Source: Peptococcaceae bacterium (GTDB lineage Bacteria > Bacillota > DSM-12270 > Thermacetogeniales > Thermacetogeniaceae). From it: 45,687 nt of DNA. Positions 1-45,687 of this stretch are shown piece after piece. The notes under the pieces were generated by a model, which was given only the letters and a program-made list of their open reading frames with translations, was not told where the DNA came from and made no database searches. Both the position numbers and the translations under genes were made by a program. Numbering within the stretch: position 1 is the first letter of the stretch; every line of letters begins with the position of its first letter. The stretch lies in contig JAHFCR010000014.1 of the NCBI GenBank assembly GCA_023249405.1, forward strand, positions 4,586 through 50,272. The letters are read 5' to 3'.

Positions 1-600
1 CCGCTGTCGATCTTTCCCCTCAGCAAGATCTATACCTACTCCGGGTCGGGCCGGATTGCCGGCAACATGCCTGTTGCGATCATCATCATGCTGGTCGTCT
101 ATGTGATCTTCCACCTGATCTTGCAATACACTACCTACGGCCGCAACTTCATGGCCACCGGCGGCAATCCCAAGGCCAGCTTCATTGCCGGCATCGATAC
201 CAGGCGCATGGTCATCTCCGCCTTCGTGATCGCCGGCCTTCTGGCAGCGGTAGCGGGCTTGCTGACCGCCGGCAGGCAGGGCTCGGTTTCCAACACCATG
301 GGTAACGGTATGGTGATGTATGCCTTTGCCGGCGCCATTCTGGGGGGCTGCAGCCTGAATGGCGGCAAGGGCACCCCATTGGGCATGCTTGGAGGCACCA
401 TCCTGCTGGGTATGATCTCCAACTCCCTCACCTTGCTGGGAGTTGACGTCACGCTGGTCTCTGCCACGCAGGGCGCCCTGATCTTCCTGGCGATCATTCT
501 CGACCGCGGCCGGGAAAGGGCGCGCAATTACCTGCTGCATCAGGAACAAGTGAGGAAGCTCGCCCTGGAGCCGGGACAGCAGGTGCAACAGGCGGGTTGA
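1..600 (+). CDS. Sugar-type ABC transporter permease (C-terminal part)
   Basis: The reading frame is open from the first base of the window, so the N-terminus lies outside. The visible 199 residues are the C-terminal part of a ribose/simple-sugar ABC permease (BPD_transp_2 family, RbsC-like): several hydrophobic helices, a conserved GRNFMATGGNPKAS loop typical of the cytoplasmic coupling region, and a late glycine-rich segment (AFAGAILGGCSLNGGKGT). The last 35 residues form a charged cytoplasmic tail. A substrate-binding lipoprotein gene starts about 100 bases downstream, so the pair are membrane and receptor components of one importer; the ATPase is presumably upstream. The transported sugar or related solute cannot be read from the sequence. 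Confidence 0.88.
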   Translation, partial: PLSIFPLSKIYTYSGSGRIAGNMPVAIIIMLVVYVIFHLILQYTTYGRNFMATGGNPKASFIAGIDTRRMVISAFVIAGLLAAVAGLLTAGRQGSVSNTMGNGMVMYAFAGAILGGCSLNGGKGTPLGMLGGTILLGMISNSLTLLGVDVTLVSATQGALIFLAIILDRGRERARNYLLHQEQVRKLALEPGQQVQQAG

Positions 601-702
601 GTTTGATGGATCAGCTGCTGAGGGGGTGAACAGGAGACGGCCCGGCATTAAGCATCAGTTTTTAAATCGTATTTCAACAAGTTAAAAAGGAGTGGGGACC
701 GA

Positions 703-1791
703 GTGAGGAGCAAGTGGGTAACCGGTATTCTAATCGTGTTTCTGACGTTTTCCACCCTGCTGGTGGGTTGTGCTCCCAAGCAGCAGGCTGCCGCTAAAAA
801 GCAACTTAAGATCGGCATGGTGATCAAGGAGCCCTCTGCCCCATACATCCAGGCTTTCATCCACGGCGCCCAGGATAAGGCGGACGAGTTGGGCGTAAAG
901 CTCGATGTCAAGGACGGCCAGGCCGATTCCCTGAAAATTCAGGAACTGATGGACAACTACATCGATCAGAAGTATGACGGCTTTGTCATGGCCGGGGCCG
1001 TCGATCTCAAGGCGATCGTCCCGGGCATCCAGAGGCTCAACGACGCCCATATACCGATCATGGCCCTCGATACCTCTCCGGAGGGGGGCAAGGTCGACCT
1101 GTTCCTTTCCTTTGACCTGGAGCAGTCGAGCAAGAAAGCGGCAGAGATCTTTGTCCAGGGGATCAAGGACCGCAACGGCGGCCAGGTTCCCAAGGGCGTG
1201 GCGGTCGAGATCACCGGCGCAACGGCGGACATGTTCTCCCAGGCCTGTGATAAGGGGTTCCATGACGTCATCGATCAGTATCCGCAGCTGAAGGTGGCCA
1301 CGGCTGACGGCAACTGGGACAACGTCACCGCCAACACCCGCACCGCCGATCTATTGACCCGCTACGGCAAACAGGTGCTGGGCATCTACGTGCAAACGCC
1401 GGACATCATGGGCCCCGGCGTGGTTTCGGCCATCGAGGCTGCCGGGCTCAATGCGAAGAATTACGGCATCACGGGGATCTGCATGGGGCCTGAAGGCGAG
1501 GGCCTGATCAAACAGGGCAAGCTGCTGGCCGTAGTGGAGCAGCCGGCCTATGATTCGGCGCAGTTGGCGGTGCAGTATCTCTATGATGAACTCAACGGCA
1601 AGGCGATCCCCAAGATCGGCGATACGATCACCCAGCCAGGAGCGCTCTGGTCTCCCGCCAAGGTCGTACAGAACCCGTGGGCGGAAGGCGGCTACATGAT
1701 CCTGCAGGGGCCGGTCGTGCCGACCGAGGTCAAGGCCGATGATTCACGTCTCTGGGAGAACAAACTGTCCAGCCTGTGGAAGAATAGCTAA
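703..1791 (+). CDS. Sugar-type ABC transporter substrate-binding lipoprotein
   Basis: The 362-residue protein begins with a positively charged n-region, a hydrophobic stretch and a lipobox LLVGC (Cys near residue 23), so it should be a lipid-anchored extracytoplasmic receptor. The remainder has the two-lobed fold of periplasmic-binding family 4 (RbsB/TorT-like), with an early IGMVIKEPSAPYIQAFIHG strand-loop and a later AAGLNAKNYGITGI segment. The GTG start at 703 has an AAGGAG Shine-Dalgarno about ten bases upstream. It follows the permease gene and is the last gene before a strong terminator. Family membership is clear; the ligand is unknown. Confidence 0.88.
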   Translation: MRSKWVTGILIVFLTFSTLLVGCAPKQQAAAKKQLKIGMVIKEPSAPYIQAFIHGAQDKADELGVKLDVKDGQADSLKIQELMDNYIDQKYDGFVMAGAVDLKAIVPGIQRLNDAHIPIMALDTSPEGGKVDLFLSFDLEQSSKKAAEIFVQGIKDRNGGQVPKGVAVEITGATADMFSQACDKGFHDVIDQYPQLKVATADGNWDNVTANTRTADLLTRYGKQVLGIYVQTPDIMGPGVVSAIEAAGLNAKNYGITGICMGPEGEGLIKQGKLLAVVEQPAYDSAQLAVQYLYDELNGKAIPKIGDTITQPGALWSPAKVVQNPWAEGGYMILQGPVVPTEVKADDSRLWENKLSSLWKNS

Positions 1792-1874
1792 CCTGGATAG
1801 TTAGGGAGCGTTCAGACCGATCGCACAATAATCTCCCCGGTTTGAACGGAATGCAAGCGAAAAGATCTTATAGA

Positions 1875-1912
1875 AACAGGCGGCGCCGGATAACGGGCCG
1901 CCTGTTTGTACT
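1875..1912 (+). terminator. Rho-independent terminator after the ABC operon
   Basis: Perfect 11-base arms AAACAGGCGGC (1875-1885) and GCCGCCTGTTT (1898-1908) enclose a 12-base loop. The T-rich end of the second arm serves as a short U tract. It lies 84 bases after the receptor gene stop and closes that operon. Confidence 0.75.
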
Positions 1913-2042
1913 GATTTGCACCAAAGTTGCTTCTAGACAGCAGGGCCGGCTTGTCTTACCATAGTATTAGAGGGTTTTTCGGGGTATTAACGGTTCAGCT
2001 CTGCCTAGCAGAAGGGCAGATCGGGAGAGGGGTCGCACTCTA

Positions 2043-5000
2043 TTGGCAGGCATATTGCATATTGGTTTGGACGTGGGCTCAACTACCGTAAAAATAGTGT
2101 TGTTGGACGAGTGGGACGAGATCGTCTACAGCAGGTATACCAGGCATTATGCGGAGATCGGAGGCACCATCGCCGGATTGGTGGGGGATGCTTTTGCCTT
2201 TGCCGGCAACCGGAGAGTCACCGTCATGGTTACCGGGTCGTCCGGCCTGGCGGTATCCCAGTGGCTGGACCTGGGTTTTGAACAGGAGGTTATCACCTGC
2301 AACCGGGCGATCGAGCTGTTTATTCCCGGCACCGACGTGGCCATTGAACTGGGCGGCGAGGATGCCAAGATCACCTTTTACGGCAACGGCATCGAGCAGC
2401 GCATGAATGGTTCCTGCGCCGGAGGCACCGGGGCTTTTATCGATCAGATGGCAACCCTGCTGGGCACAGATGCCTCCGGGTTGAACGATCTGGCCGCCTG
2501 CCACCGGATCATCTATCCGATCGCTGCCCGATGCGGCGTGTTTGCCAAGAGCGATATCCAACCGCTATTGAACGAGGGGGCTGCCAAAGAGGACATCGCC
2601 GCCTCGATCTTCCAGTCGGTGGTGAACCAGACCATCAGCGGTTTAGCCTGCGGCAGGCCGATCCGGGGACGGGTGGCCTTCCTGGGCGGTCCGCTCTACT
2701 TTTTATCTGGTTTGCGTCAGAGATTCGCGGAGACCCTGCGCCTGAGTGATGAGGATGCTATCTTTCCAGAGCAGGCGCAGTTTTATGTGGCCATCGGCGC
2801 CGCCCTGGCTTCCAAGAACGAGCCGGTTATCAGCATGAAATCCCTGGTGGAGAGGCTGCCATCCCTGAACAGGTCAGCCACCCACGAAGTGCTGCGGCTG
2901 CAACCGCTGTTCCGGGACGAGGAAGAATTGGGCCAGTTCCGGCAGCGTCACGATCGGCGCCGGGCCGCCAGGAGTGACCTGTCAAGCTTTACGGGGGATT
3001 GCTTTCTGGGGATCGATGCGGGCTCTACTACCACCAAGGCCGTCCTGATCGACGTAACGGGCAGCATTCTGTACTCATACTACGGCAGCAACGAGGGCAG
3101 CCCCGTGGCGTGTACGGTCAAGATCCTGGACGAACTTTACTCCGGACTGCCGGCTGGGGCCAGAATCGCCAATTCAGCCGTGACCGGGTACGGTGAAGGG
3201 TTGATTCAGGCGGCCCTATCCGTCGACCTGGGAGAGATCGAGACTATTGCCCACTTTACCGCGGCGGAGTTTTTCTACCCGGGAGTGGACTTCATTCTGG
3301 ACATCGGCGGTCAGGACATGAAGTGCCTGCGCATCCGCGATGGCGCCATCGACAGCATCATGCTCAATGAGGCCTGCTCCTCGGGCTGCGGTTCCTTCAT
3401 CGAGGGTTTCGCCAGTTCTTTGAACCTCACGGCGCAGGAGTTCGCTGAACAGGCGTTGCTAGCCGCCGCCCCGGTGGATCTGGGTTCCCGGTGCACAGTG
3501 TTTATGAACTCCCGGGTGAAACAGGCGTTGAAGGAGGGGGCTACTGTCGGGGAGATCTCCGCCGGGCTCTCGTACTCTGTGATCAAAAATGCCCTGTTCA
3601 AGGTGATCCGGATCAGGAACCCCAGAGATCTGGGAGAGCGGATTGTGGTCCAGGGCGGCACCTTCTGCAGCGATGCCATTCTGAAAAGCTTTGAGATCAT
3701 CACCGGCCGGGAGGCGATCAGGCCGGAGATAGCCGGGTTGATGGGCGCCTTCGGAGCTGCCATCATCGCCCGGGATAAATATGAAGCGGGATACCGAAGC
3801 ACTCTGGTGACCAGGGAACAGTTGGAACGCTTCTCCTGCCAGGTTTCCACCCGCCGCTGCCGTGGCTGCGAGAACAATTGCCTGCTGACGGTGAGCAGGT
3901 TCCCGGACGGGCGCCGGTTTACCTCCGGCAACCGCTGCGAGAAGATGGCGGCTCGAACCGGCCGTCAGCCGGCGCCGGACGCCCTGCCCAACCTCTACGA
4001 GTACAAATACCGGCGGCTGTTCAGCTATGAGCCCCTGGCGCCGGATCAGGCTGCGCGAGGCATGATCGGCATCCCCAGAGCGCTCAACATGTACGAGAAT
4101 TACCCCTTCTGGTTCACCTTTTTCACCCGTCTGGGGTTCCGGGTGGTACTCTCGCCCCAGTCTTCCCGGGCGATCTACGACCTGGGCAGCGAGACCATCC
4201 CGTCAGAGTCGGCCTGTTATCCGGCCAAGCTTGTTCACGGGCACATTGCCTGGTTGGTCAGCCAGGGTGTCAAGAGGATCTTTTACCCGGGCATCATCTT
4301 CGAGCGGCAGGAGCAGAAGGATGCCAACAACTGCTTCAACTGCCCGATGGTCATGTCCTACCCGGATGTGATCAAGAACAACATGAGTATGCTCGGGGAG
4401 AACGGCGTCGCTTTCCTCAACCCTTTTCTGCCTTACGAAGACCGGAAGCAGTTGGCCGGGCGCCTCTACCAGGAACTGCATCCCCTGGGGATTGGCAGGA
4501 GGGAGATCGCCGCGGCGGTAGCGGCAGCTTGGCAGGAGGACAGGAATTTCAAGCAGGAGATCCGGAGCAAGGGCGAGGAAACCATGGCCTACCTGGCCAG
4601 GACCGGTCGCAAGGGGATCGTCCTGGCCGGCCGGCCCTACCACCTGGACCCGGAGGTGCACCATGGCATTCCCGAGGTGATTACGGGCTGCGGTTTGGCG
4701 GTGCTGACCGAGGATGCGGTCGCCCACCTGGGCAAGGTGGAGCGGCCGCTACGGGTGCTGGACCAGTGGATGTACCACTCGCGCCTCTATGCGGCGGCCA
4801 GCCTGGCGGCAACGGATGAGCGTCTGGATCTGGTTCAGCTCAACTCCTTCGGCTGCGGGCTGGATGCTATTACCACCGATCAGGTGCAGGAGATCCTCGG
4901 CAGATGCGGCAAGATCTACACCGCGCTGAAGATCGACGAGGTCAGCAACCTGGGGGCGGCCCGGATCCGCATCCGCTCCCTCAAGGCCGCTCTGGCCAAG

Positions 5001-6356
5001 CGGGAGCAGGCCGGCTACAGGCCGGTCAAAACCGGCGGCCTGAAGCGGGTTCTGTTCGCCAGAGAGATGAAGCACGAGCATACCATTCTGGCTCCCCAGT
5101 TATCCCCGATCCACTTCGAGTTTCTGCACGACGTTTTTGCCACTGACGGCTACAATATCGAGTTGCTTCCGGAGGTAGACCGGCTGGCCATCGAAGAGGG
5201 GGTCAAGTACGTCAACAATGATGCCTGCTACCCGGCGATCATCGTTATCGGGCAGCTGCTGCAGGCTCTGCAATCCGGCCGCTACGACCTCAGCCGCACC
5301 TCGGTGGCGATCACCCAGACCGGGGGCGGATGCCGGGCGACCAATTACATCAGCCTGCTGCGCAAGGCGCTGCATGAGGCAGGGTTTGCCGGCATCCCGG
5401 TGGTCTCGGTCAACATCAGCCAGACCGAGAAAAACCCCGGCTTCACACTCTCGCCCAGGTTGTTTCAGCGGGCGCTGATGGGGGTGGTTTACGGCGACCT
5501 GCTATTGCGGGTGCTGCATCGGGTACGGCCCTACGAGATCATCCCCGGTTCGGCGGATGCCCTGTACCGCCAGTGGGTGGCCCGGTGCCGGGCAAATCTG
5601 GCTGCCGGAAACCGGCGGCAGTTTCGGGAGAATATCTGGGGGATGGTCAGGGACTTCGACCGGCTGGAGATCTCCCGGATGAGTAAGCCCAAGGTAGGGG
5701 TGGTCGGAGAGATTCTGGTGAAGTACCACCCGGCGGCGAACAACAACGTGGTCAGGCTGCTGGAGCATGAGGGGGCGGAGGCAGTGATTCCGGATCTATT
5801 GGACTTCTTCCTCTACAGCGCCTATGCCGCCATCTTCAACTACCAGGTTTTAGGAAAAGGACTTCAACAACTGCTGTCGGGGCGGTTGATCATTCACTGG
5901 TTGGAGAGCGGCCGGCGGGAGATGTGCCGTGCCCTCGAGGCCAGTGAGCGCTTTGAGGCTCCCGATCCGATCTATCATAAGGTGGAACTGGCCAGCAGAG
6001 TGCTCTCATGCGGCAACCGGTGCGGCGAGGGTTGGTTTCTGACCGCCGAGATGATGGAGCTGATCGAGAGCGGCGCCCCCAATATCGTCTGTGTGCAGCC
6101 ATTTGCCTGCCTGCCCAACCATATCACCGGCAAGGGGATGATCCGGGAACTGAATCGCCGTTATCCGGAGGCCAACATCACACCGGTTGATTATGACCCC
6201 GGAGCCAGCGAGGTAAACCAGTTAAACCGCATCAAGCTGATGCTTGCGGTAGCTTTCAAGAATCTGAACGGCCAGGATGTCCCCATTCCCAAGCCTGAAC
6301 AGATCGCATCCAGGCTGCGGGCGGGGGCGGGAATGAATTGGCTGCTGCCGCAATAG
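2043..6356 (+). CDS. 2-hydroxyacyl-CoA dehydratase activase-type protein, double ASKHA domain, 1437 aa
   Basis: This belongs to the very long activase family related to HgdC/BadF/BadG. Two ASKHA ATPase domains are visible, with phosphate-1 loops [10 protein letters not shown] near residue 8 and [10 protein letters not shown] near 323. In the first, Cys125 ([11 protein letters not shown]) and Cys164 ([12 protein letters not shown]) match the two cysteines that hold the [4Fe-4S] cluster at the dimer interface of HgdC-type activators; the second repeat has equivalents ([17 protein letters not shown]). A Cys-rich linker (Cys606, 609, 613) leads into a DUF2229-like region (about 675-900) and a long conserved C-terminal region with more cysteines. 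Known activators inject an electron into a dehydratase at ATP cost, but no dehydratase subunit lies nearby, so the partner is unknown. The TTG start follows a GGGAGAGGGG Shine-Dalgarno. It appears monocistronic. Confidence 0.85.
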
Positions 6357-6581
6357 ACTTGCGCCTATAAAGAGAGCAAAGCTCGTTCGATAACAGGCTA
6401 ATGCCAGGGAAAATTTCCTGCCCAGAATGAAAATTCGATGGCGGGAAGAAATAATAGCGGGGATACATGGGTTGATCACGGGAAAAAATGTGTCCAATTG
6501 CCGATAAAAAAAACGAAATCGCTTAAAATGTGCAGGATTATTATAGTTTTCTGGCGAAGATGTAGTATAGTAACTTACTTG

Positions 6582-6590
6582 GTATAATCT
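6582..6590 (+). promoter_or_regulatory. Candidate extended -10 promoter for the diguanylate cyclase
   Basis: TATAAT at 6583-6588 is preceded by TGG, an extended -10 arrangement, about 40 bases before the ATG at 6628. No good -35 hexamer is visible at the usual spacing. This is the only clear promoter-like signal in the 271-base gap between the activase and the cyclase gene. Confidence 0.45.
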
Positions 6591-6627
6591 TCTACGACAG
6601 TGGATTGAGAATGAGGGAAGGGAGAAA

Positions 6628-9618
6628 ATGTCTGACGGCGAGAAAAAAAGAGATCAGCTGGTCAAAAAACTGGTGGAGATCAAGCGCCAGAATGCCGAGT
6701 TGAAAGCGGCGCTCGACGAGCACACGGCAGTAGACAAAAATAAGCTGAACTTCTTGCAGGCAATGATCGATGCCCTCCCCATGCCGGTCTTCTATCTGGA
6801 TTTGTCGGGTATTTTTCAGGGTTGTAACAATTCCTACGTTGCCATGACCGGTCTGAGCAATGAAGAACTGCTCGCCAAAGATATGCGCGATCACCCCCTT
6901 CAAGAGTTGGCTGCCAAGTGCTACCAGATGCATCAGGAGTTGCTTGCCAACCCGGGGGTGCAAGTATGCAACTGCCAGGTCCGGCTTGCCGACGGTCAGA
7001 ATCACGATCTGATCTGCCACCAGGCAACCTATGAGGATGCATCGGGCAACCCTGCCGGTTTTGTGGGGGCGATCCTGGACATTACCGATCGCAGGCGGGT
7101 TGAAAGGGCTTTAAAGAGGTCCGAGGACCAATGCCAGGCGTTGATGGATGGCGTTAATGATGCTATCTTCACTATTGATGCCAGAGGAGCTTTCACTTAT
7201 ATCAGTCCGAGCATCGAGCGTATTGCAGGCTACCAGGCAGAGGAGATCATCGGAACCAATTTTGTGCGTATCGTGCACCCGGACGATCTTCAGAACGTGA
7301 TGGGCAGGTTGCAGCAGGCTTTTGCGGGCCAGGATCAATTGTTCGACTTCCGGACCTTCAAGAAAGGCGGCGCCATCGGCTACTTCAGGGTATCAGGGCG
7401 TCTGGTGGTGGAAGAGGGAGAGCAAACCCTGACCGGGGTTATCACCGACATCACAGAGCACACTCTCGCCGAGCAAAATTTACGCCAGAGCGTCTCCGAA
7501 GTACAGGCCATCCTGCAGGCCCTGCCCGATCTATACTTTCGTCTCGACTCTGAAGGAACTATCCTGGACTTGCGGGCGGGGCGCGCCGCCGATCTCTATT
7601 ATCCGATGGAAGCTCTATTAGGGAAAAAAATCCAGGATGTGCACCACAGGGTCGGCAAACACTTTAGGGACGCTATCCAGCAGTCGTTGGAGACCAATTC
7701 CCTGTCCATCATCGAATATTCCATTCCCCGCAAGACGGGTGAGCAGTTTTACGAGGCCAGATTCGTTCCGCTGCTCGATAATCAGATTATCGTCGTGGCG
7801 CGCAACATCACCGAGCGCAAGCAGGCCGAGGAGGAGTTGGCCCTGAGGGCGCAGCTTCTGAATGCCGCCAACGATTCGATCGTTCTGCACGACTTCGAGG
7901 GCAGATTCATTTTTGTCAATGAAGCAGCCTGTAAATTATACGGATACAGCAAAGCCGAACTGATGCAAAAAAATGCCTTCGATCTGAATACCCCTGAAAC
8001 GGCCAGGAGGCAAGAAGCCAGATCCCGGGAATTGAAAGAAATGGGCCGGTCGATCTTCGAAGTCATGAATTTACGGAAGGATGGCACTCTGCTGCCATTG
8101 GAGGTCAATGCCAGACTGGTCGAAGTAGGCGGCAGCGTATTGAATCTGAGCGTTGCCCGCAACATTGCCGAGCGCAAGCGGGCGAGCGAGGAGTTGAAAA
8201 AGGAGCGCGATTTCACCAGCGCGGTGCTGGACATTGCCGGCGCCTTAGTGATAGTGCTGGATCGCTCCGGTTGTGTCATCCGTTTCAATCGCTCCTGCGA
8301 ATTGCTGACCGGCTATTCTTTTCAAGAGGTCAGGGGCAAGTACATCTGGGGAATATTGACAGATGAAGAGGCAGCGACCAGGAGCCGTGTAGAAAGGGAA
8401 CTGGCCGGCGACTTGCCTGGTATGCATGAAAGCTATTGGATGACCAGGTTTGGAGAGCGGCGCCTGATCTCCTGGTCGACCGCAGTTCTTCTTGACGACA
8501 ATAAGAATGTCGAGTACCTCATTGCCACGGGTACTGACATCACCGAACACAGGCAGGTAGAAAAGGACCTCCAGGAAGCCAATAATAAACTGGAGACCTG
8601 GGTGGGCGAACTGAAAGAGCGGACGCAGGAAATGACGCTGCTCAGCGAAATGGGTGAATTGTTGCAGAGTTGCGAGAGCTTCGAAGAGGCCTATACGGTC
8701 AGCGCCCAGTACGTTCAAAAACAGTTTCCCTCCGAATATGGCGCTCTGTGCCTGACCAGCGCCTCCAAGGATATGGTTGAAGCTGTGGAGATGTGGGGCG
8801 ATCCCGCCCCCTCCGAGCGGATGTTCACGCCCAGCGACTGCTGGGCGCTGCGGCGCGGCCGGCTGCATCTGGTCGACATTCCTCAGCCGGGACTGATGTG
8901 CGCCCATGTGCTCGGCAAGCAGTCGGCCAAGTACCTGTGTGTGCCCATGATGGCGCGCGGCGAGGCCCTGGGGATCCTGCACCTGCGCGATGCCGAAGCA
9001 ACCGGACAACAGGAGCCGGCATGGCAGGGCTCCAACGAACACAAGCAACGGCTGGCCCGGGCGGTAGCCGATCAGATCGCCATGGCCCTGGCTAACCTGA
9101 GGCTCAGGGAAACGTTGCACAATATGGCCATTCGGGACATCCTGACCGGCCTCTTCAACCGGCGCTACATGGAGGAGTCGCTGGAGCGCGAGCTGCGGCG
9201 GGCGGAGCGCAGGAAAGCTACGGTGGGAGTCATCATGTTCGACATCGACCATTTCAAGGATTTCAACGATGTCTATGGTCATGACGGAGGGGATACGCTG
9301 CTGCGAGAGTTGGGTACCTTCCTGAAAACCAGGACCCGCGGCGAGGATATCGCCTGCCGCTACGGTGGGGAAGAATTTGTTTTCGTGCTCCCGGAAGCCA
9401 CGCTGGAAGACACGGTGAACCGGGCGGAGCAGTTGCGCCTGGAAGCGAAACAGATCCGGGTCTATCACCTGGGCAAACCGCTCGATAATATCTCTATATC
9501 TCTGGGTGTCTCCGCCTTTCCGGAACACGGTTTGACCGCCGATGCGATCCTGAAAACTGCCGATACCGCCCTCTACCGGGCTAAGAACGAGGGCCGCGAT
9601 CGAGTGCTCGTCGGCTGA
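6628..9618 (+). CDS. Multi-PAS, GAF and GGDEF diguanylate cyclase
   Basis: The 996-residue soluble protein has a short N-terminal coiled coil (about 1-35), then about five PAS domains in series (roughly 40-150, 165-280, 285-395, 405-520, 530-650), several ending in the PAC-like pattern DITERKQAEE or DITEHRQVE. A coiled-coil linker leads to a GAF-like domain (about 680-835) and a C-terminal GGDEF domain. The catalytic signature is GGEEF at 913-917, an active variant. RGED at 904-907 lies five residues before it, matching the RxxD inhibitory site for c-di-GMP feedback. No EAL domain or transmembrane helix is seen, so it should make c-di-GMP in the cytosol in response to intracellular cues. Ligands of the PAS and GAF domains are unknown. 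It stands alone. Confidence 0.9.
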   Translation: MSDGEKKRDQLVKKLVEIKRQNAELKAALDEHTAVDKNKLNFLQAMIDALPMPVFYLDLSGIFQGCNNSYVAMTGLSNEELLAKDMRDHPLQELAAKCYQMHQELLANPGVQVCNCQVRLADGQNHDLICHQATYEDASGNPAGFVGAILDITDRRRVERALKRSEDQCQALMDGVNDAIFTIDARGAFTYISPSIERIAGYQAEEIIGTNFVRIVHPDDLQNVMGRLQQAFAGQDQLFDFRTFKKGGAIGYFRVSGRLVVEEGEQTLTGVITDITEHTLAEQNLRQSVSEVQAILQALPDLYFRLDSEGTILDLRAGRAADLYYPMEALLGKKIQDVHHRVGKHFRDAIQQSLETNSLSIIEYSIPRKTGEQFYEARFVPLLDNQIIVVARNITERKQAEEELALRAQLLNAANDSIVLHDFEGRFIFVNEAACKLYGYSKAELMQKNAFDLNTPETARRQEARSRELKEMGRSIFEVMNLRKDGTLLPLEVNARLVEVGGSVLNLSVARNIAERKRASEELKKERDFTSAVLDIAGALVIVLDRSGCVIRFNRSCELLTGYSFQEVRGKYIWGILTDEEAATRSRVERELAGDLPGMHESYWMTRFGERRLISWSTAVLLDDNKNVEYLIATGTDITEHRQVEKDLQEANNKLETWVGELKERTQEMTLLSEMGELLQSCESFEEAYTVSAQYVQKQFPSEYGALCLTSASKDMVEAVEMWGDPAPSERMFTPSDCWALRRGRLHLVDIPQPGLMCAHVLGKQSAKYLCVPMMARGEALGILHLRDAEATGQQEPAWQGSNEHKQRLARAVADQIAMALANLRLRETLHNMAIRDILTGLFNRRYMEESLERELRRAERRKATVGVIMFDIDHFKDFNDVYGHDGGDTLLRELGTFLKTRTRGEDIACRYGGEEFVFVLPEATLEDTVNRAEQLRLEAKQIRVYHLGKPLDNISISLGVSAFPEHGLTADAILKTADTALYRAKNEGRDRVLVG

Positions 9619-9662
9619 TTCCGACTACCCTGGATTTCTAAGACATACGCATTTTGCGATAC

Positions 9663-9866
9663 CTATTTCGCCAGCATGACTGAACTCGCTTTGACAATGG
9701 CCGTGACGTCGTCGCCGGCCTTCAGGTCCAGTCTTTTTGCCGAGTCTGCAGTGATGGAAGCGACCATGACCTGTCCGCCAACATCAAGAATCACTTCTGC
9801 AGAAATGTCGTTCGTCTTGATCTCCTTGACCCGGGTTTTAAGTTGATTGCGTGCGCTCAGTTCCAT
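9663..9866 (-). CDS. Molbindin-type TOBE domain protein (Mop-like)
   Basis: A 67-residue protein consisting of one TOBE/Mop domain: SARNQLKTRVKEIKTNDISA at the start and a SVMLAK C-terminus with VTAIVKAS before it, as in molybdate-binding molbindins. Such proteins oligomerise and store or buffer molybdate or tungstate in the cytoplasm. The start has AAAGGGGACTG upstream. It lies on the minus strand, convergent with the cyclase, about 150 bases beyond the sugar operon end. Molybdenum handling would suit an organism using a molybdenum hydroxylase for nicotinate, but that link is inference because no such enzyme is in the window. Confidence 0.85.
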   Translation of the reverse strand: MELSARNQLKTRVKEIKTNDISAEVILDVGGQVMVASITADSAKRLDLKAGDDVTAIVKASSVMLAK

Positions 9867-10014
9867 CTCTTCAGTCCCCTTTGTTTTTTAAAATGGTACA
9901 ATCCTAATTTTAGTGTATCAGCCTGAAAGTGGCATGTAAAGAGATCCGGGTATGCCAATGCAATAGTATTGAGCCAGGTTGCAAACGAGAATAGGCAGCT
10001 TGCAGATTTAATTT

Positions 10015-11373
10015 TTACCTGATCGATTGGCTTGAGAGATGCTGCAACTCCGATCTGATGACCTGGGGCAATGCGGATAGCACCAGGTCGATCACGTAGC
10101 GGAGCCGTTCCTCATTCTTGCCCTCGAACCTGAAGGTGATCAGCGGCTCGGTCACCGAGGGGCGAACCATTCCCCAGCAGTCGCTGAACTCCACCCTCAG
10201 ACCGTCGAGCCGGTTAACCGGGTAACCGGCCAGTTTAGCGGCAATCGTCTCGACGATCTCGCCAGGATCTCCTGCAAAATGCAGCCGGATGTCCGGCGTG
10301 ATCGGGTAGCGCGGCAGGAGCCGGTCCAATTGCGAGAGAGAGGCGCCGCTGTCCTGGAGCAATTCCAGCAGCTCCATCGAGGACCAGAGGCCGTCATCGA
10401 AGCCGAGATCGCCCCAGAAAAAGTGGCCGCTCAACTCACCCGCCAGCAACGCCCCGCTGGCGATAAATTTGCTCTCTACAAAGGTGTGCCCGGAGCGGGC
10501 CATGACCGGTGTGCCCCCCATGCGGGCTACCTCTTCCGCCACCACCAGCGAGCACTTGCTGTCGTAAACCACCGTCCCCGTTCCCGGCTTTCGCCCCAGC
10601 AGACACCGGGCGAACAGGGCCAGGATACGGTCATTGGCAACGGGCCGGCCGTATTCATCCACGAAGGCCACCCGGTCGCCGTCCCCGTCATAGGCGATGC
10701 CCAGGGCGGCCCTCCCTTCGACCACCCGCCGGCAGAGGGCCTGGATGTTTTCGGGCAGGGCCGGGTTGGGTGAGCGGTTGGGGAACCGCCCGTCGGGGGT
10801 GCAATAGAGTTCGATCACCTGGTAACCGAGGCTGCAAAAAACCTCCGGGGCGATCAGCGAGCAGGCGCCGTTGCCGCAGTCCAGCACCAGTTTGAGCCGG
10901 CCCGGCCGGAAGCGCCCGATGACATGGTCGCGATACCGGCGCAGCCAGACATCCTCCTGCCGGCAATTGCCCGGCCCGGTGATAAAACCTTTGCTAGCCA
11001 TGGTCTGCTGCAGGGTGGCCATCTCCTTCTGGTCGACCGGCCGTCCCCCGAACAGCAGCTTGAAACCGTTATATTCCGGCGGGTTATGCGAGGCGGTGAC
11101 CATTATGCCAACGGCGCTGCCTGTGCTGTGAACGGCATAATAGAATGCGGGCGTGGTTAAGATTCCGGCATCCACGACCTGGCAGCCGGCGCTGGCCAGG
11201 CCGTCAAGCAGGGTGGCCTTCAGCGCAGGAGTGCTCAACCGGATATCGCCCGCCACCAGCGCCGTCTGCCCCCGGGCCATTGTCCCGGCAGACCGGCCAA
11301 GATCGTAGGCGTCCCGGTCCGTCAGGTCCTGGTTATAAATGCCCCGAATGTCGCATGGCTTAAAGATGCCCAT
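10015..11373 (-). CDS. Phosphomannomutase/phosphoglucomutase family enzyme
   Basis: An alpha-D-phosphohexomutase of about 452 residues that interconverts hexose 6-phosphate and 1-phosphate. All four signature regions are present: phosphoserine loop TASHNPPEYNG (Ser95), metal loop DGDGDRV (near 228), sugar-binding loop GELSGH, and the C-terminal phosphate-binding loop RPSVTEPLITFRFEGKN. The ATG at 11373 is chosen because it begins MGIFKPCDIRG, the conserved N-terminus; the frame is open further upstream but that part is unrelated. It overlaps the end of the nucleotidyltransferase gene by 14 bases, indicating translational coupling. Together they would make a hexose 1-phosphate and its nucleotide sugar for the adjacent glycosyltransferase. 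Mannose versus glucose specificity is not resolved. Confidence 0.9.
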   Translation of the reverse strand: MGIFKPCDIRGIYNQDLTDRDAYDLGRSAGTMARGQTALVAGDIRLSTPALKATLLDGLASAGCQVVDAGILTTPAFYYAVHSTGSAVGIMVTASHNPPEYNGFKLLFGGRPVDQKEMATLQQTMASKGFITGPGNCRQEDVWLRRYRDHVIGRFRPGRLKLVLDCGNGACSLIAPEVFCSLGYQVIELYCTPDGRFPNRSPNPALPENIQALCRRVVEGRAALGIAYDGDGDRVAFVDEYGRPVANDRILALFARCLLGRKPGTGTVVYDSKCSLVVAEEVARMGGTPVMARSGHTFVESKFIASGALLAGELSGHFFWGDLGFDDGLWSSMELLELLQDSGASLSQLDRLLPRYPITPDIRLHFAGDPGEIVETIAAKLAGYPVNRLDGLRVEFSDCWGMVRPSVTEPLITFRFEGKNEERLRYVIDLVLSALPQVIRSELQHLSSQSIR

Positions 11374-12112
11374 CTGAAGAACCCCATGGCAAAACCTGGG
11401 CCGCCTCGGCCTGGTCAAGCCGGAGCAGGTTTTCATAGTCGTTGATGCGTCCCACGTCCCACCAGGGAAAATCGTCCACGTATCCGTATACCGGTACCCC
11501 GTCTTCCAGCAGGCGCGGAAAGACGTCGCCGGGCAGGTCGATCTCCCTCGTTTCAGGTTTGAACCCCTCGATGCAGGGGAAAAGGCGCTCGTCCAGGATG
11601 TAGGCGCCGGTGCTTACCGGCTGGCCGAGGTTGGATTTCTCGCGGAAACCCCGGACCCGGTGGCGGCGGTCGATTTCGGCTATCCCCACTTCCAGGCGGT
11701 AACTGGTGGAGCAGGCGATGGAAACCAGGCCCCCATGGAGCCGGTGAAAATCGAGGAATGCAGGGTAGTCCAGGTGGCAGATCGTGTCGCCTGGCGCCAC
11801 CAGGAACGGCTCGCCTGACGGTTGCAGCAAGTCCCGGGCGCGCCAGATCTCCCCCGCTTTACCGGCCGGCCGGCCGCCGCGGCTGTAGTTGATGCGTACT
11901 CCCCACCGCTCACCCCCGCCGAAATAATTCTCGATCTGCTCGGACAGGTAGCTCACTGCAATCACGAAATCTCTGATCCCGCAGGCGATCAACGGCAGCA
12001 GCACCCATTCCATCAGCGGCCTGCCATGTAGGGGGAGCATCGGTTTGGGCACATAATCGGTTAGGGGGCGTAAACGGGTGCCCCTGCCAGCGGCCAGAAT
12101 CAGCGCCTTCAA
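11360..12112 (-). CDS. Sugar-1-phosphate nucleotidyltransferase
   Basis: A 250-residue GT-A fold nucleotidyltransferase of the RmlA/ManC type. The N-terminal nucleotide-binding signature AAGRGTRLRPLTDYVPKPML is intact, followed by PLMEWVL, and the conserved GDTI strand that carries a metal-binding aspartate. There is no C-terminal left-handed beta-helix, so it is a stand-alone pyrophosphorylase domain. The start is TTG at 12112, which overlaps the stop of the preceding glycosyltransferase gene as TTGA. It presumably charges the sugar 1-phosphate produced by the mutase encoded downstream. The nucleotide (GTP, UDP or dTTP) cannot be assigned from sequence alone. Confidence 0.88.
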   Translation of the reverse strand: MKALILAAGRGTRLRPLTDYVPKPMLPLHGRPLMEWVLLPLIACGIRDFVIAVSYLSEQIENYFGGGERWGVRINYSRGGRPAGKAGEIWRARDLLQPSGEPFLVAPGDTICHLDYPAFLDFHRLHGGLVSIACSTSYRLEVGIAEIDRRHRVRGFREKSNLGQPVSTGAYILDERLFPCIEGFKPETREIDLPGDVFPRLLEDGVPVYGYVDDFPWWDVGRINDYENLLRLDQAEAAQVLPWGSSDGHL

Positions 12113-13293
12113 GGAGCGCCGCCCCCGCTGACCAGCGCCTCCACCATGGCGGCGGCAGCCGTGGCCCCGCCGTACCTTTCGCCCAGCTCTTGCAGCCGCT
12201 GGGCGTTGTTCAGGAAGGAGCGGTCGCTCAAGATCTTTTGTATTGCTTCGGCCAGGACAACCGGGGTCAGGCCGTTTTTGTCCAGGAGGATGCCGGATCC
12301 GTTGTTCGCCAGAACGGCGGCGTTGTCTTCCTGCTCGGCCATGGAAGGCACCACCACCGCCGGTCTGCCGCAGGCGATACAGGTCATCAGGGTGGATGAC
12401 CCGCCATGAAACACGGTCACATCGCTGGCTTTGATCAGCTCCGTGCCTGGCACGAAGCCGCGAATGATCACGTTATCCGGCGGGTTGCCGGCTGCCAGAC
12501 GTTCCGGGTCGATGGCCAGGCCGGTGGCAATTACCCCTTGAACGCCTGGCAACTGGCGGAAGGCATCGATGACCATAGTGAGAAAATCCTCGCCGATCAG
12601 CGGTGTACCGCCGCCGATGGTGACGTAGACCAGTGGCAGCTCCGCATTCCCTGCATGGCGGGTTTTCAGCTCTGACTGCCCGGGCAGGTTTTCCGGCGGC
12701 TCCACCAACAGGGGCCCGGTAAAACGGATCTTGTCCCCCAGGGCTGCAGCCTGCTCTCCTGCGAGCGCCGCCCTCACACCGCCATCCAGTTCCGGCATCC
12801 CCTCCATGATGATCAGGTCTGCCGCGTCAAGGGCATCCAGGCTGAACTTTATGGCCTCGAGCCGCCTTGTTGCGGAACTGATCGTTTTTTTGCCATGCGG
12901 CTGCAATATGATCATGGCGCACGGGACCCCAGACTTCCTGGCTGTGGTGGAGCCCGTAAAACTGCCGCAGAGCATGGCCTCTGGCCTTGCGATATCGACC
13001 GCTCTCTGCTCCGCCTCCGTCATCTGTTGCAATATTTCTTTCAGGCGAACTATAACCTCATCCTGATGCCTGTCGTCTGCTCCCAGAAAAGCACCGACCG
13101 GAAGATCGATTTTAAGGGCGTAATCCATCTCGACGACATCGAGACCGTGGCCTCTAACCACCGGAATCTGCTGATCTCCAGTCAGGATTTTGACCTCATG
13201 TCCCTTGCGCTGGAGCGCCTTAGCCACCGCTATCACGCGCATGGTCTGCCCCAGGGCTGTTGCTCCCATCTGAGTGGTACATAAAACTTTCAA
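12109..13293 (-). CDS. GT-B glycosyltransferase (UGT/MGT-like)
   Basis: A 394-residue GT-B glycosyltransferase. The N-terminal domain opens with a Rossmann strand and GQTMRVIAVAKALQRKGHEV, typical of GT1/GT28 enzymes; the C-terminal donor domain has VTIGGGTPL and the loop FHGGSSTLMTCIACGRPAVV, equivalent to the HGG donor motif of macrolide and UDP-glucuronosyl transferases, then EQEDNA. The TTG start at 13293 is fixed by an AAAGGAGG Shine-Dalgarno seven bases upstream. It overlaps the upstream kinase gene by 74 bases and the downstream nucleotidyltransferase by 4, so the set is translationally linked. The acceptor is unknown; a lipid or secondary metabolite is possible. Confidence 0.85.
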   Translation of the reverse strand: MKVLCTTQMGATALGQTMRVIAVAKALQRKGHEVKILTGDQQIPVVRGHGLDVVEMDYALKIDLPVGAFLGADDRHQDEVIVRLKEILQQMTEAEQRAVDIARPEAMLCGSFTGSTTARKSGVPCAMIILQPHGKKTISSATRRLEAIKFSLDALDAADLIIMEGMPELDGGVRAALAGEQAAALGDKIRFTGPLLVEPPENLPGQSELKTRHAGNAELPLVYVTIGGGTPLIGEDFLTMVIDAFRQLPGVQGVIATGLAIDPERLAAGNPPDNVIIRGFVPGTELIKASDVTVFHGGSSTLMTCIACGRPAVVVPSMAEQEDNAAVLANNGSGILLDKNGLTPVVLAEAIQKILSDRSFLNNAQRLQELGERYGGATAAAAMVEALVSGGGAP

Positions 13294-14320
13294 TGTTCTG
13301 GCCTCCTTTGATTTCGTGAATAATCAACTGGCTTCTGGCCAGAAAATCGTCCAGCAGGGCGTGAAGATACTCCCGGTAATGACCACCGATCACTCCCCTG
13401 ATCTCCGGAAACGAGGGAAACGCATCCGTTTCCTGGAAAGTAGCCTTCAAAGAGCCCAGGGTGTTTCCCATGATCACAGATTGCAATGGGCTATGATAAA
13501 ACTTGGTATAGGAATAGACAAACCCGGCGGAGGATGCGTCGCCGCAACCGGTGGTGTCCAGCACCGGCCCGATGTCTGTGACAACGGGCACGCTTGCCCA
13601 GTAGGTACGGTTTTCCCTGCGCCAGGCGATCAGGGATGACTGGTTCCCGAAGGTGATCCAACAGGCTTTTAACCCAAGCTCGACTATGCCGGCGGCAAAT
13701 TGGACGAACTCCTCGTATTGTTGCAGGAGGTGGCCGGCCACCCAGGAGGCCTCGCTATCGTTCATTTTCAGGATGTCTATGCAATCGAACCATTCCCGCC
13801 GGGCACCCTCCGGGCGAGGCCAGGCCTGTCCATACCTGACGCCGTCCTTGTCCACCCCTGTTACCAGGCCGTGGGCATCGAGAAAGATCACCGCATCGGA
13901 AGATCTCCTCAACTTTTGAGCGCATTCCAGGGAGAGGTCGGTCTCATTCAAGGGCATCAGCAGCACGGCCGCGCACTCGGCCAGCAGGCCCATTTCAACC
14001 GGGGCCAGAGGAGGCATTACGTTGATCTGGCGGCTTCGGCGGTCTCGTTCATTGCTATAGGCCAGTTCGATCTCTGTTGTGCCGTTATCGCGCGCGGCCA
14101 GGCCGGAAAGGTCGATATTGGGATGGCGCAGCAGGGAATGGACCGCCTCAAAATCAGTTATGGAAAGATGGGACAGGCAGATCGCCTCATCAGCGCTGCC
14201 TTCGAGAAGCTTGGCCATGGCGCTGGCGCTGTAGAATAGAGCCCCGTACTTCTCCACCCTTTTACCCGTCGGAAGAATGATATGATCCTTGGAGATGGGT
14301 CCGGCAATGCCAAACTTCAT
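13220..14320 (-). CDS. PfkB-family carbohydrate kinase
   Basis: A 366-residue ribokinase/PfkB-family protein. The C-terminal signature DTTGCGDASSAGF spans residues 255-267, with the catalytic base Asp261; the usual GAGD is GCGD here, a mild variant. The N-terminal YGGxxxN-type sugar-binding region is replaced by KYGALFYSASAMAK, so the substrate may be unusual. The ATG start has AGAGGTGAG upstream. It is first in a four-gene operon (kinase, glycosyltransferase, nucleotidyltransferase, mutase). Its last 25 residues are encoded inside the start of the next gene. Substrate not assignable. Confidence 0.85.
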   Translation of the reverse strand: MKFGIAGPISKDHIILPTGKRVEKYGALFYSASAMAKLLEGSADEAICLSHLSITDFEAVHSLLRHPNIDLSGLAARDNGTTEIELAYSNERDRRSRQINVMPPLAPVEMGLLAECAAVLLMPLNETDLSLECAQKLRRSSDAVIFLDAHGLVTGVDKDGVRYGQAWPRPEGARREWFDCIDILKMNDSEASWVAGHLLQQYEEFVQFAAGIVELGLKACWITFGNQSSLIAWRRENRTYWASVPVVTDIGPVLDTTGCGDASSAGFVYSYTKFYHSPLQSVIMGNTLGSLKATFQETDAFPSFPEIRGVIGGHYREYLHALLDDFLARSQLIIHEIKGGQNIESFMYHSDGSNSPGADHARDSGG

Positions 14321-14476
14321 ACCCGCTCACCTCTTCTGCAAGCATATTTTTCCGCCAGGGCTAAAATAAATACCCTGCAAAAAAATGCCTTATCTCGAGA
14401 GAGATGGGGCATAGATGGGCAAAGTTCTTACGTAGATGCGCGTAGATCATATCATGGGTTTTTAGCGATCGCGGCG

Positions 14477-14518
14477 TTGACAATGGCCGGCTCTGCTGTA
14501 CAATACAGTAAAGCAGCA
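14477..14518 (+). promoter_or_regulatory. Promoter and likely operator of the toxin-antitoxin operon
   Basis: TTGACA (14477-14482) and TACAAT (14499-14504) are separated by 16 bases. The -10 is embedded in a dyad, CTGTA-caa-TACAG (14495-14507), within a wider CTGCT...AGCAG symmetry. A dyad over the -10 is the usual arrangement for antitoxin autorepression. It sits about 50 bases before the antitoxin start. Confidence 0.65.
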
Positions 14519-14553
14519 TTGCAGAACAGCAGTAACAAATAGGAGTGACAGTC

Positions 14554-14838
14554 ATGGGCCAAGTATTGGGCAATATTATTGTTCAGAAGCGTGGCGTGGT
14601 AAGTCTGGGATTGCTAAAAGAGCATAACATACCATTAAATGATGGGGATATATTCCAAGTGCAATTGGAGGACAGTAAGGTTATTCTTATTCCGATGAAA
14701 CTAATTCCCGCCGATCAGACGTGGTTCTGGGCTAAAGAGTGGCAGGAAGGCGAGAAAGAAGCGGAAGGAGATATAGCCGCCGGAAGGGTTAAATCGTTTA
14801 CAAACGCAGAAGACCTGATAATGGATCTGGACAAATGA
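14554..14838 (+). CDS. AbrB/SpoVT-type antitoxin
   Basis: A 94-residue protein whose N-terminal half (GQVLGNIIVQKRGVVSLGLL and IPLNDGDIFQVQLEDSKVILIP) follows the swapped-hairpin AbrB/MazE fold, a DNA-binding antitoxin domain. The acidic C-terminal half, ending SFTNAEDLIMDLDK, is the expected toxin-neutralising tail. The ATG at 14554 is preferred over the in-frame GTG at 14545 because AGGAG lies at 14541-14545, eight bases from the ATG. Its stop overlaps the toxin start as ATGA. It would bind and block the toxin and repress the operon. Confidence 0.8.
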   Translation: MGQVLGNIIVQKRGVVSLGLLKEHNIPLNDGDIFQVQLEDSKVILIPMKLIPADQTWFWAKEWQEGEKEAEGDIAAGRVKSFTNAEDLIMDLDK

Positions 14839-15086
14839 CATCGTTTTTTAGGACTGAGCGTTTTAAGCGAATGTACAAAAAACTGAATTCAGAACAGCAA
14901 AACTCTATAAAAAGAGACATAGGTTTGATGGCAGGCAATATATACCATCCGTCTTTGAGAGTCAAGCGCATTAAAGGCACTACGGGAATATGGGAAGCGA
15001 GCGCCACTATAGGACTACGAATAACATTTAACCGGGAAGAGGGCGTAATTACTTTAAGAAACTGCGGGGAACACGATAAAACTTAA
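14835..15086 (+). CDS. RelE/ParE-superfamily toxin
   Basis: An 83-residue basic protein with the RelE-fold pattern: FFRTERFKRMYKKLNSEQQNSIKRDI helices, then LRVKRIKGTTGIWEASATIGLRITFNREEGVITLRNCGEHDKT, where the IWEASATIGLRITF strand and the terminal CGEHDK match the conserved end of the YoeB/RelE 'GxHD' group. Known members cleave mRNA at the ribosome. The start codon overlaps the antitoxin stop. Pairing an AbrB-type antitoxin with a RelE-type toxin is seen elsewhere but is not the textbook RelBE arrangement. Immediately downstream is decayed DNA. Confidence 0.8.
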   Translation: MTSFFRTERFKRMYKKLNSEQQNSIKRDIGLMAGNIYHPSLRVKRIKGTTGIWEASATIGLRITFNREEGVITLRNCGEHDKT

Positions 15087-15284
15087 AGAATCCGTGAACA
15101 GCGGTCAGTGCCTTGTGGTAGGTTGACGTTATACGGTCTTAAGCCAAGGTATCCCTATGAGATTCAAATTTTGGATGAAGATATGAAAATAGCTATTATT
15201 GATGCCGACCAGGTAATGAATTTTTTACTTCAAAGACTTCAGATTTCTGAGGAGATTACGCAGAATGTTGAGCAAGATCAGTAG
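15087..15284 (+). pseudogene. Remnant resembling the C-terminus of a HEPN-domain protein
   Basis: The frame ending at the TAG at 15282-15284 reads YGLKPRYPYEIQILDEDMK and continues into an amphipathic helix DADQVMNFLLQRLQI. The YG...RYPYE...A..DA..V..F pattern resembles the end of HEPN-domain proteins of MNT-HEPN modules. There is no start codon or upstream body in this frame beyond the preceding toxin stop, so it would be a 3' fragment. The assignment is by eye and tentative. Confidence 0.25.
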
Positions 15285-15322
15285 GCATATTAAGGATTAT
15301 AAGAATAAAAAAGGGGAAAGCG

Positions 15323-15366
15323 CAAGGCGGCTTCGGGCAGGGACAGCAACCCAGGGCCGCCTTTAT
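15323..15366. terminator. Possible bidirectional terminator
   Basis: GCAAGGCGGC and GCCGCCTT form arms (about 15323-15332 and 15355-15362) around a G/C-rich loop, with an A-rich stretch upstream and TTTATATTT downstream. It lies between the HEPN-like remnant and the end of a possible degraded minus-strand gene, where a shared terminator is expected. Confidence 0.35.
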
Positions 15367-15702
15367 ATTTGGAAGCGCTCGGCCACCTTGATGCCATCCA
15401 ATTCTTTGAGCTTGGAGTGGGTGCCGGCGGTCTTCAACAGTTCATGGATCAGGTCAAGCATCTCCTGCAGCCTGTTCGCCACTTCCAAACTCTTAGTCCT
15501 AAACAAAAAGGTCGGTCTTATAGCCGGGCTCCAACACCTTGCTCAGCCGCTTTGTCCTGAGCAATAAAGGGGCATGCTTGATGGTCTGGACCAGGACGTC
15601 GTAGGAAAGAGACAGGAAAGTACCAATGGGCCAGGCGTTGGCTATCACAAAACTTAACTTATAGCAGGGGATCATGTATAAATCAGCAGAGCGCGTGTTC
15701 AA
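15363..15702 (-). pseudogene. Possible degraded minus-strand gene, unrecognised
   Basis: Two minus-strand frames overlap near 15499: one runs 15702-15499 and ends PGYKTDLFV, the other continues FRTKSLEVANRLQEMLDLIHELLK and ends KVAERFQI at 15363. The second has a convincing amphipathic helix, which suggests a single gene split by a frameshift. I do not recognise the family and the start is unclear. The rest of 15087-15851 shows no intact gene; it holds only a small hairpin (CCGGG-aactaa-CCCGG near 15720). Confidence 0.2.
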
Positions 15703-15851
15703 GATATTGAGTGTGGCAGCCGGGAACTAACCCGGGGCGTGACTTTATAGAGAAGGATTTTAGAAGAAAAAATCAAATAATTATAGCTATGCGAGGTCAC
15801 ATTTTATCCTTTTAACATGAATTCAAGAGGGCGATTAAAACGAATGACAGG

Positions 15852-17438
15852 ATGATACTCTCGATGCTGTTACAGGCACTGCCGCTCCTAGCTGCGGTGA
15901 CTGAAGGCTTTGCTACGGTGACCGATGATGGCGGCCGACGCCTGAGAACTGTCAATTCCAAGGGCGAGGAACTTGAGGAGTATAGAGATTCTGTTTACGA
16001 TTTGGCTAAGGAAAGCGCCCGATTGCAACAGGCAATGATTGGTCCGTCGCAAATCGTCGAGAGCGCCCTGGCCTGGACTGTTCCGATTGGCGCTTATGTT
16101 TTGAGTTGCAGCAATGTGGAACGCGCAAAGCGTGAAAAGAGTTTGCAGAAATCTTTGGAGAAGGCGCTGCCTTTAATTGCCAATGTTGTAGGTGGAGAGT
16201 CGGTCCTGTTCGACCGAGAAGGAAAGCGGCTGGCTAGCTATAATCCTAACGGAACGATCAATAAACAATTTTTGCACAAGATTAGCGATTATGCAAAGCG
16301 GGCCATGGAGACCGATGAGGCGGTGATCGACGAATCCTTCTCTTTCGGAGGCGCCATGGCGGTGCGTATTCCTATCACGCATGCATTCGGGCTCGGCTTT
16401 AACAACGAGCTGACAGCGAAGAAGAGCAAGAAGCTGATGGAAGAGGTTCAAAAATTTCAGTATGCCCGCTACTCCTTCAGCGACATCGTGGGTGAGCATG
16501 AAGCGATCACCAGGGTGATCCACCAAGCTGAACAGATCGCCGATGGAAATTCGACAGTGCTTATCTACGGCGAAACAGGCACCGGGAAGGAATTGTTTGC
16601 GCAGTCGATTCATAATGCCAGCGAGAGGAGAAACAAACCGTTCGTTGCCATCAATTGCGGCGCTCTTCCCGTATCCCTGATCGAGAGCACGCTATTTGGC
16701 TATGTCGACGGCGCCTTTACCGGTGCGAAGAGGGGTGGAGCACCGGGGGCCTTTGAAATGGCTGATCGAGGAACAATTTTTTTGGATGAAATCAGTGAGA
16801 TGGAACTCAACCTGCAGTCCAAACTGCTGCGTGTATTGCAGGAGAGGGAGGTGACCAGGATTGGCGGTAGCAAACCGCTTTGGGTCGATGTCAGGGTGCT
16901 CGCTTCAACGAACAAGGACATGGGAAAATTGGTGGCTGGCAACAAGTTCCGTAATGACCTGTATTTCAGACTGAATGTGGTGCAAGTTAATGTGCCGCCA
17001 CTGCGGGACCGGATTTCGGATATACCACTGCTGACGGACAATTTTATTCGTAAATATAATCCATTGCTTGGCAAGTATGTCCTGGAAGCTGACCAGGAGA
17101 CCCTGACTGTCATGCAGGACTATACTTGGCCGGGAAACATCAGGGAACTGCAGAATTGCGTTGAGCATGCTCTCAACATGGTCGAAAGAGACCAGCAGAC
17201 GATTATGCTCCATCATTTGCCGCCTTACATCCGGCAAAAAAACGGGATCTCCTCCAGGGGCGAAAGGGTTTACTGTCCCGGTATAACTTTGGCAAGTATC
17301 ATGCTGGAGACCGAACGCCAGGTGATCGAGACGGCTTTGCAGAAGGCGAATGGGAAGAGGAAAGAGACAGCGAAGATGCTCGGGATCAGCATGACCACCC
17401 TGTGGCGTAAAATGCAGACCCTGAATCTGGGTGCTTGA
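15852..17438 (+). CDS. Sigma-54-dependent transcriptional activator, likely regulator of the nicotinate operon
   Basis: A 528-residue bacterial enhancer-binding protein. The sensory N-terminal region (about 1-205) is not a standard receiver; it contains AVTEGFATVTDDGGRRLRTVN and a second segment GESVLFDREGKRLASYNPNG that look like PAS/GAF-type sensor modules, suggesting a small-molecule signal. The AAA+ domain has Walker A GETGTGKE (240-247), the sigma-54 contact loop GAFTGA (287-292), Walker B TIFLDEIS, and the R-finger region. A Fis-type helix-turn-helix ends the protein (GKRKETAKMLGISMTTLWRKMQ). The start is uncertain: ATG 15852 has a weak Shine-Dalgarno and ATG 15864 is an alternative. 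It lies just before a perfect -24/-12 promoter for the nicotinate genes, so it probably activates them. Confidence 0.88.
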   Translation: MILSMLLQALPLLAAVTEGFATVTDDGGRRLRTVNSKGEELEEYRDSVYDLAKESARLQQAMIGPSQIVESALAWTVPIGAYVLSCSNVERAKREKSLQKSLEKALPLIANVVGGESVLFDREGKRLASYNPNGTINKQFLHKISDYAKRAMETDEAVIDESFSFGGAMAVRIPITHAFGLGFNNELTAKKSKKLMEEVQKFQYARYSFSDIVGEHEAITRVIHQAEQIADGNSTVLIYGETGTGKELFAQSIHNASERRNKPFVAINCGALPVSLIESTLFGYVDGAFTGAKRGGAPGAFEMADRGTIFLDEISEMELNLQSKLLRVLQEREVTRIGGSKPLWVDVRVLASTNKDMGKLVAGNKFRNDLYFRLNVVQVNVPPLRDRISDIPLLTDNFIRKYNPLLGKYVLEADQETLTVMQDYTWPGNIRELQNCVEHALNMVERDQQTIMLHHLPPYIRQKNGISSRGERVYCPGITLASIMLETERQVIETALQKANGKRKETAKMLGISMTTLWRKMQTLNLGA

Positions 17439-17446
17439 AGTGGATG

Positions 17447-17460
17447 TTTCATTGTTGAAA
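17447..17460. promoter_or_regulatory. Candidate upstream activating site 1
   Basis: TTTCA-ttgt-TGAAA is a dyad nine bases after the activator stop and about 330 bases before the -24 element. A second copy with the same arms and spacing lies 99 bases downstream. Paired dyads at this distance are typical of sigma-54 activator sites. An 11-base direct repeat AGGCATTGCAA (17460-17470 and 17505-17515) is also present here. Confidence 0.5.
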
Positions 17461-17545
17461 GGCATTGCAATACTGATATTGTTTTTATACCCAGTTAAAG
17501 AGACAGGCATTGCAACGGATTATTCAAGATACAGTGCTGTGAACA

Positions 17546-17559
17546 TTTCAAAACTGAAA
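17546..17559. promoter_or_regulatory. Candidate upstream activating site 2
   Basis: TTTCA-aaac-TGAAA repeats the arms of the site at 17447-17460 exactly, with a different four-base centre. It lies about 230 bases upstream of the sigma-54 promoter. The conservation of arms but not centre argues for protein binding rather than chance. Confidence 0.5.
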
Positions 17560-17764
17560 TGATCAATGCAGCGCTTGGATCTAGAAATCGTTGGCGGAGA
17601 CTCCACCAGAGGGTACCCGTCTTCATAGGCGGCGTTGCTATGCCCGCTTCCGCGGGCTGACGTGGAGCGAGGTATTAGCCAACCCACATTAGTCAGTACC
17701 ATAGATTTTTTGTGGAGATATGACCGCCGGTTACAAACTGATTAATTGGCAGTATGCCTGATTT

Positions 17765-17781
17765 CCCGTATTTGATACGGG
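17765..17781. promoter_or_regulatory. Dyad next to the sigma-54 promoter
   Basis: CCCGTAT-ttg-ATACGGG is a perfect 7-base inverted repeat ending about ten bases before the -24 GG. It could be an operator or a short hairpin. No T tract immediately follows the hairpin stem as in a standard terminator, although GTTATTTTTTT comes after it, so a terminator for the activator gene cannot be excluded. Confidence 0.45.
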
Positions 17782-17789
17782 TTATTTTT

Positions 17790-17806
17790 TTGGCATGCCT
17801 CTTGCA
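17790..17806 (+). promoter_or_regulatory. Sigma-54 (-24/-12) promoter of the nicotinate operon
   Basis: TTGGCATGCCTCTTGCAA has GG at 17792-17793 and GC at 17804-17805, exactly 12 bases apart, matching the TGGCAY-N5-TTGCW consensus. Transcription would start near 17817, leaving a leader of about 375 bases before enamidase. The adjacent sigma-54 activator gene makes this a convincing assignment. Confidence 0.85.
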
Positions 17807-17834
17807 ACAATAATATTTTTATAACTGCCCAGGT

Positions 17835-17862
17835 CGGACTTCAGTCTGCAGACTGAAGTCCG
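17835..17862. repeat. Perfect 28-bp palindrome in the operon leader
   Basis: CGGACTTCAGTCTG is followed at once by its exact reverse complement, giving a 28-bp palindrome without a spacer. It begins about 18 bases downstream of the predicted sigma-54 transcription start, so it would lie at the 5' end of the mRNA or act as a DNA operator. The rest of 17863-18192 shows no gene; only short unconvincing frames are present. Confidence 0.85.
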
Positions 17863-18192
17863 GGTGTCTGAACGGCAGGGCATCTGTTTTTTAAAACAGG
17901 AGATGGCGGTGGAAATGCAGGGTTGAGATGCCGGCAAGAAAAGTCAATACAATACTAAAGGATGAAAGAAAGAGTTAACCGTATCAATGGGGGACATGCT
18001 TATTATGCGGCTGGATAGATTACCAGTAGCGCTCTTTCATTGTATGCTGCTTGCTATCAATGGATCATCGTGGGCATTTGATGCATTTGACACCGGATTG
18101 ATAACCTTTAAGGCCTTTTAACGAAGGCCTTTCACGCCATGGCAACAGCAGGGCGGTGCAATTTATGAACAACAACCAAAGGGAGTGACAAT

Positions 18193-19350
18193 ATGGCAAC
18201 AGCAATCAGGAACATTGGTGTGATCGTGAGTGGAGATGTCGAACATCCAGTGCTGGAAGGCGATACGATTATCGTCGACGAGGGCAAAATAGCCGCGATC
18301 GGCGGCGCCGACACTGCCAAAGGATACCAGATAGACAAGACGGTGGATGCCGGTGGCGCCACAATGATACCGGGGCTGATCGACTCCCACGTCCATCTGG
18401 TGCTTGGAGATTTCACGCCGCGCCAGAATACCTTGGGCTACCTGGAAGGAGAATTGCATGGCGGCGTGACCACCGTGATCTCGGCGGGAGAATGTCATGC
18501 TCCGGGCAGGCCGAGGGATCCAGCGGGGGTGAAAGCCCTGGCCATTTTAGCGCACAAGAGCTTCGACAATTTCCGGCCCTGTGGACTCAAGATTCATGGT
18601 GGTGCCCTGATTTTGGAAAAGGGCCTGACGGAGAAGGATTTCGATGAGTTGGCTGCCGCAGGGGTGTGGCTGGTCGGCGAGATTGGCCTGGGCACTGTGA
18701 ATACTCCGGCGGATGCCGCTCCTATGGTGCGCTGGGCCAAGCAGCGGGGGATGAAAGTGGCCATGCATACGGGTGGCACCTCGATCCCCGGCAGCTCCAC
18801 GGTCACGGCGGAAATGGTAATGAAGACTGATCCCACGGTGGTATCCCACCTCAACGGAGGGCCCACTGCAGTATCTCTGGCGGAAGTCGACAAGTTGATT
18901 GACAACTCGGACCTGGTGCTGGAGATAGTTCAGTGCGGCAATCCCCGCGTCGCGGATTATGCCGTCCGCAAAGTGGCGCAAAATGGCCAGTTGGGCCGGA
19001 TTATCCTGGGCAATGACATGCCTTCGGGAACCGGTATTATCCCATTGGGCATTCTGAGAACGTTGGTACAGTTATCGTCCGTATCAGGAATTCCTGGGGC
19101 GAAAGCGATTGCCATGGCCAGCGGTAATACCGCTAGAGTGTTTGGCCTGAACACCTCCATGATAGCGGAGGGCCGGGATGCCGATCTGGCGGTGATCGAC
19201 GCCCCGATGGGGTCGGTGGGGCAGAATGCGCTGGAAGCGATCGAGGCTGGCGACCTGCCGGCGGTGGCCATGGTGATGACGGATGGTGTGGTCAGAATCA
19301 CCAAGAGTAGAAATACACCGCCCCCGACCAGAAAGATTAGGATATCTTGA
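18193..19350 (+). CDS. ena: Enamidase (6-oxo-1,4,5,6-tetrahydronicotinate hydrolase)
   Basis: A 385-residue amidohydrolase-superfamily enzyme. It matches enamidase of the Eubacterium barkeri nicotinate pathway, which opens 6-oxo-tetrahydronicotinate to 2-formylglutarate and ammonia. Metal and active-site motifs are in order: DSHVH (His66, His68), VGEIGLG (Glu163), AMHTGG (His192), SHLNGG (His219) and GNDMPSG (Asp275). The N-terminal small beta domain (VLEGDTIIVDEGKIAAIGG) and the C-terminal strand return (EGRDADLAVIDAPMG) are complete. The ATG is preceded by AAAGGGAGTGAC. It is the first gene after the sigma-54 promoter. The specific call rests on both sequence and the downstream pathway genes; another cyclic enamide substrate is possible. 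Confidence 0.85.
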   Translation: MATAIRNIGVIVSGDVEHPVLEGDTIIVDEGKIAAIGGADTAKGYQIDKTVDAGGATMIPGLIDSHVHLVLGDFTPRQNTLGYLEGELHGGVTTVISAGECHAPGRPRDPAGVKALAILAHKSFDNFRPCGLKIHGGALILEKGLTEKDFDELAAAGVWLVGEIGLGTVNTPADAAPMVRWAKQRGMKVAMHTGGTSIPGSSTVTAEMVMKTDPTVVSHLNGGPTAVSLAEVDKLIDNSDLVLEIVQCGNPRVADYAVRKVAQNGQLGRIILGNDMPSGTGIIPLGILRTLVQLSSVSGIPGAKAIAMASGNTARVFGLNTSMIAEGRDADLAVIDAPMGSVGQNALEAIEAGDLPAVAMVMTDGVVRITKSRNTPPPTRKIRIS

Positions 19351-19397
19351 CCAGGCATGCCGGATGGTGACGCCGATGATGAGCGTAGATAAGAGCT

Positions 19398-19860
19398 ATG
19401 CAGGGGATTCGGAGCCTGTGCCAGGGATTGCCCATTGGGAGCTTCACCAAGGGTATTGCTACGGCGGCGGTGGTATTGGGGAGCAACTGCCGAAACGCCG
19501 ACGTCTGCGCCACCCTAGTCGGCAATCACACCTTCAGCCCCGATCCGGGTATCAGGCAGATACTGGCTGAAGAGATCGACCCCGCCGCCGATATCCGGGG
19601 GCACCTGATAACGGCTGCAATCGGGCAACTGGCGCCGGCCAACGGAGTGGCCGAGGCGAGGTTGCCGCTCGGACGGGGGGCTGATCCTGGGTGCGATCGT
19701 CTTTGTAGGAGCGCTCACGAAAGCGGTGCCTGATGACCTCGGGATGCAGGTTCAATCTGTCGCAAGAGGTGTGACGGAATGGAATGACCTTGAAGAGGCT
19801 TGTCGGAAACACATAAAAAAATCACGAGAGGAACGTTATAATGGCACAGTCAAAACCTGA
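19398..19860 (+). pseudogene. Unrecognised ORF apparently broken by a frameshift in a G run
   Basis: One frame from ATG 19398 reads GSFTKGIATAAVVLGSNCRN and continues to LPLGRG near 19676. There, at a run of six G (19675-19680), good coding character switches by one base to the frame LILGAIVFVGALTKAVPDDL, ending EERYNGTVKT at 19858-19860. Removing one G would fuse the two into a protein of about 150 residues. The second part overlaps the start of the next gene, as coupled genes in this operon do. Whether it is a true mutation or a sequencing error is unknown. I do not recognise the family. It fills the 490-base gap between enamidase and the DUF1185 gene. Confidence 0.5.
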
Positions 19861-20434
19861 AATTCGCAAAGTCTACACCATGGTCGAGGAAATACGCGCC
19901 GATGGCGTCCGGGTGTTGGATCGGCCACATCACAAAGCGGCTGCCGCCGCAGTGTTTAAGAATCCGTATGCCGGTGTCTACCAGGAGGATCTCAGCCTGC
20001 TCTACACCTGGAGCGAAGAGTTGGGTGAAATGCTGACGAAACGGGCGGTGGCTGCGCTGGGCATCGAACCGAAGCAGGTGGAAAGTTACGGTAAAGCCGT
20101 TATCGTCGGCGAGAAGGGCGAATTGGAACACTGCGCCGCTCTGATGCATCCGTCTTTAGGAAAGCTGATGCGGGACAACGTCGGCGGCGGCAAGGCGATC
20201 ATCCCCTCAGCCAAAAAGCTGGGCTACCCCGGTGCCGCCATTGACGTGCCGCTGCATTTCAAGAACGCCGCCTTTGTACGCTCCCACTTCGATGCCATGG
20301 AGGTTCGTCTGCCGGATGCGCCCAGGGCCGATGAACTGGTATTGATCGTGGCCGTGACTGATTCCGGACGGCCGTTCGCCAGAGTTGGCGGCCTGAAAGT
20401 TGAAGAGGTCAAGGGAGAGGACGGGCTGCACTAG
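19841..20434 (+). CDS. DUF1185 ('amino acid synthesis') family protein
   Basis: A 197-residue protein of the DUF1185/AA_synth family, recognised from NPYAGVYQEDLSLLYTWSEELGE, the ESYGKAVIVGEKGELEHCAALMHP segment, GGGKAIIPSAKKLGYPGAAIDVPL and VRSHFDAMEVRLPDAPRADE. The family has no firmly established reaction to my knowledge; members often lie with genes for ring-opening or amide hydrolysis. GAGAGGAACG precedes the ATG. Here it sits between enamidase and 2-(hydroxymethyl)glutarate dehydrogenase, so a role at the 2-formylglutarate stage (hydrolysis assistance, tautomerisation or ammonia-related chemistry) is a reasonable but untested inference. Confidence 0.8.
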   Translation: MAQSKPEIRKVYTMVEEIRADGVRVLDRPHHKAAAAAVFKNPYAGVYQEDLSLLYTWSEELGEMLTKRAVAALGIEPKQVESYGKAVIVGEKGELEHCAALMHPSLGKLMRDNVGGGKAIIPSAKKLGYPGAAIDVPLHFKNAAFVRSHFDAMEVRLPDAPRADELVLIVAVTDSGRPFARVGGLKVEEVKGEDGLH

Positions 20435-20469
20435 GAGCAGCGGCGGTCGTGATGCAGGAGGGATCTGGA

Positions 20470-21357
20470 ATGCAGGTTGGTTTGATTGGAATCGGCGCCA
20501 TGGGCGGGCCGATGGCGGTGAATCTCTGCCAGGCCGGCTTCGACCTCGCGGTCTATGATGTCAATGAAGAGGCGGTGCGACGGCTGACGGCGCAGGGAGC
20601 GACGGCAGCGGCGACTCCCAAGGAACTGGCCAAGGTATCCGAAGTAGTGATCACCATGCTGCCCAATTTCCAGATCGTATCGTCGGTCATGGAGGGAACA
20701 GATGGAGTGCTGTCGGGAATTAGGGATGGGTCGCTCGTGATCGACATGAGCACGGTGGCCCCCTACCAAGCCCGGGCTATGGCTGCGCAAGCTGCACAGC
20801 GGGGGGCGGCCTATCTGGATGCCCCCGTGAGCGGTGGTGTGGCCGGAGCGAAGCAGGGCACGCTGACCATCATGGTCGGAGGCTCTGACGAGACGGTCGA
20901 TCGGGCGATGCCCATCTTTGGAGTTTTGGGCAGGAAAGTTTACCGGGTAGGGGATGTGGGATCCGGGGCGGCGATCAAGCTGGTCAACAACCTGCTGCTG
21001 GGAGTGAACACTGCGGCCGTCGCTGAAGCCCTGGTACTGGGTGTGAAAGCCGGATTGAACCCCAGGGTGCTGCTGGATGTCATCCGTTCGAGTTCAGGCG
21101 ACAGCTACGCCCTGAAGGCCAAGGCGGACGTCTTCATTTTAGAGGGTAAGTTTGAGCCGGGGTTTGCCATCGACTTGCAGTACAAGGATCTGGAACTGGC
21201 GGCCCAGACAGGCAAGGAACTGGGAGTGCCCCTGTTCATGACCGGTCTGGCGCAACAGTTGTTCGAACAGGCGCGAGCGGCGGGTCTGGGCTCCAAGGAT
21301 ATCTCGGCGGTGATCAAGCCGTTGGAAAAGCTGATCGGTGTTGAGGTCAGGGGCTAA
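20470..21357 (+). CDS. hgd: 2-(hydroxymethyl)glutarate dehydrogenase
   Basis: A 295-residue beta-hydroxyacid dehydrogenase. The N-terminal Rossmann motif GLIGIGAMGGPMA binds NAD(P)H; the substrate motif DAPVSGGVAGAKQGTLTIMVGG is complete, and the catalytic lysine is Lys170 in GAAIKLVNNLLLG. The family includes 3-hydroxyisobutyrate dehydrogenase, glyoxylate/tartronate semialdehyde reductases and the nicotinate-pathway enzyme Hgd, which reduces 2-formylglutarate to 2-(hydroxymethyl)glutarate. Context favours Hgd. The ATG at 20470 follows GGAGGGATCT; an in-frame GTG at 20449 is less likely. It lies 35 bases after the DUF1185 gene and 12 before hmd. Confidence 0.83.
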   Translation: MQVGLIGIGAMGGPMAVNLCQAGFDLAVYDVNEEAVRRLTAQGATAAATPKELAKVSEVVITMLPNFQIVSSVMEGTDGVLSGIRDGSLVIDMSTVAPYQARAMAAQAAQRGAAYLDAPVSGGVAGAKQGTLTIMVGGSDETVDRAMPIFGVLGRKVYRVGDVGSGAAIKLVNNLLLGVNTAAVAEALVLGVKAGLNPRVLLDVIRSSSGDSYALKAKADVFILEGKFEPGFAIDLQYKDLELAAQTGKELGVPLFMTGLAQQLFEQARAAGLGSKDISAVIKPLEKLIGVEVRG

Positions 21358-21369
21358 CTAGCGATAGGG

Positions 21370-22806
21370 GTGATGGTGGTGGACGGAGCAATGCAACTGG
21401 CGATCTCCAAAGGATTCGACCCTCGGGCGCTGACACTGGGGGAAACATTGGAACTGGCCGCGGAACTGAAACTCCCGGTCAGCGATGTGGTGATCGCCGA
21501 GGCCGGGAACAGGGACGGGCTAACTCCGTCAGAGGTGCTGGATGCGGTGGAGAAAGCCTTCGAACATAACTTGCAGGCGCTGGAAACCGGCCTCACCACA
21601 GGCAGCAGCTTCCTGTTCGGGACCGTGGCCCAGGAACTGGCAGAGCACGATTTCGGAAAGAAGCTCTTCGAAGACGATTTTATCAACCGGGCGCTGGTCT
21701 ACACGCTGGCGGCACAGATCGGAAATCACACCGTGGGGCTCAATCCCTGCGCCGGGACCGGTGATGCCTGTCCCTACACGGGATTGCTCAGGGCGATCAT
21801 GGAAACTGAGGATCGGGAGCAGGCGTTGCGGGCAGCGGCAGTGATGCTGAAGGTGGGCACCATGTTCCAGGCCGGCAAAACCACCACGGGTTGCAACATG
21901 GAGGGGCTGGGAGCCGGGGCGGCGGCTGTGGCTGCTGCCTTGGTGGAGCTTGGAGGCGGCAGCCCGGCAACGCTGGGTAGGGCGGTTGTGCTGGCTCTGT
22001 CACCTACTATTGCCGTGCCCTGCACGCCGCGGGTGATGGTGGCGGGATTGTGCGCCACTCATATCGGCGTCGCCATTCTGGACGGCGCTCTGGCAGCCAG
22101 GCTGGCCCTTCTGACCAATATTCCGGTGATGGTGCCGGTGGATGTGATGATTGCCATGGCCGGGGCGGTGCATCCGATTTCGGCGGACTCTGTGGTTCCG
22201 GTGGTGATCGAATATCTGCAGCCCTTTTTTAAGGTCAACCCCCAGGTAGAAGCATATACCGATTCCCAGGCTAAAAGCCAGGAGGCGGCGGCAACTATCC
22301 GGAGCACGACCAAGGCGCGGGACGAAGCCCGGTGTCTGGCTCGTACCGCCAACCCCATCACTGCCCCCTTTGGGGAGGTCGTGGTTGGCGGCAGTAGCCA
22401 GGCCGTAGGGTCGCCGGCCAATGCCGCCCGGATTGCCCACGAGCTTGCCCGGGGCCGCATTACCAGGGTGATTGTGGAATTGGCACCCGAACTCTTTGTG
22501 CGCCGCGGCATCAATGTGCCGTCCATTCTGATGGCTGCCGTGTATGGGGCGCATACCGGAGACAGCGCTATGTATGGACAAGTGATGGACCGGCTGCAGA
22601 GCCGGGAAGTGGCGATAGAAGTGGTGAAGGCGGCGCTGCCCCATTTGCAGAGGATTACCATCGAAGCAACAGAAGGCGGTTCCATGGTGGACGCTTTCAA
22701 CCAGGGTGGTGGGCGCCTGATCATCAGGGATGCCAGGCCGAGCCGCGCCGAGGCGCTGGCTGCTGCCAAGCGGTTGAACATCGTGGTCGTCAGTGAGAAA
22801 GAATGA
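21370..22806 (+). CDS. hmd: 2-(hydroxymethyl)glutarate dehydratase, [4Fe-4S] serine dehydratase-like
   Basis: A 478-residue protein related to iron-sulfur L-serine dehydratases. Residues about 10-300 form the alpha-type catalytic domain with NPCAGTGDACPYTG (Cys127, Cys134), TTTGCNMEGLGAG (Cys175) and CTPRVMVAGLCATH (Cys218, Cys228), supplying ligands for an oxygen-sensitive cluster. The C-terminal part (about 330-478) resembles a separate small domain with GSPANAARIAHELARGRITRV. In E. barkeri, Hmd dehydrates 2-(hydroxymethyl)glutarate to 2-methyleneglutarate and is of this type. The start is uncertain among GTG 21370, ATG 21373 and ATG 21391. A 36-codon frame with coding character (AAGAQIVVAGTVVVVTGTIG) overlaps its 3' end in the +1 frame. 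Confidence 0.82.
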   Translation: MMVVDGAMQLAISKGFDPRALTLGETLELAAELKLPVSDVVIAEAGNRDGLTPSEVLDAVEKAFEHNLQALETGLTTGSSFLFGTVAQELAEHDFGKKLFEDDFINRALVYTLAAQIGNHTVGLNPCAGTGDACPYTGLLRAIMETEDREQALRAAAVMLKVGTMFQAGKTTTGCNMEGLGAGAAAVAAALVELGGGSPATLGRAVVLALSPTIAVPCTPRVMVAGLCATHIGVAILDGALAARLALLTNIPVMVPVDVMIAMAGAVHPISADSVVPVVIEYLQPFFKVNPQVEAYTDSQAKSQEAAATIRSTTKARDEARCLARTANPITAPFGEVVVGGSSQAVGSPANAARIAHELARGRITRVIVELAPELFVRRGINVPSILMAAVYGAHTGDSAMYGQVMDRLQSREVAIEVVKAALPHLQRITIEATEGGSMVDAFNQGGGRLIIRDARPSRAEALAAAKRLNIVVVSEKE

Positions 22807-22903
22807 CCGATCATCCAGGGCCGCCGGGGCGCAGATTGTTGTCGCCGGGACGGTAGTGGTAGTGACGGGAACTATCGGTACGGTCTTCGAAACGCTGGCT
22901 TGA
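22793..22903 (+). CDS. Short overlapping ORF after hmd, uncertain
   Basis: A 36-codon frame from GTG 22793 to TGA 22903 overlaps the last codons of hmd in the +1 frame and reads RAAGAQIVVAGTVVVVTGTI near its middle. It could be a tiny gene, a frameshifted C-terminal extension of hmd, or chance in GC-rich DNA. No Shine-Dalgarno is evident. It fills the space before the mutase. Confidence 0.2.
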   Translation: MRKNDRSSRAAGAQIVVAGTVVVVTGTIGTVFETLA

Positions 22904-22918
22904 GGTGGGTGATCGACA

Positions 22919-24832
22919 ATGCCAGGGCAGACCTCGGAATCGGAAAGTGAGGGAAACACAGTGCAGGAAAAGACGAAGCAGATGATCAGGGATGATTATG
23001 ATTACGTCCGTGCTTATGCCAGGGTGTTCAGAGTGGAGATGCCGCTGGTTGCCAATGATGAATCGATAACGGGCTTACCAGGGCCGTACCCCAGACAGGT
23101 GGCCGGCGTGGTCCGGGATGGCCACCGGATTGCAGCGCTGGGGCGCAGGGCGCGGGAGACCGGAATGCCGGTGTTGAATCCCATCCTGGGGAGAAACACT
23201 GCGCCCGAAACCTACGAGCAGAGCCAGGATATGTACAAGGTAGCCGCAGACCTGGGAATTACCATCTTTCATTTCGTGCACTCCGAGGCGACCCGCCATA
23301 TCGATCCCTTGGACGGCGAGGAACTGATTGAACAGTCCAGGGGCAAGGGGGGAATTACTCCCGGCGGGGAGCGGGAGTTTGTAGCTATGGGCGGTGGGTC
23401 AGTGCACCCGGTGCGGATCAACGCCACCGGCGATACTCCGTACCTGTCGATTATCAATGCCCTGATCGCCGGATTCGACGGTACGGATATCGGGCCGGTG
23501 ATCCATGCCCATTTTGGAGGCCGGGGCATCAAGGATTACCGCACCAAGATCGTCAACGGATTCAAGGCGCTGCAGATCTGCGCCGAAAACAATATTTTTG
23601 TCCAGGTGGAGTCTCACAAGCATCTCAACAATATCGGGGGTACCGACGGGATGGCCCTTGCCATGTGCCTGCTGGCGGAGGGTTTGGCCGTGCTGGCCGG
23701 CCTGCCCAGGGAATTGAGCGCCCTGCAGATGAATGTGGCCGGTATCAATTTGCTGGCCGATCTGGCCGTTATGAGGGCCTTCAGGCAATGTATGTGGAGT
23801 GAACATTTGATCGTTGTTCCCGAAACATTTCAACAGCCCCCAACCGATCTGGTGGCAGAGCAGGGCCATTTTGCCAGGATGGCTCTCAGCGCCAGGCTGG
23901 GAGGGGCAAATTTCTACCGTCCTAAGGCTGCCGAGGCGATAGGTATTCCGACGGGGTATTCCATGGGCCGGGCAATCTGGGCCAGCCAGAACATCTTTGA
24001 AAATGTGGCTTTCATCGACATCCAGGATCCGGCCATCAGCAGGCGCCGGAACGAGATTATCACTGAAGCCATGGCGGTGCTGCGGGTAGCGCTGAGTTTG
24101 AACCGGGAGCTTGATCCGGCGGAGATCAACCCTGCTTTCTGGGGCCGTTACGAAGTCGAGCAATTGGTGGCGGCAATCGTAGATGCTGGCAAGTCGGGAG
24201 TGCTGGACTGTCCTCAAGCGGCGGGCTGGGACCTGAAGAGAGGCGTGCGGACCAACCGCGATCCGGATGGAATCCGCCGCTACGTGCCAGGGTTTGGACC
24301 TGTTAAAATCCCTCTGGAAAAATTGGCCTTCACGAGTGAGCCGGTTACGGTTAGCCGGCCGCAACAGATCACCAGACCGGGGAAGATTCTCCTGGCGACG
24401 GTGGGAGCGGATGCTCACGTGCTGGGCATCAACCAGATTAAAGAGGCGTTCGAAAAAGCGGGCCATGAAGTCATCTTTTTAAGGGGGATGAACCTGCCGG
24501 AGACAGTGGCCGAGGTGGCGGCCGAGGCTGGAGTCGATGTGGTGGGTGTGAGCAATCTACTGGGTTTGGGGATCGAGCTGTTTCCCAGAGTCAGGCAGCG
24601 TCTATCAGAGTTGGGACTGGCAGAGACAATCATCGTCATTGCTGGCGGCAGAATTGCCGAGAAGGAAGAAGACATGGATTCCTACCGGTATAAAATTCTG
24701 GATCAAGGACCCGGCTTTTTAAATGTCGACGGCTTCTTCGGGCCGGGAACGGAACCTGATGAGGCAGTGGCTTGGGTGGAGCAAAAACTTCAACAGCGGG
24801 GGATGAATAAGGTTGAGCCAGCAAAAAATTAA
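22919..24832 (+). CDS. mgm: 2-methyleneglutarate mutase, adenosylcobalamin-dependent
   Basis: A 637-residue B12-dependent carbon-skeleton mutase. The C-terminal cobalamin-binding domain starts near 485 ([16 protein letters not shown]) and carries the base-off/His-on motif DxHxxG as Asp498, His500, Gly503, followed by GVSNLLGLG and VIAGGRI. The large N-terminal part is a TIM barrel with [13 protein letters not shown] and [18 protein letters not shown]. It converts 2-methyleneglutarate to 3-methylitaconate, a radical rearrangement known from the nicotinate pathway. ATG 22919 has GAGGTGG upstream; GTG 22961 after GAGGGAA is an alternative start that would remove 14 residues. The gene overlaps mii by 20 bases. 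The surrounding genes make methyleneglutarate much more likely than glutamate as substrate. Confidence 0.87.
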
Positions 24833-25952
24833 CTGCTGTATCATGAGAGGCGGTACCAGCAAGGGGATATTTTTTCACGAGCATGATCTTCCAGCCGATC
24901 AGGCGGCTAGAGATCGGCTGGCGCTCAAGGTGTTCGGAAGTCCGGACGTGAGGCAGATCGACGGCCTGGGCGGCGCGGATCCTCTGACCAGCAAGATGGC
25001 GATTATAGCCAAGTCGAAGCGTCCGGATGCCGATGTGGATTACACCTTCGGACAGGTCAGCATTGAGCGGCCACTGGTTGATTACTCGGGGAACTGCGGT
25101 AACATCTCTTCGGCAGTGGGGCCCTTTGCCATCGCCGAGGGTCTGGTGCCGGCGGTGGAGCCGATCACCAGGGTTCGTATTTACAATAAGAACACCGGCA
25201 AGATCCTGATTGCCGAAGTACCTGTATCTGGAGGCAACGTGCAGGTTGAGGGGTCGTACGAGATTGACGGGACGCCCGGAACCGGTGCCAAAATACTCAT
25301 GGACTTCGCCGGCACGGTCGGGTCTGCCACCGGCGAGATGCTGCCTACAGGCAGGCCGAAGGATCTGCTGCAGGTCGAGGGCGTGGGAGCGCTGGAGGCA
25401 TCAATCGTGGATGTAGCCAATCCGGTCGTCTTTGTAAGGGCAAAGGATCTGGGACTGACCGGTATCGAGACCCCGGCGGATATTGACAGCAATGCAGATT
25501 TGCTGGCAACTCTCGAGCGCATCCGGTCTCTGACTGCGGTGATGATCGGCATGGCCACATCCCCGGAGGAGGCAACATCCAAGTGCCCGGCCTTCCCGAT
25601 GGTCGCCTTCGTGAGCGCGCCGCGTGATTATCGGGCTTTTTCCAGCGGGCGCATGGTGCTCCAGCAGGATGTCGACTTGGTATCCAGGCTGATGTACATG
25701 CAGGTGATGCACAAAACATACGCCGGAACGGGAACTACGTGCACCGGGGCGGCTGCCAGAATTCCCGGCACTATCGTCAACGAAGTATGCGCCGGTGACG
25801 GTCCAGTGGTCCGGATCGGGCATCCCTCGGGAGTGATTGAGATTGAGGTGGGCATCGCTTGCCAGAATGGGATGGTCGTGCTTCAGCGTGCGGCTTTTGG
25901 ACGGACGGCCAGGCGCATCATGGATGGCCGTGTTTATGTGACATCCGACTGA
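24813..25952 (+). CDS. mii: 3-methylitaconate delta-isomerase, PrpF family
   Basis: A 379-residue PrpF-family protein with the diaminopimelate-epimerase-like double hot-dog fold. The N-terminal [20 protein letters not shown] is the family hallmark, and [17 protein letters not shown] carries the likely catalytic Cys95. Mii shifts the double bond of 3-methylitaconate to give 2,3-dimethylmaleate. The TTG start at 24813 is supported by a purine-rich GGGGGATGAATAAGG upstream and lies inside the end of mgm. Position directly after the mutase supports the methylitaconate substrate rather than the methylaconitate of the 2-methylcitrate cycle; no prp genes are nearby. Confidence 0.87.
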
Positions 25953-26055
25953 GGCAAAGAGCAGGATCACAAAGCAGCGCAAGGTGTCGGTTATATTGTG
26001 GTGAGATCTCGGACAACGGCCACCTAAAGCGCGACTGAAGCAAGGAGGTTTCAGG

Positions 26056-27525
26056 ATGCAGAGCATTGTGGCGCAAGGCACTTGCCTGATGATCTACGAC
26101 CTAGGGAGCACTTTTACAAAGGTCACCGCCTTTACTTTAAAAGACGGGGATCTGGTTTTCACTGGCCGGTCACAAGCGCCGACAACGGTAGACAATATTG
26201 TGATCGGGATGCAGAATGCACACTATAATCTCCTCAATGCCTTGGATGTCAAAAGTATGCAGAGCGACGAGACATATGCTACCAGCAGTGCTGCCGGAGG
26301 GCTGCGCATGGTGGCCATGGGCTACATGCCCAGAGTTACAGCCAAGGCTGCCAAGGAGGTGGCCATGAGTGCCGGCGCTAGGGTGCTGGAGATCGTCTCC
26401 TATGAAGATGAGCCCGGGTTTAAAATTGAAGTGCTGCAGGAGATCAAACCGGATATTATCCTGCTGGCTGGCGGTACGGATGGAGGAGACCAGGATTCGA
26501 TGGTGCACAACGCTGGCGTGATCCTGGAGAGTAAGATCGATACAGCGGTCATCGTTGCCGGCAATGTGGATGCACAGGCCAGAATCGGGCAGATCCTGGA
26601 AAGCGGCAATGTCAAAGTCGTCAGAGTTCCCAACGTGATGCCTACCATTCATCAACTGAATGTCAGACCGGCCCGTCAAGCCATCCATGAGCAGTTCATC
26701 CGCCAGATTACCAGGGCCGGCGGGCTCCGCAAGATCAGCGAGACCGTCAGCAACGGGAAGGTACTGCCAACGCCAGGGGCAGTGTTGATGGGCGCCGAAC
26801 TGCTGGCGCTGGGCGTCGATGGTCTTGACGGGGTGGGAGACCTGCTGCTGGTTGATGTGGGAGGGGCGACGACGGATGTCCATTCGGTGCTGTTCTCCCT
26901 GCAAGACATTCCGGATGAGGAAAAAGGGCTGATCGTAAGCAACGAGAAGCAGGCGCTGTACCGTACCGTAGAGGGCAATCTGGGCGTCAGGATCAGCGCC
27001 GGCGGAATCTTGGACACTGCGGGGCCGGCATTGATATTGCGCCAAGTGGATCTCGCCGGATCCGATTTAGAACAACAATTGTGCAATTATGCAGCTTATC
27101 TGGAGAAGAATCCGGATCATATCAGTACCATCGATACGGAGCAATTGTTCGACGAGGGATTGACAATAACTGCTCTGCAGATTGCTCTCAAGCGCCACGT
27201 CGGGTACTTGTCCCGGGAATACGATCCGGTGGCGGGGATAGCACCGGGAACTCCCGTTGGGCGGGACTTGAGAAAAGTGTCCCGGGTTGTCGGAGTAGGA
27301 GGAGTGTTCACGCATTCAGATTATGGCAAGGCGGTCAGGATCTTGACCAGAGCGCTGGCGAACCCCGGCTGGTCGCTACTGCCAAAGCAGCCGGAACTGA
27401 TCATTGACAACGATTACCTGATGTATGCCATAGGTGTTTTAAGCCAGATGTATCCGGCAGCGAGCCTACGGTTTGCCAAGCGCTATCTCAAGCTGGAAGA
27501 TGGAGGAACAGGAAATGAATGCTAG
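26056..27525 (+). CDS. MutL/GlmL-like ASKHA protein, putative reactivase of the B12 mutase
   Basis: A 489-residue protein of the GlmL/MutL family, found beside glutamate mutase and other B12 enzymes. ATPase signatures of the actin/Hsp70 fold are visible: phosphate-1 DLGSTFTK (residues 15-22), ILLAGGTDGGD, and phosphate-2 LLLVDVGGATTDVHS. By analogy with diol dehydratase reactivases it may restore mutase carrying damaged cobalamin, but GlmL biochemistry is not firmly established. An excellent AGGAGG precedes the ATG. It begins about 100 bases after mii and its last 11 bases overlap dml, so it belongs to the pathway operon. Its natural client here would be 2-methyleneglutarate mutase. Confidence 0.82.
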   Translation: MQSIVAQGTCLMIYDLGSTFTKVTAFTLKDGDLVFTGRSQAPTTVDNIVIGMQNAHYNLLNALDVKSMQSDETYATSSAAGGLRMVAMGYMPRVTAKAAKEVAMSAGARVLEIVSYEDEPGFKIEVLQEIKPDIILLAGGTDGGDQDSMVHNAGVILESKIDTAVIVAGNVDAQARIGQILESGNVKVVRVPNVMPTIHQLNVRPARQAIHEQFIRQITRAGGLRKISETVSNGKVLPTPGAVLMGAELLALGVDGLDGVGDLLLVDVGGATTDVHSVLFSLQDIPDEEKGLIVSNEKQALYRTVEGNLGVRISAGGILDTAGPALILRQVDLAGSDLEQQLCNYAAYLEKNPDHISTIDTEQLFDEGLTITALQIALKRHVGYLSREYDPVAGIAPGTPVGRDLRKVSRVVGVGGVFTHSDYGKAVRILTRALANPGWSLLPKQPELIIDNDYLMYAIGVLSQMYPAASLRFAKRYLKLEDGGTGNEC

Positions 27526-28390
27526 AAAGAAACTACGACAGCTAATGAGCCGCCCCGGGATTTTGGTGGCGCCGGGCGCCCATGATGCGCTGACGGCCAA
27601 AATTATTCAGCAGGTCGGATTCGATGCCGTTTATCTGACAGGCTATGGGCAGGCTGCCAGCACTCTGGGGCAGCCGGATGTCGGGTTGCTGACCATGACG
27701 GAAATGGTTACGAGGGTTCATAATATCGCCGGGGCCGTGGATGTGCCCGTGATCTGTGATGCAGACACCGGTTTCGGCAATAGTCTGAACGTGATGCGCA
27801 CAGTCCGGGAATACGAGGCGGCCGGGGCGGCGGCGATCCAGATTGAAGACCAGGTGATACCCAAGAAATGCGGGCATATGACCGGCCGTCAGGTGGTGCC
27901 GACTGAGGAGATGGTGGACAAGATCAGGGTTGCCGTTGCCGTCAGAACCGATCTCGATCTGATGATCATCGCCCGTACCGATGCCAGAACATTGCTTGGC
28001 ATGGAAGAGGCGATCGCCAGGGGCAAGGCCTATGAGCAGGCGGGAGCGGACATTATCTTTGTGGAGTCTCCGGAATCGGTGGCGGAGATGAAAATGATCA
28101 CTTCTAGCTTTAAGGCGCCTGTGCTGGCTAACATGGTGGAAGGCGGACGGACGCCGCTACTGGATGCTGCAGAACTGGAACAACTTGGTTATAGCCTGGT
28201 GATCTTCCCTACAGCCTCGACCTACGTCATAGCCGACGCTGTGCGGCATTTGATGCTGGAGTTGAAACAAACAGGCACCACCAAGCACATGATAGATCGG
28301 ATGATTTCTTTTGAAGAGTTCAACGGCCTGCTGGGACTGCCGCGTATCAGGGAGATCGAGAAAGGCAACTACAGCATGCTGAAGGCTTGA
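27515..28390 (+). CDS. dml: 2,3-dimethylmalate lyase, isocitrate lyase/PEP mutase family
   Basis: A 291-residue isocitrate lyase-superfamily enzyme. The signature KKCGHMTGRQVVP has the active-site Cys119; DADTGFGN supplies metal-binding aspartates and FVESPES the later barrel strand. In nicotinate fermentation Dml splits 2,3-dimethylmalate to propionate and pyruvate; methylisocitrate lyase, oxaloacetate decarboxylase and carboxyphosphonoenolpyruvate mutase are related alternatives. The pathway context favours Dml. The ATG at 27515, with GGAGG upstream, is preferred over an in-frame ATG at 27473 that lies deep in the preceding gene. This is the last pathway gene on this transcript; no clear terminator follows directly. 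Confidence 0.83.
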   Translation: MNARKKLRQLMSRPGILVAPGAHDALTAKIIQQVGFDAVYLTGYGQAASTLGQPDVGLLTMTEMVTRVHNIAGAVDVPVICDADTGFGNSLNVMRTVREYEAAGAAAIQIEDQVIPKKCGHMTGRQVVPTEEMVDKIRVAVAVRTDLDLMIIARTDARTLLGMEEAIARGKAYEQAGADIIFVESPESVAEMKMITSSFKAPVLANMVEGGRTPLLDAAELEQLGYSLVIFPTASTYVIADAVRHLMLELKQTGTTKHMIDRMISFEEFNGLLGLPRIREIEKGNYSMLKA

Positions 28391-28737
28391 TGGCAGGGCG
28401 AAAAAGTGAAGGAGCGCAGCCAGACGTTGCACAGGGAAGATGACACGGCATAAGCAAATAAAGTCATTAAGCCGGGGTCATCATAAAATGAGCGTACGCC
28501 GAAGTTTAAAGGTTACGTAAGCGCAACTCTTTTGGGCCAGAGACGTTACTGGGCATACGGCTATGGCCGCTTCCCGACAGCAGAGAAGGAGCCGGGCAAA
28601 CAGCAATGGCAAGAAAATGGCGCCAGAAGAAGCGATGGAATAAAAAGCAATACTGAAGTGAGAGATCCGATAGTTAAATCGCCAAATAAAGGATATAGCG
28701 ATATTATCTGGTATGACTTACGTGAATACTGTAGGGA

Positions 28738-28766
28738 TTGTAAATAATTTATGTATACAGTATATA
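28738..28766 (+). promoter_or_regulatory. Candidate sigma-A promoter for the second ABC operon
   Basis: TTGTAA (28738-28743) and TATATA (28761-28766) are 17 bases apart in an AT-rich segment of the 720-base gap between dml and the receptor gene. The gap shows no gene. A start here would give a leader of about 340 bases containing the terminator-like hairpin at 28855. Confidence 0.4.
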
Positions 28767-28854
28767 TATGTTCATAAGATTGTTTTATTAGTTTACATGG
28801 AATAAAGTAAGGATTGTTGATAACAACAACGCTGTTGTAGAAAAAGGGATAATG

Positions 28855-28882
28855 GAGTCCCCCAAAGGGTACTCTATTTTTT
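28855..28882 (+). terminator. Terminator-like hairpin in the leader
   Basis: GAGT-c-CCC and GGG-t-ACTC pair around a CAAA-containing loop and are followed by TATTTTTTAATTT. A smaller dyad (ACAAC...GTTGT, about 28824-28839) lies just before. It may end read-through from dml or act as an attenuator for the importer genes. Confidence 0.5.
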
Positions 28883-29110
28883 AATTTCCCAGCAAATCTA
28901 CTGTACTGATTGGTTGTAAGAAACAAGTTCACCTAAATAACGGTAATCCAATCGGTCGGCAAGATATTTAGTGGTAACGCCATAAATAGGCATTATTTTA
29001 TATTTACCATTGTTGGGGGTGAGATATTGGATGTAAAGTAGTTGATCGTAGATATTTGGTCGAATATTAGTATGAAAAGAAATAATCACTAAGAAAGGTG
29101 GCTAAATTCA

Positions 29111-30397
29111 GTGAGAAGAAACAAATACCTATCATTTTTGGCAATATTCGTGTGTTTGATTCTGCTACTAAGCGGTTGCAGTGCCAAAGGAATGACAAGT
29201 AACAACAATACTGCCAATAAGCCTATTAAGATTGGTTTTCTAGTGGACAAAACAGGGGCCCTTGCCGCGTACGGGTATGCTCATGAGCAGGTAGCAAAGG
29301 CTACCGTACAGACTATCAATCAATCCGGCGGAGTAAGCGGAAGACAGTTAGAACTTGATATCAAGGATACTCAGAGTAATGCCAACATAGCTGCTGTCCA
29401 AGCCCGGCAGCTAGTGGAAAATGACGATGTCGACTTTCTGATGGGAACCAACACCTCAGCGGTAGCCACTGCCGTAGCGCCGGTGGCCAAGGAACTTCAA
29501 ACAGTATACTTCCCAACAACCGGTTATTTCCCTGAAAGTGGCGGGTCTGTGGTAAATTCACCTAACACAGAAAATCGCTGGGTTTTTGACTTTAACACCA
29601 ATGTACACCAGGAAGCGCTGGGCGTGGCGAGCTTTATCAAGAACGACCTGAAGGTTAACAATTGGGCTACTGTCGTTGTGGATTACGATTGGGGATGGGA
29701 CGATGAACACTATTTCGCGGAGGCGGCAAAAGAGGACGGGATTAACATTACGGCAGCGATCAGAGTTCCTCTGGGTACCGATAACTGGGTGCCCTATCTG
29801 TTAAAACTACCGCCTCAAACCAAGGGTGTCTATTTCGCAAACTTTGGAACGGATTTTCTGGCCTTCAACAGGGATTTGGCTGCCGTCAGGCCGGATATAG
29901 TAAGAATTGGGGCTAACTACGTTATTTCAGGTCAAGATATATCCCAGCTCGGGAACTCGGTAAACGGGTTATATGTTGTCTCTGGCGATCCTACCTGGGA
30001 TACGACGGATCAGTTCGATCTTGCCTATCGGAAAGCTATTGGTATGAAAGATAACGTTGAAACCGCAACGGGAAAAGTGCTCATTCCCTCGTATCAATGG
30101 TCCTCGTGGGAGACCCTATACGCTATCCGTGATGTCGTTGTAGCCAGTGGATGGAAGAGCAAGAATGATAATCTCAAGTTCATTCAAACGCTAGAAAATA
30201 TGAAATTCAAGGGCAGCCTGGCTTATCCGGCTGGCGACAGCTATTTCCGGCCAGCCGATCATCTGAGCGTCAAAAGTGACTTTATAGAAAAGATAAATGA
30301 CTCAAAAATATCGGTCATCAAGGATCTCCCGGCAGATAGTATGGCTTACCCGGCGACTATCAATCTGCCGCAAGACCAGCCCTTTACGGCACAGTGA
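29111..30397 (+). CDS. Branched-chain amino acid/amide-type ABC substrate-binding lipoprotein
   Basis: A 428-residue receptor of the LivJ/UrtA/AmiC family. The N-terminus has KK/RR-type charges, a hydrophobic stretch and lipobox LLLSGC (Cys near residue 23), so it is lipid-anchored outside the cell. The mature part opens with KIGFLVDKTGALAAYGY and LVENDDVDFLMGTNTSAVATAV, the family's type I binding fold. GTG 29111 follows AGAAAGGTGG. It heads an importer with two permeases and two ATPases and an embedded hydrolase. Base composition is more AT-rich than the nicotinate genes. The ligand is unknown; the neighbouring hydrolase and nicotinate genes suggest an amide or N-heterocycle (inference). 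Confidence 0.87.
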   Translation: MRRNKYLSFLAIFVCLILLLSGCSAKGMTSNNNTANKPIKIGFLVDKTGALAAYGYAHEQVAKATVQTINQSGGVSGRQLELDIKDTQSNANIAAVQARQLVENDDVDFLMGTNTSAVATAVAPVAKELQTVYFPTTGYFPESGGSVVNSPNTENRWVFDFNTNVHQEALGVASFIKNDLKVNNWATVVVDYDWGWDDEHYFAEAAKEDGINITAAIRVPLGTDNWVPYLLKLPPQTKGVYFANFGTDFLAFNRDLAAVRPDIVRIGANYVISGQDISQLGNSVNGLYVVSGDPTWDTTDQFDLAYRKAIGMKDNVETATGKVLIPSYQWSSWETLYAIRDVVVASGWKSKNDNLKFIQTLENMKFKGSLAYPAGDSYFRPADHLSVKSDFIEKINDSKISVIKDLPADSMAYPATINLPQDQPFTAQ

Positions 30398-30435
30398 TCG
30401 ATGCGTCAAGAGCTATAAAAACCGGCTGAGGATGC

Positions 30436-30477
30436 ATGACCTCGGGTCATACCCCTGCATGGATGACCCGAGGTCAT
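30436..30477. repeat. Paired self-palindromic repeats
   Basis: ATGACCTCGGGTCAT (30436-30450) and ATGACCCGAGGTCAT (30463-30477) are exact reverse complements, and each is itself ATGACC-N3-GGTCAT. The pair can form one long hairpin or two protein-binding dyads 27 bases apart. It lies between the receptor and hydrolase genes with no T tract after it. Confidence 0.85.
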
Positions 30478-30544
30478 ACCTCAGGTTTCAAAATGATGGA
30501 TGCACCAGAAAGATTGATAAGCTTGCCGATGGGGGGAAGGCTGT

Positions 30545-31204
30545 TTGGGAAAAACTTACTCGGAATGGACGCCGGTTTTTCAGTTGGTGCGCAGTCAAAG
30601 TGCTTTATTGATAATCGACATGCAACGCGGCTTTATTGAGGAAGGCGCTGCGCTGGAAGTACCGATGGCCCGCAGGCAAGTTGGTACTACCAAGGAGTTG
30701 ATAGGCTTTTGCCGGGGATTAGGCATCCCGGTTCTTTATAGTGTTTTTTGCCTGGCTGATGATTTCCAGTATGAATTTTATACGAAGATGGCTCATCAAA
30801 GAGGCCTGAAAGTTGGCAGACCAGAATGTCAATTCTGGGATGGCAAGCCGGAAACGGAAATTATCAACGAATTGCAACCGCTGCCCAACGAACGGGTGAT
30901 TAAGAAGTGCGGGTATGATTGCTTTGCAGGAACTGAATTGGACACAGTCCTGAAGTCGCTTAAGGTAAACTTCTTGATAATCGCGGGCACGGTGCTCAAT
31001 TGGTGCGTAGACAGCACGGTCAGGGGGGCCTTCCACCGCCACTATAACGTGGTTGTTGTGGCGGATGCCGTCAGTTCCTACGATCATGCCGGAGGTACTG
31101 CAGAAGACTGGCAACGAATGGAATTAAACTTTTTTTCCGAGGCCTTTGGCCGGGTCATGCCTGCCGCAGAGATCATGCGAGAACTAAGTCTTAGAAAAGG
31201 GTGA
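30545..31204 (+). CDS. Isochorismatase-family cysteine hydrolase
   Basis: A 219-residue isochorismatase-like hydrolase. The expected triad is present: Asp25 (LLIIDMQ), Lys121 (VIKKCGYDCFAGT) and Cys154 (GTVLNWCVDST), with a cis-peptide GTV before the nucleophile. Such enzymes cleave amides such as ureidoacrylate, biuret, N-carbamoylsarcosine or maleamate. The metal-binding histidines of true nicotinamidase are not evident, so PncA is unlikely. TTG 30545 follows GGGGGAAGG. It lies inside an ABC importer operon, between the receptor and first permease, so it probably acts on the imported compound and releases ammonia. The substrate is unknown. Confidence 0.85.
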   Translation: MGKTYSEWTPVFQLVRSQSALLIIDMQRGFIEEGAALEVPMARRQVGTTKELIGFCRGLGIPVLYSVFCLADDFQYEFYTKMAHQRGLKVGRPECQFWDGKPETEIINELQPLPNERVIKKCGYDCFAGTELDTVLKSLKVNFLIIAGTVLNWCVDSTVRGAFHRHYNVVVVADAVSSYDHAGGTAEDWQRMELNFFSEAFGRVMPAAEIMRELSLRKG

Positions 31205-31208
31205 TATC

Positions 31209-32069
31209 TTGCACGGTTCATTGGAAACACTGTACTTTTTACTGTTTGACGGCTTTATCTGGGGGCTGATTATAGCTCTGATTGCGCTGGGTTTATCTTT
31301 GATCTTTGGTATCATGGGGATCATCAACATGGCTCATGGGGATATTTTTATGATTGGCGGTGTATTGACCGTGGTGCTCGTGGCCCGTATCGGCAATTTA
31401 TGGCCACTGTTAATAATTATCCCGCTAATTGTAGGAATATCTGCGTTGCCGGTTGAACGCTGGATCCTGCGGCCATATGAAGGAAAGCCTTTAACAACAA
31501 TGATCGCTACCATTGGAATCTCATTTATTATCGAGGAGATAACGCTGATCTTTTTTGGCGGAGCTGCGCATATGGTGCATGAACCAACGACCTTTACGGT
31601 TCATCTTCTGGGAATAAATTACCCCGGATATAACATCATTGCCGGACTGGTAAGTATGATTTGCATCCTTCTTTTGTGGTCTGGGCTGCGCTTAACCAAA
31701 ATAGGGGTTTACATCAGAGCGACCATTGAAGAACCTGAAATGGCGGATGCCATCGGGATAAACACCGGACAGATTAGAAGCCTGACATTTGCGGCCGGGG
31801 CAAGCCTGGCGGCTTTCGGAGGAGTATTGGCGGCGCCTATCCACCAGGTATCCTATCTTATGGGGCAAGATGTGATACTCTTTTGTTTTATTGTTGTTAT
31901 CGTGGGGGGCTTGGGAAATTTAATGGGGACTCTCGTGGCAGCCGTATTCTTATCCGCCGTTCAGGAGGGCTTGAGCCTGGTTTTCACCCCTGTCAACTCA
32001 AATGTGATAATCTTATTACTGATGGCGCTTATTCTTGTGATTAAGCCAAAGGGGATGTTTTCTTCTTGA
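31209..32069 (+). CDS. LivH-type ABC permease
   Basis: A 286-residue polytopic membrane protein of the LivH/UrtB family, with about eight hydrophobic helices and the signature LGLSLIFGIMGIINMAHGDIFMIGG near the N-terminus, plus EEPEMADAIGINTGQIRSLTFAAGASLAAFGG, the conserved cytoplasmic coupling loop. TTG 31209 is preceded by AAAAGGGTGAT and lies four bases after the hydrolase stop. It overlaps the next permease by four bases (TTGA). It forms half of the transmembrane channel of the importer. Confidence 0.9.
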   Translation: MHGSLETLYFLLFDGFIWGLIIALIALGLSLIFGIMGIINMAHGDIFMIGGVLTVVLVARIGNLWPLLIIIPLIVGISALPVERWILRPYEGKPLTTMIATIGISFIIEEITLIFFGGAAHMVHEPTTFTVHLLGINYPGYNIIAGLVSMICILLLWSGLRLTKIGVYIRATIEEPEMADAIGINTGQIRSLTFAAGASLAAFGGVLAAPIHQVSYLMGQDVILFCFIVVIVGGLGNLMGTLVAAVFLSAVQEGLSLVFTPVNSNVIILLLMALILVIKPKGMFSS

Positions 32070-33052
32070 ACAAGATCATGTATTTTTTACGAATGCGATC
32101 CGTTGTCCTGATTATTGTTTTATTGGCTTTAATTGCGGTTGGTTTATGTGTAAAATCCAGTTTTCTATCGATATTAATCACGATGATTACATATTGCATC
32201 TACGCCCTGGCCTATGACTTGCTTCTAGGATATGCAAATCAGCCAAGCTTGGGCCAATCCTTGTTTTTTGGACTGGGAGCCTATGGAATGGTGTTGCCGA
32301 TTATTTATTGGCACTTTGGTTTCTGGGGTTCGCTGGGAGTGGCCCTGGTTGTTGGTGCAGCGGGGGGACTTCTGGTCGGGTTTGTAGCTGTCCGGTTAAC
32401 GGAGGCCTATCATGTCATCTTTACGGCTGTAATTGCGTCCGTGATGTTACTTTTGGCCAACAATTACACTCCCATAACGGGTGGCAGCGGTGGTTTGTCC
32501 TTTCAGGTAGCGCCCTTCTTTTCTGGATGGATAAAGCTAACAGTATACAGCATTGCCGCTAATTATTTCTTGGTATTGGCTTTTGGCGTAGCAGTGTTTC
32601 TGTTGCTCACGAGGTTGGTGTCCAGTCCTCTTGGCAAGGTATGGGTAGCCATCCGGGAAAATGAGCAGCGGGTGGTATCCCTTGGCTATAACGTATATTG
32701 GTATAAGCTGGCAGCATTTGTAGCGGCGAGCATGCTTACTGCATTGGCCGGAGCCCTTTATGTTATTTCTTTACGTTATGTTAGCGCGGATTGTTTTGAC
32801 TTTCAATGGTCGGTGCTGCCCTTTGTTTGGGTTCTGATCGGTGGGATTGGTACTCTTATAGGACCCATCATCGGTGTGGTTTTATTTACCCTGTTCCAAT
32901 TTTATGTTAGCGACTGGTGGAGCCATTATCTGATTCTTTTCGGCGTTTTGATACTGGTAATTTTGAGATGGGCTCCACAAGGCATAATGGGCTATTATGA
33001 AAATATAAGAACAAACAAGATCCTTAAGGGGGGCGGGGAACACGCCAGCTAA
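32066..33052 (+). CDS. LivM-type ABC permease
   Basis: A 328-residue LivM/UrtC permease with about nine hydrophobic helices. Family features are YALAYDLLLGYANQPSLGQS near 50 and the coupling loop SSPLGKVWVAIRENEQRVVSLGYN near 200. The TTG start is embedded in the stop of livH (TTGA). It should pair with the LivH-type protein. The end carries a GGGGGGCGGGG run that may serve as Shine-Dalgarno for the following ATPase. Confidence 0.9.
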   Translation: MNKIMYFLRMRSVVLIIVLLALIAVGLCVKSSFLSILITMITYCIYALAYDLLLGYANQPSLGQSLFFGLGAYGMVLPIIYWHFGFWGSLGVALVVGAAGGLLVGFVAVRLTEAYHVIFTAVIASVMLLLANNYTPITGGSGGLSFQVAPFFSGWIKLTVYSIAANYFLVLAFGVAVFLLLTRLVSSPLGKVWVAIRENEQRVVSLGYNVYWYKLAAFVAASMLTALAGALYVISLRYVSADCFDFQWSVLPFVWVLIGGIGTLIGPIIGVVLFTLFQFYVSDWWSHYLILFGVLILVILRWAPQGIMGYYENIRTNKILKGGGEHAS

Positions 33053-33803
33053 AAAAAGTGCCATTCTAAAGATAAAAGATCTGGCAGTGCAATTTGGCGC
33101 TTTTACTGCGCTAGACGGCGTGGATATCGAGGTCGAACCCGGAGAGGTACACTCACTTATTGGACCAAATGGCGCCGGAAAAACAACCTTGTTAAACACC
33201 ATTGCGGGAGACGTTAAACCGACGAGAGGACGGATTGTTTTTGACAATGAAGATGTCACCGGACTTTTACCGCATATGTGCGTTCAGAAGGGAATCTCCA
33301 GGACATTCCAGATACCTAATGTGATGCCAGGCATAAAAGTATGGGAAAGTGTTTGGCTGGGGATCAATTCAAAGGCCAAGATTTCCTGGCACCCGTTCGT
33401 GGGGGCGAAATATGCAGATGCTATCGCCAGAAAAGTGAGGGAACTTTGTCAGATCGTTGGCTTGGAAGAAAGCATGGATGAATTGGCCGGCAATTTATCG
33501 CATGGCGATCAAAAAATACTGGAGATTGCGATGGCTATGAGTTTGGACGGGTCTCTACTGCTCCTTGATGAGCCGACGCAAGGGGTCAGTCCTGGTGAGA
33601 TTGATACCTTTATGTCGATTATCAAGAAAGTATCGGAAACAAAGACTGTTTTAATGGTTGAGCATAATATGGATGTTGTTTTGGGCGTTTCAGACAGGGT
33701 GACCGTCTTAGATCATGGCAGGGTTATTGCCAATAGTACCCCGTCAGAGGTTGTTAATGATGAACAAGTAAGGCAGGTTTACCTAGGCACGACGGATGTA
33801 TAG
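33042..33803 (+). CDS. LivG-type ABC ATPase, with uncertain start
   Basis: An ABC ATPase of the LivG/UrtD type: Walker A GPNGAGKTT, a signature LSHGDQKILEIAMA and Walker B LLLLDEPTQGVSPGE, then the H-loop EHNMD. The first canonical start, GTG 33087, would omit the conserved first strand, AILKIKDLAVQ, which is encoded in frame upstream. No ATG, GTG or TTG exists there, but ACG at 33042 (then CCA GCT AAA AAA) sits just after GGCGGGG, where an ATG would be expected. Either a rare start codon, a mutation, or the shorter GTG form is used. It energises the importer. Confidence 0.85.
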   Translation, partial: TPAKKSAILKIKDLAVQFGAFTALDGVDIEVEPGEVHSLIGPNGAGKTTLLNTIAGDVKPTRGRIVFDNEDVTGLLPHMCVQKGISRTFQIPNVMPGIKVWESVWLGINSKAKISWHPFVGAKYADAIARKVRELCQIVGLEESMDELAGNLSHGDQKILEIAMAMSLDGSLLLLDEPTQGVSPGEIDTFMSIIKKVSETKTVLMVEHNMDVVLGVSDRVTVLDHGRVIANSTPSEVVNDEQVRQVYLGTTDV

Positions 33804-33847
33804 TAAAATTTGTCTGACAGGCAAACCAAAGCATTTAAGGGGTGACT

Positions 33848-34549
33848 TTGTTGCTTGATATCAAGGATATTCATGTTTACTACGACAAAAGTTATATCTT
33901 GCGCGGGGTGTCTTTAAAGATTGAAAAAGGGGAAATTGGCTGCCTGTTTGGGCGTAATGGAGCCGGTAAAACGACGACCCTGAAAACGATTATGGGTTTG
34001 GTTAACCCCAGGCAGGGCGAAATATTTTATGACGGCAAGGATATTACCGGATTGCGGCCATATCAAAGGGCGAGAGGCGGGATTGGTTTCATACCCCAAG
34101 ATAAGCTGCTCTTTAAAAAAATGACGGTGTATGAAAACCTGCTGACCGGGAGTAAGGGCCAAAATCACGGTCAAACGTGGGATATGGTCCTCGAACTGTT
34201 TCCAGATTTGAGAGAGAAATTATCGAGGAAGGCGGGGTCGCTTAGCGGGGGACAACAGCAAATGTTGGCCATTGCCAGGGCCTTATTGATCAACCCCGAT
34301 TTATTAATATTGGATGAGCCAAGTATCGGTCTGATGCCAATAATGATTTCCAGCCTGGCTGAAGTGATCACGAAATTGAATGGGGTTGGGATTACGGTTC
34401 TGCTGGTAGAAGAAAAAATCCCCTTTGCCTTGAGGCTGGCTCATCGGATTTACGTTATGGACGTGGGGAAAATAGTTTATCAGGGAATGGCGGGGAGCAT
34501 TGATGAGAATGAGTTGTTGTCCCACTATCTTGGGGTCAATCAGCGATAA
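33848..34549 (+). CDS. LivF-type ABC ATPase
   Basis: An ABC ATPase of about 233 residues of the LivF/UrtE type. Walker A is GRNGAGKTT, the signature LSGGQQQMLAIARA, Walker B LLILDEPSIGL, and the H-loop region reads LLVEEKIPFA, where the usual histidine position is replaced (VEEK rather than VEQN/H, as is common in LivF). AAGGGGTG overlaps an in-frame GTG at 33842, so TTG 33848 or 33851 is the more likely start. It completes the five-component importer. Confidence 0.88.
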   Translation: MLLDIKDIHVYYDKSYILRGVSLKIEKGEIGCLFGRNGAGKTTTLKTIMGLVNPRQGEIFYDGKDITGLRPYQRARGGIGFIPQDKLLFKKMTVYENLLTGSKGQNHGQTWDMVLELFPDLREKLSRKAGSLSGGQQQMLAIARALLINPDLLILDEPSIGLMPIMISSLAEVITKLNGVGITVLLVEEKIPFALRLAHRIYVMDVGKIVYQGMAGSIDENELLSHYLGVNQR

Positions 34550-34906
34550 ATATAAAATTCGGTTCGATTAGATAGTGTATGAAAACGTAAGTTTTGGCAA
34601 GGGGAGGCTGGCGGTCGAGCGAAAAGACAGGTGCATGCCGGATCGGCCTTTCACCAAAACCTGAAGCGATTGCCAAGCTGAGCGCCAAATGGCCTCTGCG
34701 GGGTGCTGATTTGTGGCATCTATCTCTGCCGTATCCTTGAAATCGCATCTGTCGGAACTCTCGCTGCTCACTGTCGATGCTCGCTTGCAAGCGGAAGTGG
34801 CCGGTCAAGATCTCCGGCATTGACATTCCCCTCCCCAAGGATGTTGGAAAGTACTCGCTAAGAGCTTTTGGTACCGCAGCAGGGTTTTTACAGTAAAACA
34901 TTATAA

Positions 34907-34945
34907 AAAGACGGCCCCGGCTAATTACGGGGCCGTCTTTGATTT
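34907..34945. terminator. Bidirectional terminator
   Basis: AAAGACGGCCCCG (34907-34919) and CGGGGCCGTCTTT (34928-34940) form perfect 13-base arms with an 8-base loop, flanked by A-rich and T-rich runs. It serves both the importer operon and the minus-strand cotJC remnant. The preceding 34550-34906 holds no intact gene; one frame ends SGIDIPLPKDVGKYSLRAFG and may be a relic. Confidence 0.85.
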
Positions 34946-34961
34946 TGACAAGATTGATACT

Positions 34962-35451
34962 CTAGAATACCTTCTTGCTGTCCATGTAGCCCTGGATGTA
35001 ATCCAGAGTCTCACCGAAGCGCTGGAAGTGCACCACCTCGCGTTCCCGGAGGAACCTCAGGCTGTCCTGCAGGTCCGTATCGTCGGTGAGACGGATCAGG
35101 TTCTCGTAGGTGGCCCGGGCTTTCTGCTCCGCCGCCATATCCTCATGCAGGTCGGCGATCGGGTCGCCCATGGTGTTGATGTAGGCGGTCGTGAAGGGAA
35201 CGCCGTTGGAGTCGCTGGGGAAGATACCGCTGTCCCAGATGGCGTAGTGTCCCCCGTAGTCACCCGCTTCGATCTGGGCGATAGTGACGCCCTGTGTCAG
35301 CTTGTAGATCATGGTGGCGATCATCTCCCAGTGCGCCAGTTCCTCGGTGCCGATGTCGGTCAGGATTCCTTTGCCGCGTCCGGTGGGCATGGTGTAGCGT
35401 TGAGAGAGGTAGCGTACCGAGGCGCCCAGTTCTCCATTGGGACCGCCGAAC
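34962..35451 (-). pseudogene. cotJC: 5'-truncated second copy of cotJC (manganese catalase-like spore coat protein)
   Basis: The frame encodes a manganese-catalase/CotJC protein nearly identical to the intact copy at 44475-45047, but begins abruptly at FGGPNGELGA, equivalent to residue 29 of 190. Upstream of 35451 the sequence is unrelated (reading NRK and then a stop), so the first 28 residues and the promoter are gone. An internal ATG at 35390 could still give a 142-residue product, but it lacks the N-terminal helix and no good Shine-Dalgarno is visible. A terminator lies just past its end. It is best read as a partial duplication left by rearrangement. Confidence 0.8.
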
Positions 35452-35644
35452 TTCCTGTTTTATACAATCACGTAATCATCTTAAACCTCTGCTCAGGGCG
35501 ATATATGACGTTTTATAGAGAATATCAGAATATTATGATACCTGGCCAGTCGGGCGGCGTTTATGGTAGATTTTAGAATTCTTAATACCATGTAATTGAT
35601 TGCTCGCTAACCCAAGGATATAATGGGAGCAGGATGTAGTTGCT

Positions 35645-35787
35645 GTGACTGCCGATCTTGACCGACTGGTCGAAGAAATTGAGGCTTTTCCGAGGGGAAA
35701 AAGCTCCAATTGGTTGAGCGCTTGGAGCAAGGCGGTTTTTTAATGACGATCGATCAGATTGGACACCGGAAAGGAAGAAGACCATAG
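35645..35787 (+). pseudogene. Antitoxin-like remnant with frameshift
   Basis: From GTG 35645 one frame reads TADLDRLVEEIEAF; the following frame continues SEGKKLQLVERLEQGGFLMT and ends at 35787. Joined, they resemble small VapB/DUF2281-type antitoxins with a helical LVERLE segment. A one-base shift near 35689 breaks it. It precedes a decayed PIN-domain gene. Confidence 0.35.
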
Positions 35788-35943
35788 GAGGAATAAGCGA
35801 GGATAATCATGGTAGATTTTCGACAGCCCATCCAGGTTCCAACGGGAGATCCCTGCTACGTTTTGCGGGCTCGATAAATGAAAATGACTTGATAGCAATT
35901 CAGAGAGCTATTGAAGAATGGTGCAAAGCAGTTGACCAAGAAG

Positions 35944-36200
35944 GTTGGTGGGTATCTGCTTGGTGCAAATATAATCATCGCGCTCTTTGCTCAAGATACT
36001 GAAGTAAAAGATAGGTTGCATAGCGAGATTGAGATCTACATGCCGGTCATCGTGGTCGGAGAGATGTTCTTTGGTTTCTCCAAACAGTAGCTATCCTTAA
36101 TCGGATGAAACAACTGCCAGGCATTACGGATCAATTAAGCAGGAAGGCACCCCTATTCCCGATAACGATTGAATATGCGCGATAGGTTGGGAAAGGCAAC
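35944..36200 (+). pseudogene. Decayed VapC-type PIN-domain toxin
   Basis: The frame from 35947 reads YLLGANIIIALFAQDTEVKD then IYMPVIVVGEMFFGFSKQ and a stop, matching the first half of VapC PIN proteins (normally YLLDTNIII, so the first catalytic Asp is lost). After frameshifts, YGSIKQEGTPIPDND appears near 36122-36165, the conserved PIN motif, followed by a stop. Multiple lesions make it a clear pseudogene. The rest of 35451-36416 has no intact gene. Confidence 0.6.
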
Positions 36201-36416
36201 TGTAACTTACTTTGCTGGATTCGAGGCTGAAAAGATTATTTGCGGGAAAAACTACCTAGACATGGGCAGCAAGGGTGATTTACAAAAATAATTTGAGCTT
36301 GCCACCTCTATTTCAAGCCCCGGAAAGGCGTTTACTGCAGGATAAATATGTGTAGACGGAGAGCCCTCGCTATAAAAGATTGAATAATAAATAGCTTTGA
36401 ACGGTCGGATTCTTAT

Positions 36417-38408
36417 TTGAGAAAATCAGTTTTGGAGATGGTACAAGTGGGAAATGCGAGTCAGGTAAATACCGGAACTAATTTAAGAATAGAGTGGGAA
36501 AGATTTATCTCTCACGGGATAATGCCAAAAGGGGTGCGGGCAGCTATTCTCCAGTCGTGGTTGAGGAGTAAAAGGCTGGATGTCGATCCTTACGGCGGGA
36601 AAAGCGGCAGGGTGCTCTCAATTGTCGAGTTGAAAAGGCGCATTCGAGACAATGAACTGTTGATTAAAATCGTCCAAGAAATCCTGAAGGGTGTTTGCTG
36701 GACTTCCAGCAGCAGCGGTTATCTATTTTATCTTACGGATCAAGACGCAAATCTCTTGTATATTTGCGGTGACAAAAAGCTGGCAAGGGATTTTGAATTA
36801 AACATAAATTTTGGAGTCGGGGTCAATTGGGGGGAGCAGGCGGTAGGAACCACGGCAGTATCTGTTGCCCTAATGGAAAAAATACCGGTGTTTTGGATAT
36901 CTGAGGAAAAGTACTGCTTTCTGTTAAAGGAGACGGGATGTGCGTGTGCGCCTATTCAAAGGAAGGACGGCAGCGTTGCCGGCATTTTAGGTGCGGCAAC
37001 CGATTTTGCCGGGCTAGGGAAAGCTGACCGTCCTGTTTACGATTTTCTTCTGACAGCTGCTTTTGCGGTGCAGGCCTGTCTCAGGCAGTTGGAAATCGAA
37101 CGGGATTTTGAGAGCACAACGAAAAGATTTAAGGCGGTAATCGATGAAATTTCCGACGGGATTATAATTACCGATAAAAATGGTCTCGTTGTAAATATTA
37201 ACAAGGGTTTCGGCTCTCTTTTCGGCGTGGATATTACCGATGGGGTAGGCAAGCACGCTGGCTCAGCTTTCCCTCAGGCTAATTTTGTTTTAGACAGGAC
37301 GGTTCTTCCTGGCGGCAAGAATAAATTCTATGAAGGATGTATTGTTGGCAGAAGCCTTTGTCTGGAGAATGAAAGCGGCACACGGGAGTATTTGGTTGGG
37401 ATTTTTCAGAAGTACAGAGAGCAAATGAAAGCTCGGTCAGAAACTGCTACAAGCAGTTTCTCCAGGGCAAATATTGTGTTTGACGATATAATGGGCAAGA
37501 GCGTGGACATGATGAGGGTTAAAAGCAGCGCTCTGATTGCTGCCAAGGAGAACTATGAAGTTGTGATTCAGGGTGAAACAGGAACCGGAAAGGAAATGTT
37601 TGCACAGGCCATACATAATGCCAGCCGCAGGGCAAATCGGCCGTTCATCGCGATTAACTGTGGAGCCCTTCCGGGGGAACTGATAGAAAGCGAGCTTTTC
37701 GGCTACGAAGGCGGAGCGTTTACGGGAGCGCGCCCAAATGGATGCCCGGGCAAGTTTGAAATGGCCGATGGAGGAACATTGTTTTTGGATGAAATAGGGG
37801 AGATGCCTCTCAAGATTCAGGTAAAACTCTTGAGGGTACTACAGGAAATGAAATTCATGCGGGTGGGTAGCAGCCGCGCTATTGCTGTTGATGTTCGGGT
37901 GATCGCGGCAACCAACAGAGATCTCGAGGAAATGGTCAGGAATGGCGACTTCAGGGATGACCTGTACTGGCGTTTGAACGTGCTGGCGCTACGCATCCCT
38001 GCGCTGGTTGAGCGCCAAGAAGATATTCCAGATCTGATCAGCCATTTCTTAGAGCAGCATGTAAAGGAGCGCGGCCTCAAATACACATTGAGCGACGGCG
38101 CCTATAATATGCTAATTTCATACCACTGGCCCGGAAATGTCCGAGAACTCGAAAATGTTCTGAAGAGGGCCGTTGTGTATGCTGAAGACGGTCTGATCCT
38201 GCCTGAGCATTTACCGGAATATCTCACCAGAAAAGAAGTGCATCAGGTCTCTGAGGCATTGGACATGCCGCTTCAGGATGCTGAAAGAGGAGCAATTTTA
38301 CGGGTTCTTGAATCCAGCAAGGGAAACCTGAGCAGGACGGCTAAAATATTGGGGATTAGCCGTGCAACCTTATACAGCAAGATCAAAAGGTATCGGATCG
38401 AGTGTTAA
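36417..38408 (+). CDS. Sigma-54-dependent activator with GAF and PAS domains (AcoR-like)
   Basis: A 663-residue enhancer-binding protein. The N-terminal region (WERFISHGIMPKGVRAAILQSWLRSKRLDVDP) and the following GAF-like domain with GVNWGEQAVGTTAVSVAL are typical of AcoR/DhaR-type activators of organic-compound metabolism. A PAS domain spans about 235-335. The AAA+ domain has Walker A GETGTGKE (386-393), GAFTGA (433-438), TLFLDEIGEM, and a C-terminal Fis-type HTH (GNLSRTAKILGISRATLYSKIKR). TTG 36417 opens the frame, but GTG 36447 has TTGGAG nine bases upstream and may be the true start. It lies just before a sigma-54 promoter driving the Lrp-like and acyl-CoA synthetase genes. Confidence 0.88.
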   Translation: MRKSVLEMVQVGNASQVNTGTNLRIEWERFISHGIMPKGVRAAILQSWLRSKRLDVDPYGGKSGRVLSIVELKRRIRDNELLIKIVQEILKGVCWTSSSSGYLFYLTDQDANLLYICGDKKLARDFELNINFGVGVNWGEQAVGTTAVSVALMEKIPVFWISEEKYCFLLKETGCACAPIQRKDGSVAGILGAATDFAGLGKADRPVYDFLLTAAFAVQACLRQLEIERDFESTTKRFKAVIDEISDGIIITDKNGLVVNINKGFGSLFGVDITDGVGKHAGSAFPQANFVLDRTVLPGGKNKFYEGCIVGRSLCLENESGTREYLVGIFQKYREQMKARSETATSSFSRANIVFDDIMGKSVDMMRVKSSALIAAKENYEVVIQGETGTGKEMFAQAIHNASRRANRPFIAINCGALPGELIESELFGYEGGAFTGARPNGCPGKFEMADGGTLFLDEIGEMPLKIQVKLLRVLQEMKFMRVGSSRAIAVDVRVIAATNRDLEEMVRNGDFRDDLYWRLNVLALRIPALVERQEDIPDLISHFLEQHVKERGLKYTLSDGAYNMLISYHWPGNVRELENVLKRAVVYAEDGLILPEHLPEYLTRKEVHQVSEALDMPLQDAERGAILRVLESSKGNLSRTAKILGISRATLYSKIKRYRIEC

Positions 38409-38463
38409 AAAATTAGACAATCTGCGAATATTTTATACAGCCCAACGTGCGCTCCGAGCAATT

Positions 38464-38490
38464 AAAACCCCTGAGATTCAGGGGTTTTTC
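38464..38490 (+). terminator. Rho-independent terminator of the AcoR-like gene
   Basis: AAAACCCCTGA (38464-38474) and TCAGGGGTTTT (38478-38488) are perfect arms with a three-base loop, followed by a T run. It directly precedes the next promoter. Confidence 0.85.
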
Positions 38491-38491
38491 T

Positions 38492-38508
38492 TTGGCATGG
38501 GTTTTGCT
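38492..38508 (+). promoter_or_regulatory. Sigma-54 (-24/-12) promoter of the Lrp-like/acyl-CoA synthetase operon
   Basis: TTGGCATGGGTTTTGCT has GG at 38494-38495 and GC at 38506-38507, exactly 12 bases apart and in good agreement with consensus. The start would be near 38519, about 120 bases before the first ATG. The upstream sigma-54 activator is the obvious regulator. Confidence 0.8.
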
Positions 38509-38637
38509 GTATTAAAAAGCATCGTCGACGCAAGAAGAACGAAATACCTCATGGAGGAGTGACGCTCAGACACAACAACTTGGCTAGCAACTCGGCGGTA
38601 GGCAATAAAACAAGAGAAGAAAAGAGGGCTAAACCAA

Positions 38638-39867
38638 ATGCCAGAGAACGCAAAGCCTGCACCGGCATATTTGCTGGGAACCGATGAGAAGCAGAAATGG
38701 ATGGGAGATTATTTCTTTGCGCCCAGAGGGCTCGGGTTTCTGGAGCCTGGAATCGTCGGATTGGACGACGCCAAGATGAGCGCCTACAACGTGGCCAAAT
38801 CATCTTATCAGATCCATCCCGAGGTTTTCAATATGGATTATCTCTCCAAGGCCGTGGGACTGGGAAGGGACGAGATTATTCAACGCATGCACAGGCTCTA
38901 CGATGAGCACCTGATTGTGTACGTGATGAATCCCGCCGTTTCCGTCTATGGCTGGGGACTTTATTACTGGCTGGTCAAACTGAGGGAGGGCACTGCGCCG
39001 GAGACTAAGGCAAAGCTGGCGGAGTGGTTCCAGGACAAAGACGATATCTGCACGGGTTATGAATGCAAAGGTGACTTTGATTTCTTTAACGGCAACCATA
39101 TGAGGGTCATCGACAACCTGTTGGCAGATGTGATTGAACCCTGGAAAAATAATCCGGAAGTGGAGTATGTCCATCTCTGTCCGATTCGCCGTTGCCTACG
39201 GGAATCACATATCAACATGTTTGATTTCTCTGGAGAGGGCTACCGGGAGGTCGTGTGGGGCAAGGACGAACTGGCAAAACTGGCCAAACACCAGGACAAG
39301 ATGGACATGCTGGACTTGAAAATCTTGCAGGCCCTGAACGCCAAGCGGCCGATGGAAGAGGTTTTTGATTTCAAGGTCCTATCCGAAATTTCCGGACTCG
39401 ACCCGAAAGAGATGCTGAGCGGCATTAAGGAATTGGTGGAAACCAAACGCATTATCGTACCCTTGTTCCATCTCAACTTCATGAAGCTGGGCCTGACAAA
39501 TCATGTCTTCGTTATCCGCCTGTTTCAGAATGTCCCCTGCTGCCGCAAGGCGCAGATCACCGACGAGTTGTCGCGAATTGCAGAATTTAACACTATCATG
39601 GAATTCAGCGATTCCTTCTATGACATCATTGCCTGGGCCTACAACGAAGTCAACGATATCAAGGCTTTGAAGGAAAAAATCTATTCCTACAGCGAGATCG
39701 AGGACGTCAAGGAGGCCGATATGAACCGCATGTTCAGGCGTTGGGTCTGCCGCCTGGACGACCAGAACGGTTTCTGGGAGGAATGTATGTTCACGGACGA
39801 TTTTCTCCAGGACCGCACCGAAAAGAATGGGGTAAGATGCTGCCACGCCAGGAAGGAGGGGGAATAA
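38638..39867 (+). CDS. Tandem Lrp/AsnC-like regulator protein
   Basis: A 409-residue protein that looks like two Lrp/AsnC units in tandem. The first unit has a winged-helix part (FNMDYLSKAVGLGRDEIIQR, near 65-90) and an alpha/beta domain; the second has LDLKILQALNAKRPM...LSEISGLDPKEMLSGIKELVE (about 222-272) and a further ferredoxin-like domain. Lrp-type domains bind DNA and small metabolites. Several cysteines (CCRKA, CCHARK) could bind a metal. The long N-terminal lead (MPENAKPAPAYLLGTDEKQKW) is not family-typical. GAGGG precedes the ATG. It abuts the acyl-CoA synthetase gene with no gap, so it probably senses a related acid or CoA ester; DNA-binding function is inferred. Confidence 0.65.
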   Translation: MPENAKPAPAYLLGTDEKQKWMGDYFFAPRGLGFLEPGIVGLDDAKMSAYNVAKSSYQIHPEVFNMDYLSKAVGLGRDEIIQRMHRLYDEHLIVYVMNPAVSVYGWGLYYWLVKLREGTAPETKAKLAEWFQDKDDICTGYECKGDFDFFNGNHMRVIDNLLADVIEPWKNNPEVEYVHLCPIRRCLRESHINMFDFSGEGYREVVWGKDELAKLAKHQDKMDMLDLKILQALNAKRPMEEVFDFKVLSEISGLDPKEMLSGIKELVETKRIIVPLFHLNFMKLGLTNHVFVIRLFQNVPCCRKAQITDELSRIAEFNTIMEFSDSFYDIIAWAYNEVNDIKALKEKIYSYSEIEDVKEADMNRMFRRWVCRLDDQNGFWEECMFTDDFLQDRTEKNGVRCCHARKEGE

Positions 39868-41292
39868 ATGAAAATCGACGCCCCGCGCCAGTATGTTATC
39901 GATAATTTGAAGTATGCTCTTAATCCCTCTTCAATTGCGGTTGTCGGTGCTTCCCGTTATTCCAGCAAAGTCGGTTATAAGGTGATCGAGGGCTTGAAAA
40001 ACTGGGGTTACAAGGGAACAATCTACCCGGTCAATCCCCGTGCGAATCAGATCGGTGGTCTGAGGGCATATAAGACTATACTGGATATTCCTGGCCCCGT
40101 AGATCTGGTTTTTGTGGCTGTGCCCGCTCATTTGGTCAAAATGGTCCTAGAACACGCCGTAACTAAGAAAGCCAAAATTGTCGTTATCGCTACCAGTGCT
40201 TTTAAGGAAATCGGCCGGGTAGATTTGCAAGACCGTTTGACACAATTCTGCCGGGATAGTAGGCTCCCCCTGATCGGGCCCAATCTGGTGGGAATGGGCA
40301 GCCCCTATCTCAACTTCAACTGCGGTTTCATTCCCTATCTGCCCATCAAGGGCCCGGTTGCGATGATTTCCCAGTCTGGAGCAAACTTGCTGGCTGCTCT
40401 GGGAGCGTCTAAGACCACCAACTTCGGCATGAGCTTCTTCGTGGGCTTGGGTAACAAGGCTGACGTCGATTTTTCCGAGTTTATCGTTTATGCAGAAAAC
40501 GACTCGAACACCAAGTGTCTGGCAATCTATCTGGAAGGAATGGACTCTCCGGAGGCTTTTATCAAGGCCTGTCGGTCTGTTGTTCCCAAAAAGCCTGTCG
40601 TCACTATCAAAGTTGGCGGTTCACAGATCGGCGTTAAAGCAGCTTTTGCCCACACGGCCTCTGAAAACCAGGGCACGAGCGATGATTACTTCGATAAGAT
40701 TTTCGAGCAATGCGGAGCTATCCGAGCTACCACCTGGCAGGAGTTTTTAGATATTTCCCTGGCTTTGGGAATGCAGCCCGAGTTGAAAGGGGACCGCATC
40801 GTCATGATCACAAACGGTGGCGGTTCGGGATTGCTGTCCTGCGATCACTTTGAAAGATGTGGCGTGCCCATGCATGAATTGAAGGTGATGTCTCCCAATT
40901 TAGGGCAGAGAATAAGGACCTACATGCCCATGTTCGGCTCGCCGCTAAACCCGGTGGACATCGCCGGTACTGCCAGCCCCGTTCAGTACAAGGGAGCCTT
41001 GCGGCAAGCCATGCGAGATTCCAATGTAGATATGGTTTACTGTTCTATCTGCCCTACAGCCGTGACTGACGTGCCGGCCGTTGTCGATGTCGCCATCGAG
41101 ATGTATGACACCTATAAATATCTGGGTAAGCCCTTTGTCATGGAATGCCAGGGTGGGGCCGAATGCCATGAAGCGATTATGAAGCTCAGGGATCATGGTA
41201 TTCCCGCCTATCCTACTCCGGAACAGGCTGTTAACGCTATTGTAGCTCTGCGCAAATATGCAAAGATCAAAGAGAAACTCGCAAAAAGATGA
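39868..41292 (+). CDS. ADP-forming acyl-CoA synthetase alpha-type protein
   Basis: A 474-residue member of the ADP-forming acetyl-CoA synthetase/succinyl-CoA synthetase family (alpha part). It starts with a CoA-binding Rossmann domain (NPSSIAVVGASRYSSKVGYKV) followed by two ligase-CoA flavodoxin-like domains; the phosphohistidine candidate is His262 in AAFAHTASENQGTSDD, and GPVAMISQSGA is the usual second loop. The ATP-grasp beta subunit needed for full activity is neither fused nor adjacent; it may be elsewhere. Strong Shine-Dalgarno GGAAGGAGG precedes the ATG. Such enzymes couple acyl-CoA hydrolysis to ATP formation in anaerobes or activate acids. Substrate unknown. Confidence 0.83.
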   Translation: MKIDAPRQYVIDNLKYALNPSSIAVVGASRYSSKVGYKVIEGLKNWGYKGTIYPVNPRANQIGGLRAYKTILDIPGPVDLVFVAVPAHLVKMVLEHAVTKKAKIVVIATSAFKEIGRVDLQDRLTQFCRDSRLPLIGPNLVGMGSPYLNFNCGFIPYLPIKGPVAMISQSGANLLAALGASKTTNFGMSFFVGLGNKADVDFSEFIVYAENDSNTKCLAIYLEGMDSPEAFIKACRSVVPKKPVVTIKVGGSQIGVKAAFAHTASENQGTSDDYFDKIFEQCGAIRATTWQEFLDISLALGMQPELKGDRIVMITNGGGSGLLSCDHFERCGVPMHELKVMSPNLGQRIRTYMPMFGSPLNPVDIAGTASPVQYKGALRQAMRDSNVDMVYCSICPTAVTDVPAVVDVAIEMYDTYKYLGKPFVMECQGGAECHEAIMKLRDHGIPAYPTPEQAVNAIVALRKYAKIKEKLAKR

Positions 41293-41381
41293 GGTAGCAG
41301 ACGAGTAATCTATTTTCCCTGCTGGAAATCTGCCGGGGGAATTGGTGAAAACGCCGGCAAGCGGTGTTCAAATGGATCTTT

Positions 41382-41414
41382 GCTTCAGTGGGGGATTGCT
41401 TCCCCCGCTGAAGC
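41382..41414. terminator. Long hairpin after the acyl-CoA synthetase gene
   Basis: GCTTCAGTGGGGGA (41382-41395) and TCCCCCGCTGAAGC (41401-41414) pair with one mismatch around a five-base loop. There is no T tract, so it may stabilise the 3' end or be a factor-dependent stop. The rest of 41293-41690 shows only a doubtful 78-codon minus-strand frame and no recognisable gene. Confidence 0.6.
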
Positions 41415-41690
41415 TTAGAGCCAGCTAATACAGTCCTCTGTAAATCGGCAGGCCGTCCTTGCGATTTTTTCTCCCTTTGAAGAAGTTTTCCGGTGATGCC
41501 GGCACATGGTATCCAAGTATTCCCGGCGATCCTTCATCGACGCACTCAAGACGCATTCCCCCGGTAAGATTTCGTCGTGAGTTAGCCGGATCTCTTTGGG
41601 TAAGATTATAGGTGAGTGATCGCAGGGTAATTCAGCAAAGCATTGAAACAAGAGCAGTCAAATTACTTCGAAAGGAAAAGGCGGTTTTAA

Positions 41691-44234
41691 ATGGACATCA
41701 CATTAGACAACCAGGTTTTCTGGATATTCGCACTGATCATCGTAGCTGGGACAATGCCTTTCATCTACAAAGAAAAGAGTAAAAACATGAAGAAGTTAGT
41801 GCTTGGAGGACTATGCAGTTTACCTCTGGCGTTGCTCTCGCCGATGATGGCCTTTGCCAGCGAGGCAAATTTGAAGATTCCCTCTCTCAGCCAGAACCAG
41901 AATAATTTGCTGCTCATCGGGATCGTCGTTTGCCTGCTGGGCATGCTGTTCGGCCTCTACCAGTTCACCAGGGTCAACAAAATGCAAGCCCACCAATCAA
42001 TGCTGGATGTGGCGAACACCATCTATGAGACCTGCAAGACCTACCTCATTCAACAGGGTAAATTCCTGCTAATACTGTTTGCCTTTATCGCTGTCTGCAT
42101 CGCTTTCTATTTCGGCTTTTTGCAGCAGACCTCCGTGGGCGGCGTCTTGCTCATCCTGGGTTGGACGGTGTTGGGCATTCTCGGATCGTACAGCGTCGCC
42201 TGGTATGGCATCCGCATGAACACGCTGGCCAACAGCCGGACCGCCTTTTGCGCCCTCGAGCGCAAACCCCTCAAGCTCTTGAATATCGCCCTCGATGCCG
42301 GAATGAGCATCGGAGTGCTTCTGGTCTGCGTCGAGTTGATCATGATGCTGATCATCCTGCTGTTCGTTCCTAGGGGCCTGGCCGGGGCCAGCTTTGTCGG
42401 GTTTGCCATCGGCGAGTCCCTCGGCGCCAGCGCCTTGCGGATTGCCGGCGGCATCTTCACCAAGATCGCCGATATCGGTTCTGACCTGATGAAAATCGCT
42501 TTTGGCATTAAAGAGGACGACCCTCGCAACCCGGGCGTGATCGCCGACTGCACGGGAGATAACGCCGGCGACAGCGTGGGGCCGACCGCAGATGGCTTCG
42601 AAACCTATGGTGTTACCGGTGTGGCGCTGGTCTCCTTCATCGTCCTGGCCGTCGGCCTGCTTCCCGGAATGTCCGACGCCTTGAAAATTTCCCTGCAAAC
42701 CACCCTGCTAACCTGGATCTTCGTCATGCGCGTCCTGATGGTCATCACATCGGTGGCCTCATTCTACATCAATAAGGCTTTCAGCCAGGCCCGCTACAGC
42801 AACAAAGACAACTTCGATTTTGAACAGCCCCTCAGCAGTCTGGTGTGGATCACCTCCATTCTGTCCATAGTGGTCACCTTCGCCGTCAGTTTCTTCATCC
42901 TGGGTCCCGGCTCGGGTGCGCCGGCCGAACTTCAGAGTCTCTGGTTCGTGCTTGCCATCATCATCAGTTGCGGCACCCTGGGAGCGGCCCTGATCCCTGA
43001 ATTCACCAAGTTATTTACCAGCCCCAAATCGGCCCACGTGGCTGAAGTGGTCAAAGCTTCCAGGGAAGGCGGACCATCCCTGAACATCCTGTCCGGTTTG
43101 GTTGCCGGCGATTTCAGCGCCTTCTGGATCGGCCTGGTCTTCCTGCTCCTGATGTTCGTCGCCTACTATGCCAGCGGCTACGGCCTGAGCACCATCATGA
43201 TTTACCCATCCATCTTCGCCTTTGGCCTGGTAGCCTTCGGATTCCTCGGCATGGGCCCGGTGACGATTGCTGTTGACAGCTATGGCCCAGTTACCGATAA
43301 CGCCCAGTCGATCTACGAATTGTCGCTGATCGAAACCGTTCCCGATGTTGGCAAAGAGATCGAGAAGAAGTTCGGCTTCAAACCGGATTTCGAAAAAGCG
43401 AAGTACTACCTGGAAGCCAACGACGGCGCCGGAAACACCTTCAAGGCAACGGCCAAGCCGGTGCTGATCGGAACAGCAGTGGTTGGCGCCACCACCATGA
43501 TCTTCGCCCTGATCCTGGTGATCCAGGAAGTGCTAGGAGTCAAGCCGGAGGCGATCCTCAACCTGCTTAATCCGTATACCATCCTGGGATTGTTGGCCGG
43601 TGGGGCGGTAATTTACTGGTTTACCGGAGCTTCCATGCAGTCCGTCACCACTGGGGCTTACCGGGCGGTGGAGTACATCAAGCAGAACATCCAGCTCGAT
43701 GAAAATGCCAGCCAGAAGGCGGCCACCGAAAAGTCCAAAGAAGTGGTGCGGATCTGCACCCAGTACGCCCAGAGCGGGATGATCAACATCTTCATCGCCA
43801 TCTTCTCATTCGCTCTGGCCTTTGCCTGCCTCTCCTCACCCAGAAGCGGCAATGAATCGGTAGCGATGTTCGTCGCCTACCTGATCTCGATCGCCATTTT
43901 CGGTCTGTTCCAGGCTGTCTTCATGGCCAACGCCGGCGGGTGCTGGGATAACGCCAAGAAAGTGGTCGAGGTGGACCTGCAGGAAAAGGGCACTGCGCTG
44001 CACGATGCCACAGTAGTGGGCGATACCGTCGGCGACCCCTTCAAGGATACTTCCTCGGTCGCTCTGAATCCGATCATCAAGTTCACGACGCTGTTCGGCC
44101 TGCTGGCAATGGAGATCGCCATCACCCCCTCGTTCAGAAACGCCGCCCCCGTTGTCGGAGTTGTTTTCCTGCTCATCGCCCTCTTCTTCGTCCGGCGCTC
44201 GTTCTACGAGATGAGGATCCCGACAGAGAAATAG
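41691..44234 (+). CDS. hppA: Membrane-bound ion-translocating pyrophosphatase
   Basis: An 847-residue polytopic membrane protein that couples pyrophosphate hydrolysis to H+ or Na+ pumping. The core has about 16 helices; substrate loops are recognisable as KIADIGSDLMKIAFGIKEDD, DDPRNPGVIADCTGDNAGDS, VTDNAQSIYE and VVGDTVGDPFKDTSSVALNP. GNTFKATAK has Lys where K+-dependent enzymes carry Ala, which predicts potassium independence. It is longer than the usual 660-770 residues: an extra N-terminal helix, then KKLVLGGLCSLPLALLSPMM that resembles an internal signal sequence. AAGGAAAAGG precedes the ATG. Pumping with PPi fits an energy-limited fermenter. Na+ versus H+ specificity is not settled. Confidence 0.9.
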   Translation: MDITLDNQVFWIFALIIVAGTMPFIYKEKSKNMKKLVLGGLCSLPLALLSPMMAFASEANLKIPSLSQNQNNLLLIGIVVCLLGMLFGLYQFTRVNKMQAHQSMLDVANTIYETCKTYLIQQGKFLLILFAFIAVCIAFYFGFLQQTSVGGVLLILGWTVLGILGSYSVAWYGIRMNTLANSRTAFCALERKPLKLLNIALDAGMSIGVLLVCVELIMMLIILLFVPRGLAGASFVGFAIGESLGASALRIAGGIFTKIADIGSDLMKIAFGIKEDDPRNPGVIADCTGDNAGDSVGPTADGFETYGVTGVALVSFIVLAVGLLPGMSDALKISLQTTLLTWIFVMRVLMVITSVASFYINKAFSQARYSNKDNFDFEQPLSSLVWITSILSIVVTFAVSFFILGPGSGAPAELQSLWFVLAIIISCGTLGAALIPEFTKLFTSPKSAHVAEVVKASREGGPSLNILSGLVAGDFSAFWIGLVFLLLMFVAYYASGYGLSTIMIYPSIFAFGLVAFGFLGMGPVTIAVDSYGPVTDNAQSIYELSLIETVPDVGKEIEKKFGFKPDFEKAKYYLEANDGAGNTFKATAKPVLIGTAVVGATTMIFALILVIQEVLGVKPEAILNLLNPYTILGLLAGGAVIYWFTGASMQSVTTGAYRAVEYIKQNIQLDENASQKAATEKSKEVVRICTQYAQSGMINIFIAIFSFALAFACLSSPRSGNESVAMFVAYLISIAIFGLFQAVFMANAGGCWDNAKKVVEVDLQEKGTALHDATVVGDTVGDPFKDTSSVALNPIIKFTTLFGLLAMEIAITPSFRNAAPVVGVVFLLIALFFVRRSFYEMRIPTEK

Positions 44235-44266
44235 GCGATCATATCGAGACAACATCTCCAAGATCA

Positions 44267-44302
44267 ACAGAGCCGTTCTCCCTTGCCGGAGAGAGGCTCT
44301 GT
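44267..44302. terminator. Hairpin after hppA
   Basis: ACAGAGCC (44267-44274) and GGCTCTGT (44295-44302) enclose a second stem TCTCC/GGAGA, giving a long hairpin about 35 bases after the hppA stop. No U tract follows. It lies between convergent genes. Confidence 0.55.
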
Positions 44303-44348
44303 GGTAAACCATTCCGGGGCATGATATATTCTATACGATATACTCTTG

Positions 44349-44397
44349 CAGATCCGATCTGCTTCTATCAGATCGGATCTGGCAAAGGTCAGATCTG
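44349..44397. repeat. Cluster of CAGATC/GATCTG palindromes between convergent genes
   Basis: CAGATCCGATCTG (44349-44361) and CAGATCGGATCTG (44369-44381) are exact reverse complements around a seven-base loop, each arm being itself CAGATC-N-GATCTG; a third core CAGATCTG is at 44390-44397. It can form a strong hairpin on both transcripts and probably separates hppA from the cotJ operon. Confidence 0.8.
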
Positions 44398-44474
44398 TCC
44401 GGCAGGCGGGTCGACCAGAATGCGGCAGTGAATGCACTGGACATCGCCTATTTTAATTTATTACTGTCTATTCG

Positions 44475-45047
44475 CTAGAAGGCTTTCTTGCTGTCCATGT
44501 ACCCCTGGATGTAGTCCAGGGTCTCGCCGAAGCGCTGGAAGTGGACGACCTCGCGCTCCCGCAGGAACTTCAGACCGTCCATCAAATCGACGTCGTCGGT
44601 CAGCCTGATCAGGTTCTCGTAGGTGGCGCGGGCCTTCTGCTCGGCGGCCATGTCCTCGTGCAGGTCGGCGATCGGGTCGCCCATAACGTTGATGTAGGCA
44701 GTAGTGAAGGGCACGCCATTGGAATCGCCAGGGAAGATGCCGCTGTCCCAGATGGCGTAATGCGACCCCAGGCCTGCCTGCTTGATATCGGTGATGGAAG
44801 CCCCCTTGGTCAGTTTGTAGACCATGGTGGCGATCATCTCCCAGTGCGCCAGCTCCTCGGTGCCGATGTCCGTCAGTACGCCCTTGCCGCGGCCGGTAGG
44901 CATGGTATAGCGCTGGGAGAGATAGCGCACCGCCGCACCCAGTTCGCCATTGGGACCGCCAAACTGAGTGTAAATGTACTTGGCCATTTTCGAGTCCGGG
45001 TTGGAAACACGGACCGGATATTGGAGCTTTTTTTCATACAACCACAT
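44475..45047 (-). CDS. cotJC: Spore coat protein CotJC, manganese catalase family
   Basis: A 190-residue manganese-catalase-like protein beginning MWLYEKKLQYPVRV, the conserved CotJC N-terminus. Metal-binding helices are visible in LTDIGTEELAHWEMIATMV (Glu and His ligands) and MAAEQKARATYENLIR, with EREVVHFQRFGETL near the end. CotJC is a spore coat component and may detoxify peroxide. GGAGGAAAATATC precedes the ATG. It is the third gene of cotJABC, 140 bases after cotJB. A 5'-truncated near copy lies at 34962-35451. Confidence 0.93.
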   Translation of the reverse strand: MWLYEKKLQYPVRVSNPDSKMAKYIYTQFGGPNGELGAAVRYLSQRYTMPTGRGKGVLTDIGTEELAHWEMIATMVYKLTKGASITDIKQAGLGSHYAIWDSGIFPGDSNGVPFTTAYINVMGDPIADLHEDMAAEQKARATYENLIRLTDDVDLMDGLKFLREREVVHFQRFGETLDYIQGYMDSKKAF

Positions 45048-45116
45048 GATATTTTCCTCCTTTCATCGGGGACCTTCCTTGGCATTCATGTGGCATGCCT
45101 GGAGCGCGCTCGCTGA

Positions 45117-45163
45117 AGCGGGCACCCGCCACTAACGTGGATACCCGACCCACTAAAGTGGGT
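45117..45163. repeat. Three adjacent small hairpins between cotJB and cotJC
   Basis: GCGGG-ca-CCCGC (45118-45129), CCAC-taac-GTGG (45129-45140) and ACCCACT-aa-AGTGGGT (45148-45163) follow one another. They may reduce read-through or protect mRNA ends. They fill most of the 140-base gap. Confidence 0.6.
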
Positions 45164-45187
45164 GCCCCGCGCGTCCCCTTTCCTTGA

Positions 45188-45463
45188 TTAGATCTCCCAG
45201 GGCCAGGGCTCATCGATCCAGGTCCAGGAAGCAGTGGGCCCTGAATTGCCAAAGTTGGCCAGTGGCCCGTACTGGGCCTCGTAGGTAGCCCGCGCCGTTG
45301 CGTACCGGGAGGCGAAATCGTTAAAGGCAGCCAGGGCGTTCTGGTCATTCGGGTGCGTATCCAGGTACAGGTTTAGTTCCACCAATGCAAACTCCAACTC
45401 CTGGACTGTCTGCAATGGATTCATGTTTTGCTTGACCAAGGCAATCACCTCTCTATCATTCAA
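45188..45463 (-). CDS. cotJB: Spore coat protein CotJB
   Basis: A 91-residue CotJB: the family core LQTVQELEFALVELNLYLDTHPND is present, followed by FNDFASRYATARATYEAQYGPL and a tryptophan-rich end WTWIDEPWPWEI. The frame opens with TTG 45463, 14 bases after cotJA; the Shine-Dalgarno there is weak, and internal starts at GTG 45448 or ATG 45424 are possible. CotJB is needed with CotJA and CotJC for coat assembly in spores. Confidence 0.9.
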   Translation of the reverse strand: MNDREVIALVKQNMNPLQTVQELEFALVELNLYLDTHPNDQNALAAFNDFASRYATARATYEAQYGPLANFGNSGPTASWTWIDEPWPWEI

Positions 45464-45477
45464 ATATCCCGGCTGCT

Positions 45478-45687
45478 TCAGGCCATTGGCATCGCAGGCG
45501 TATAGGGCCGATACAGTTCCGGGAAGAGCGTTCCCTTGCTGAGGGCTTCTGTCAGGCTATACATGTCCCTAAAAACCTGAGGCGGCACATAGGCGGTGGC
45601 CAGGGCAACGCCTATATTTCCTGTAGGACCGGGTGCCCCGGGGTATCCCGGGGTTCCAGGGTAGCCGGGCATTCCAGGGTAGCCGGG
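45478..45687 (-). CDS. cotJA: Spore coat protein CotJA with collagen-like N-terminus (partial)
   Basis: The frame is open to the window edge, so the 5' end may lie beyond; an ATG at 45672 is the last visible start. The C-terminal part AYVPPQVFRDMYSLTEALSKGTLFPELYRPY is the CotJA core. Before it run PGYPG and PGAPGP repeats of collagen-like Gly-X-Y character, longer than the short proline-rich lead of Bacillus CotJA. It is first in the cotJABC operon; the sporulation promoter is outside the window. Confidence 0.85.
   Translation of the reverse strand, partial: PGYPGMPGYPGTPGYPGAPGPTGNIGVALATAYVPPQVFRDMYSLTEALSKGTLFPELYRPYTPAMPMA

Follow-up and report, generated by a model that had tools for sequence, protein, structure and literature searches.

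In Eubacterium barkeri, anaerobic fermentation of nicotinate (vitamin B3) is encoded by a cluster at locus L022, whose gene functions follow the established pathway and the names of solved structures; the structures 3CKY and 3G7K are those of the E. barkeri Hgd and Mii enzymes. The cluster shares ena, hgd, hmd, mgm, mii, a glmL-like gene, dml and a PF06684 gene with the locus analysed here, but it also has hnr, ndh, dmdAB and a divergent LysR gene, and is without the sigma-54 activator EBP1 described below. Among regulators, the closest named NCBIfam model to EBP1 over the AAA+ and HTH region is PrdR, the activator of proline reductase. However, EBP1 scored 378 against a cut-off of 795, its N-terminal sensor was not matched, and UAS and target are different.

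Regulons of sigma-54 activators (EBPs) in Clostridiales were described by Nie et al. 2019 (PMC6615313). They resemble the present locus in the position of the EBP gene beside its target operon, in the Fis-type HTH and in a TTGGCAT-N5-TTGCT promoter, and their UAS are located about 100-250 bp upstream. None of the 39 EBP groups in its table 1 targets nicotinate genes, and the word "nicotinate" is absent from the text. Likewise, no report linking sigma-54 to nicotinate was among the papers listed in a search of open-licence literature. The kind of system is thus known, but the present group of activators, its binding site and the pathway it targets appear to be new, and the old textbook nicotinate fermentation would gain a specific candidate for a sigma-54 switch in several anaerobes, consisting of a defined activator, a predicted binding site and a promoter.

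The window, i.e. the whole stretch of 45,687 nt that was analysed, contains the operon region at positions 17439-28390 and belongs to a 3.57 Mb draft assembly of 168 contigs with an estimated completeness of 98.8%. The genome search returned 20 genomes for the class of the host, and a scan for enamidase relatives yielded 56 loci, E. barkeri among them. An Rfam search of the region matched no family.

The activator EBP1 and its sensor region

15852-17438, + strand: EBP1, sigma-54 activator with tandem PAS-like N-terminal region, AAA+ domain and Fis-type HTH

The EBP1 ORF matched the Pfam families Sigma54_activat (1.2e-67), AAA lid and HTH_8, with the receiver family absent among its Pfam matches, and encodes GAFTGA at 16710-16727, as had been read from the sequence in the original prediction. 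Apart from EBP1, the window contains a single activator gene (36417-38408). For the N-terminal 205 residues the predicted structure comprises two similar alpha/beta domains (pLDDT 93), and this fold matched mostly PAS-type sensors, the sensor part of DhaR included, at low TM-scores (about 0.3). Because EBP1 is without a receiver domain and has this tandem PAS-like region, gating by a small ligand is likelier than a nitrogen phosphorelay; of the two modes proposed originally, nitrogen gating is therefore unlikely and ligand gating is favoured.

The sensor region was used as query across 38 genomes, and EBP1 was found in five of them: the host, a member of the same family (G016; 67% identical EBP1), Sporomusa acidovorans with four copies, Bacillota CTSoil_079 and Tepidanaerobacter EBM-38. 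A more distant relative is present in a planctomycete MAG. In all five genomes, which include those of distantly related bacteria, EBP1 genes are clustered with nicotinate genes, and in E. barkeri and Pelosinus a LysR gene is located at the cluster in place of EBP1. Since nicotinate genes are the shared targets, whereas the front genes of the EBP1 operons differ among genomes (ndh, MFS, MttB group, or hgd), the ligand would be nicotinate or a near derivative.

Predicted promoter and upstream palindromes in the EBP1-ena gap

17447-17460, no strand: putative UAS copy 1, TTTCATTGTTGAAA (motif conservation)
17546-17559, no strand: putative UAS copy 2, TTTCAAAACTGAAA (motif conservation), within an extended ATTTCA-N4-TGAAAT at 17545-17560
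17765-17781, + strand: intrinsic-terminator-like hairpin with T tract, just 5′ of the promoter, separating it from the EBP1 gene
17790-17806, + strand: predicted sigma-54 -24/-12 promoter TTGGCATGCCTCTTGCA (TTGGCATG-CCTC-TTGCA; matrix score), predicted +1 at about 17817
17836-17861, no strand: perfect 26-nt palindrome in the leader, single occurrence in the genome

Both strands of the window were scanned with a -24/-12 matrix built on the consensus and not fitted to data. The top score was obtained at 17790-17806 and was reached in none of 40 Markov-simulated windows. The element agrees with the clostridial consensus TTGGCAT-N5-TTGCT, given in PMC6615313, apart from the final base. A sigma-70-like match overlaps it and counts against the sigma-54 reading. 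The runner-up score was found at 38492, just 3′ of the other activator gene. The hairpin at 17765-17781 is the probable end of the EBP1 transcript. The leader palindrome was considered as a repeat element and rejected, since it occurs only once in the genome. In relatives, nine -24/-12 sites are located 5′ of pathway genes, compared with 0.25 expected from shuffled matrices; the Tepidanaerobacter site (L108:2611) is weaker, with a score of 12.6, and no site above the score threshold was found in the E. barkeri locus.

The motif TTTCA-N4-TGAAA was derived from the sequences of the window, of L062 and L014, and of the Sporomusa gap next to EBP1. It is present in 8 of 8 EBP1-associated promoter gaps, which extend from EBP1 or a different upstream gene to the promoter, 5′ of a -24/-12-like site, with 11 copies in 2,496 bp of gaps (expected 0.015), whereas each of the other 5-N4-5 palindromes occurs in at most one of the eight gaps. 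The copies start at 17447 and 17546 in the window, 1717 in L062, 2940 in L014, 2464 in L108, 6993, 7014, 9726 and 9748 in L008, and 6319 and 13135 in L109; five of the 11 (those in L108, in L109 and before the Sporomusa ena) surfaced after the motif had been fixed. All 11 copies fall within 148 kb of loci with EBP1, and none was found in the enamidase loci that are without EBP1, which add up to 748 kb. The perfect extended form ATTTCA-N4-TGAAAT occurs once in the 3.57 Mb host genome, in the EBP1-ena gap, and twice in G016, once in the corresponding gap; the second G016 copy was discarded because it lies inside a NuoF-like coding sequence. The spacing between UAS and promoter is about 120-250 bp, and 330 bp for copy 1 of the window, which is consistent with the clostridial EBPs described in PMC6615313. 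The motif is unlike the TGT-N10-12-ACA UAS given there for 15 of the 39 groups, the comparison covering those 15.

As judged from the sequence, sigma-54 control of the operon is well supported, with activator, UAS and promoter occurring together in five genomes and rpoN present in the host genome (full-length Sigma54_DBD match at C22). The -24/-12 promoter originally predicted 5′ of ena thus stands as the best-scoring site of the window, fitting the consensus save for the last base, and comparison of the gap across related clusters revealed conservation of the element; lack of such conservation had been named as an outcome speaking against this control.

Retained genes and deletion scars

18008-18115, + strand: MFS transporter N-terminus remnant, 36 codons, 69% identical to the Sporomusa and CTSoil homologues
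18193-19350, + strand: ena, enamidase, sharing 59% identity with the solved E. barkeri enzyme (2VUN)
19393-19443, + strand: hnr N-terminal ferredoxin-motif remnant, 17 codons, one Cys lost (Cys to Phe)
19425-19740, + strand: 3′ remnant of a UPF0280/ApbE-like gene, frameshifted (sequence comparison)
19841-20434, + strand: PF06684 (AA_synth, DUF1185) gene, usual ena neighbour
20449-21357, + strand: hgd, 2-(hydroxymethyl)glutarate dehydrogenase, best solved relative 3CKY
21370-22806, + strand: hmd, 2-(hydroxymethyl)glutarate dehydratase (serine-dehydratase-alpha-like), matching the E. barkeri L022 gene
22835-22909, + strand: possible dmdB 3′-end remnant, weak (one test out of 24 gave p 0.025) and not used as evidence
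22919-24832, + strand: mgm, B12-dependent 2-methyleneglutarate mutase, matching the L022 gene; the real start is probably a GTG some codons further in
24813-25952, + strand: mii, methylitaconate isomerase (PrpF family), best solved relative 3G7K
26056-27525, + strand: GlmL/MutL-type protein, probable mutase reactivase, matching the L022 gene
27473-28390, + strand: dml, 2,3-dimethylmalate lyase (PrpB/PEP-mutase family), matching the L022 gene

The operon therefore runs in the order ena, hnr/UPF0280 remnant, PF06684 gene, hgd, hmd, mgm, mii, glmL/mutL-like gene and dml. All six genes of the predicted order ena, hgd, hmd, mgm, mii, dml are present, to which the PF06684 and GlmL/MutL-type genes, missed at that stage, have to be added. 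Judged by homology, the pathway assignments of Ena, Hgd and Mii are firm. None of the eight genes that were retained is disrupted, all of them can be aligned over their full length with intact homologues, and their proteins are 65-81% identical to those of G016.

The name "nicotinate fermentation operon" holds for the enzymes that are encoded but not for the pathway as a whole, since hnr, ndh and dmdAB are missing and scars are present inside the operon. In CTSoil_079 and G016 the operon comprises ndh, ena, hnr, UPF0280, PF06684, hgd, hmd, dmdAB, mgm and the genes that follow, but the operon in the window is without ndh (nicotinate dehydrogenase), hnr (6-hydroxynicotinate reductase) and dmdAB (2,3-dimethylmalate dehydratase). 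The hnr remnant is joined to the 3′ portion of the UPF0280 gene, of which roughly 350 nt with at least one indel remain. For the C-terminal part of Hnr no match was found in the whole host genome, which has only the ferredoxin-motif remnant, and one or two matches were found in each of the 9 of 9 other enamidase genomes. dmdAB was not found between hmd and mgm, the best full-length DmdA match elsewhere in the genome being 43% identical. An Ndh orthologue was not found in the genome either, where only XDH-type matches at most 45% identical to the full-length query were obtained; the xanthine-dehydrogenase-like genes on contig C3 were rejected as a stand-in for Ndh, their neighbours being PreA-like and hydantoinase-like genes. 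Genes for the two initial steps and for one late step thus appear to have been deleted, and by the known route the pathway from nicotinate to propionate and pyruvate would not be runnable as encoded. For the prediction of metabolism from draft genomes it is relevant that a gene order may look complete while entry steps are missing.

Origin and possible use of the trimmed operon

We consider it highly probable that a dedicated, ancestral sigma-54 circuit is located over a nicotinate operon trimmed by deletions. The tandem PAS-like domains of EBP1 would sense a small pathway molecule (nicotinate or a near derivative), EBP1 would bind the two TTTCA-N4-TGAAA palindromes 230-330 bp upstream of the promoter, and it would remodel sigma-54 RNA polymerase at 17790-17806, resulting in a predicted ena-dml transcript. 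In several anaerobes this circuit would be the ancestral control of a full nicotinate-degradation regulon. In the lineage of the host, deletions would have taken the transporter together with ndh, dmdAB, and hnr plus the 5′ portion of UPF0280, so that the switch and eight intact genes remain.

It is improbable that the pathway is complete, with ndh, hnr and dmdAB elsewhere in unassembled sequence and the operon serving nicotinate fermentation. The assembly is a draft in whose gaps another copy of the missing genes could sit, the remaining genes are intact, and CTSoil_079 and Tepidanaerobacter have two enamidase loci each; however, the genome search revealed a single ena in the host, Hnr is limited to the ferredoxin motif, and the DmdA-like protein (43%) and the Mo-hydroxylases (45%), the latter from a xanthine-dehydrogenase/hydantoinase-type cluster, fall well short of the identity that the retained proteins share with G016. 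Misjoins in this metagenome assembly of many contigs are a very improbable origin of the deletions, as the remnants, unlike clean joins, have diverged and show frameshifting (a Cys replaced by Phe in Hnr, an indel in UPF0280).

Within the preferred reading of an ancestral circuit over a trimmed operon, the retained genes may be either a relic or a repurposed module. Recent deletions, with the genes that are left still intact but in decay, are possible though somewhat less likely than not, given that the scars are still recognisable and three enzymatic steps are gone. Summed over the enzymes, changes on the window branch are also in slight excess (about 248 vs 185, with L108 as outgroup); synonymous sites were saturated in the dN/dS comparison. 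On the other hand, no stop or frameshift occurs across about 10 kb of retained genes, compared with an indel in the short UPF0280 remnant, and the promoter and both UAS copies are intact. The same contrast between eight intact genes and short remnants with disabling changes would fit use of the trimmed operon for a compound that joins the pathway at the enamidase step or after it, perhaps imported by the ABC transporter encoded together with an amidohydrolase 3′ of the operon, with an aconitase-family paralogue replacing DmdAB. Such reuse, for which many genomes with ena and the PF06684 neighbour but without the remaining pathway provide a parallel, is conceivable but somewhat doubtful, since no source from which Ena could draw its substrate is known in the absence of Hnr, and the excess of changes also fits relaxation.

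Only tentatively do we propose that EBP1 heads an as yet undescribed sigma-54 regulon by which trigonelline (N-methylnicotinate) is used anaerobically; the host would have kept the switch but lost the front end, and would use the remaining genes for another purpose. If so, tetrahydrofolate would receive the methyl group, the ring would be fermented, and the nicotinate pathway, tied to MttB-type demethylation, would be a candidate trigonelline route. PMC10805028 mentions trigonelline as a possible, so far unknown substrate of methylotrophs, and the papers found go no further than to name it as a candidate substrate for this kind of metabolism. The G016 operon encodes a corrinoid protein, an MttB-family methyltransferase, a sodium symporter and a pterin-binding methyltransferase, followed by ndh, ena and hnr and extending to dml. 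The MttB group is present in loci L062 and L109, and that of Sporomusa acidovorans has its own TTTCA-N4-TGAAA motif and -24/-12 site.

Promoter-like sites and leader elements in the window

Just past the predicted transcript start of the ena operon, a perfect palindrome occurring only once in the genome is followed by a terminator-like hairpin; this may be an attenuator or an operator. The second-best -24/-12 site of the window is located 3′ of a second activator gene, and the downstream genes (38638-41292) comprise one without a Pfam match and one acetate--CoA ligase alpha-like gene. No activator gene is adjacent to the third-best site.

17836-17861, perfect leader palindrome
17861-17886, terminator-like hairpin
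36417-38408, second activator gene
38492-38508, second-best -24/-12 site, TTGGCATGGGTTTTGCT
2043-2059, third-best -24/-12-like site, where a large BadF/DUF2229 activase ORF begins

The RpoN DNA-binding domain was matched three times in the genome (G000, contigs C22, C116 and C80; L001-L003): once in full, once partially in a 416-aa ORF and once in a 1019-aa ORF which also carries a sigma-54 activator domain.

Putative pathway promoters in the absence of EBP1

In Treponema and a Tissierellia MAG, which do not possess the activator EBP1, strong -24/-12 sites were identified 5′ of pathway genes (L016:72, L016:9855, L019:506 and L029:287). Since the upstream region of L029 contains three repeats, at least two of them with GATAC-N4-GTATC, the pathway is probably controlled there by another activator.

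Genes associated with the pathway, and a xanthine-dehydrogenase-type cluster

A PF06684 gene (DUF1185; uncharacterised) is located near ena in most of 56 loci, including the window (19841-20434), and also in loci lacking the remaining pathway genes; its product is likely a partner of the enamidase step. At L062:2037-7156 and L109:13326-18319, genes for an MttB-family methyltransferase, a corrinoid protein, a sodium symporter and a pterin-binding methyltransferase are linked to nicotinate genes by joining or by co-regulation, representing a candidate trigonelline demethylation system. On contig C3 of G000 (L114-L116), genes like xanthine dehydrogenase, PreA, hydantoinase and carbamate kinase are found together with an MttB, corrinoid proteins and an activator gene. 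This cluster, possibly serving methylated-purine use, resembles the targets that Nie et al. (PMC6615313) describe for DioR.

Follow-up and report, generated by a model that had tools for sequence, protein, structure and literature searches.

A perfect spacerless palindrome downstream of a predicted sigma-54 promoter in a Peptococcaceae genome

The activator, its predicted sites and the operon front

The window analysed here is a 45,687-nucleotide stretch of the genome of a Peptococcaceae bacterium (contig JAHFCR010000014.1). It carries the gene for a sigma-54 enhancer-binding protein, two predicted sites for this activator, a sigma-54 promoter, a perfect palindrome and a catabolic operon whose first genes are in part relics (Table 1).

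Table 1. Features of the locus, and other spacerless palindromes of the same genome
Feature	Position	Strand	Remarks
Sigma-54 enhancer-binding protein, presumed operon activator	15852..17438	+	Sigma54_activat and Fis-type HTH
Upstream activator site 1, TTTCATTGTTGAAA (predicted)	17447..17460	+	TTTCAN4TGAAA
Upstream activator site 2, TTTCAAAACTGAAA (predicted)	17546..17559	+	TTTCAN4TGAAA
Terminator-like hairpin, then T-rich run	17765..17781	+	Probably the end of the activator transcript; weak
Sigma-54 promoter, TTGGCATGCCTCTTGCA	17790..17806	+	GG-N10-GC; start inferred at about 17817
Inferred transcribed leader, 376 nt	17817..18192	+	From promoter position and next ORF start; start inferred
Perfect spacerless 28-bp palindrome	17835..17862	.	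As RNA, 12-bp stem with UGCA loop; one copy in genome
Relic ORF, 44 codons, MFS transporter N-terminus	17987..18121	+	Matched part 18008-18109; rest of gene missing
Amidohydrolase, enamidase-like, first intact operon gene	18193..19350	+	PF01979, 4.8e-15; 80% identical orthologue in G016
Second gene relic, C-terminal part	19422..19661	+	tblastn 60% over 87 residues, 2e-26
Other spacerless perfect palindromes, 28-58 bp	L066:14718-14747; L113:4558-4587; L060:8786-8813; L094:624-681		Same genome

The activator matches Pfam families PF00158 (Sigma54_activat, 1.2e-67) and PF02954 (HTH_8, 7.5e-13), and the genome also encodes a sigma-54 factor (PF04552, E 1.2e-54, in a 467-aa ORF). The promoter TTGGCATGCCTCTTGCA fits the GG-N10-GC core within TTGGCAYN5TTGCW. 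Transcription from sigma-54 promoters usually starts 12 bases after the GC element, and the start was placed at about 17817 on the basis of this distance. Terminator-like hairpins were found at two sites, against 0.7 expected in shuffled sequence. Elsewhere in the window, a second activator gene (36417-38408) precedes a terminator-like hairpin and the sigma-54 site TTGGCATGGGTTTTGCT (38464-38509), beyond which lies a gene at 38638. Two small overlapping ORFs at 14545-15086 resemble, on inspection by eye, a toxin-antitoxin pair but have no Pfam match.

Orthologues of the activator, identified with its first 202 residues as query, are present in 11 of 398 genomes of the phylum, including this one, and all 11 are among the 19 genomes that carry an enamidase-like gene. 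The motif TTTCAN4TGAAA was first spotted by eye in the window and at loci L007 and L013, out of a set that also included L017. It occurs only twice in the window (TTTCATTGTTGAAA and TTTCAAAACTGAAA; 0.03 expected) and twice in a further 735,754 bases of the genome. In the 220 bp behind each of the 11 activator orthologues (11 x 220 bp) there are 15 such sites, compared with none in 200 shuffles; at least one lies within this distance in 10 of the 11, the exception being G127. This count of 11 includes two genomes of one genus, G214 and G307, with identical sequence behind the activator. A sigma-54 site was recognised by pattern behind nine of the 11 orthologues, again including the present one, the promoters of G214 and G307 being unmatched. 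From these comparisons, activator, TTTCAN4TGAAA sites and sigma-54 promoter appear to form a module that is well supported by conservation. The TTTCAN4TGAAA sites of the window and of loci L143-L151 and L033 possibly mark an undescribed sigma-54 regulon for nicotinate-type catabolism. Long inverted repeats at L033:7108-7142 and L034:565-606 contain TTGCA and TGAAAT half-sites, and suggest that the predicted activator site is longer than TTTCAN4TGAAA.

The operon comprises an amidohydrolase, a hydroxyacid-type dehydrogenase, a B12-binding mutase-like protein, a PrpF-like isomerase and a PrpB-like lyase; enamidase, 6-hydroxynicotinate reductase and nicotinate pathway are names applied here to this type of operon. 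Its leader appears to include the first 40 or so codons of a lost MFS transporter. This relic matches transporter N-termini in 8 of 61 genomes, including its own (E <= 0.01; best foreign match 3e-9), as well as plasmid records annotated 'MFS transporter', and shares 50% identity with a 455-aa ORF across 34 residues. Being a very short piece, it has no match in Pfam or NCBIfam, and its best matches in the PDB are unrelated proteins at non-significant scores. The second relic corresponds to a 285-aa protein that follows a ferredoxin-like reductase gene in G016, a relative of the same family, where the gene order is amidohydrolase, 522-aa reductase-like protein and 285-aa protein; positions 14000-28500 of the window contain no match to the 522-aa protein. 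The two relics suggest internal deletions or an assembly collapse within the operon, and since a match to the reductase-like protein is missing as well, either the operon front would have lost genes or the assembled sequence would have collapsed there. NiaR was considered as a candidate for binding the palindrome, as MFS transporters and nicotinate are involved.

Form, folding and distribution of the palindrome

The palindrome, CGGACTTCAGTCTG/CAGACTGAAGTCCG, has two 14-base arms (17835-17848 and 17849-17862) that are 100% complementary, with no spacer and no mismatch, exactly as described in a first-pass annotation made from the sequence. It spans about +19 to +46 relative to the inferred start, so that the position of +18 given in that annotation is correct within the error of start inference. 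The sigma-54 context it gave was likewise right: the promoter is well supported and linked to an activator, and the palindrome falls inside the inferred transcribed leader. Two simple assignments were discarded. The activator sites lie upstream and have a different motif, which speaks against the palindrome as an activator binding site, and the sequence directly 3′ of it, GGTGTCTGAA, provides no T run after the stem as an intrinsic terminator would require; the terminator scan did not list it.

Folded alone as RNA, the 28-mer forms 12 pairs closed by a UGCA loop (-19.9 kcal/mol, z -6.0), and these pairs have a mean probability of 0.997 in the full leader. The stable stem begins about 18 unpaired bases in from the inferred 5′ end, and the remaining leader up to the MFS relic (17863-17986) shows no unusual structure (z +0.3). 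Depending on window size, 225, 73 and 363 of 1000 shuffles of the flanks folded as well as the real ones; an extension of the stem by flanking pairs was discarded, having been reached by the 225 shuffles obtained for 17817-17880. Rfam covariance models gave no match at gathering score in the window, and the weak matches over the palindrome were far below the cut-off.

Spacerless palindromes with arms of at least 14 bases are expected 0.003 times per 781 kb of independent-base sequence. A sample of 781,441 bases, made up of the window and 60 stretches from elsewhere in this genome, contains five, including the present one, with arms of 14, 14, 15, 15 and 29 bases. Of the remaining four, one falls within the trigger-factor gene, two lie within ORFs with Pfam matches under the curated cut-off (Acyl_transf_3 and Bro-N), and the one with 29-base arms sits in an ORF that has no other support. 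As a control, 400 kb of another genome from the same family yielded one (arms of 17 bases), plus two with arms of 13. The first-pass statement that such a palindrome is very unlikely by chance is thus true of random sequence, but it misleads when applied to this genome. The palindrome exceeds chance, yet so do others located in genes; since equally long examples occur elsewhere in the genome, even in trigger factor, form alone does not show regulation, and symmetry is weak evidence of it.

No further copy of the palindrome at up to 3 mismatches was found in the 3.57-Mb genome, and a single arm, at up to 1 mismatch, has no match beyond the palindrome's own two arms. A dispersed or REP-type repeat, the outcome that the first-pass annotation had named as refuting its proposal, is ruled out by these two results. 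Across the phylum (398 genomes searched at up to 3 mismatches) the genome itself was the sole match, the palindrome being absent from the 397 others. At the DNA level nothing in the 19 other genomes of the family matches the leader region 17780-18200; with the present genome they make a set of 20, and searches at order and class level returned the same 20. Viral contigs contain no match to the exact inner 26 bases, and comparison of 17800-18000 with plasmids and phages gave only short matches (E 0.2-0.6; one plasmid record, two phage records), with no convincing relative among them.

The leaders of orthologous operons were compared by folding the first 60 nt past the inferred start at the nine loci with a pattern-matched promoter, G214 and G307 being left out. 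The present leader reaches -26.6 kcal/mol (z -3.7), and the other eight range from z -2.0 to +1.2, none with such a hairpin. In G016 the activator (about 65% identical), a site and a promoter are all present, and the leader of about 120 nt is without the palindrome. By this comparison the palindrome stands outside the conserved activator/promoter module and does not constitute a conserved second layer of control. The first-pass annotation stands as to position and promoter context, but the 'second layer of control' that it proposed finds no support in conservation, which extends to the promoter but not to the palindrome.

Interpretation of the palindrome

The best explanation, which we hold tentatively, is that the palindrome is a lineage-specific inverted repeat that is transcribed, forms a hairpin and is passive. 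As conservation indicates, the adjacent enhancer-binding protein would switch the operon on from the TTTCAN4TGAAA sites, and the palindrome would be copied into RNA and, by computation, fold as a 12-bp hairpin. Template switching is a source of perfect inverted repeats, and the palindrome probably arose locally, for example by this process at a shorter imperfect repeat; it would not have been built as an operator. Any action would be passive and at the level of RNA, the stem near the 5′ end perhaps slowing 5′-to-3′ decay of the long leader. Some points weigh on the other side. Among the 19 other family genomes no closely related leader turned up with which the arms could be compared. The excess of five palindromes over the 0.003 expected counts against this explanation, and 14 of 14 intact pairs in a leader are also what selection would keep.

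It is possible, if doubtful, that the hairpin is instead a selected one, which stabilises the message or pauses polymerase in the manner of the 5′ stem-loops of some bacterial mRNAs. Position and strength fit, given a stem of 12 bp from about +19 that stays paired in the whole leader, and in this respect the 5′ RNA hairpin suggested by the first-pass annotation has a plausible form; the other reading in that annotation, a repressor operator, is without positive support. Against selection, the hairpin is missing from the orthologous leaders that were folded, and its flanks lengthen the stem no more than chance would. Classical mRNA-stabilising stems are 5′-terminal (the references of PMC7509114 include a 1992 paper by Emory with '5′-terminal stem-loop' as title), unlike the present stem with its unpaired lead. 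Stabilising stem-loops in 5′ UTRs are nevertheless documented (PMC7509114).

A DNA operator is unlikely. Here a pair of repressor dimers on two tandem 14-bp dyads, CRGACT-NN-AGTCYG, would block polymerase leaving the sigma-54 promoter. Such a role would account for the perfect spacerless two-fold symmetry, which is unneeded at the loop of an RNA hairpin, and the position downstream of the start fits a roadblock. Each arm comes close to being a dyad (CGGACT-TC-AGTCTG), which allows the palindrome to be taken as a tandem pair of 14-bp sites, and in direct orientation the arms are identical at 10 of 14 positions; the self-pairing of the arm, however, was equalled by 1047 of 20000 arm shuffles. 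The pattern CRGACTNNAGTCYG recurs only once in the genome, at a position within an ORF, and a reversed control pattern also occurs once. Recurrence of the operator at other targets or at orthologous promoters was not found in the genome or in the 397 others of the phylum, related genomes lack a copy, and the 17 window proteins scanned (10 + 7) included no recognised one-domain repressor. That two fused CRGACTNNAGTCYG sites at +19 would let a putative repressor stop polymerase coming from the activator-driven promoter seems to us improbable; if true, the operon would need both activation and release of the roadblock. The 14 bases GGTTGAGATGCCGG, at about 17924, are shared with a contig C35 locus close to the other CRGACTNNAGTCYG. 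This identity was dropped: the sequence has two exact copies in the genome, the other being just past an unrelated gene.

A scar, in which the 14-bp ends of an excised insertion or miniature element are fused and flanked by a 3-bp duplication, is very unlikely, as the GGT on either side of the palindrome (a weak hint, such a match being expected 1 in 64) and the truncation of the neighbouring MFS and second genes are set against an arm and a palindrome that do not recur in the genome and the poor results from viral contigs, plasmids and phages described above. The ends of a resident insertion element were also rejected, the genome containing no element with this arm.

On the preferred reading of a passive, lineage-specific repeat, the locus is a warning that even where a textbook would place an operator, a perfect palindrome can belong to a single lineage, and the equally long palindromes inside genes of the same genome sharpen this point. 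The firmer result is the conserved combination of activator, TTTCAN4TGAAA sites and sigma-54 promoter before nicotinate-type catabolic operons, which represents a testable regulon.

Comparison with known systems

The arrangement resembles the Clostridiales regulons of sigma-54 and enhancer-binding proteins, as far as these are set out in the main text of PMC6615313. There too the activator gene adjoins its target operon, the activator has a Fis-type HTH, and several activator sites lie 5′ of a promoter that fits the consensus TTGGCATNNNNNTTGCT. The present locus differs in having TTTCAN4TGAAA before a nicotinate-type operon, since neither 'nicotin' nor 'TTTCA' occurs in that main text, which likewise describes no downstream palindrome ('palindrom' is found 0 times).

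With the mRNA-stabilising 5′ stem-loops of ompA and others, as covered in PMC7509114, the palindrome shares a stable hairpin in the 5′ leader. It differs from them in the roughly 18 unpaired bases that come first, in not being conserved, and in being a predicted structure.

Repeated extragenic palindromes (PMC8266576) are similar in being palindromic and lying between genes, but they exist in many copies and the present element in one. The perfect inverted repeats reported from genomes in PMC13155455 have perfect arms like those found here. In bacteria these repeats exceed chance, mostly have 4-base spacers and are strongly enriched after transcript ends, whereas the palindrome described here is spacerless and lies in a leader.
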